Origin: Planctomycetaceae bacterium | GTDB taxonomy: Bacteria > Planctomycetota > Planctomycetia > Pirellulales > PALSA-1355 | DNA: 35,724 bases | Assembly (NCBI GenBank): GCA_003153375.1 | Contig: PLYM01000056.1 | Coordinates: 92,855 to 128,578 of the forward strand | Reading direction: 5' to 3' | Shown: positions 1 to 35,724 of the stretch, in pieces | Layout of the letters: every line of letters begins with the position of its first letter | Numbering within the stretch: the stretch's first letter is position 1 | The notes under the pieces: generated by a model | What the model saw: the letters and a program-made list of their open reading frames with translations, nothing else | What the model was told of the DNA's origin: nothing | Database searches by the model: none | Program-made: the position numbers and the translations under genes

Positions 1-2
1 GA

Positions 3-323
3 CTGCTCGATTCGACGATGATCGTCTGGATGGGCGAATTCGGCCGCACGCCCAAGATCAATCCCAACAAAGGGCGCGACCACTATCCCAACGCCTGGTC
101 GACCGTGCTCGCCGGTGGCGGACTGCGCACGGGCCAGGTCGTGGGCAAGACCAGCGCCGATGGCAGCACCGTGGCCGAACGGCCCGTTACGGTGCCCGAC
201 CTGCTGGCCACGGTCTGTCGCGGGTTGGGCATCGATCCGATGAAGCAGAACGTTTCGAACGTCGGCCGGCCCATTCGCGTGGTCGATCCATCGGCCAAGC
301 CCATCGCGGAGATCGTCGGATGA
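3..323 (+). CDS. DUF1501 family protein, C-terminal fragment (5' end outside window)
   Basis: The reading frame is open from base 3 and ends at TGA 321-323, so only about the last 106 residues are present. They include the family signature [11 protein letters not shown] followed by GRDHYPNAW and LAGGGLRTGQ, close to the C-terminal part of the complete DUF1501 protein at 27879-29213 in this window. DUF1501 proteins are exported (usually Tat-type) proteins related to the alkaline phosphatase/sulfatase fold; their substrate in planctomycetes is unknown. The stop overlaps the start of the EF-hand gene by four bases (ATGA), so the two are probably translationally coupled. The N-terminus and any upstream operon partner cannot be judged here. 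Confidence 0.9.
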   Translation: MLDSTMIVWMGEFGRTPKINPNKGRDHYPNAWSTVLAGGGLRTGQVVGKTSADGSTVAERPVTVPDLLATVCRGLGIDPMKQNVSNVGRPIRVVDPSAKPIAEIVG

Positions 324-2035
324 AAGCGGTCGCAAGGCTGAGCCTGCTGCTCGCCGGACTGCTATTGTGCGCGCTCGCCGAACTGGCACTTGTCGAACCG
401 GCCAGGGCCGAGAGCCCCGGTCGGCAGTCATCCAAGTCGACGGCACCCGACTCCGCGGCGGGGCTCGACGTGCAGGACCTGCTGTTCCTCGGTCCGGTGC
501 GGCCGCTCGTGATTCGGCTGCACGTGACCATCGACGGCAAGCCGTTTCGCGAAGAGTGGCAAGCCAGGTTTGACGAATTGTTCGGCCTGGAGGATCGCGA
601 CGGTGATGGCCGCGTGACCGTCGAGGAGGCGACCTCGATCGTGCGCGACATGAACGGCGGACTGCGCGACGCGCCACAGACCGACGTCAGCGCGATCGCA
701 CCCGCCGCGGCCGCCGGCGATCAGGCAAGCGGGGATAAAAAAGATGCCAAGGCGGCGTTGATCGATCGCGCCCTGTTGTTCGCTCACATCGAAAAAACGC
801 TGCCGCCGTTTTCAGTGCGGCGACGGGCCGTGGTGGTGCGCGATTCGGCCGCCGCGCTGTTTCCGCTGCTGGACACGGACCACGACCATCAACTTTCCAG
901 CGCCGAACTGGCGGCCTCGGAAGGGCAGCTCAAGCAACGCGACTTCAACGACGACGGCGTGATCACTCCGGGCGAGTTGATTCTCGATCCCACGGCCATC
1001 GCCGCCGCCGCCGATCCGGCCAAGGCCGACCGCGACTTGAACGCCGATGAGGGCGTGGTGATGGTGATCGAGGCCTCGACGACCCCCGAGCAAATCGCCG
1101 ACCGGCTGCTGGCCCATTACGATCGCAATCGCGACGGGCGGCTCGCGGTCACGCCGCCGCAGCTGGAAGTCAGCCTGCCGGCGCCGCTGATGGGACGGCT
1201 CGACGCCAATTCCGATGGCGTGCTCGATCGCCAGGAACTTGGCCACTTTGCCGAACATCGCTTCGATTTGGAGTTAAGCTTCCTGCTCGGCCGGGCCAGC
1301 GCGGCCGAAAGCCGCCGGCAGCAGCGAGTGGCCGTCGACGAGGGCTTGCGGGTACGCAAGAAACTGCGCGATGGATATAAACTCGAATTGGGCGATGCCG
1401 AGATCGACTTCAACCGCGACAACCGCGATCCGCGTCAGGCCGACCTGGTCGAGTTTCGCACGTACGATCGCGACAACAACAAATATATCGACGCCAACGA
1501 GGCCGCCAGCAACAACGTCGGCAAGGCGGCGTTCGCCGTGATGGACGCCGACGGCGACGGCAAGGTCTTCAAGGGCGAGTTCTCCAGCTTCATGTCGCGA
1601 CAAAACGCGGCGGCCGCCGTGCGGTTGCAGCTCGAGGTCAAGGACTCGGGCCAAAACTTGTTCAAGCTGCTCGACGTCGACGGCGACGGCGTGCTCTCAC
1701 AGCGCGAGCAGCGGCAGGCCGGCCAGGTGTTGGCCGGGGCCGACAAAAACCACGACGGCCTGCTTGGCGGCGACGAGCTGCCCCAAATCATCGAGTTCGT
1801 GCTCGGCCGCGGCATCGACGAGAACTCCGAGGCCAAAACAGGCCCCAGCCGCCTCGTCGTGCGCTCGGCGGCCAAAGCCAGCACCAGCGGCCCGTTGTGG
1901 TTTCGCAAGATGGATCGCAACAACGACGGCGACTTGAGCCAAAGCGAATTCATCGGCCCCTTGGAAATCTTCAAAAAGCTCGACACCAACGGCGACGGCT
2001 TTATCGACCGCGAAGAAGCCGAAGCGGTGAAGTAG
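320..2035 (+). CDS. Secreted multi-EF-hand protein (about eleven loops)
   Basis: This 571-residue protein starts with a signal peptide: a basic start, a Leu-rich core at about 7-22, and cleavage probably near PARA-ES (30/31). The rest carries about eleven 12-residue Ca-binding loops, for example DRDGDGRVTVEE (92-103), DFNDDGVITPGE, DANSDGVLDRQE, DADGDGKVFKGE, DVDGDGVLSQRE, DRNNDGDLSQSE and DTNGDGFIDREE. One loop (DRNRDGRLAVTP) lacks the terminal acidic residue. Asp/Asn at loop positions 1, 3 and 5 and Gly at 6 are mostly kept, so calcium binding is likely. The ATG lies inside the end of the upstream DUF1501 gene (ATGA overlap), pointing to co-translation and a shared extracytoplasmic role. 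Enzymatic function is unknown; a structural or Ca-dependent adhesion role is a guess. Confidence 0.9.
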   Translation: MKAVARLSLLLAGLLLCALAELALVEPARAESPGRQSSKSTAPDSAAGLDVQDLLFLGPVRPLVIRLHVTIDGKPFREEWQARFDELFGLEDRDGDGRVTVEEATSIVRDMNGGLRDAPQTDVSAIAPAAAAGDQASGDKKDAKAALIDRALLFAHIEKTLPPFSVRRRAVVVRDSAAALFPLLDTDHDHQLSSAELAASEGQLKQRDFNDDGVITPGELILDPTAIAAAADPAKADRDLNADEGVVMVIEASTTPEQIADRLLAHYDRNRDGRLAVTPPQLEVSLPAPLMGRLDANSDGVLDRQELGHFAEHRFDLELSFLLGRASAAESRRQQRVAVDEGLRVRKKLRDGYKLELGDAEIDFNRDNRDPRQADLVEFRTYDRDNNKYIDANEAASNNVGKAAFAVMDADGDGKVFKGEFSSFMSRQNAAAAVRLQLEVKDSGQNLFKLLDVDGDGVLSQREQRQAGQVLAGADKNHDGLLGGDELPQIIEFVLGRGIDENSEAKTGPSRLVVRSAAKASTSGPLWFRKMDRNNDGDLSQSEFIGPLEIFKKLDTNGDGFIDREEAEAVK

Positions 2036-2127
2036 AGCGCCACAGAGAGTTGCTCGAACGGTTGCACCGGCGATTGCGGCAGCATGGTCGCTTGACGGCC
2101 GCACCAGTGGCTGACGATATTGGCCGC

Positions 2128-3216
2128 ATGCGGCTCGTCGACGAACAAACTGCCCCGGCCTATCTGCGCGAAACGGGGCGCATCGGGTCGCACGAGCACG
2201 TTTCGGTCCGCGAACTGGCCGGCGGCGTTTCGAACATGGTGCTGCTGGTCGAACGGGCGCCAAGCGGCAACGAGCCCGGCGAGCGATTCGTCCTCAAGCA
2301 GGCCCGCAAACAACTGCGCACGTCACAGCCGTGGTTCTCCAATGTGGAGCGCAACTGGCGCGAGGCCGAGGTGCTCACGATTTGTGCCCAGTTACTCAAG
2401 CGCGGCGAATCCGATGCGATTGCGGACCATGAGCCACGCGCCCAGACGCCGAGCATCGTGTTCGTCGATCGCGAGAACTACCTGTTTGCGATGAGCGCTG
2501 CGCCGGTGCCCAACATGGTGTGGCGCGATGAGCTGTTGGCGGGACGCATCGATCCCAGGATCGCGGCAGCTTGCGGCCGGCTGCTGGCCATGCTGCATGG
2601 CGAGAGCTGGCTCGACGGCGAAATTGCCGCGCGACTGGGGGATCGGACGTTGTTCGACGAGCTGCGCGTCGATCCGTATTATCGCACGTTAGCCGCGGCA
2701 TGTCCGGCGGCACGTCCGGCCATCGAGCGCTTGATCGACTCGCTTGACCGGCACCCACGGTCGTTGGTCCATGCCGATTTCAGTCCCAAGAACCTGCTCG
2801 TTTCGGCCGAGGGCTTGTTGATGGTCGATTTCGAGACCGGCCATTATGGGGATCCGGCGTTTGACTTGGGGTTTCTTCTCAGCCACCTGGTGCTGAAGGC
2901 CTGCCGCGCGATTCCGCGGCACGATGAGTTTCTCGACCTCAGCGAAGTGTTCCACCAGGCTTATAGCCACCGCCTGACCATGAACATTGTTGGCGCCGAC
3001 CTGGCCGATTTGTGGGCACGTGGCGCGCAGAATTTCGCCGGCTGTGCCTGGGCCCGCTTGGACGGCAAGAGCTCGGTCGACTATCTGTCCGATCCTGCAA
3101 GGCGCGAGGCGATACGCGCTGTGTGCCGCGAGATTTTCGACCGCCAGCCGCCCGATTGGAGCGACGTGGTCGCGATTTGCCGGCGTCAGTTCGCACAAAT
3201 CGAAACCCGTGGCTGA
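2128..3216 (+). CDS. APH-fold small-molecule kinase, MtnK-like phosphotransferase
   Basis: The 362-residue protein has the aminoglycoside-phosphotransferase kinase fold. The N-lobe has a glycine-rich ELAGGVSNMV segment and a lysine in FVLKQA (K57). The catalytic loop is HADFSPKNLL (H215, D217, N222) and the metal-binding motif is MVDFETGHYGDPAFD (D234). The N-lobe spacing and the FVLKQAR context resemble methylthioribose kinase (MtnK) and its relatives, which phosphorylate small hydroxylated metabolites; the true substrate cannot be read from sequence. The frame is open upstream into the EF-hand gene, but ATG 2128 is the first ATG beyond that gene; GTG 2107 and TTG 2050 are alternatives, and no clear ribosome binding site decides. 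The divergent enolase follows 92 bases downstream on the same strand. Confidence 0.8.
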   Translation: MRLVDEQTAPAYLRETGRIGSHEHVSVRELAGGVSNMVLLVERAPSGNEPGERFVLKQARKQLRTSQPWFSNVERNWREAEVLTICAQLLKRGESDAIADHEPRAQTPSIVFVDRENYLFAMSAAPVPNMVWRDELLAGRIDPRIAAACGRLLAMLHGESWLDGEIAARLGDRTLFDELRVDPYYRTLAAACPAARPAIERLIDSLDRHPRSLVHADFSPKNLLVSAEGLLMVDFETGHYGDPAFDLGFLLSHLVLKACRAIPRHDEFLDLSEVFHQAYSHRLTMNIVGADLADLWARGAQNFAGCAWARLDGKSSVDYLSDPARREAIRAVCREIFDRQPPDWSDVVAICRRQFAQIETRG

Positions 3217-3230
3217 TAAAACTGTTTATC
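3215..3230 (+). repeat. AT-rich inverted repeat between kinase and enolase genes
   Basis: GATAAA (3215-3220) and TTTATC (3225-3230) form a perfect 6-bp inverted repeat with loop ACTG, starting in the kinase stop codon. No T-run follows, so it is a poor intrinsic terminator. It stands out as an AT-rich island in GC-rich DNA and could be part of the enolase promoter region (CATACT lies at 3250-3255) or an operator. Confidence 0.3.
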
Positions 3231-3308
3231 GTCCCGTCATCAATTCCGTCATACTTTCATGTTGTCCTAGCGCTTCTCGGCCTCATACCTGGCGAGATTT
3301 GACCTTTG

Positions 3309-4583
3309 ATGAGCACGATCGAAAAAATCCTGGCGCGCGAAGTGCTCGACAGTCGCGGCAATCCAACGGTCGAGGCCGAGGTGTTTGCCGCCGGCGGCGC
3401 CTGGGGCCGGGCGATCGCGCCTTCGGGCGCCAGCACCGGCGCGGCCGAGGCGCATGAGCTGCGCGATGGGGATGCCGAGCGCTACGACGGCCGTGGCGTC
3501 GCTCGGGCGGTGGAGCACGTGCGCCGGACGATCGGCCCGGCGCTTTTGGGTTTCGACGCGGTCGATCAACGGGCGGTCGACGCGCGTCTGCTGGAACTCG
3601 ACGGCACGCCGAGGAAAAAACGTCTGGGCGGCAATGCCCTGCTGGCCGTTTCGCTGGCCACGGCGCATGCCGCGGCGGCGAGCAAGAAAGTCCCGCTTTA
3701 TAGACATCTCGCGGATCTGGCCCGGCAAGTTGATCCATCGGCGCCAGAGCCGCGCGTGCCGGTGCCGATGATCAACATGATTTCCGGCGGCTTGCACGCC
3801 GGTGGCAATCTGGACTTTCAGGATTTTTTGATCATGCCCGTCGGCGCCGCGAATTTCGCCACGGGACTCGAGTGGTCGGTTCGCATCTATCGCTGCTTGG
3901 GACGCTTGCTGGCCGAAGCCGGTTTTGAAGGCCGCCTGGTGGGTGACGAAGGTGGGTTTGGCCCGCGACTGCCGAGCAATGAACAGGCCGCCGAGTTCGT
4001 GGTCCGCGCCATCGAGGCTGCCGGCCTGCGGCCGGGCGACGACGTGACCCTGGCAATCGACGTGGCCAGCACGCACTTTTACGACGGCCAGCACTATCGC
4101 CTGGCCGCGACGGGCGATGTTCGGCTGAACGCCGAGCAGATGATCGAGCAGTTGGCGGCACTGGCGGCCCGGTTTCCGATCACGAGCATCGAAGACGGCC
4201 TGGCCGAAGACGATTGGGCCGGCTGGCAGCAGCTCACGGCGCGGCTGGGCGGCACGATCCAGCTGGTGGGCGACGACCTGTTTGCCACGAACCCTGAGCG
4301 CTTGCGGCGCGGCATCGCCTGCGGCGCGGCCAACAGCGTGCTGGTCAAAGTCAACCAAATTGGCACGCTGAGCGAGACGCTGGCAACCGTCGCCCTCGCG
4401 CGGCAGGCGGGCTACGGCTTCGTCGTTTCGGCCCGCAGCGGCGAAACCGAGGACACGACGATCGCCGACCTGGCCGTGGCTACCGCGGCAGACCGCATCA
4501 AGATCGGCTCGGTCGTGCGCAGCGAGCGACTGGCCAAATACAACCAGTTACTGCGCATCGCCGAGGAGCTCGAACCGTCGTGA
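3309..4583 (+). CDS. eno: Enolase (phosphopyruvate hydratase) homologue with altered active site
   Basis: The 424-residue protein aligns over its full length with enolase, which interconverts 2-phosphoglycerate and phosphoenolpyruvate. Visible family elements are REVLDSRGNPTVE at the N-terminus, the PSGASTG loop, GGLHAGGN (H163), GDEGGF (E214), metal ligands D251, E295 and D322, the base lysine in VLVKVNQIGT (K347), RSGETEDT, and RIKIGSVVRSER (K398). Two catalytic positions differ: the QEF glutamate (Glu168 in yeast) is Asp172, and the SHRSGETED histidine (His373 in yeast) is Ala375. The DVASxEFY glutamate is also His. The start is ATG 3309, since the in-frame TTG one codon upstream is unlikely. 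It may be a paralogue with another substrate, not housekeeping enolase; the fold assignment is secure, the reaction is not. Confidence 0.88.
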   Translation: MSTIEKILAREVLDSRGNPTVEAEVFAAGGAWGRAIAPSGASTGAAEAHELRDGDAERYDGRGVARAVEHVRRTIGPALLGFDAVDQRAVDARLLELDGTPRKKRLGGNALLAVSLATAHAAAASKKVPLYRHLADLARQVDPSAPEPRVPVPMINMISGGLHAGGNLDFQDFLIMPVGAANFATGLEWSVRIYRCLGRLLAEAGFEGRLVGDEGGFGPRLPSNEQAAEFVVRAIEAAGLRPGDDVTLAIDVASTHFYDGQHYRLAATGDVRLNAEQMIEQLAALAARFPITSIEDGLAEDDWAGWQQLTARLGGTIQLVGDDLFATNPERLRRGIACGAANSVLVKVNQIGTLSETLATVALARQAGYGFVVSARSGETEDTTIADLAVATAADRIKIGSVVRSERLAKYNQLLRIAEELEPS

Positions 4584-4596
4584 ACGCGTCACAACG

Positions 4597-4613
4597 GGTG
4601 TCAACCGTACACC
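4597..4613. terminator. Possible weak hairpin between convergent genes
   Basis: GGTGT (4597-4601) and ACACC (4609-4613) can pair around a 7-base loop in the 30-base gap between the convergent enolase and molybdoenzyme genes. The stem is short and there is no clear T-run on either strand, so this is only a position-based suggestion. Confidence 0.18.
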
Positions 4614-5846
4614 TCAACCGACGGTGACAGATATTTTTTCGACGCCGTTCCAGGTATAGCCCTGCGGGTTCCAGTGGATGGCGCCGTCCATCGGCTGGCC
4701 GCGGCCCAATTCGTCGATGGCCATGGCCCACACTTGCTGCTTTCCCGGGGGAAGCTTGAGCGCGGCGTGCCAGCGATACCAGGCGTAAGGACTGGCCGGC
4801 ACGTCGAGTTCGGCGGCTTGCCAGGTGCGGCCGGCGTCGGGCGAGACCAAGACCTTGGCAATCCGGGCTTCGCCATCGTTGAAGGCCACGCCCTGGAATG
4901 TCGTGCTACCAGCGGAAAGCGTGGCATCCGGCCCCGGCGAGAGGACGACGCATTTGATCTTCATCCGCCAGTTGGGCTCGCTGTTGGCCAGCGTGGCCGT
5001 GAACTTCTGGCCGGGGGCGATCGGCTCGAGCGGCGTGCGGTAGTGGGGAACCTGGCTGGTGTGCTCGCTTTCGCCCGCTTCGAAGCGCAGGCTGCTTAGC
5101 CATTTGACGTGCATCGTGCCATAGAAGCCGGGCGTGACCAGCCGCACGGGGCCGCCGTGGATGGCCGGCAACGGCTGGCCGTTCATGCGCAGCGCGAGCA
5201 GCGATTTCTTCAAGGCCTCGGCCAGCGGAATGCTGTGCTCGAAATCCTGCTCGCCCGGCGCGGGATCGTCGCGCCCCTCGGCCGTGAGATACTTTGCCTC
5301 GGGCTTGATCTTCAATCCAAAACGCTCGAGCACTGCGGCCAGCGGCACGCCGGCGAAACGCACATTGGCCATGCCACCTCGCCCCCACGGCGTTCCCTTG
5401 GTCACGACCGAGTGGGCGAACAGCGAACGGCTATTTCCCGAGCATTGCAGCACCATCTCGCGCTCGACCTGCGGCAAGTCGGCCAGCACCGCGGCGTCGA
5501 ATGCCTGCGGGTTCTCGACGAGCGCCGCCAATTCAATCTTCCACCCGGCCAGTTTGGCCGCTGCCAAGGTCGCGGCGTCGGCCGGTTGTTGGCTGTTGCG
5601 CACGAACACCAAGGGCAACGGCGTGACTTGCTCGGCGGCCAGCAGCGCGGCGGGCGTTTCGAAAACGGCCGGCCGCGCGGTGTGAATCGCCAGGCGCGGG
5701 TCTTTGCCGGTCACCAGGTCGGCGGCGCTCACCAGCGGCATCGACCAGGCCGGGCGAGCCCTCACACCGGTCGCTGCCAGCGCGATGCTAGCGCTTTTGA
5801 GAAACCGGCGACGATCCAGCGCGGTAAGGTGCGGGGGTGCTTTCAT
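4614..5846 (-). CDS. Tat-exported sulfite-oxidase-like molybdopterin oxidoreductase
   Basis: The 410-residue protein starts with a Tat-type signal, RRRFLKSAS (12-20), then an Ala-rich hydrophobic stretch, so it is probably folded with cofactor and exported to the periplasm. Residues about 55-250 match the sulfite oxidase molybdopterin-binding domain: VLQCSGNSR holds the expected molybdenum-ligand cysteine (C135), and HGGPVRLVTPGFYG (230-243) plus VKWL match the conserved substrate/cofactor region. Residues about 270-405 fit the Mo-cofactor dimerisation domain, including EARIAKVLVSPDAGRTW. No heme domain is fused and no cytochrome partner lies adjacent. The substrate could be sulfite or another oxyanion. 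The ATG at 5846 gives a normal Tat N-terminus; the gene faces the enolase tail-to-tail. Confidence 0.87.
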   Translation of the reverse strand: MKAPPHLTALDRRRFLKSASIALAATGVRARPAWSMPLVSAADLVTGKDPRLAIHTARPAVFETPAALLAAEQVTPLPLVFVRNSQQPADAATLAAAKLAGWKIELAALVENPQAFDAAVLADLPQVEREMVLQCSGNSRSLFAHSVVTKGTPWGRGGMANVRFAGVPLAAVLERFGLKIKPEAKYLTAEGRDDPAPGEQDFEHSIPLAEALKKSLLALRMNGQPLPAIHGGPVRLVTPGFYGTMHVKWLSSLRFEAGESEHTSQVPHYRTPLEPIAPGQKFTATLANSEPNWRMKIKCVVLSPGPDATLSAGSTTFQGVAFNDGEARIAKVLVSPDAGRTWQAAELDVPASPYAWYRWHAALKLPPGKQQVWAMAIDELGRGQPMDGAIHWNPQGYTWNGVEKISVTVG

Positions 5847-5920
5847 GATTGAATTCTATCCTGGGCGCCGACCGGCGTGTACCGGGCCGCCGACGCGACC
5901 TGGGCCGTCGAGATCGGGAT

Positions 5921-5948
5921 TTGCCGTGGCGACGGCCTGTGTTAGGTT
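5921..5948 (+). promoter_or_regulatory. Candidate promoter of the polysaccharide locus
   Basis: TTGCCG (5921-5926) and TAGGTT (5943-5948) are spaced by 16 bases, about 50 bases before the first glycosyltransferase start and in the 150-base gap between divergent genes. The match to a sigma-70 promoter is moderate. A purine-rich AGGGAGGGG (5981-5989) lies seven bases before the GTG start at 5997 and serves as a good ribosome binding site. Confidence 0.3.
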
Positions 5949-5996
5949 GGCGGCGCGGCAGGAAGCTGTTGGATACGTCCAGGGAGGGGCGGTCTC

Positions 5997-7217
5997 GTGC
6001 GCGTTGCAATCGTTCATGATTGGTTTGTGGCCTACGCCGGCAGCGAGCGCGTGGTCGAGCAGCTCGTCAGGCTGTTTCCCCAGGCCGACGTGTTCAGCCT
6101 GATCGATTTTCTGTCGCCCTCCGACCGCCGGTTTCTGGCCGGAAAGACGGTGCGGACCAGCTTTTTGCAGCGACTTCCGCTGGCGCGGAACAAATACGCG
6201 GCCTATCTGCCGCTGATGCCGTTGGCAATCGAGCAACTCGATTTGTCAGGCTACGACCTGGTGCTTTCCAGCAGCCATTGCGTGGCCAAGGGCGTGCTCT
6301 CGGGGCCCGATCAACTGCACTTGAGTTATGTTCACACGCCGATGCGCTATGCCTGGGATGCGCAGCACGAATACCTGGCCGGCGCGGGTCTGACGCGCGG
6401 CCTGAAAAGCTGGTACGCACGTTGGATGCTGCACAAAATGCGGCTTTGGGACGTGCGTACCTCCCACGGTGTCGACTCGTTCGCGGCCAACTCCCAATTC
6501 ATCGCCCGCCGCGTGTGGAAGGCCTATCGCCGCCACGCCCAGGTCATTTACCCGCCGGTCGACATCGAGGGCTTCTCGCTGTCGACGGACCGCGAAGATT
6601 TCTATCTGACGGCCAGCCGGCTGGTTCCTTACAAGCGAGTCGACGTGCTGGTCGAGGCTTTTAGCTGCATGCCGCACAAGCGGCTGGTCGTGATCGGCGA
6701 CGGGCCCGAGCTCAACAGACTGCGGGCGATGGCCACGTCGAACGTGGAACTGCGGGGCTTTCAGGACTCGGCCGTGTTGTGCGACACGATGCAGCGGGCC
6801 CGGGCGTTTCTGTTCGCCGCCCGCGAAGATTTTGGCATCGTGCCGGTCGAAGCCCAGGCCACCGGGGCGCCGGTGATCGCGTTTGGCCAAGGGGGCGCCA
6901 GCGAAACGGTTCGCGGGCTCGACTCCGCAGAGCCGACCGGCGCGTTGTTTGGCGAGCAAACGGCCGACGCGGTCGTCGAGGCGATCCGCGCGTTTGAGAG
7001 CCAGGAGCACCGCATTCGGCCCGAGGCGTGTCGCGACAACGCGTCGCGATTCGGCGTGGCCCGCTTTCAAGCCGAGTTTCTGGAGTTCGTGCGCCAGCAG
7101 TGGCGGTGGTTTTCGGATCGTCTGCCGGGTGGCATGGACGAACTTCCCGAGACCTCGCCGCGGGTGCCCGAGCCATCGCCAATGCACCTGGCGCCACGGG
7201 ATCGCCGCGCAGCTTGA
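5997..7217 (+). CDS. GT4-family glycosyltransferase (WbaZ-like, probable mannosyltransferase)
   Basis: The 406-residue protein starts MRVAIVHDWF with a GTG codon after a strong purine-rich ribosome binding site. It has the two-domain GT-B layout. The N-terminal domain holds YAGSERVVEQLVRLFP and the SYVHTPMRYAWD segment typical of WbaZ/WcaI-like enzymes. The C-terminal nucleotide-sugar domain begins near DFYLTASRLVPYKRVD and carries the GT4 EX7E motif in EDFGIVPVE (E277 and E285). Members of this group often transfer mannose from GDP-mannose in O-antigen or capsule synthesis, consistent with the gmd gene downstream. It acts on the cytoplasmic face of the inner membrane. It is the first gene of the polysaccharide locus. 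Confidence 0.88.
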   Translation: MRVAIVHDWFVAYAGSERVVEQLVRLFPQADVFSLIDFLSPSDRRFLAGKTVRTSFLQRLPLARNKYAAYLPLMPLAIEQLDLSGYDLVLSSSHCVAKGVLSGPDQLHLSYVHTPMRYAWDAQHEYLAGAGLTRGLKSWYARWMLHKMRLWDVRTSHGVDSFAANSQFIARRVWKAYRRHAQVIYPPVDIEGFSLSTDREDFYLTASRLVPYKRVDVLVEAFSCMPHKRLVVIGDGPELNRLRAMATSNVELRGFQDSAVLCDTMQRARAFLFAAREDFGIVPVEAQATGAPVIAFGQGGASETVRGLDSAEPTGALFGEQTADAVVEAIRAFESQEHRIRPEACRDNASRFGVARFQAEFLEFVRQQWRWFSDRLPGGMDELPETSPRVPEPSPMHLAPRDRRAA

Positions 7218-7273
7218 TGAACGTGCTAGCAATGGCGGCAACCGTCGTGCGCAAGAACTGCGTGAAATTACCC

Positions 7274-7303
7274 TTGATTGGGGTCATGGGACGCGAGTAG
7301 ACT
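7274..7303 (+). promoter_or_regulatory. Candidate promoter before the ABC export genes
   Basis: TTGATT (7274-7279) and TAGACT (7298-7303) are separated by 18 bases in the 214-base gap between the first glycosyltransferase and the permease gene. The rest of the gap shows no open frame that looks like a gene. GGAG (7421-7424) lies seven bases before the permease ATG. The promoter would give a 5' leader of about 120 bases. Confidence 0.33.
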
Positions 7304-7431
7304 CCGGCCCACGGTTGAATTGCCGCTGCCAGCCAGCAATTCGCTGCACTATCGCCCGACGGTCGAACGGTGGCACGGATGTTGCCGGGACGTGTCGCGG
7401 TGTCGCCGTGCTGTTGGTATGGAGACCACAC

Positions 7432-8214
7432 ATGGTTGCCTATTTGGCCGATATCTGGCGGCTGCGCTATTTCTGGTCGTCGCTGGTCCGCATCGACCTG
7501 CGCAACCGCTATCGCCGCAGCGTGCTGGGCATCGGCTGGTCGTTGCTACACCCGATTCTGATGACGGCCGTGCTGTGCGCCGTTTTTTGCCCGTTGTTTC
7601 GCATCGATTACCGGCAGTTTGCCCCCTATCTGTTGGCGGGCCTGGCCTTCTGGAATTTTCTGGTCACGACCTCGACGAACGGCTGTCACTGCTTCTTTCA
7701 GGGTGAGGCCTACATTCGCCAGCAAGCCGCGCCGCTGGTGATTTATCCCTTGCGCACCGTGCTGGGCACCGCCATCCACGGCCTGGCGGCGATGAGCGTG
7801 GTGTTGATTTTTACCTGGTGCATGAACGGCTTCGGCAATCTGCCGGCCCTGATTAGCCTGGTGCCCAGCTTGACGTTGATCTTTCTGCTCGGCTGGTCGT
7901 TGGCGCTGTGTTTTGGCATCACGAACGTGATCTTTCAAGACACGCAACACCTGACCGAGGTGCTGTTTCAGATCTTGTTCTATCTGACTCCGGTCATGTA
8001 TCCGTCGAAGCTGCTGGCCGAACGGCGGATGGATTGGCTGGTGCGCTACAACCCGTTGGCATCGTTCCTCGAATTGGTTCGCGTGCCGATTCTCGAAGGC
8101 CAGTTGCCGCCGTGGAGCGCGTTTGCCACGGCCCTGGGCACGGTGCTGGTGCTAATGACGGCCGGCGCCATCGCGGTGTCGCGACTGGAGCGGCGGCTGA
8201 TTTTCTATCTCTGA
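7432..8214 (+). CDS. ABC-2 type polysaccharide export permease (Wzm/KpsM type)
   Basis: The 260-residue membrane protein has the layout of Wzm-type permeases: a cytoplasmic N-terminal segment with LRNRYRRSVLGIGWSLLHP, then about six hydrophobic helices, and the YLTPVMYPSKLL segment before the last helices, with a short RLERRLIFYL tail. Length fits the family. The ATG at 7432 is supported by GGAG seven bases upstream and by the normal family N-terminus; the frame is open further upstream but that extension is out-of-frame shadow of the glycosyltransferase. The ATPase gene follows after 59 bases. Together they should export a lipid-linked glycan, made in the cytoplasm, across the inner membrane. 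Confidence 0.88.
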   Translation: MVAYLADIWRLRYFWSSLVRIDLRNRYRRSVLGIGWSLLHPILMTAVLCAVFCPLFRIDYRQFAPYLLAGLAFWNFLVTTSTNGCHCFFQGEAYIRQQAAPLVIYPLRTVLGTAIHGLAAMSVVLIFTWCMNGFGNLPALISLVPSLTLIFLLGWSLALCFGITNVIFQDTQHLTEVLFQILFYLTPVMYPSKLLAERRMDWLVRYNPLASFLELVRVPILEGQLPPWSAFATALGTVLVLMTAGAIAVSRLERRLIFYL

Positions 8215-8273
8215 GAAGCTGGTCGCGCGATTCGTCGGATGTCTGGAAAATTGGGGATGGAGAACCAGCGGGC

Positions 8274-9032
8274 ATGGCCCTGATCGATCTCGACAAAGTC
8301 GGGCTAACCTTTCGGGTGCGTACCTACGGGCGCATCACGTTCAAAGAGTATCTCGTCAAAGGCATGTTTCGCCGCCGGGCCACGCAAACCATGGAAGTGC
8401 GCGCGCTCGATGACATTACCCTGCGATTGGGCGAAGGCGATCGCATTGGCATCATCGGCGCCAACGGCGCCGGCAAGAGCACGTTGCTGCGGGTGCTGGC
8501 GGGCGTTTATCAGCCCACGGCCGGGCGGCGGACTGTGGTGGGCAAGATCGCCTCACTGTTCGAAATCACGCTGGGCTTCGAGATGGAAGCCAACGGTTGG
8601 GAAAACATCGGTTTTCGCGGCTATTTTCAGGGCGAGACGCCGCGCACGCTGCGCGACAAGGTGGCCCAGATCGCCGAGTTCAGCGAATTGGGCGATTTTC
8701 TGAACATGCCGCTGCGCTACTACTCGGCTGGCATGCTGGTGCGGCTGGCGTTCTCGATCGCCACGACGATTCAGCCGGAGATCCTGATCGTCGATGAGGT
8801 GCTGAGCGCCGGCGACCTGGCGTTTCAGTGCAAGGCGCGGGCGCGAATCGAACAGTTGTTCGACCACGCCCGACTGGTGGTGATGGTGAGCCACGATTTG
8901 CAGTCGATCGCGAGTTTGTGCAATCGAGTGATCTTGCTCGATCATGGGCGCATCCGTCAGATTGGGCCGGCGGCGCAAGTGATCGCGACTTACGAACAAC
9001 AGGCACACGCCCCGGAGCTGAAGGCGGCGTGA
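8274..9032 (+). CDS. ABC transporter ATPase for polysaccharide export (Wzt/KpsT type)
   Basis: The 252-residue ATPase has Walker A GANGAGKST (62-70), an ABC signature YSAGM (150-154), Walker B ILIVDE (170-175) followed by VLSAGD, and the switch histidine in MVSHD (H207). The N-terminal LDKVGLTFRVRTYG and the segment before Walker A (EVRALDDITLRL) are typical of the polysaccharide/teichoic acid export group. It lacks the C-terminal carbohydrate-binding domain of the longer Wzt proteins, so chain-end recognition of the O9a type is not expected. The start at ATG 8274 gives the expected N-terminus; longer in-frame starts overlap the permease gene. It pairs with the permease immediately upstream. 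Confidence 0.9.
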   Translation: MALIDLDKVGLTFRVRTYGRITFKEYLVKGMFRRRATQTMEVRALDDITLRLGEGDRIGIIGANGAGKSTLLRVLAGVYQPTAGRRTVVGKIASLFEITLGFEMEANGWENIGFRGYFQGETPRTLRDKVAQIAEFSELGDFLNMPLRYYSAGMLVRLAFSIATTIQPEILIVDEVLSAGDLAFQCKARARIEQLFDHARLVVMVSHDLQSIASLCNRVILLDHGRIRQIGPAAQVIATYEQQAHAPELKAA

Positions 9033-9075
9033 TGATTTCAGGGCGGCGCGCGGCGCACGGTTTGGGGGGCTTGAG

Positions 9076-10614
9076 TTGGTATCACACGAAGCGACATCCA
9101 CGAAGAAAAAATTGCGCGTCCTGGTCGATCTGTCGTTCGCCGCGTTCGGCTATTGCGGCATCGCGCAGGACGTCCGGCTGATGTACAAGGCGCTCGCGTC
9201 CTCGCCGGACGTGGACGTAACCGGATTGATCTGCCTGCCCCAACGGTTGCGGCCCCTGCACAAGTTTCTGCCGACCACGGCGCATCCCGGCGACCGGCTG
9301 ACCAACCAGGCCTGCTTTCTGTGGGAACTGGATGGCCCGCACGATCCGCTTTCGCCCCTGGGACCGCTGCGAAAGCTCGGCCAATTGAGGCAGTTGGCCT
9401 CGACGCTCTTACGCTCTCGCGTGCAGTGCGATCCGCTCGAGGTCGACACGTTCTGGGACGTCGTCTGGCGTCAGCTTTTCAGTCAGACGCTGTCGGCCGA
9501 GGATCTTCCGCTCATCAAGGACAGCAAGTTCCTGCTCTGCGACATGACGCGCGGCATGATCCAGTCACGGGTGCTGTTGCACCGTCGGCCGCTGAAGCTC
9601 GATACGCGCGGCTACGATTTCGTGATCGTCAGCGGCTCGCGGCCCCTGCGACTGAGCGCGGGCACGCGGCAGATCGTCAGGCATTACGATTTGATTCCGG
9701 TGCTGCGGCCCGACGCGATGCGCAATCCCTGGTACATCCGCTGGTATCACAAGGCGATTCGCCAGAGCGCCCGCGGGGCCTATTTCGTCTGCGACTCGGA
9801 GCCCTGTCGCGAGGATCTGGCCGGTGCCTATCCGGAGTTGGCCGACAAGTGCGCGACGATTCCCTGCATGCTCACCGACGTCTATCGGCCCGAGCCCAGC
9901 CTGAACCAGATTCGCTCGATTATCGAACAGCGCCGTTCGTCGGCCACGGGCGCCGTGCCTGCGAAACGGCCGGAGCAAACGCCGCGCTACATCATGTGCG
10001 TCTCGACGCTCGAGCCGCGCAAGAACTACGTCGGCTTGATCCAGGCTTTCAACCTGCTACGTGGCCGCGCGATCGCCGGCAGCGGGCTCGATGATCTGAA
10101 GCTGTTGATCGTGGGCAGCCCCGGTTGGAAGTACGAGCCGATTTTGGCAGCGATGCGGCCGTTGGTCGAACGGGGTGATCTGTTGCACCTGGAACGCGTG
10201 CCCGCCGAGGAGCTGCGCGTGCTCTACACGCACGCCTCGGCCTTCGTGTTTCCCTCGAATTACGAGGGCTTTGGCCTGCCGCCGCTCGAAGCCATGCAAT
10301 GCGGGGCGCCGGTGATCGCCTCGGACATCGAGACGCACCGCTGGGTGTTGGGTGATGCGGCCATGTATTTCAATCCCTACGACATGACGGCGCTGGCAGC
10401 CCAGATCGAGCGCTTGGTGGCTTCGCGCGAGAGTGCCAGCCTGCGTGAGAAGCTGATCGCCAAGGGGCGCGAGCGCGTGAAGCTCTACCACGCCAATCAG
10501 TGCGGCCCGCAATGGGTTGAGCTGCTAGAGCGACTGCGCGAGGAGCGCGAACCGTCGACGGCTCCCTCGACGCTGGGGATCAACCGCCCCGCGGCGCTTG
10601 GCAAAGTTGCTTGA
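9076..10614 (+). CDS. GT4-family glycosyltransferase
   Basis: The 512-residue protein is a GT-B enzyme with a long N-terminal domain (LRVLVDLSFAAFGYCGIAQD near the start, VRHYDLIPVLRPDAM and YFVCDSEPCREDL in the middle) and a C-terminal GT4 domain starting near YIMCVSTLEPRKNYVGLIQAF. The EX7E motif is EGFGLPPLE (E397 and E405), followed by GAPVIASDI. The overall pattern resembles mannosyl- or rhamnosyltransferases of O-antigen loci. The start is taken as TTG 9076, seven bases after a G-run (9063-9069); no ATG or GTG fits before residue 36, so the exact start is uncertain. It lies 43 bases after the ATPase gene and probably adds sugars to the exported glycan. Confidence 0.87.
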   Translation: MVSHEATSTKKKLRVLVDLSFAAFGYCGIAQDVRLMYKALASSPDVDVTGLICLPQRLRPLHKFLPTTAHPGDRLTNQACFLWELDGPHDPLSPLGPLRKLGQLRQLASTLLRSRVQCDPLEVDTFWDVVWRQLFSQTLSAEDLPLIKDSKFLLCDMTRGMIQSRVLLHRRPLKLDTRGYDFVIVSGSRPLRLSAGTRQIVRHYDLIPVLRPDAMRNPWYIRWYHKAIRQSARGAYFVCDSEPCREDLAGAYPELADKCATIPCMLTDVYRPEPSLNQIRSIIEQRRSSATGAVPAKRPEQTPRYIMCVSTLEPRKNYVGLIQAFNLLRGRAIAGSGLDDLKLLIVGSPGWKYEPILAAMRPLVERGDLLHLERVPAEELRVLYTHASAFVFPSNYEGFGLPPLEAMQCGAPVIASDIETHRWVLGDAAMYFNPYDMTALAAQIERLVASRESASLREKLIAKGRERVKLYHANQCGPQWVELLERLREEREPSTAPSTLGINRPAALGKVA

Positions 10615-11966
<1,352 letters not shown>

Positions 11967-12080
11967 TCGCCAGCCGGCCGCGCAGGCGGCCAGCGGCGGA
12001 AAAAGGGATCGGGGCGACCCGTCGCGCCGCGGCAACAGCCGCGCGATCGCGATCGATTTTGTCATGGGGGGAGACAATTC

Positions 12081-12920
12081 ATGCCGACCGTCAGCTATGC
12101 ACAGAATGGCGAAGACATCGTGCTGCGCCGCGTCTTTCCGCCGGGACACCGGGGATTCTACATCGACGTCGGCGCCAACAATCCGCTCGAGGACACCGTC
12201 ACGCGGTACTTCTATGAGCAGGGTTGGGATGGCATCAACATCGAACCCGGCGACATCTTCAGCCAGGTCGCCGCGCATCGCCCGCGCGACGTGAACCTGA
12301 ACGTCGGCGTGTCGAACGTCACCGGCGTGCAGAAGTTCTACGACTTTCCCGACTATCCCGGCTCGTCGACCTATTGCGAGCACCAGGCGACGATCCATCG
12401 CCGCGACCACGGCTTTCGCTGCATCGAGCGCTCGGTGCCGATCGCCACGCTCAAGGCCATCTGCGACTTGCACGTCCGCCGGCCGATTGATTTCATCTCG
12501 ATCGACGTCGAAGGGCTGGAGCGCCAGGTGCTCGAAGGCGCCGACTGGGAGCGCTATCGCCCGGTGGTCGTCGTCATCGAAGCCACGCGGCCGAACACCG
12601 GCATTCCCTCGCACCGCGACTGGGAAGACATTCTCTGGCAAGCGCAGTATCGCTTCGCCTTGTTCGACGGGCTCAATCGCTATTACGTGCGCGCCGAGGA
12701 CGCTCATCTGTTGAGCGCCTTGTCGGCGCCGGCGAGTTGCATTGACGATTACGTGCCCTATCGGCACCTGAGAATGGTGCAGGAGTTGCAAAGCCGGCTG
12801 GCGTTGATCGAGGGCGTCGGACCGCGCTCCCTGGCCATCGCCCGGCAGATCAATCTGGTGGCCAAGCGCGTGCGCAAGGTCACCTGGCGTTTGAAGCACC
12901 TGGTTCGCAGAGCCGCCTGA
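12081..12920 (+). CDS. FkbM-family SAM-dependent methyltransferase
   Basis: The 279-residue protein starts SYAQNGEDIVLRR, a common N-terminus of FkbM-family methyltransferases in polysaccharide loci. The SAM-binding motif is FYIDVGANNP (27-36), and the family motif ISIDVEGLERQVLEGADW carries D142 and E144. These enzymes usually O-methylate sugar or related hydroxyl groups. The C-terminal about 60 residues are basic (KRVRKVTWRLKHLVRRAA), which could favour membrane association. The start is ATG 12081 with a G-rich ribosome binding site (12066-12072). It lies 114 bases behind gmd and most likely decorates the exported glycan or its precursor. Confidence 0.85.
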   Translation: MPTVSYAQNGEDIVLRRVFPPGHRGFYIDVGANNPLEDTVTRYFYEQGWDGINIEPGDIFSQVAAHRPRDVNLNVGVSNVTGVQKFYDFPDYPGSSTYCEHQATIHRRDHGFRCIERSVPIATLKAICDLHVRRPIDFISIDVEGLERQVLEGADWERYRPVVVVIEATRPNTGIPSHRDWEDILWQAQYRFALFDGLNRYYVRAEDAHLLSALSAPASCIDDYVPYRHLRMVQELQSRLALIEGVGPRSLAIARQINLVAKRVRKVTWRLKHLVRRAA

Positions 12921-12984
12921 CCGCGCGAGGCGCACCGAACGATCATGTAGCACCGCCACGACAGCCGCTTCGGAACTCAACATC

Positions 12985-14430
12985 ATGACTCCCGCCAGCC
13001 CGCCCACGAATCGCCACACCGAACGATTGACCAGCCCCAACTCACGGGCCGAACACGGCCGCCCGCGGCGCATCCTGATCGAGTGTACGCCCACATTTCG
13101 TCACGACTGCGGCACCGGCGTGCAGCGCGTGGTGCGGAACATCGTCAACCATGCGTCGCTGGTGGGTCGCGAGTTGGGAATCGAGTGCCACGGGGTCGCC
13201 CACGATCCGACGTACGGCTTTCAGATCGTGGGAGCCATGCCACCCAAGCCGCACGCGACTCCGGTATCCGAGGCGCCTGCCGCCAACGTTCTACCGACAT
13301 CGCCGCGAACATTGCCGCTGCTCAAGGGCGCTCTGCGGCGCAGCCTGGCGGTCACGGGTTTGCTCGTGCCGGCGCGCCAAGCAAAGCGCGTTGTGGATCG
13401 CACGCTGGCTTCGGCCCGCAAGGCCGTCGATCGCAAGCGCCGCGAGGCGGCGAGCGTTCAGCCGGGGCCCGGCGACGTGCTGCTGCTGACCGACACGATC
13501 TGGAACACGCCCGACGTTTGGGATGGCGTCAATCGGGCTTGTGCCCGGGGCGCCACGTTGGGGGCGATCATTTACGATCTGATTCCGCTGCACTTCGCCG
13601 AGCTTTACGGCCCGTCGATGGAAGCGATTTTTGGACAATGGTTTCGCAATGTGGCCACGAAGGCCGAGTTCGCGGTCTGCATTTCGCGCTCAACCTGGGA
13701 AGACGTCGAGAGCTATCTGACGGCCCGCGGCGGGCTGGGACGGCGCGGCCCGGCGCTGGCCGGCTCCTGGTTTCGTTTGGGCGAAGGCCTGGAAGCGCGC
13801 GGCGATCAGGGCCCGGTGCGGCCGCAGCTGCGCGAACTGTTCACGCCCGGCAACCCGCGCGGTGACAATCCCTATTTGATCGTCGGTTCGTTCGATCCGC
13901 GCAAGGATCTGGTCACGGTCGTCAAAGCCTTCGAGCAACTCTGGTCTGCTCGCGGCAAGGCACGACTGGTCGTAATCGGTCGCGGCTCGCCCGGTCAGAA
14001 CACGCCGCTGGAGCGGATGGTGCTCGACCACCCGCAGTTTGGCCGCGGACTGTTTTGCTTTCCGGACGTCGAAGACGCGGAACTGGATTTCTGCTACCGC
14101 AATTCGGCCGCGCTGGTTACGGCCTCGTATGCCGAGGGCTTCAATCTGCCGATCGTTGAATCGCTGGGCCGTGGTCGTGGAGTGCTGGCGTCGGACATTC
14201 CGGTACACCGCGAAGTGGCCGGCGCGAACGCGGCCTATTTCACGCCGCGGGCGCCCGAATCACTGGCCTCGCTGATCGAGCGTCACCAGGCCGGCGAGCT
14301 GGGCGACCTGGCCGCGCGGTTGGAAAACTTTCGCTGGCCCGACTGGCGCGAGAGCAGCCGCGAGTTGTTGGAAAATATTCTGAAGCTGTATTCCGCATCC
14401 CCCGTTTCGTCGCACACCCAGGCCGCTTGA
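12985..14430 (+). CDS. GT4-family glycosyltransferase
   Basis: The 481-residue GT-B protein has an N-terminal RILIECTPTFRHDCGTGVQR segment, typical of acceptor-binding domains of GT4 enzymes, an Ala/Pro/Arg-rich insert at about 90-150, an IYDLIPLHFAELYG segment, and a donor domain starting near YLIVGSFDPRKDLVTVVKAF. The EX7E motif is EGFNLPIVE (E384, E392), followed by GVLASDIPVHREVAG. The start is ATG 12985, with no strong ribosome binding site. It is the third clear GT4 enzyme of the locus and stands 64 bases behind the FkbM gene. Donor and linkage cannot be read from sequence. Confidence 0.86.
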   Translation: MTPASPPTNRHTERLTSPNSRAEHGRPRRILIECTPTFRHDCGTGVQRVVRNIVNHASLVGRELGIECHGVAHDPTYGFQIVGAMPPKPHATPVSEAPAANVLPTSPRTLPLLKGALRRSLAVTGLLVPARQAKRVVDRTLASARKAVDRKRREAASVQPGPGDVLLLTDTIWNTPDVWDGVNRACARGATLGAIIYDLIPLHFAELYGPSMEAIFGQWFRNVATKAEFAVCISRSTWEDVESYLTARGGLGRRGPALAGSWFRLGEGLEARGDQGPVRPQLRELFTPGNPRGDNPYLIVGSFDPRKDLVTVVKAFEQLWSARGKARLVVIGRGSPGQNTPLERMVLDHPQFGRGLFCFPDVEDAELDFCYRNSAALVTASYAEGFNLPIVESLGRGRGVLASDIPVHREVAGANAAYFTPRAPESLASLIERHQAGELGDLAARLENFRWPDWRESSRELLENILKLYSASPVSSHTQAA

Positions 14431-14506
14431 TTGCCACCCCACAGTTGGCCGTCGCAACCCCGCACGGCCGAGACCCTGACTTCCTAGCCCTCACGGATTC
14501 ACGACC

Positions 14507-15793
14507 ATGCATCTAACCTATCGACAAACCTGCCGCGTCTGCGGATCGCCGGCACTGACGAAGGTCATCGACCTGGGCCCGCAACACCTGCAAGGCTCTT
14601 TCATCGGAGCCGACGGCAAGCTCCCCCCGCTGCGCAAGATCGAGACGGCGCTGGTGCGCTGCGACCCGCTGCGCGACGAACGGGCCTGTGGCCTGTTGCA
14701 GATGACGGTTTCGGTGCCGCCCACCATCTTGTATGCCGACTATTGGTATCGCTCGGGCACGAACCGCACGATGACCGATCACCTGGGCGGCATCGCCAAC
14801 GAGTTGGTCGAGATGATCAACAAGCCCACGGCCCGCGTGCTCGACATTGGCTGCAACGACGGCACACTGCTGCGGCACTATCCGTCGAGCTATGTGCGCT
14901 ACGGCATCGATCCGTCGGACGCGGCCACCTCGGTGGCCGACGACGTGCAGGTGGTCAACGATTTGTTTCCCTCCGAGCAGCTGACCAGCCTGACGCGGGG
15001 CAAGACGTTCGACGTCATCACGTCGATCGCGATGTTCTACGACCTGGAAGACCCCACGGCATTCGCGCGGGCCGTCAAGCAGCATCTGACGCCCGACGGA
15101 GTGTGGTGCTTTGAAATGTCCTACATGCCGGCCATGCTGCGGTGCAACTCGTACGACACGATCTGCCACGAGCATCTCGAGTACTACAGCCTGGCGGTGC
15201 TGGAATACATTTTGCGGCAGGCTTCGATGAAGGTCGTGCGCGTGTCGCTCAACGATTGCAACGGCGCTAGCATTCGCGTACACGCCACGCACTCGGACAA
15301 TTTCCTGTTTGACGGCGACGCCCAGGCCCTGGCTTCGTTGCGCGAGTTGCGGCAGGAAGAGTTCGATCTGCAGCTCGACACCGACGAGCCGTATCGCAAT
15401 TTCCAGGACGCGATCGAGCGGCACAAGACCGAGCTGTCGTCGCTGCTGCGGCGGCTGAAGAGCGCCGGCAAGAAGGTTCACATCTATGGTGCCTCGACCA
15501 AAGGCAACACGATTCTGCAAACCTGCGGCATCAATGGCAGCCTGGTCGAATGCGCGGCCGAGCGCAATCCGAAGAAATTCGGCGGACGCACGCTGGGCAC
15601 CAACATTCCGATCGTCAGCGAGGAGGAATCGCGCGGCCGCAAGCCCGACTACTACCTGGTGCTGCCCTGGCACTTCAAAGCCGAATTCATGGAGCGCGAA
15701 CGGGCGATGCTCGAGGCGGGCGTGGGCTTTATCTTTCCGCTGCCGCAGATCGAAATCATCAGCCGCTCGCACGACGCAAAATACGCTGCCTGA
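14507..15793 (+). CDS. Sugar C-methyltransferase (TylCIII/TcaB9/NovU type)
   Basis: The 428-residue protein has the three-part layout of NDP-4-ketosugar C-3-methyltransferases. The N-terminal zinc-binding domain has C9, C12 (CRVCGS), C52 and C61. The central SAM domain has VLDIGCNDGTLL (111-122). The active-site region ICHEHLEYYSL (219-229) corresponds to the catalytic YHEHLSYYS motif of TcaB9. The C-terminal domain has VHIYGASTKGNTILQ, the conserved C-terminal Methyltransf_14 signature. Known members methylate C3 of a 4-keto-6-deoxy sugar nucleotide. With Gmd three genes upstream, the likely substrate is GDP-4-keto-6-deoxymannose, giving a branched deoxysugar; that step is inference. Confidence 0.87.
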   Translation: MHLTYRQTCRVCGSPALTKVIDLGPQHLQGSFIGADGKLPPLRKIETALVRCDPLRDERACGLLQMTVSVPPTILYADYWYRSGTNRTMTDHLGGIANELVEMINKPTARVLDIGCNDGTLLRHYPSSYVRYGIDPSDAATSVADDVQVVNDLFPSEQLTSLTRGKTFDVITSIAMFYDLEDPTAFARAVKQHLTPDGVWCFEMSYMPAMLRCNSYDTICHEHLEYYSLAVLEYILRQASMKVVRVSLNDCNGASIRVHATHSDNFLFDGDAQALASLRELRQEEFDLQLDTDEPYRNFQDAIERHKTELSSLLRRLKSAGKKVHIYGASTKGNTILQTCGINGSLVECAAERNPKKFGGRTLGTNIPIVSEEESRGRKPDYYLVLPWHFKAEFMERERAMLEAGVGFIFPLPQIEIISRSHDAKYAA

Positions 15794-15851
15794 GCCGCTC
15801 GAACCGGCCGCGGCCGAAACCTGAAGATCCAGTCCCTGTTGATTGAGTGCC

Positions 15852-17975
15852 ATGACCAACGACAAACGAAATCGCGTGTTCTGGCTCGGCATGCACGTGG
15901 TGCTGACCAAGACCGAATTGCCGCGGCTACGGGCGCTGGGCTATGAAGTCTTCAATCCGCCCTATCTGGCCGACGTCTACGATCAGTCGGCCGTGATTCA
16001 GTGGGACCGCAATCAGCAGTCGACGCTGCCGCCGGAAGTGTTCGCCGAGCTGTCGCAGTACAACTTTTTCTATAATCGCATCACGCCGCGAATCGCCGAT
16101 TTGCTCAACGAGTATTTCGGCACCGTCATCGTGACGATCTCTCCCTCGTGGCTCGAGTCGGTGCTCGAGGTTTACAAAGGCCGAATCATTTATCGCGTCT
16201 ATGGGCAGCCGGGCACGTTGTCGGAGACCCTGTGGGTGATGAAGATGTTTCGCTCGGTGCAAGAGCGAGACAACTTCTTCTTCGTGCCGCATGCCGAGGA
16301 AGCCATCGTGGACGAGCACGCCTGGCTGAAGACGCGGATGTCGGTCGTGCCCTACACGATTCCGCTCGACGTGTTCGAGCACGAGAACACATGGTCGCCC
16401 GATGAGCCGCACGCGGCCGAGATCATGGCTTGCTGCCCGAATATCGACAATCCGCAGTTCGCCGCCCACTACAAGTATTTGAACGAGGAGTTTCCCGAGA
16501 AGCACTTCAAATTATATGGCGTGCAGCCTCGCAAGTACGACGATCCGCGCGTGGTGGGCACCTTGCCTCGCGACGAGCAGTTGAGCCGCTATCGTCGGGC
16601 GGCCGGCTATTGGTATCACTACGATTTCGCCAACAGTTGCTACCTGCCGCCGATCGAGATGATGACCGTCGGCGGTCCGGTGATCTACATGCGGGGCTCG
16701 CTGCTGGCCAAAAGCTTTGACGAGCGCGGGCCTGGCGAAGCCGGCAACGAGGACGAAGCCCGGCGAAAGATTCGCCTGCTGCTCAACGGCGACCGTGCGT
16801 TCATCGAGGAAGTGCGCGCTTCGCAGGCGCCAATCGTGCGCCGCTACCACCCCGACTTCGTCCACCCGATCTTCGACCGCACGTTCAAATACCTGCTCGA
16901 TCGAACCGACGCGCCGCGGCATGCGCCGGCCATCTTGCCCTCCGGCGCGCCGTTGGCCGCGCCGAAACGCGCCGTCGCGTTCTTTCATGCACCAGGCGAA
17001 CACGTCGCGTTCGACCACGGCAAGTATGAAGCTTTGACCTCGATCGCGCGCACGGTGGGCACGGCGGTTGGGGCACTGCTGGAAAAGACCGATCACGAAG
17101 TGGTGGTGACCTGTTTCGCGCACCAACTGGAAAACGCCTACGGCTACTTGAACGCCCAGCGCTATCCGGGCCGGCTGCACTTTCAAGTGCTCAATCCCGA
17201 GCCGCTGGCCCCGCGGCCCGTCAAACCGGGGTGCGGCGTGGTGCCGCTAACGACGCAAATGCCCGGCGAATCGAAGCTCTCCGCGCCGCTCGGTGCGTCA
17301 ACGCAGTCCGCCAGCCATCCGACGACCAATCCCCAGGCTCAGTCGCTTCGCGACCGCGCCCTTCGGCAGGTGGGTCACGCCGCGATCACGGCGCTGGGCA
17401 AGAGTCGCGTGTTGCTGATCGTGACCCTGGTGCTGGCTGGCGCCGCGTTGCAAGCGATCAAATTGGCGCGCATGGCGCGCCGCGTGGCGGGCGGGGTCTA
17501 TCGTCGCGCCCGCGCCTTGGGGGGACACTGCCGTCGCATGCTCGGCATCGGAAATCCCTGGCTGCTCCGGCGCGATTGCGTCGAGTCCTTGAATGCGCAG
17601 CCTGGCGACGTCGTGGTGATCGTACCCGACGCCTCGCGCTTTCCCGAGTCGCTGTTACTGAAGCGGCCGGTCGTGCTGTGCCTGCCCGATGGGCCGGCGA
17701 CGTCCGGCGGCGGCCTGCGCGCGAAGGTGCATGCCCAGATCAGCCAATTTCTCTCGGAACGGGCCAGCGAGATCGTGCATGTCTCCCAATTCCAGCAGTC
17801 TCGCCTGTTCGCCGCCCAGCCCTCAATCGCCGGCCCGCATCGACGTTGGCCGGCCGGCACGTGCGACGACGCCAATACGGCCGCGGGGGGCAAAAGATTA
17901 GAAACCGCCTCGGCTTGCGTCAAGCTGGATGACAGCGCCAGCGGACACGCCTCGATCGCCGACAAAGTGGCCTAG
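15852..17975 (+). CDS. Large two-module glycosyltransferase-like protein, second module apparently incomplete
   Basis: The 707-residue protein begins at ATG 15852 (an in-frame TTG lies three codons upstream). Residues 1-340 look like a complete GT-B-like unit, with RVFWLGMHVVLT, a VVPYTIPLDVFE hinge and an RYRRAAGYWYHYDFANSCYLPPIEMM segment placed like a donor-binding region. Residues about 370-450 start a second Rossmann-like unit (VAFFHAPGEHVAFDHGKYEAL), followed by a hydrophobic helix at about 517-537 and GDVVVIVPDASRFPE (from 585) and EIVHVSQFQQSRLF (640-653), the usual end of a GT4 acceptor domain. The expected donor domain with an EX7E motif never follows: the last 54 residues look unrelated. 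It may be a decayed fusion protein. Function is assigned only by locus and fold resemblance. Confidence 0.7.
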   Translation: MTNDKRNRVFWLGMHVVLTKTELPRLRALGYEVFNPPYLADVYDQSAVIQWDRNQQSTLPPEVFAELSQYNFFYNRITPRIADLLNEYFGTVIVTISPSWLESVLEVYKGRIIYRVYGQPGTLSETLWVMKMFRSVQERDNFFFVPHAEEAIVDEHAWLKTRMSVVPYTIPLDVFEHENTWSPDEPHAAEIMACCPNIDNPQFAAHYKYLNEEFPEKHFKLYGVQPRKYDDPRVVGTLPRDEQLSRYRRAAGYWYHYDFANSCYLPPIEMMTVGGPVIYMRGSLLAKSFDERGPGEAGNEDEARRKIRLLLNGDRAFIEEVRASQAPIVRRYHPDFVHPIFDRTFKYLLDRTDAPRHAPAILPSGAPLAAPKRAVAFFHAPGEHVAFDHGKYEALTSIARTVGTAVGALLEKTDHEVVVTCFAHQLENAYGYLNAQRYPGRLHFQVLNPEPLAPRPVKPGCGVVPLTTQMPGESKLSAPLGASTQSASHPTTNPQAQSLRDRALRQVGHAAITALGKSRVLLIVTLVLAGAALQAIKLARMARRVAGGVYRRARALGGHCRRMLGIGNPWLLRRDCVESLNAQPGDVVVIVPDASRFPESLLLKRPVVLCLPDGPATSGGGLRAKVHAQISQFLSERASEIVHVSQFQQSRLFAAQPSIAGPHRRWPAGTCDDANTAAGGKRLETASACVKLDDSASGHASIADKVA

Positions 17976-18042
17976 GTGGCTTAGAGTCACCTTGATAGAC
18001 TCCCGGCCCTCGGGCGTGCCCCCCAGTCTCACACCCGCAAAC

Positions 18043-18744
18043 ATGATAGATCCAGCGATGAATATCGAGCTTCTGACCGCTTCTCCGCTGCGAACTCACC
18101 GCCGCTCGCATCCGCTCGAACCGGCGTCGACGGTGGATCTGCCCCATACCCGGCCAAGCCGCTCGGCGCTACTGATCAGCCGCATGATCGACGTCGTGGG
18201 CGCGAGCCTGATGCTCTGCGTGCTCGCCGTGCCGATGCTGATCGTGGGCCTGGTGATCAAGCTCACCAGCCGCGGTCCGGCCTTGTATCGCCAGGTGCGC
18301 ACGGGCTTGGGCGGAAAGTCGTTCGTGATGTACAAGTTTCGCTCGATGCGAGTCAATGCCGAGGCCGAAACGGGGCCGGTCTGGTCCTCGGCTGGCGATC
18401 CGCGCTGCACGCGCATCGGCAACGTGCTGCGCCGCCTGAGCATTGATGAGCTGCCGCAATTGGTCAACGTGCTGCGCGGCGAGATGAGCCTGGTTGGGCC
18501 GCGACCCGAGCGCCCCTATTTCGTGCAATCGTTCTCCAGGCGGTTTCCGGCCTACGCCCGGCGCCACCAGGTGATGCCCGGCATTACGGGTTGGGCGCAA
18601 GTGAACGGCTGGCGCGGCGACACGTCGATCGAAAAGCGGCTGGAGTTCGACTTGTTCTACGTTCGCAACTGGTCGGTGTTGTTCAATGTCTGGATCTTGC
18701 TGTTGACGCCGTTTGCGGTCCTCGTTGAGCAAAACGAGCGCTGA
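18043..18744 (+). CDS. Polyprenyl-phosphate sugar-1-phosphate transferase (WcaJ/PglC type)
   Basis: The 233-residue protein is a monotopic phosphoglycosyl transferase, which starts glycan synthesis by moving a sugar-1-phosphate from a nucleotide sugar to undecaprenyl phosphate. Features are one N-terminal membrane segment (RMIDVVGASLMLCVLAVPML onwards), MYKFRSMR (K98 region), the catalytic Asp-Glu pair in DELPQLVNVLRGEMSLVGPR (D135, E136), and PGITGWAQVNGWRG (about 178-191). It lacks the four extra N-terminal helices of full-length WbaP, which suits the small PglC-like subgroup. Starts at 17929 (overlapping the previous gene), 18043 or 18058 are possible; none has a clear ribosome binding site. 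The GT-C gene follows three bases after the stop. Confidence 0.9.
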   Translation: MIDPAMNIELLTASPLRTHRRSHPLEPASTVDLPHTRPSRSALLISRMIDVVGASLMLCVLAVPMLIVGLVIKLTSRGPALYRQVRTGLGGKSFVMYKFRSMRVNAEAETGPVWSSAGDPRCTRIGNVLRRLSIDELPQLVNVLRGEMSLVGPRPERPYFVQSFSRRFPAYARRHQVMPGITGWAQVNGWRGDTSIEKRLEFDLFYVRNWSVLFNVWILLLTPFAVLVEQNER

Positions 18745-18747
18745 AAC

Positions 18748-20412
18748 ATGGACGCCCACCAGTTCGCTTCGTACCGGGGAATGGTCCTCGCCGTGGCCGT
18801 GGCTGCCGCATTGCAGCTGGCGGTCGTCGCGCGCAGTCCCTCGGTCACCGCCGACGCGATCATCTTTTCGGCGGTCTCGAAGGACCTGGCGGTTTCGCCG
18901 ATCGAGACCCTGCGCAAGTACGATCAGCATCCCGGCTTTCCGGCCATGCTCCTGGCCGGCGCTCGCACGGTGCAGGCCTTGGGCGACCATCGCGACCCCG
19001 AGTCGTGGATGCTCGGCGGGCAGCTGGTGTCGTTCATCTGCGGTCTGGCGAGCGTTTGCGTGGTGTGGTTCTTTGCCCGCGATTTGTTTGGCCTGGCGGC
19101 GGCGAACCTGGCCGCGTTCATTTTTGCCGTGTTGCCGGTGCCACGCTCGAGCGCCGCGGACGCCCTGAGCGATACGCCGCACTTGCTGTTCTATTTGCTG
19201 GCAGCCTGGCTGGCTTCCACGGGAATCAGTAAAGGCCGCATCTTGCCGCTCATCGGAGCCGGCCTGGCCAGTGGTATTGCCTATTGGATTCGGCCCGAGG
19301 GCCTGGAAGTGGCCCTCGTTGCCTTGGCCTGGCTCATCTGGACAGGGTTTCGCGAAGATTGGGGAGTGCGCCGCCTGGGCCTGGCAACGGCCGCACTGGC
19401 CGGCACGGCCTTGATCGTGGCCGGACCGTACTATGTGCTGGCCGGCAAAGTCACCAGCAAACAGCTACCGTTCGCCAAGGCGCGCGCGGCCAGTCTGATC
19501 GCGGAACTCAAACAACCCAAACCCTCCGATTCGCCTGCTCCCCAATCAACCGCGACCGCCGCGTCGGCCCCAGCGCCGGCCGTCGTGCCCGCGCCCGCTG
19601 CCGCGCCAGCACCGGTTGTCGCGCCAGCGCCCGCCGAACCGTCAATTCACGCTGGCGCGACGCGTTCCTGGCGACCGCTGGCCAAGGCGATCATGTCGTT
19701 CGTCAACAGCGGCATTCAGGGCTTCAAGTGGGTCTTCATTCCGTTCTACCTGCTGGGCCACATCGAATTATTTCGCCGCCGGCCCGACTGGCTGCGGCTG
19801 GAATTCATCTGGACCCTGGGCGTCGTCCACATTGGCATCCTACTGACGGTCCACTTGCTCTCGGGCTACATCGCGCATCGCCATTTGCTGCCGCTGATCG
19901 CCCTGGCCATGCCCTGCACGGCGTTGGGCGTAATGTATGTCGGCGAGTTGCTCGCGAACCGCTTGGGCGGCCGCAGGACGTTGGCGACGCTGGCCACGGC
20001 GGGCCTGGCCGCGGCGATCGTGGTGCCCTATACCGTGCGGCCCTTCAGCCGCGAGTTCGAACCGGTGATCGAAGCCACGCGTTGGGTGCAAACCCACGCG
20101 GCGCCCGGCACCGGCATCGTCAGCAATTCTCCCTATGTTGGTTTCTATGGTACGCTGCCCGTGGCCGTGTTGGGTCACAGCACGACCAGCGTCGACGAAG
20201 CACTCTCCGTGGCCGACGGTCGGGCCCACTACGACTACGTCGTGCTGCACGTCGGGGCCCACGACTATCGGCCAGAATGGCTGGCCCAGGTCGAAACCAA
20301 GTATCGCCCCATTCAGGTCTTCCCTGAATTCATGGACGGCAAACGCGCGATGCGCGTCATGCTCTTCGAAGCGAAAGATGGCCCAGCTCGACTGGCTCGC
20401 AGCCCGCAATAG
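18748..20412 (+). CDS. GT-C type membrane glycosyltransferase (GT39/ArnT-like)
   Basis: The 554-residue polytopic protein has about ten or more hydrophobic helices, with a first helix at 11-30 followed by an acidic residue in the first loop (SPSVTADAIIF, D36), the layout of lipid-phospho-sugar-dependent GT-C enzymes. A further loop holds SSAADALSDTPHLLFYLLAA. Residues about 271-298 are an Ala/Pro-rich low-complexity linker (repeated APAP/APV units) between two membrane blocks. The C-terminal about 170 residues form a soluble domain (FEPVIEATRWVQTHAAPG), presumably periplasmic. The start lies three bases behind the phosphosugar transferase stop, so the two are one operon. It may add a side-branch sugar on the outer face of the inner membrane. 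The substrate is unknown. Confidence 0.78.
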   Translation: MDAHQFASYRGMVLAVAVAAALQLAVVARSPSVTADAIIFSAVSKDLAVSPIETLRKYDQHPGFPAMLLAGARTVQALGDHRDPESWMLGGQLVSFICGLASVCVVWFFARDLFGLAAANLAAFIFAVLPVPRSSAADALSDTPHLLFYLLAAWLASTGISKGRILPLIGAGLASGIAYWIRPEGLEVALVALAWLIWTGFREDWGVRRLGLATAALAGTALIVAGPYYVLAGKVTSKQLPFAKARAASLIAELKQPKPSDSPAPQSTATAASAPAPAVVPAPAAAPAPVVAPAPAEPSIHAGATRSWRPLAKAIMSFVNSGIQGFKWVFIPFYLLGHIELFRRRPDWLRLEFIWTLGVVHIGILLTVHLLSGYIAHRHLLPLIALAMPCTALGVMYVGELLANRLGGRRTLATLATAGLAAAIVVPYTVRPFSREFEPVIEATRWVQTHAAPGTGIVSNSPYVGFYGTLPVAVLGHSTTSVDEALSVADGRAHYDYVVLHVGAHDYRPEWLAQVETKYRPIQVFPEFMDGKRAMRVMLFEAKDGPARLARSPQ

Positions 20413-20436
20413 GGCGCCAGGGAGAGAGCAAGGCTA

Positions 20437-20459
20437 AGCCGCAAGCGAGCTGGCGGGCT
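20437..20459. terminator. Possible bulged hairpin between convergent genes
   Basis: AGCCGC (20437-20442) can pair with GCGGGCT (20453-20459) with one bulged base, in the 113-base gap between the convergent GT-C and FkbM genes. No T-run follows on either strand, so the assignment rests mainly on position. Confidence 0.2.
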
Positions 20460-20525
20460 AATCGGCTCTCGGTGCGCAGTTGCAATCCGCGCGATAGGAG
20501 CTTTGCTGGCGACCCACGCGATGCG

Positions 20526-21428
20526 CTACGCGACGCGAGCTTTCTGCTTGGAGCGGGGCAGGGCGATGATGTCGAAGTGGCCGGCGTCGAGCAGGGATTC
20601 ACGTTCGACGGGGTTGCCGACCAGCTTGCTCCCAGTGGCCTGGTGGAAGCAGTCGTAGTCGGCCTGGTCGAGAACGTCGAACAGGGCCTCGCGCTCCGCG
20701 ACGTTCAAGCGGCGATAGACTTCGCAGACGATCACGGGCCGATAGTCGCGCACGATGCCCAGCAGCGACTGGATCACCTGGCGGTCGTAGCCCTCGGTGT
20801 CGACCTTGATGAAGGAGAGCCGCGACAGACGGCCTGCATATTGCTTCCGCAAAATCGCTTCGAGATTGCGGCCCTGCACGTCGAGCCGCTGGCGATGGCC
20901 GTGGCGACCGTCTTGAATCTGGTCGAGAAATCCGCCGTTGCAGTAGGCGCCGTCGGAATAGCTGAACGAGAACTGGCCGTCCTCTTCGGTGGCGGCGAAA
21001 TTCAACGGAACAATGTTCGTCTTGTCCCGATTCAGCGTGGCGTTTTTTTCGAGCACCTTGAACACGTAGGGATTCGGCTCCAGCGCCAGCGTGCAGCCGC
21101 TAGCACCCGCGGCCAGGGCGTAGTGCACGGTCGTGTCGCCCGAATGGGCGCCGATGTCGATCACCGTGTCCCCCTCGCGGATAAACTGCCGCAACGCGTC
21201 CACGAGCTCCTGCCGCACGAGCTTGGGCGTCTCTTTGGGATGTTGCCACTGGGCATATTGGACCTTGCCCTCGCGCTCCAGCTCGAACGTCTGCACCTGG
21301 AAGGGATATTCGGCAAAGCGGCTTTTGCGCCAACGCTTGATCGCCACGGGCACCGCCACCGACCCGACGATCGCGGCCAGGGCTCCGAGTCCGAGCATCT
21401 CGACGGTCATCGCAAATAGGCTCGCCAT
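20526..21428 (-). CDS. Membrane-anchored FkbM-family methyltransferase
   Basis: The 300-residue protein has one N-terminal hydrophobic helix (about 5-30) followed by a basic KRWRKSRF stretch, then an FkbM methyltransferase domain: SAM-binding VIDIGAHSGDTT (89-100), ALEPNPYVFKVLEKN, and the family motif FIKVDTEGYDRQVIQ (206-220). The anchor predicts a cytoplasmic catalytic domain held at the inner membrane. The start is set at ATG 21428, because AAGGGGA lies just upstream and a good promoter ends about 58 bases before it; a longer in-frame extension to 21605 would run through that promoter. It faces the polysaccharide locus tail-to-tail. A role in methylating a lipid-linked glycan is plausible but unproven. 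Confidence 0.85.
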   Translation of the reverse strand: MASLFAMTVEMLGLGALAAIVGSVAVPVAIKRWRKSRFAEYPFQVQTFELEREGKVQYAQWQHPKETPKLVRQELVDALRQFIREGDTVIDIGAHSGDTTVHYALAAGASGCTLALEPNPYVFKVLEKNATLNRDKTNIVPLNFAATEEDGQFSFSYSDGAYCNGGFLDQIQDGRHGHRQRLDVQGRNLEAILRKQYAGRLSRLSFIKVDTEGYDRQVIQSLLGIVRDYRPVIVCEVYRRLNVAEREALFDVLDQADYDCFHQATGSKLVGNPVERESLLDAGHFDIIALPRSKQKARVA

Positions 21429-21485
21429 GATGGTCCCCTTGTTCGGATGATGGGCGATTCGCCCGGCGCGGAATGACGCGAGGGT

Positions 21486-21514
21486 TGTATAGCGCGCCGC
21501 GAAGTTTGAAACAA
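21486..21514 (-). promoter_or_regulatory. Sigma-70-type promoter of the FkbM methyltransferase gene
   Basis: On the minus strand, TTGTTT (plus 21509-21514) and TATACA (plus 21486-21491) are spaced by exactly 17 bases, the best promoter match in the window. It would start transcription near 21479, leaving a leader of about 50 bases with AAGGGGA before ATG 21428. It also argues against the longer start at 21605. Confidence 0.55.
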
Positions 21515-21597
21515 GATGAATCGGAGGGGTGCGGAACCGGTCGCTGGAGCGAGAAAAACGCGTTCGAACCGTGGCCAGCTTCCCCGGTTTTGGCAAG

Positions 21598-21634
21598 TTG
21601 GACAACCGCCAGGCGATGTGTTGTAATAGAACCC
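21598..21634 (+). promoter_or_regulatory. Candidate promoter of the first DUF1549/DUF1501 operon
   Basis: TTGGAC (21598-21603) and TGTAAT (21622-21627) are spaced by 18 bases, 75 bases before ATG 21702, in the 273-base gap between divergent genes. The -10-like box is followed by AGAACCC (21628-21634), similar to the TATGATC-ACCC sequences before the genes at 27879 and 30694. Confidence 0.4.
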
Positions 21635-21701
21635 GTCCGGTGTTTCCGCTCGCGTTCAGCTCCTGCCAGCTCCCGCCTTCGAACCGTTGACGCTCACGAT
21701 C

Positions 21702-24700
21702 ATGACACGCCGACTTGCCAGTGTCCTGACCTTGCCAACTGGCAGCACGCTAGCTCTGATCGTGCTAGCCCTTCTTGGATCGGCATCGTGGGCCGCAGCC
21801 GATTCGGCGATGCCCGAGGCCATCGACTTTAACCGCGACGTGCGGCAGATCCTGTCGAACCATTGCTTCGCTTGCCACGGCCCCGATCAGGCCAAACGAC
21901 AGGCCGGACTGCGGCTCGACAAGCAGGAGCACGCGTTGGCCGTGCTCGAATCGGGTCAGCGGGCCATCGTGCCGGGCGACAGCAAGGCCAGCACCCTGAT
22001 CGCGAGGATCACGAACCCGGACGACGAGGCGGCGATGCCCCCTGCGGGCAGCGGCCGGAGGCTAACTCCGCGCGAGGTCGACGTCTTGCGGCGGTGGATC
22101 GACCACGGCGCACCGTGGAAGGGGCACTGGTCCTACCTGAAGATCGAGCGGCCCGCCGTGCCGGCGGTGAGCGATGTCGCCTGGCCCAAAACACCCATCG
22201 ACCATTTCATTCTTCAGCGCCTCCAGGCCGAAGGGCTGAAGCCCGCGCCCGAGGCCGACAAAGCCACGCTGATTCGTCGTCTGAGCTTCGACCTCACCGG
22301 GCTGCCGCCCACGACGGCGGACGTCGACGCGTTCGTGGCCGACAACGACACGGGCGCGTATGAAAAGCTGGTCGACCGACTGCTGGCATCTCCGCGCTAC
22401 GGCGAGCGGATGGCTCAGAAGTGGCTCGATCTGGCCCGCTATGCCGACACCAATGGCTATCACATCGACAACCATCGCGACATGTGGCGATATCGCGAGT
22501 GGGTGATCGAGGCCTTCAATCGCAATCTGCCTTTTGATCGCTTCGCGACCGAGCAATTGGCCGGCGATTTGTTGCCGGGCGCGACGCTCGAACAGAAAAT
22601 CGCCAGCGGGTTCCATCGCAATGTGATGGTCAACTTCGAAGGCGGAGCCGACCCGCAGGAGTATTTGACCAAGTACATTGTCGACCGCGTGACCACGACC
22701 GCCACGGTCTTCCTGGGTTCGACGCTGGCGTGTACCGAGTGCCACGATCACAAGTACGACCCCTTCACGCAGCGTGAGTTCTATCAGCTCTACGCTTATT
22801 TCAACAGCGTGCCCGAGCAGGGACTCGACGGGCAGAAGGAAAACCCACGCCCCAGCATTCGCGTGGCCTCGCCCGAGCAAACGGCCGAGGCGGCAAAATT
22901 TGCCGGTCAACTGGCGGCGTTAGAATCGCGTGCGCAGGCTGCTCTGGCGCAGGAGACCGCCGCAGTGCCATCGGCCGCGCCTCCCTTGACTGCCGAGGCT
23001 CGCGAGTATGTGTGGGTCGATGACGAGCTGCCCCCGGGCGCTGCCCCCGACGGAAAAGATTCCTGGCAGTGGGTCGAATCGCCCGCGCCGGTGTTGCAAG
23101 GTCGTCGAGCCAGCGAGCGCACGGCGACGGGTACGAGCCAGCACATCTTTACCGCCGCGAAATATCCGCTGATCGTCGGCCCCGGCGACAAGCTCGTGGC
23201 CCACGTCTACCTCGACCCGGCCAATCCGCCCGAACAAATCATGGTGCAACTCAACGACGGCGGCGGCTGGGAGCATCGGGCCTGGTGGGGCACGACCAAG
23301 ATTCAGTGGGGTGTCGAGAATTCTCCATCGAGCCTGCCGATGGGACCGCTGCCCGCGGCCGGCCGCTGGGTGCGGTTGGAAATCGACGCCGCTGCGGTCA
23401 ACCTGCCGCCTGGCGCCGCGATCAGTGGTTGGGCCTGCACGCAATTTGGCGGGCACGTTTTTTGGGACAAGTTGGCCATCGTGACCCGTCGTCCCCAAGG
23501 CCCCTCGATCTTCGATAATCAAGAGACTTGGGAGTTGGCCGAGCGTTTGCGGCCCAACTCGCCGGCTCCCCCCGCGGTGCGCGAGCCGATCAAGCTTGCG
23601 CCGGCCGATCGCAATGCCGAGCAGCAGCGTTCGGTGCGCGATTATTTCGTGCGCTACTTCTATACCGGCACGCGGGCGACCTTCGACCCGATCGAGAATG
23701 AGATCGCCCAGGTCAAAAAATCGCAGGACGAGTTGGAAAAGGCGCTGTCGCAAACGATGGTCATGGAGGAGATGCCCCAGCCGCGCGAGACGTTCATGCT
23801 GGTGCGGGGCGATTTTCGTTCCAAGGGCGATAAGGTCACGCCCGGCGTGCCGGCCAGCCTGTCGGCATTGCCCGCTGGCGCCCCGCCGAACCGTTTGGGC
23901 CTGGCCCGCTGGCTGGTCGATCCGAATCAGCCGCTGGTCAGCCGCGTGACGGTGAATCGTTATTGGCAACAATACTTCGGCACTGGCATCGTCAAAACGA
24001 GCGAGGACTTTGGCACGCAAGGCGAATGGCCCAGCCATCCCGACCTGCTCGATTGGCTGGCTGCCGAGTTCATCGACAGCGGCTGGAACGTCAAAGCGTT
24101 GCAAAAGCTAATTGTGATGTCGGCCGCCTATCGGCAAAGCGCGCACGTCGATCCGCAAGCGCTCAAGCACGATCCCTACAACCGGCTGCTGGCCCGGGGG
24201 CCGCGCTTCCGACTCGATGCCGAGATGATTCGCGATAATGCGCTGGCGGTCAGTGGGCTGCTCGACGGCCGCATCGGCGGGCCCAGCGTTTCGCCCTATC
24301 AGCCGCCCGGGCTGTGGGAGGAGATCGGCTTTGGCAACAGCTTCACTTCGCAAAGCTATGTGCAGAGCCATGGGGCCGATCTCTATCGCCGCGGCATCTA
24401 CACCTATTGGAAGCGGGCCCTGCCGTATCCGCCGATGGTCACCTTCGACGCGCCGAACCGCGAGGTTTGCACCGACTGCCGGGCACGCACGAACACGCCG
24501 TTGCAGGCGCTGGTGCTGCTGAACGACCCGGCCTATGTCGAGGCGGCTCGCGTGCTGGCCGAGCGGATCATGAAGGAAGGCGGCGCTGGCGTGAACGAGC
24601 GGATTTCCTTCGCGTTCAAACTCTGCACGGCCCGAGCGCCCAAGCCGGCGGAGTTGGAGGTGCTGACGCGGGTTTTTCAGGCGCAGTTGGCCAAATTCCG

Positions 24701-24842
24701 GCAACGCGCCGACGCGGCGACTAAGCTGATTGGGGCCGGCGAAGCCCCGCGCCCCACGGACCTGGACACCGCCGAATGGGCCGCCTGGACGGCCGTGGGC
24801 AATGTGCTGTTGAATCTCGACGAAACGATTACCAAGGGTTAG
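21702..24842 (+). CDS. Exported PSD1/DUF1549/DUF1553 protein with CxxCH motifs
   Basis: The 1046-residue protein starts with a signal peptide (hydrophobic at 16-30, likely cleaved near 33). A planctomycete cytochrome-C-like domain follows, with heme-type motif CFACH (55-59). DUF1549 spans about 164-372 ([49 protein letters not shown]) and ends with a second Cxx[13 protein letters not shown] (from 344). Residues about 436-600 form an inserted beta-rich domain ([16 protein letters not shown] to [15 protein letters not shown]) that resembles a carbohydrate-binding jelly roll. DUF1553 covers about 728-1030 ([34 protein letters not shown]). Function is unknown; heme binding is predicted only from motifs. 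The start is ATG 21702, preferred over TTG 21687. The DUF1501 partner begins three bases after the stop. Confidence 0.9.
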
Positions 24843-24845
24843 GCC

Positions 24846-26294
24846 ATGAACTTCGAACAGCAACTGAATCGCGCCATCACGCGCCGCACGCTGTTGGGAC
24901 AATCGGCGCGCGGATTCGGCAGCGTCGCGCTAGCCTCGCTGCTGGGCGGCGGACTGCACGGCGCGACGATTGGCCAGGGCCTGGGCACGCACGGCGCACT
25001 GCCCGCGCTGCACTTTGCCCCCAAGGCCAAGCGCATCATCTATCTGTTCATGTCGGGCGCGCCGTCGCACATCGACCTGTTCGATAACAAGCCCAAGCTC
25101 AAGGAGCTGACCGGCGAAGAGTTGCCCAAGAGCGTGCGCGGCGATCAGCGGATCACGGGCATGACCAGCGGTCAGTCCAAGTTGTTGCTCGTTGGGCCCG
25201 CCTACGACTTCAAGCGCTACGGCCAGTGCGGCGCCGAGATCACGGAGATGATGCCGCACATCGGCAGCATTGCCGACGACATCGCCATCGTCCGCTCGAT
25301 GCACACCGATCCGATCAATCACGACCCGGCCGTCACGTTCCTGCTCACCGGCAATCAGCAGCCCGGCCGGCCGACGCTGGGGGCGTGGATGGCCTATGGC
25401 CTGGGCAGCGTCAACAAGAATCTGCCCGAGTATGTCGTGCTGCTATCGGGTGGCGGCGGCCAGCCGCTGTTGGCCCGTTATTGGGGCAATGGGTTTCTGC
25501 CGAGCAAGTATCAGGGCGTGCAGTTCCGCTCGACCGGCGATCCGGTGCTCTATGTCTCGAATCCCGAGGGCATCGATCCGGCCACCCGCCGCGAACTGCT
25601 CGACGGCGTGCAGCAGCTCAATCGCTTGCAACTCGAGGCGGTGGGCGACCCGGAGATTTCGACGCGCATCGACGCCTATGAAATGGCCTTCCGCATGCAG
25701 ACCAGTGTGCCGGAGCTGATGGACATCTCGCAAGAGCCGCAGTCGGTGCTCGACATGTACGGCGCGCAGCCGGGCAAGGCCTCGTTTGCCAACAACTGCC
25801 TGCTGGCCCGGCGGCTGGCCGAGCGCGACGTGCGGTTCGTGCAGCTTTATCACCGCGATTGGGACCATCACGGCAACCTGCCCAACGAGCTCAAGCGGCA
25901 GTGCGGCATCTGCGATCAGGGCTCGGCCGCGCTGGTCAAGGACCTTAAGCAGCGCGGGCTGCTCGACGAGACGCTGGTCATTTGGGGCGGCGAATTCGGC
26001 CGCACCGCCTATAGCCAAGGCGCGATCAGCAAGGACAGCTTTGGCCGCGATCACCATCCGCGCTGCTACAGCATCTGGATGGCCGGCGGCGGCATCAAGC
26101 CGGGCATCACCTTGGGCAAGACCGACGACTTTGGCTACAACCTGGCCGAAGACGGCGTTCACGCGCACGACTTTCAGGCCACGGTGCTGCACCTGATGGG
26201 TGTCGACCACAAGCAACTCACCTTCCGCTTCCAGGGCCGCGACTTCCGCCTGACTGACGTCAGCGGCAAGGTGGTCGAAAAGTTGCTGGCATAA
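24846..26294 (+). CDS. DUF1501 family exported protein (partner of DUF1549/1553)
   Basis: The 482-residue protein has a twin-arginine-type N-terminus (TRRTLLGQSA, 12-21) before a hydrophobic stretch. It then shows the DUF1501 pattern: IIYLFMSGAPSHIDLFDNKP, IADDIAIVRSMHTDPINHDP, RFVQLYHRDWDHHGNLP, the GGEFGRTAYSQG motif near 381, and GRDHHPRCYSIWMAGGGIKPG. The conserved Asp/His residues lie where the alkaline phosphatase superfamily binds metal, but no activity is established. It starts three bases after the DUF1549/1553 stop (TAGGCCATG), so both are made together; this gene order recurs at 30694-35051. It belongs to the longer DUF1501 subtype with the FLLTGNQQPGRPTLGAW region. Confidence 0.92.
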   Translation: MNFEQQLNRAITRRTLLGQSARGFGSVALASLLGGGLHGATIGQGLGTHGALPALHFAPKAKRIIYLFMSGAPSHIDLFDNKPKLKELTGEELPKSVRGDQRITGMTSGQSKLLLVGPAYDFKRYGQCGAEITEMMPHIGSIADDIAIVRSMHTDPINHDPAVTFLLTGNQQPGRPTLGAWMAYGLGSVNKNLPEYVVLLSGGGGQPLLARYWGNGFLPSKYQGVQFRSTGDPVLYVSNPEGIDPATRRELLDGVQQLNRLQLEAVGDPEISTRIDAYEMAFRMQTSVPELMDISQEPQSVLDMYGAQPGKASFANNCLLARRLAERDVRFVQLYHRDWDHHGNLPNELKRQCGICDQGSAALVKDLKQRGLLDETLVIWGGEFGRTAYSQGAISKDSFGRDHHPRCYSIWMAGGGIKPGITLGKTDDFGYNLAEDGVHAHDFQATVLHLMGVDHKQLTFRFQGRDFRLTDVSGKVVEKLLA

Positions 26295-26315
26295 TCCCCT
26301 CCGGATCCCGTCACT

Positions 26316-27710
26316 ATGCTGCGCGGCTGCCTGCTGACGCTGTTGCTGCTGGCGGCCTTGATCGGCGGCTACTACTACTGGTTCGACCAGGTGTTCGAGC
26401 CGCCGGGCAGTTGGATCGGCGCCGGCGTGGTCGGATTTTTGGTGATGTGCGGTCTGGGGGCACTCACCAATGCCGCCAGGGCGTGGGGCGATTGGTCGCG
26501 CGTGTCGACGGCGCGGCGCGACGTGCAGCTCATCGACGGCCGCGTGTCGGCCGTGGCCGGAGAGATCCGCCCGATCGGCGAGCCGCTGCTGGCGCCGTTC
26601 AGCGGCACGCCCTGCGTACTGTGCGAATATGACCTGACCAGCCACGACCGTGTCGTCAAGTCGGCCGCCAACGACAATCCCAACAGCGGCTCGGACTATG
26701 CCGGATTCCTGATGGTTCCCTCGGCCATCCACACCCCGCTGGGCGACGTGCGCCTGCTGGGCTTCCCGCTGATTGAAGACTTTGCCGAGAATCGCTGCAC
26801 CAGCCCCGAGGCCGTGCGCAACGCGCGCGAATTTCTCAGCACTCATGAGTTCGAAGATCGCACCGGCATGAAGTTCGTCAAGGCGCTGGCCGTGTTCGGT
26901 CAGATCTGGTCCGACGATGACGGGCTAGTGCAGAAGAACATGCAGTTCAGCAAGATCGGGGTCGACGAGTTGTTTCCGCCCGATCATCTTCAGGCGCCGC
27001 CGGACGATCTGGCGCAATCCGACGGCGACGAAGCGTCCGACGAGGAGCCGACGCCGCCCACTTCGATTCCCAAGCTGGTCGAAAAACTGGTGCCGGTGGG
27101 CGAGCAGGTGTGCGCGATCGGCATCTATGACGAAATGCGCCGCGGGCTCGTGCCGCCGCCGGGCAGCACCAAGCCCAACCGGCTGCTGCGCGGCACGGCC
27201 GATCAGATCGAAGCCCAACTGCGACGCAAAGTCGTCGCGCAACTGCTGGCCGGCCTGATCGGCCTGGCGATCATTCACGCCGCGATTTTCGCCGTGATCG
27301 CTCTCTATCAGCATTCGCCCGAAATCGTGCGCGATCAGCAACAGCGAGCCACGCAGGCCGTCAGCCAAGGCGACACAACCGCGCTCGAGCCGCTCGTACA
27401 CCGCGGACTGAACATCAATTTCCGCGATGCCCAGGGCCGCTCGCTACTAGAGTTCGCGCCGGACGCCAAGACCGCCGGCTGGCTTCTCGAACACGGCGCC
27501 GACTTTCAGGCAACCGACAGCGTCGGCGAAACGGCGCTGACCCAGGCCGCCCGATTCGGCCGCACCGAGATCGTGCGCCAGTTGATAACCGCCGGCGCCA
27601 GTCTGAATCCCCGCGGCGTCACGACCAATCTCACGCCGCTCGGCGAGGCCCTTGCACGCGGTCACGACGAGATGGCAACGGCGCTACGCGAGGCAGGCGC
27701 CCAGGAGTAA
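26316..27710 (+). CDS. Membrane protein with GIDE/BAM-like domain and C-terminal ankyrin repeats
   Basis: The 464-residue protein has two N-terminal hydrophobic helices (about 4-22 and 32-54), a soluble region at 65-300, a third helix at about 306-334, and a C-terminal domain with about three ankyrin-like repeats (TTALEPLVHRGLNINFRDAQG, GETALTQAARFGRTEIVRQL, TPLGEALARGHDEMATALRE). Residues 70-110 (QLIDGRVSAVAGEIRPIGEP, then LLAPFSGTPCVLCEYDLTSH) resemble the GIDE/BAM domain next to the membrane in the mitochondrial E3 ligase MULAN and prokaryotic relatives. No RING domain is present. A Glu/Asp/Pro-rich linker lies at about 228-250. The start is 21 bases after the DUF1501 stop, so it may belong to that operon. 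Function is unknown; a scaffold at the membrane is a guess. Confidence 0.75.
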   Translation: MLRGCLLTLLLLAALIGGYYYWFDQVFEPPGSWIGAGVVGFLVMCGLGALTNAARAWGDWSRVSTARRDVQLIDGRVSAVAGEIRPIGEPLLAPFSGTPCVLCEYDLTSHDRVVKSAANDNPNSGSDYAGFLMVPSAIHTPLGDVRLLGFPLIEDFAENRCTSPEAVRNAREFLSTHEFEDRTGMKFVKALAVFGQIWSDDDGLVQKNMQFSKIGVDELFPPDHLQAPPDDLAQSDGDEASDEEPTPPTSIPKLVEKLVPVGEQVCAIGIYDEMRRGLVPPPGSTKPNRLLRGTADQIEAQLRRKVVAQLLAGLIGLAIIHAAIFAVIALYQHSPEIVRDQQQRATQAVSQGDTTALEPLVHRGLNINFRDAQGRSLLEFAPDAKTAGWLLEHGADFQATDSVGETALTQAARFGRTEIVRQLITAGASLNPRGVTTNLTPLGEALARGHDEMATALREAGAQE

Positions 27711-27801
27711 AACCTTGTCCGCGGCCCCGTCCGGCGCAGGTCTTCGGCTTATATTTGCCAGCCTGTGCAACCGAAGAAAACTAGTACCGATCCACGAGAT
27801 T

Positions 27802-27816
27802 TGATATGATCAACCC
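27802..27816 (+). promoter_or_regulatory. Extended -10-like promoter element before DUF1501 gene
   Basis: TGATATGAT (27802-27810) is an extended -10 sequence followed by CAACCC, 69 bases before ATG 27879. No good -35 box is seen at the usual distance. The core TATGATCAACCC is almost identical to that at 30638-30649. AGGAG (27862-27866) serves as the ribosome binding site. Confidence 0.4.
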
Positions 27817-27878
27817 TTAGACTCGCCGGTTACGACTCCCCGCCGATCGGACTTTCCACTTAGGAGTTTCGCGTCGCA

Positions 27879-29213
27879 ATGCTAACGATCTTGGGCAACT
27901 CGGGCGGAGGACGATTTTGCGATCGTGTTTCGCGCCGCGGGTTCCTGAAGATTGGCGGCCTGGCTCTGGGCGGGCTGTCGATGAGCGACGTTCTGCGGGC
28001 CGAGGCCCAGAGCGGCTCGCCATCGCACAAGTCGGTGATCATGATCTTCCTGCCCGGCGGTCCGCCGCACCAGGATATGTACGATCTCAAGCCCGATGCG
28101 CCGTCCGAGGTGCGTGGCGAGTTTCAGCCAATCAAGACCAACGTGCCGGGCATCGAAATCTGCGAGCACATGCCGCGGCTGGCCGGCATGATGGACAAGC
28201 TGGTGCCGATTCGCACGATCGTGGGCGCCACCGGCTCGCACTATTCGTTTCAGTGCATGACCGGCCGCAGCCATGCCCGGCAGCCGCAAGGAGGCTGGCC
28301 CGAGTTGGGTTCGGTCGTGGCCCGGCTGCAAGGCTCGACCTCGCCGGCAATGCCACCGTATGTGGGCCTGTCGCCCAAGATGCAGCACACGCCTTACAAC
28401 TCGGGCTACCCGGGATTCTTGGGGCCGGCCTACGCTCCGTTTCAGCCTAACGGCGACGGCAAGGATGACCTGGTGCTGCAAGGCGTGACGCTCGAACGCT
28501 TGGGCGATCGCAAGCAACTGGTGCGGGCCTTCGACCAGTTGAACCGCCAGGCCGACACGACGGGAATGATGGAAGGAATGGACGCGTTTCAGCGGCAGGC
28601 GTTCGGCGTATTGACAAGCAGCCGGCTGGCCGAGGCGCTGAACCTCGACAAAGAGCCCGCGGCCGTGCGAGCCCGCTATGGCGAGGGCACGGCCCAGCAC
28701 CAAGGCGACGGCGCGCCGCGGTTGATGCCGCAGTTTCTCATGGCTCGGCGGCTGGTCGAAGCCGGCGTGCGCTGCGTGACCGTCAGCTTCAGCTTTTGGG
28801 ATTATCACGGTTCGAACTTTGCCAACGCGCGGGCCAACCTGCCGCCGTTGGATCAAGGCGTCAGTGCCTTGGTCGAAGATCTGCACCAGCGCGGGCTCGA
28901 TCGCGACGTGTCGGTCGTGGTGTGGGGCGAGTTCGGCCGCACGCCGAAGATCAACGCCAGCGCCGGACGCGACCACTGGCCCAACGTCTCCTGCGCCCTG
29001 CTGGCCGGCGGTGGCATGCGCACCGGCCAGGTCATCGGCGCGACCGATCGCCAGGCCGCCGAAGCCAAGGACCGGCCCGTGCGCTTCGAGGAAGTCTTTG
29101 CCACGCTCTACAACCGCCTGGGCATCGACGCCGACGCCACGACTGTCAACGACCTCTCGGGCCGCCCGCAATACATCGCCGAGCACTATCCGGCGATGCG
29201 CGAACTGATCTAG
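27879..29213 (+). CDS. DUF1501 family Tat-exported protein (stand-alone copy)
   Basis: The 444-residue protein carries an exact Tat consensus SRRGFLK (18-24) and a hydrophobic stretch [19 protein letters not shown]1501 features are [55 protein letters not shown], the signature [20 protein letters not shown] (from about 349) and [17 protein letters not shown]. It resembles the partial gene at the window start more than the two DUF1549-linked copies: both have [10 protein letters not shown] and LAGGG(M/L)RTGQV. It is not preceded by a DUF1549 gene and has its own promoter-like element, so it appears monocistronic. Its stop lies four bases from that of the convergent VOC gene. Substrate is unknown. 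Confidence 0.92.
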
Positions 29214-29217
29214 ACCG

Positions 29218-29655
29218 TCACTCCGCGCGCTCGACGAATACCAGCATGTTGCCGGCGTCGTCGAGAGCCGAGAACTCGCGATAGCCGGTGCGCTTGAGCT
29301 CCAGTTCGCCGCCGGGATGGATCGTGCCGGCCGCGTGGCAATGCTCGTAGAGGGCCGCGACGCCCACCACTTCGATGCGGCAGCTTGTGCTTTCGGCAAC
29401 ATAGCGGTCGCGGCACTGCCAGAGATGAATTTCGAGCGGGCCGCGACGAATGACCGCGTATTCGTCGTTGACGTCCAGAACTTCGAAGCCGAATTTCTCG
29501 CGATAAAAGGTGGCCGTATCGGGCACGCTTTGCGCGGGCAGCAGCGGAATCGCGCGGCGAAACTCGGTCGAATGGGACAAGCCAAAGTGCTCCAAATTCT
29601 GCGGAGTGCCGGCTGCCAGTATACTGAGTCCCAGGCGTGCCGCGAAACCGCTCAC
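29218..29655 (-). CDS. VOC-fold protein (glyoxalase/bleomycin resistance-like)
   Basis: The frame encodes 145 residues from GTG 29655. The core RAIPLLPAQSVPDTATFYRE, FGFEVLDVNDEYAVIRRGPL, EIHLWQC and the C-terminal REFSALDDAGNMLVFVE fit a vicinal-oxygen-chelate domain of the bleomycin-resistance/glyoxalase type, normally about 120 residues. The first 25-30 residues (GFAARLGLSILAAGTPQNLE) are not typical, so translation may begin at a TTG near 29600-29580; no ATG is available. Relatives bind or modify small molecules, or bind antibiotics, but the ligand cannot be told. It faces the DUF1501 gene tail-to-tail and is divergent from the isomerase-like gene. Confidence 0.75.
   Translation of the reverse strand: MSGFAARLGLSILAAGTPQNLEHFGLSHSTEFRRAIPLLPAQSVPDTATFYREKFGFEVLDVNDEYAVIRRGPLEIHLWQCRDRYVAESTSCRIEVVGVAALYEHCHAAGTIHPGGELELKRTGYREFSALDDAGNMLVFVERAE
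29617..29626. repeat. Perfect 10-bp palindrome with -10-like core in divergent region
   Basis: CAGTATACTG (29617-29626) is its own reverse complement and contains TATACT on both strands, in the 5' region shared by the VOC and isomerase-like genes. It would lie inside the VOC coding region if the GTG 29655 start is used, but upstream of it if a later start is used. It could be an operator or a shared -10 region. Confidence 0.3.
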
Positions 29656-29698
29656 CGCCAGCGATCCGTTAGACCGTTCCTCCGCCGAGGTCAGCCAC

Positions 29699-30580
29699 GT
29701 GGAACTCAGTTTGTTCTCGGTTAGTTATGCCGGACTGTGGGGTCAGCATCGGCTGGAATTGGAAGCCTTCGTGGCCAAGGCGGCCGCCTTGGGCTACGGC
29801 TCGGTGATGCTGATGGGCAAACGTCCGCACTTGTCGCCGCTCGACATGAACGAAGAAGCGGTGCGATCGCTCGTCGATTGCCTGGCCCGACATAAGGTGC
29901 GCTGCCGCGCGGTCGCGGGTTACACCGATTTCGCGCCGCAGCGAGCCGGCGAAGTGCCGTTTGCCGAGATGCAGTACGACTATGTCGGCGCGCTGTGCCG
30001 CCTGGCCGCGGCGCTCGACTCCAGCGTGGTCCGCGTGTTCACGGCCTACGAACATCCGCCGACCACGCCCAGCGCGGCGTGGAACACCGTCGTATCGAGC
30101 CTGCGCGAGTGCGCGGCCCGCGCGGCCGATTATGGCATCACGCTGGCCGTGCAAAATCATCACGACGTGGCGGTACACAGCGACGCGCTGCTGGATTTGC
30201 TCAGCGACGTTGACCGACCCAATGTCAAGCTGGCCTTCGATGCCTGGTCGCCGGCGCTGCGCGATGAAGAGCTGCACACGGCCGCCAAGCTGCTGGCTCC
30301 CTATACGGCGATCACGACCAACGCCGACTACGTCCGCCGGCCGCGCTTTCGTTATCGCCCTGAACTGGTCAACTACGAACGGCTGCTGCCCGACATGGTC
30401 TCGGCCGTGCCCTTCGGCGAAGGCTCGATCGATTATCTGGCGTTCTTCGCGGGCCTCCGCGAAGGGGGTTTCGACGGCCTGGCAAACTATGAAATGTGCT
30501 CGCCGATCCGCGGTGGCGGCAGTGAGGAGAATCTCGACCGCTATGCCCGCGGTTACTTGGAGTGGATGAAGCGGCATTAG
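29699..30580 (+). CDS. TIM-barrel sugar phosphate isomerase/epimerase-like protein
   Basis: The 293-residue protein matches the xylose-isomerase-like/AP-endonuclease-2 TIM-barrel family (IolE/IolI, tagatose epimerase relatives). Visible strand-end motifs are GSVMLMGKRPH, VVRVFTAYEHPP, ITLAVQNHHDVAVHSDALLD (148-167), VKLAFDAWSPALRDEE (D181), GEGSIDYLAFFAGLREGGFDG, and NYEMCSPIRGGG (E265). The metal-ligand glutamate usually found in the LALEN position is Gln152, and the usual histidine after strand 7 is not evident. The start is GTG 29699, eight bases after GAGG (29687-29690); a longer frame from 29510 would run through the divergent VOC gene. Substrate is unknown; a carbohydrate catabolic role is likely from family knowledge. 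Confidence 0.82.
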   Translation: MELSLFSVSYAGLWGQHRLELEAFVAKAAALGYGSVMLMGKRPHLSPLDMNEEAVRSLVDCLARHKVRCRAVAGYTDFAPQRAGEVPFAEMQYDYVGALCRLAAALDSSVVRVFTAYEHPPTTPSAAWNTVVSSLRECAARAADYGITLAVQNHHDVAVHSDALLDLLSDVDRPNVKLAFDAWSPALRDEELHTAAKLLAPYTAITTNADYVRRPRFRYRPELVNYERLLPDMVSAVPFGEGSIDYLAFFAGLREGGFDGLANYEMCSPIRGGGSEENLDRYARGYLEWMKRH

Positions 30581-30637
30581 CGGCCGGCCAGAGCATTGCT
30601 CCGCGCCGCACGCGCCACTATCATAAACGGCTGTGGA

Positions 30638-30649
30638 TATGATCCACCC
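30638..30649 (+). promoter_or_regulatory. -10-like promoter element before second DUF1549/DUF1501 operon
   Basis: TATGATCCACCC (30638-30649) lies 45 bases before ATG 30694 and differs by one base from TATGATCAACCC at 27805-27816. No convincing -35 box stands 16-18 bases upstream. GGAG (30679-30682) lies 11 bases before the ATG. Confidence 0.38.
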
Positions 30650-30693
30650 ATTTGCCCGCCAAACGGTCACGCCAGGTTGGAGCGAGTTTTCCG

Positions 30694-33537
30694 ATGCGGC
30701 ACCTCGGCGCATGCCTGTTCTTGTTGCTCTCGTGGCTGCTGGCCGTGACGCCGGCCCGCGCGGTGGATTACCTGCGCGACGTGAAGCCGATTCTGCGGCA
30801 GCATTGCTACAACTGCCACGGCGCGCTCAGACAGAACGGCGGGTTGCGACTCGATCATATCTCGTTTATCCGCGAGGGGGGCGATCGCGGCACGGCGCTG
30901 GCCGCGACCGGCAAGGAAAGTTTGCTGGTGCGAGCACTCCAGGCCGGCGAGGACAGCAGCCGCGGCGACATGGAGCGAATGCCCCGCGAAGCCAAGCCGC
31001 TCTCCGACGAGCACGTTGCCACGCTCGTGGCCTGGATCGACGCTGGGGCACCCACGCCCGACGAACTGGTGCCCGCGGATCCGCGGCAGCACTGGTCGTT
31101 TCAAAAACCCGTCCGCGCGCCGCTGCCGCCAGCGGGCGGCGAGCATCCGGACTGGGCAAGCCATCCGATCGATCGTTTCCTGGCGGCCGAACATGCTGCC
31201 CACGGACTGACGCCCGCGGCGCCGGCGGCGAAAAACGTCTTGTTGCGGCGGGTCTATTTGGACCTGATCGGGCTGCCCCCCACGACGGCGGAGCTGCGCG
31301 AATTCTTGGCCGACCCATCGCGCGAGGCTTACGAGCGGGTCGTCGATAAATTGCTGGCGAGCCCGCAATATGGCGAACGCTGGGGCCGGCACTGGATGGA
31401 CGTCTGGCGCTACAGCGATTGGGACGGCTATGGGGCCGAGGTGCGCGAGAGCAAGCCACACATCTGGCGATGGCGCGATTGGATCATTGAATCGCTCAAC
31501 GCCGATCAGCCCTACGACCAGATGGTGCGCGACATGCTGGCCGCCGACGAGTTGGCGCCGCTCGACGCCAATGCCACGCGCGCCGAGGGGTTTCTGGCCC
31601 GCAACTGGTATCGCTTCAATCGCAACGTGTGGCTGGAGCAAACGGTCGAACACACATCCAAGGCCTTCCTGGGCATCACGCTCAACTGTGCCCGTTGCCA
31701 CGATCACATGTACGACCCGATCTTGCAGCGCGAGTACTATCAATTCCGCGCGGTGTTCGAGCCGCACGACGTGCGCACGGACCGCGTGGCGGGGCAAAGC
31801 GACACGGCCCGCGACGGGTTGTTGCGGATCTTCGACACCGATGCCACGCGGCCGACGTTCCTGTTCGTTCGCGGCAACGAGGGCAAGCCCGACAAGGACC
31901 ACCCGCTCGCGCCGGCCGTGCCGCGAGCACTGGGTGGCGATGACGTGAAATTCGACCCCGTCACTCTGCCGCCGACGGCGTATTATCCGGGCTTGCAGGC
32001 CTTCGTGCGGCAAGAAACGCTCGCGCAAGCGGAGGCCGAGCTCAGCCGCAGTGAACCGGCCATGGCCAAAGCCGTGACGACCCTGGCCGAAGCGCGCAAG
32101 AAGCTCGCCGATTTTTCAGCGGCCAAGACCGCGGCCGTCGCGGCCAAGGACGGCGCCCCGGCAGCGCAACAAACAGCGACGGATGCGTCAACGGCGCCGA
32201 AGACCGACGCACCCGCCAAGACCGAAACGCCGGAGGCCACGTTGGCCGCCGCGATCACTTCGGCCGAAGGGGCCGCGGCACTGGCCGAGCAGACCCTGCT
32301 GGCCGCGACGTCCAATCTGGCTGCCGTGCGAGCCAAACTGACGGCCGATGATGCCGCTTTCGCCACGCCTCCGGCGGCCAACACCGCCGAACTGGCTCGC
32401 GAGGCCAATCGCGCGCAACGTGTCGGCGACGTGCAACAAGCCAAATGGGAAGTGCTACGGCTCGAGCAAGAACTGACAGCAGCCCGCGCGGCGACCGATG
32501 AAGCTACCAAGAAAACCGTCGCGCAGCTTGAGCCTAAGTTGGCCGCGGCCCACAAGGCGCGCGATGCCGCGCAGGCCGCGCTCGGCCAGGCCGGTGAGAG
32601 CTACAAACACTTCACCGAGGTTTATCCGGCTACCAGCAGCGGACGCCGCGCGGCGCTGGCGCGCTGGATCGCCTCGAAGAACAATCCGCTGACCGCGCGG
32701 GTGGCGATCAACCACATCTGGCTGCGACACTTCGGCGCGCCCCTGGTGCCGACCGTGTTCGATTTCGGGCTGAACGGAAAACCGCCGACCCACCCGGCAC
32801 TGCTCGATTGGCTGGCCGTTGAACTAATGGACGGCGGCTGGCGGATGAAGTCCATTCATCGGCTGCTCGTCACGAGCACAGCCTACCAACTGCAATCGAC
32901 CAGTGAACGGGCCGAAAATCGCACCCGTGACCCCGAAAATGTTTATCTGTGGCGCATGAACCCGCGGCGGATGGAGGCCGAGGTGGTGCGCGACAGCACG
33001 CTGCGCGTTTCCGGCTCGCTCGATGCGACGATGTTCGGTCCCGAGTTGGATCAGGGGCAGGGCCTGATCGTGCCGCGCCGCAGCATTTACTTTCGCAGCA
33101 GCAAGGAAAAGAAAGTCACGTTCCTCGAAATGTTCGACAGTCCAAACGTGACCGATTGCTACCGCCGTAGCGAAACCGTGGCGCCGCAACAGGCGTTGGC
33201 GATGGTCAACAGCTCGTTGACCCTGGCCGAGGCGCGGCGACTGGCCGGCGCGCTGGCAACCGAGTTGGGTCTGTCGACCTCGCGCGACGACCCGGCCGCG
33301 TTCATCGGCGCCGCATTCGAGCGGATTTTGTGTCGCCCGCCGAGCGGTGAGGAACTGGCCACGTGCCGCGAGTTCCTCGAAACGCAATCGCGCCGCTTTG
33401 CCGACCCCAAGTTGCTGGTGGCGTTTACCTCCGGCGGTGAGAACCCGGTCAAACCGTCGGCCGACCCGCTCGGCCGGGCGCGCGAGAACCTGGTCCACGT
33501 GCTCTTGAACCACAACGACTTCCTGACGGTCCGTTAA
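30694..33537 (+). CDS. Exported PSD1/DUF1549/DUF1553 protein with coiled-coil insert
   Basis: The 947-residue protein has a signal peptide ([18 protein letters not shown], cleaved near 23), then a cytochrome-C-like domain with CYNCH (38-42). DUF1549 covers about 160-365 ([50 protein letters not shown]) and ends with a second heme-type motif, [11 protein letters not shown] (from about 332). Residues about 434-640 are an Ala/Lys/Glu-rich helical region, probably coiled coil ([40 protein letters not shown]). DUF1553 follows at about 650-905 ([39 protein letters not shown]). The start is ATG 30694, since TTG 30652 would precede the signal peptide. The downstream DUF1501 gene begins 17 bases after the stop. 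Biochemical role is unknown. Confidence 0.9.
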
Positions 33538-33554
33538 ACGCGGAGGATTTGGCC

Positions 33555-35051
33555 ATGTCCGCAAAATCACGCCGCCATCAGCCCGGCCCGCGCGGCGGCC
33601 GCCGGGCGTTCCTGGCCGACATGGGAATGGGTTTCACTGGGCTGGCGCTCGGCGAAATGTTGTGGCGCGACGGCATTTGTCGGGCGAGCGAGACCGTGGG
33701 CTGGTCGCCCCCGACCGGCGAGCCGAACTTTCGCCCGCGGGCAAAAAACGTGATCTGGATCTTTCTGGTTGGCGGCATGAGCCATCTGGAAAGTTTCGAT
33801 CCCAAGCCGGCCCTAACCGAATTTGCCGGCAAGGAGATCGGCGAGACGCCGCACAAGGACGTGCTGACCGCGTCGTTCGTCGAAGACAACCTGCGGATCG
33901 TCGTGCCCGATGATGCCAACGGCCACATTCGCCACAAGCTGTTTCCCACGCAGATTGGCTTTCAGAAGCGCGGGCAGAGCGGCCTGGAGATCAGCGATTG
34001 GTGGCCGCACCTGGCCAACTGTGCTGACGACCTGGCCGTCGTGCGTTCGATGTGGACCACGGACAACAATCACGGCGCGCAACTGCAATTCCACACGGGG
34101 CGGCACGTGCTCGAGGGCCAGTTTCCCACGATCGGATCCTGGGTCCACTACGGGCTGGGTTCGCTCAACGAGAACCTGCCGCGATTCGTCGTGCTGGGCA
34201 CGCCGATCGCCGATTGTTGTGGTGGCATCGGCGCGCACGGCGCGAATTACCTCGGTCCCGAGCACAGTGGCGTGCAATTGGGCGTCGATCCCAAAAACCC
34301 GTTGCCGTTTGCCGCACCGGGGGTTGATGTGTACCGCGAAGAACAACGCGGTGAATTGGACCTGCTGGGCAAACTCAACGCGCTGACGGCGGTCGAGTAT
34401 CCCGACGATCCGGCGATTCGCGCCCGGATCAAGAGCTATGAATTGGCCTATCACATGCAAACGGCGGTGCCGGACGTGGTCGATTGCGAGGCCGAAACGC
34501 CGGCGATCCGTTCGCTTTATGGGCTGGATGCGAAACCGACCGAGACGTTTGGTCGGCAGTGTCTCGTTGCCCGGCGGTTGGTGGAAAAGGGCGTTCGCTT
34601 CGTGCAGATTTTTCACGGCAGCAACGGCGGCGCCGGCGCTTGGGACGCCCACGGCGGCCTGAAGTTGAATCACGCCAACAATTGCGGCCAGGTCGATCAG
34701 CCGATTGCGGCCTTGATTCAAGACCTGAAGCAGCGCGGCCTGCTGGACGAAACGATCGTGGTGATCGGCACCGAGTTCGGCCGCACGCCGGGCACGCAAG
34801 GCAGCGACGGCCGCGATCACCATCCGTTTGCCTTCAGCGTCGTGATGGCCGGCGGAGGACTGAAGGCGGGCATCGCCCACGGCGCTACCGACGCGTTGGG
34901 CTTCCACGCCATCGAGAACCGGCACTACGTCACCGACGTCCACGCCACGGTCCTGCACCAGTTGGGAATCGACGCCCGGCGTCTGGAGATTCCCGGCCGC
35001 AAGCGGCTGGCGATTGACTTTGGCGAGCCGATTCGCGACATCATCGCCTAG
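33555..35051 (+). CDS. DUF1501 family exported protein (partner of second DUF1549/1553)
   Basis: The 498-residue protein begins with a basic region and [11 protein letters not shown] (14-24), a twin-arginine-like signal, then a short hydrophobic stretch. DUF1501 features are [52 protein letters not shown], and [21 protein letters not shown] followed by [13 protein letters not shown]. The start is ATG 33555, seven bases after GGAGGA (33542-33547); the in-frame TTG 33549 is too close to that site. It follows the DUF1549/1553 gene by 17 bases and is its operon partner, matching the order at 21702-26294. Its TAG stop touches the start of the IS630-type element. Function is unknown, as for the other copies. 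Confidence 0.92.
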
Positions 35052-35724
35052 AGCGCTTTCTACGTGGGTGACACGGGATAGCCACAGTGTCGGAAGTAGT
35101 TTTGGCACTGTTTGGGTGGAAAGGCGTCGAGCAGTTGTCCGAGGCGAGACCAGAGCGCGTCGACGGTCCTTTCGGCGGCCGATCGCAAGAGCCATTTGAG
35201 TTTGCTAAATGCCAATTCGATGGGGTTGAGGTCGGGACTGTAGGGCGGCAAGTACAGCAGTCGGGCGCCAGCCTGTTCGATAGCTTCACGCACGCCGGCA
35301 GCATTGTGGCTGCTGAGGTTATCCAGCACGACCAGATCGCCCGGTTCGAGTGTGGGCACCAGCACTTGGCGAACGTAGGCCAAGAAGGCTTTGCCGTTCA
35401 TCGCGCCGTCGAGCACCATCGGCGCCGTCAGGCCGGCTTCGCGGAGGGCGACGACGAAGGTTGTGGTTTTCCAGTGACCGTGCGGGGCGTACGCCACCAG
35501 CCGCGCAGGCAATGTCCATACTGGAGAACCAGATTGGTCCGCGCGCCACTCTCATCGATAAAGACCAGGTGATTGGGCTCCCAACCGCGTCGCTCCACGG
35601 TCCAAGCAGCGCGGCGGATTGGGACGTCGGGTCGCTGTTGCTCCACGGCATGGATCGCTTTTTTTGAAAGTGATCTGCAAATGCTTCAAGGCTCGCCACA
35701 CCGTTCCCAACGCCACCGTGACGC
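35052..35724 (-). mobile_element. IS630-family insertion element, one end, partial
   Basis: From just after the DUF1501 stop to the window end, the minus strand encodes an IS630-type transposase whose stop codon lies eight bases from the DUF1501 stop. The junction contains a TA dinucleotide at 35049-35050, inside the DUF1501 stop codon, and IS630 elements insert at TA. The inner boundary and the other terminal repeat lie outside the window, so the exact ends are inferred. Confidence 0.7.
35060..35724 (-). pseudogene. IS630-family DDE transposase, frame broken twice, 5' end outside window
   Basis: The DDE residues are visible: [11 protein letters not shown] (first Asp), [13 protein letters not shown] (second Asp) and [20 protein letters not shown] (Glu 35 positions after the second Asp). 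But three pieces lie in two frames. The N-terminal part VTVALGTVWRALKHLQITFK is in one frame up to a run of seven A (plus-strand T 35659-35665). The middle part AIHAVEQQRPDV to YGHCLRG is in another frame. The C-terminal part [17 protein letters not shown] to the stop at 35060 is back in the first frame from about 35510; the frame-one path between has a stop. This looks like two nearly compensating indels, or an element needing frameshifting. As read, no full-length transposase is made. Confidence 0.75.

Follow-up and report, generated by a model that had tools for sequence, protein, structure and literature searches.

The gene at 26316-27710 of the window (by which we mean the whole stretch of Planctomycetaceae bacterium DNA that was analysed, 35,724 nucleotides long) encodes what we read as a planctomycete membrane protein with a divergent GIDE/BAM domain between its helices and an ankyrin tail; the likeliest role for such a protein is that of a transmembrane adaptor or sensor whose ankyrin arm would lie outside the membrane, and we put the probability of this reading at about one half. 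Sequence comparison establishes the homology to GIDE proteins, the ankyrin repeats, and the differences among relatives in the C-terminal part. The fold of the domain, the orientation of the protein in the membrane and its function are more conditional, and are taken up in that order below.

The open reading frame is a real gene. It has 464 open codons beginning with an ATG, the start M-x-x-GC is common to the protein and its close relatives in alignment, and its GC content at the three codon positions (0.69, 0.46 and 0.82) is similar to that of its neighbours. As an earlier note on this DNA had claimed, the protein has three predicted membrane helices, on which hydropathy (windows starting at residues 1, 33 and 310) and the structure model (helices in Table 1) agree. 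Near the start of the first helix is a conserved GC at residues 4-5, in which C5 is invariant in all 22 family members and G4 is present in at least 90% of them. Direct reading finds no hydrophobic stretch ahead of C5, and N-terminal lipidation at this residue was rejected. The C-terminal ankyrin repeats noticed earlier were found again by Pfam, with an Ank_2 match at residues 386-462 (E 1.3e-17, 64.6 bits against a cut-off of 27.3), and by structural comparison, in which residues ~335-464 of a model made from seven sequences align with solved ankyrin proteins at Z 16-17. Ankyrin models are the only ones that the protein matches above Pfam cut-offs. The reported absence of a RING finger also agrees with the Pfam scan, which found none, the C-terminus being ankyrin; the protein should therefore not be a RING-type ubiquitin ligase, and RING E3 ligase activity was rejected as a candidate function.

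Table 1. Features of the 26316-27710 gene and of the two genes upstream of it (window positions; residues are those of the encoded protein)
Feature	Position	Strand	Basis
DUF1549/DUF1553 protein	21687-24842	+	Pfam
DUF1501 protein	24846-26294	+	Pfam
Whole gene, 464 aa: TM1-TM2-GIDE-like domain-TM3-ankyrin repeats	26316..27710	+	open frame, start common with relatives, GC3 0.82
Predicted transmembrane helix 1 (TM1; residues 2-24)	26316..26387	+	hydropathy and model
Predicted transmembrane helix 2 (TM2; helix 31-67, extending past the membrane)	26406..26516	+	hydropathy and model
GIDE/BAM-like domain (residues 68-294)	26517..27197	+	profile comparison, reciprocal HMMs, model
First GIDE motif block (residues 76-108; GxV..G.i.p..epLlAPfSG.pCVlcEYdl)	26541..26639	+	direct reading; family HMM match in Pfam-GIDE protein, E 6.5e-5
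Second GIDE motif block (residues 253-272; L.Ek.v..GeqVc.iG.Yd)	27072..27131	+	profile alignments
Predicted transmembrane helix 3 (TM3; helix 295-333)	27198..27314	+	hydropathy and model
Ankyrin repeats, about four (residues 335-464)	27318..27707	+	Pfam, model, structural comparison

On sequence grounds the middle domain, which is flanked by the second and third helices, is a divergent GIDE/BAM domain. The GIDE/BAM pattern that the earlier note had placed at residues 70-110 is present at residues 77-108 (...AVAGEIRPIGEPLLAPFSGTPCVLCEYDL), and in the second motif block E256 and G269 are invariant in 22 of 22 members. The Pfam GIDE model, PF12483, has matches in 26 of the 294 planctomycete genomes searched; it has none in the window protein, in its genome, or in any of the seven family members scanned with E up to 10. 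An alignment (A4) of thirteen of the 26 PF12483-matching proteins, with the stretch ahead of the Pfam match included, was compared by hhalign with an alignment of 18 family members (A3; the earlier A1 holds seven). The two align with a probability of 96.3% and E 1.6e-9 over 205 columns, and the blocks G.v..G....pL.aPfS..pCV..eYd and E.....Ge.V..iG both occur in order. The similarity to GIDE that was to be sought by profile search is thus found with the Pfam-GIDE proteins, but not with PF12483 itself. The first comparison, made with the seven-member profile, had aligned 71 columns, all in the half that holds the second block, at 41.7% and E 2.7e-4, and the strength rose once relatives were added. 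In controls, the best E among 200 column shuffles was 0.04 and the reversed profile gave 0.053. When blocks of 10 columns are shuffled, so that parts of the first motif can survive, E falls as low as 2.2e-6, and the real soluble part gives 2.6e-7; because the real soluble-part alignment covers just 35 columns and the block shuffles score close to it, much of the profile signal is attributable to the first motif.

Reciprocal HMM searches were run on a mixed set (E up to 10, database size 10,000) that included 48 reversed sequences and 132 window frames as decoys, and neither HMM listed any of these 180. The GIDE HMM (A4) listed 21 of the 22 family members, missing L076, with 15 at E <=0.0051, a best value of 2e-6, a weakest of 0.33, and 0.0027 for the window protein. 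The family HMM (A5) listed 15 of the 26 GIDE proteins, four of them at E <=0.001 (best 1.9e-7) and several above 1. In a genome search the family profile A3 also matched a Pfam-GIDE protein (L048) of G133 over the first motif, at E 6.5e-5 for one genome. In another known Pfam-GIDE protein, L041, the motif occupies residues 85-88 and the Pfam match begins later, at residue 102; that the Pfam match starts after the first motif may be part of the reason why PF12483 misses the window protein. Profile comparison, column shuffles and reciprocal HMMs together support the architecture that had been proposed from the letters of the gene, in which three helices and ankyrins accompany a GIDE/BAM-like domain and RING is lacking, and on this assignment the Pfam GIDE model misses a branch of GIDE proteins.

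A model of residues 1-338 made from 22 sequences has a pLDDT of 88.5 and a pTM of 0.82 (the first model, from seven sequences, had a pLDDT of 66.3 and a PDB comparison dominated by ankyrins). Its elements run in the order beta 77-86, beta 99-108, betas 128-147, helix 164-176, beta 253-260 and beta 264-272, with short elements between them and an acidic, low-confidence loop at ~222-250; we take this order to be that of an OB fold. Sixteen of the 50 matches listed by VIA-align are RPA, SSB, MCM or PolD, presumably all OB-fold proteins; fifteen of them align inside residues 59-300 and one across 1-293, at Z values of only 4.6-5.7 and rmsd of 2.8-10.8. The top Z of that search is 7.9, below the tool's telling level, and its list is headed by further membrane proteins, whose alignments run along the helices, and by an unrelated helical hairpin; Foldseek found nothing in the PDB at E 0.001 or below. 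With such Z values, top rows that are mostly membrane proteins and no Foldseek match in the PDB, an OB-like fold for the GIDE-like domain stays a suggestion. Profile searches of solved structures returned none with the family profile and three chance-level rows (best E 0.31) with the GIDE profile. In BFVD the N-terminal model matches best to small uncharacterised proteins of the giant viruses Klosneuvirus, Satyrvirus, Hyperionvirus, Tupanvirus and Harvfovirus (E 9.6e-5 to 8.8e-3). Three matches in the viral library, to giant-virus proteins without a named function, have E up to 0.001, and we make no claim that these belong to the GIDE proteins.

The whole protein, used as query, finds matches in 41 of 97 related genomes, mostly through the ankyrins, and the N-terminal part is covered at six places, the window included. 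Profile searches were made of Planctomycetota genomes, and the first 4 to 21 candidates per genome were scored, so the following counts are lower bounds. Profile A1 matches in 6 of 392 genomes of the phylum and 17 of 346 genomes of the order, and profile A3 in 19 of 397 genomes of the class, 3 of 101 in the family of G309 and 4 of 216 of the phylum, one of these four being the canonical GIDE protein of G133. These genome draws overlap, and the counts of 17 and 19 both include a remnant in G508 (L082:1498-1821, 107 residues), in which the first helices are joined directly to an ankyrin scrap and the GIDE domain is gone. At least 22 distinct full-length members were found, all in Planctomycetota, which is nearly the sole phylum searched with profiles; outside it the reach is that of a single-protein scan of genome contigs and of the viral, phage and plasmid collections. 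The contig scan, which reaches close relatives, found one locus, L031, with the same sequence as the member in G908, which in turn is the same as JAKFUF010000117.1 (Planctomycetaceae bacterium). No relative of the N-terminal part was found among viral contigs, plasmids or phages at the limits used.

The C-terminal part varies within the family. Ankyrins or their remnants are present in 14 of the 22 members and absent from eight, indicating that the ankyrin tail is dispensable. Ankyrin models are matched by three of the seven A1 members (by alignment the window protein, L002 and L031), at E <=0.001 by L065, L076, L077, L078, L080 and L099, and weakly (E 0.017 to 0.052) by L075, L081 and L094, while L095 and L098 were counted as ankyrin-bearing by eye. 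The members without them are L003-L006 and L079, which were scanned, and L071, L073 and L074, which were judged by alignment. On a tree of the N-terminal part, whose long branches and weak deep support make the placement of the window protein uncertain, the no-ankyrin label requires three changes. One ankyrin-free member, L006, is sister to L002, which has ankyrins, and the two have near-identical ends (ALLRNRDPAV...); excision of the ankyrins from L006 is the simplest account of this, and a tail common to proteins with and without ankyrins implies that the repeats can be lost. Eight of the 14 ankyrin members have an extra tail of ~100 residues (alignment A6) that may be NTF2-like. The A6 profile picks up a structurally solved NTF2-like protein, at E 0.0011 and over 31 positions only, in a search that also returned ankyrin rows due to a repeat left in A6, and one tail member matches the Rv0361 C-terminal model weakly, below the cut-off (E 0.016). 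Because the one match is short and stands among ankyrin rows and the other is under the cut-off, the NTF2-like reading is a lead only.

Helix-helix-ankyrin proteins that have no GIDE domain occur beside the family. In G096 and G017, the two genomes that hold L006 and L002, a frame ending in such a protein (its start inferred) stops 87 and 142 bases, respectively, before the GIDE gene begins and has the same orientation, so that the two kinds of gene adjoin. Very long, antisense-looking frames (L070:7070-11953 and L066:7331-12815) carry the helix-helix-ankyrin proteins of these genomes at their 3' end. A similar GIDE-free helix-helix-ankyrin gene is present in G092 (L009:1378-2199), a genome with no match to the family.

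The orientation of the protein is suggested by the distribution of charge. Over 22 proteins the ratio of K+R to D+E is 17/0 at the N-terminus, 16/38 in the loop between TM1 and TM2 and, for stretches of 25 residues, 74/56 just after TM2 and 96/44 just before TM3; after TM3 it is 55/62 (18 proteins). By the positive-inside rule, these counts suggest that the N-terminus and the GIDE domain are cytoplasmic and that the ankyrins face outward, a placement taken from charge bias only, in which the signals after TM2 and TM3 are weak. In canonical GIDE proteins the ratio is 11/19 ahead of the first helix and 91/27 behind it (21 of 26 proteins; two have no helix found and three were left out of the count), so the canonical domain should face inward too, and the extra TM1 of the family fits an inward-facing GIDE domain. 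In the working that we favour, the extra helix would put the N-terminus inside, the GIDE domain, like that of other bacterial GIDE proteins, would be turned to the cytoplasm, and the ankyrins, together with the possible NTF2-like domain of relatives, would be outside the membrane. An envelope protein might then bind to the extracytoplasmic ankyrin arm, and the GIDE domain, anchored in the membrane, might either relay this binding or recruit a cytoplasmic partner or ligand.

Other explanations differ in how much of this evidence they accommodate. It could be that the domain is a lineage-specific membrane domain which resembles GIDE by chance, in one short motif only, and stands beside ordinary ankyrins; this would account for the failure of PF12483 in all members scanned and for the part of the profile signal that one local motif supplies, but against it stand two motif blocks aligned in order between flanking helices, reciprocal HMM matches free of decoys and the match in G133, and we consider it very improbable. 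The opposite orientation deserves more weight. It would put the GIDE domain outside, as in human MAPL, and the ankyrins in the cytoplasm, where they would replace the RING of MAPL as the effector end. Most bacterial ankyrin proteins work in the cytoplasm or in hosts, which favours such an arrangement, as does the weakness of the charge signals that follow TM2 and TM3. PMC4457424 places the BAM domain of human MAPL in the intermembrane space. The charges at the N-terminus, in the first loop and before TM3 nevertheless all run against the opposite orientation, and the canonical bacterial GIDE proteins have the same inward flank; we regard this orientation as unlikely, though the least improbable of the alternatives.

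The surroundings of the gene bear on the remaining two. As had been observed earlier, the gene directly follows a DUF1549/DUF1501 pair (the first member is DUF1549/DUF1553 by Pfam), on the same strand and with 21 bases from the DUF1501 stop to its ATG, and a further DUF1501 gene lies downstream. Such closeness would be expected if the protein worked with the pair as an operon partner, and the relative L098 has a DUF1553-type match, on the gene's own strand, that ends ~0.5 kb before the gene. However, the window holds three DUF1501 genes, so closeness to one of them is cheap; the pair does not adjoin the gene in any of seven long-flank relatives (L031, L065-L070), three of which (L031, L066 and L070) have DUF1501 matches ~2 kb or more away, and L098 is the only one of 14 short-flank loci with a match. 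We give the partnership little credence. A stress or defence component, that is, a GIDE/ankyrin protein sensing envelope damage or phage attack, seems equally improbable. In its favour are the links of animal GIDE/MAPL to innate immunity and cell death (abstract of PMC4457424), a match of the window protein to the PADLOC candidate PDC-M72A (6.1e-16), and matches of two window glycosyltransferases to Pfam GT4-conflict that rank under ordinary family matches. Both PADLOC matches of the protein, however, fall inside the ankyrins (341-463) with none beyond them, and two ankyrin-free members scanned have none; the N-terminal part is unmatched in phage or plasmid records; and, among the 25 window ORFs scanned, those that Pfam matches have ordinary best matches (surface-glycan synthesis/export, enolase-like, EF-hand, APH-type kinase, molybdopterin oxidoreductase, glyoxalase-like and DUF1549/DUF1501). 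An AAA_21 match on a window ABC protein is below the cut-off and secondary to an ordinary best match; neither it nor the GT4-conflict matches are read as defence, and nothing points clearly to such a role. The guess in the earlier note that the protein is a scaffold or a stress/defence component thus survives as a plausible scaffold or adaptor, and its defence half gains no clear support from PADLOC matches confined to the ankyrins or from the ordinary best Pfam matches in the window.

Three other features of the window were noted. A surface-glycan cluster occupies 5997-20412 and includes three group-1 glycosyltransferases, an ABC-2 exporter pair, a GDP-mannose dehydratase, two methyltransferases, a sugar transferase and a PMT-like protein; within it, 15843-17975 is a 710-residue frame with no Pfam match at E 0.001. 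At 320-2035 is a gene for a 571-residue EF-hand-rich bacterial protein (Pfam EF-hand_1, E 7.9e-34).

The transmembrane adaptor or sensor that we favour has its closest counterparts in the bacterial GIDE proteins (PF12483), which like the window protein have a membrane helix, a block G.vevkG....pL.S.ls..CVyY, a block E..i..g..vyvlG and another helix, and which share with its family the positive flank after the pre-domain helix. The family differs from them in its extra N-terminal helix (the canonical proteins examined have no counterpart of TM1), its acidic insertion and its lack of a PF12483 match, and it has ankyrins, with possibly an NTF2-like tail in relatives, where bacterial GIDE proteins often have LemA (PF04011). 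Five of ten canonical GIDE proteins scanned have LemA and none has ankyrins at E 0.01. A C-terminal LemA is found in L041, L042, L043, L049 and L055, and GIDE-LemA is recurrent in planctomycetes. Whole-word literature searches for LemA with GIDE gave nothing relevant among the matches listed; "GIDE domain" together with "ankyrin" was not found in the literature searched, and the main text of PMC4457424 does not use the word ankyrin. The GIDE domain and the ankyrins are each already known, and it is their joining that is unusual, as the earlier note had held, being absent from the ten canonical GIDE proteins and from the literature searched. The planctomycete ankyrin membrane proteins of G017, G096 and G092 likewise have a helix followed by ankyrins, and differ in having no GIDE domain.

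Among eukaryotes the comparable protein is the BAM-RING protein MAPL (also MULAN, GIDE or MUL1), which likewise has a BAM/GIDE-type domain between helices and a C-terminal module after the last helix (PMC4457424), the likeness being drawn through the description of MAPL. The window protein differs in being bacterial and in having ankyrins in place of RING, and its GIDE domain is probably placed across the membrane opposite to that of MAPL. A broader and doubtful proposal is that GIDE/BAM is an OB-type domain of the cytoplasmic face which planctomycetes made into a trans-envelope receptor through the added helix and an extracytoplasmic ankyrin/NTF2-like arm. If this were true, the type of domain found in the mitochondrial ligase MAPL of eukaryotes would serve here to read a protein signal from outside. 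The bacterial family joins the domain to a binding arm rather than to a ligase, and its C-terminal modules vary within one order, which offers a way to probe the role of the domain itself.
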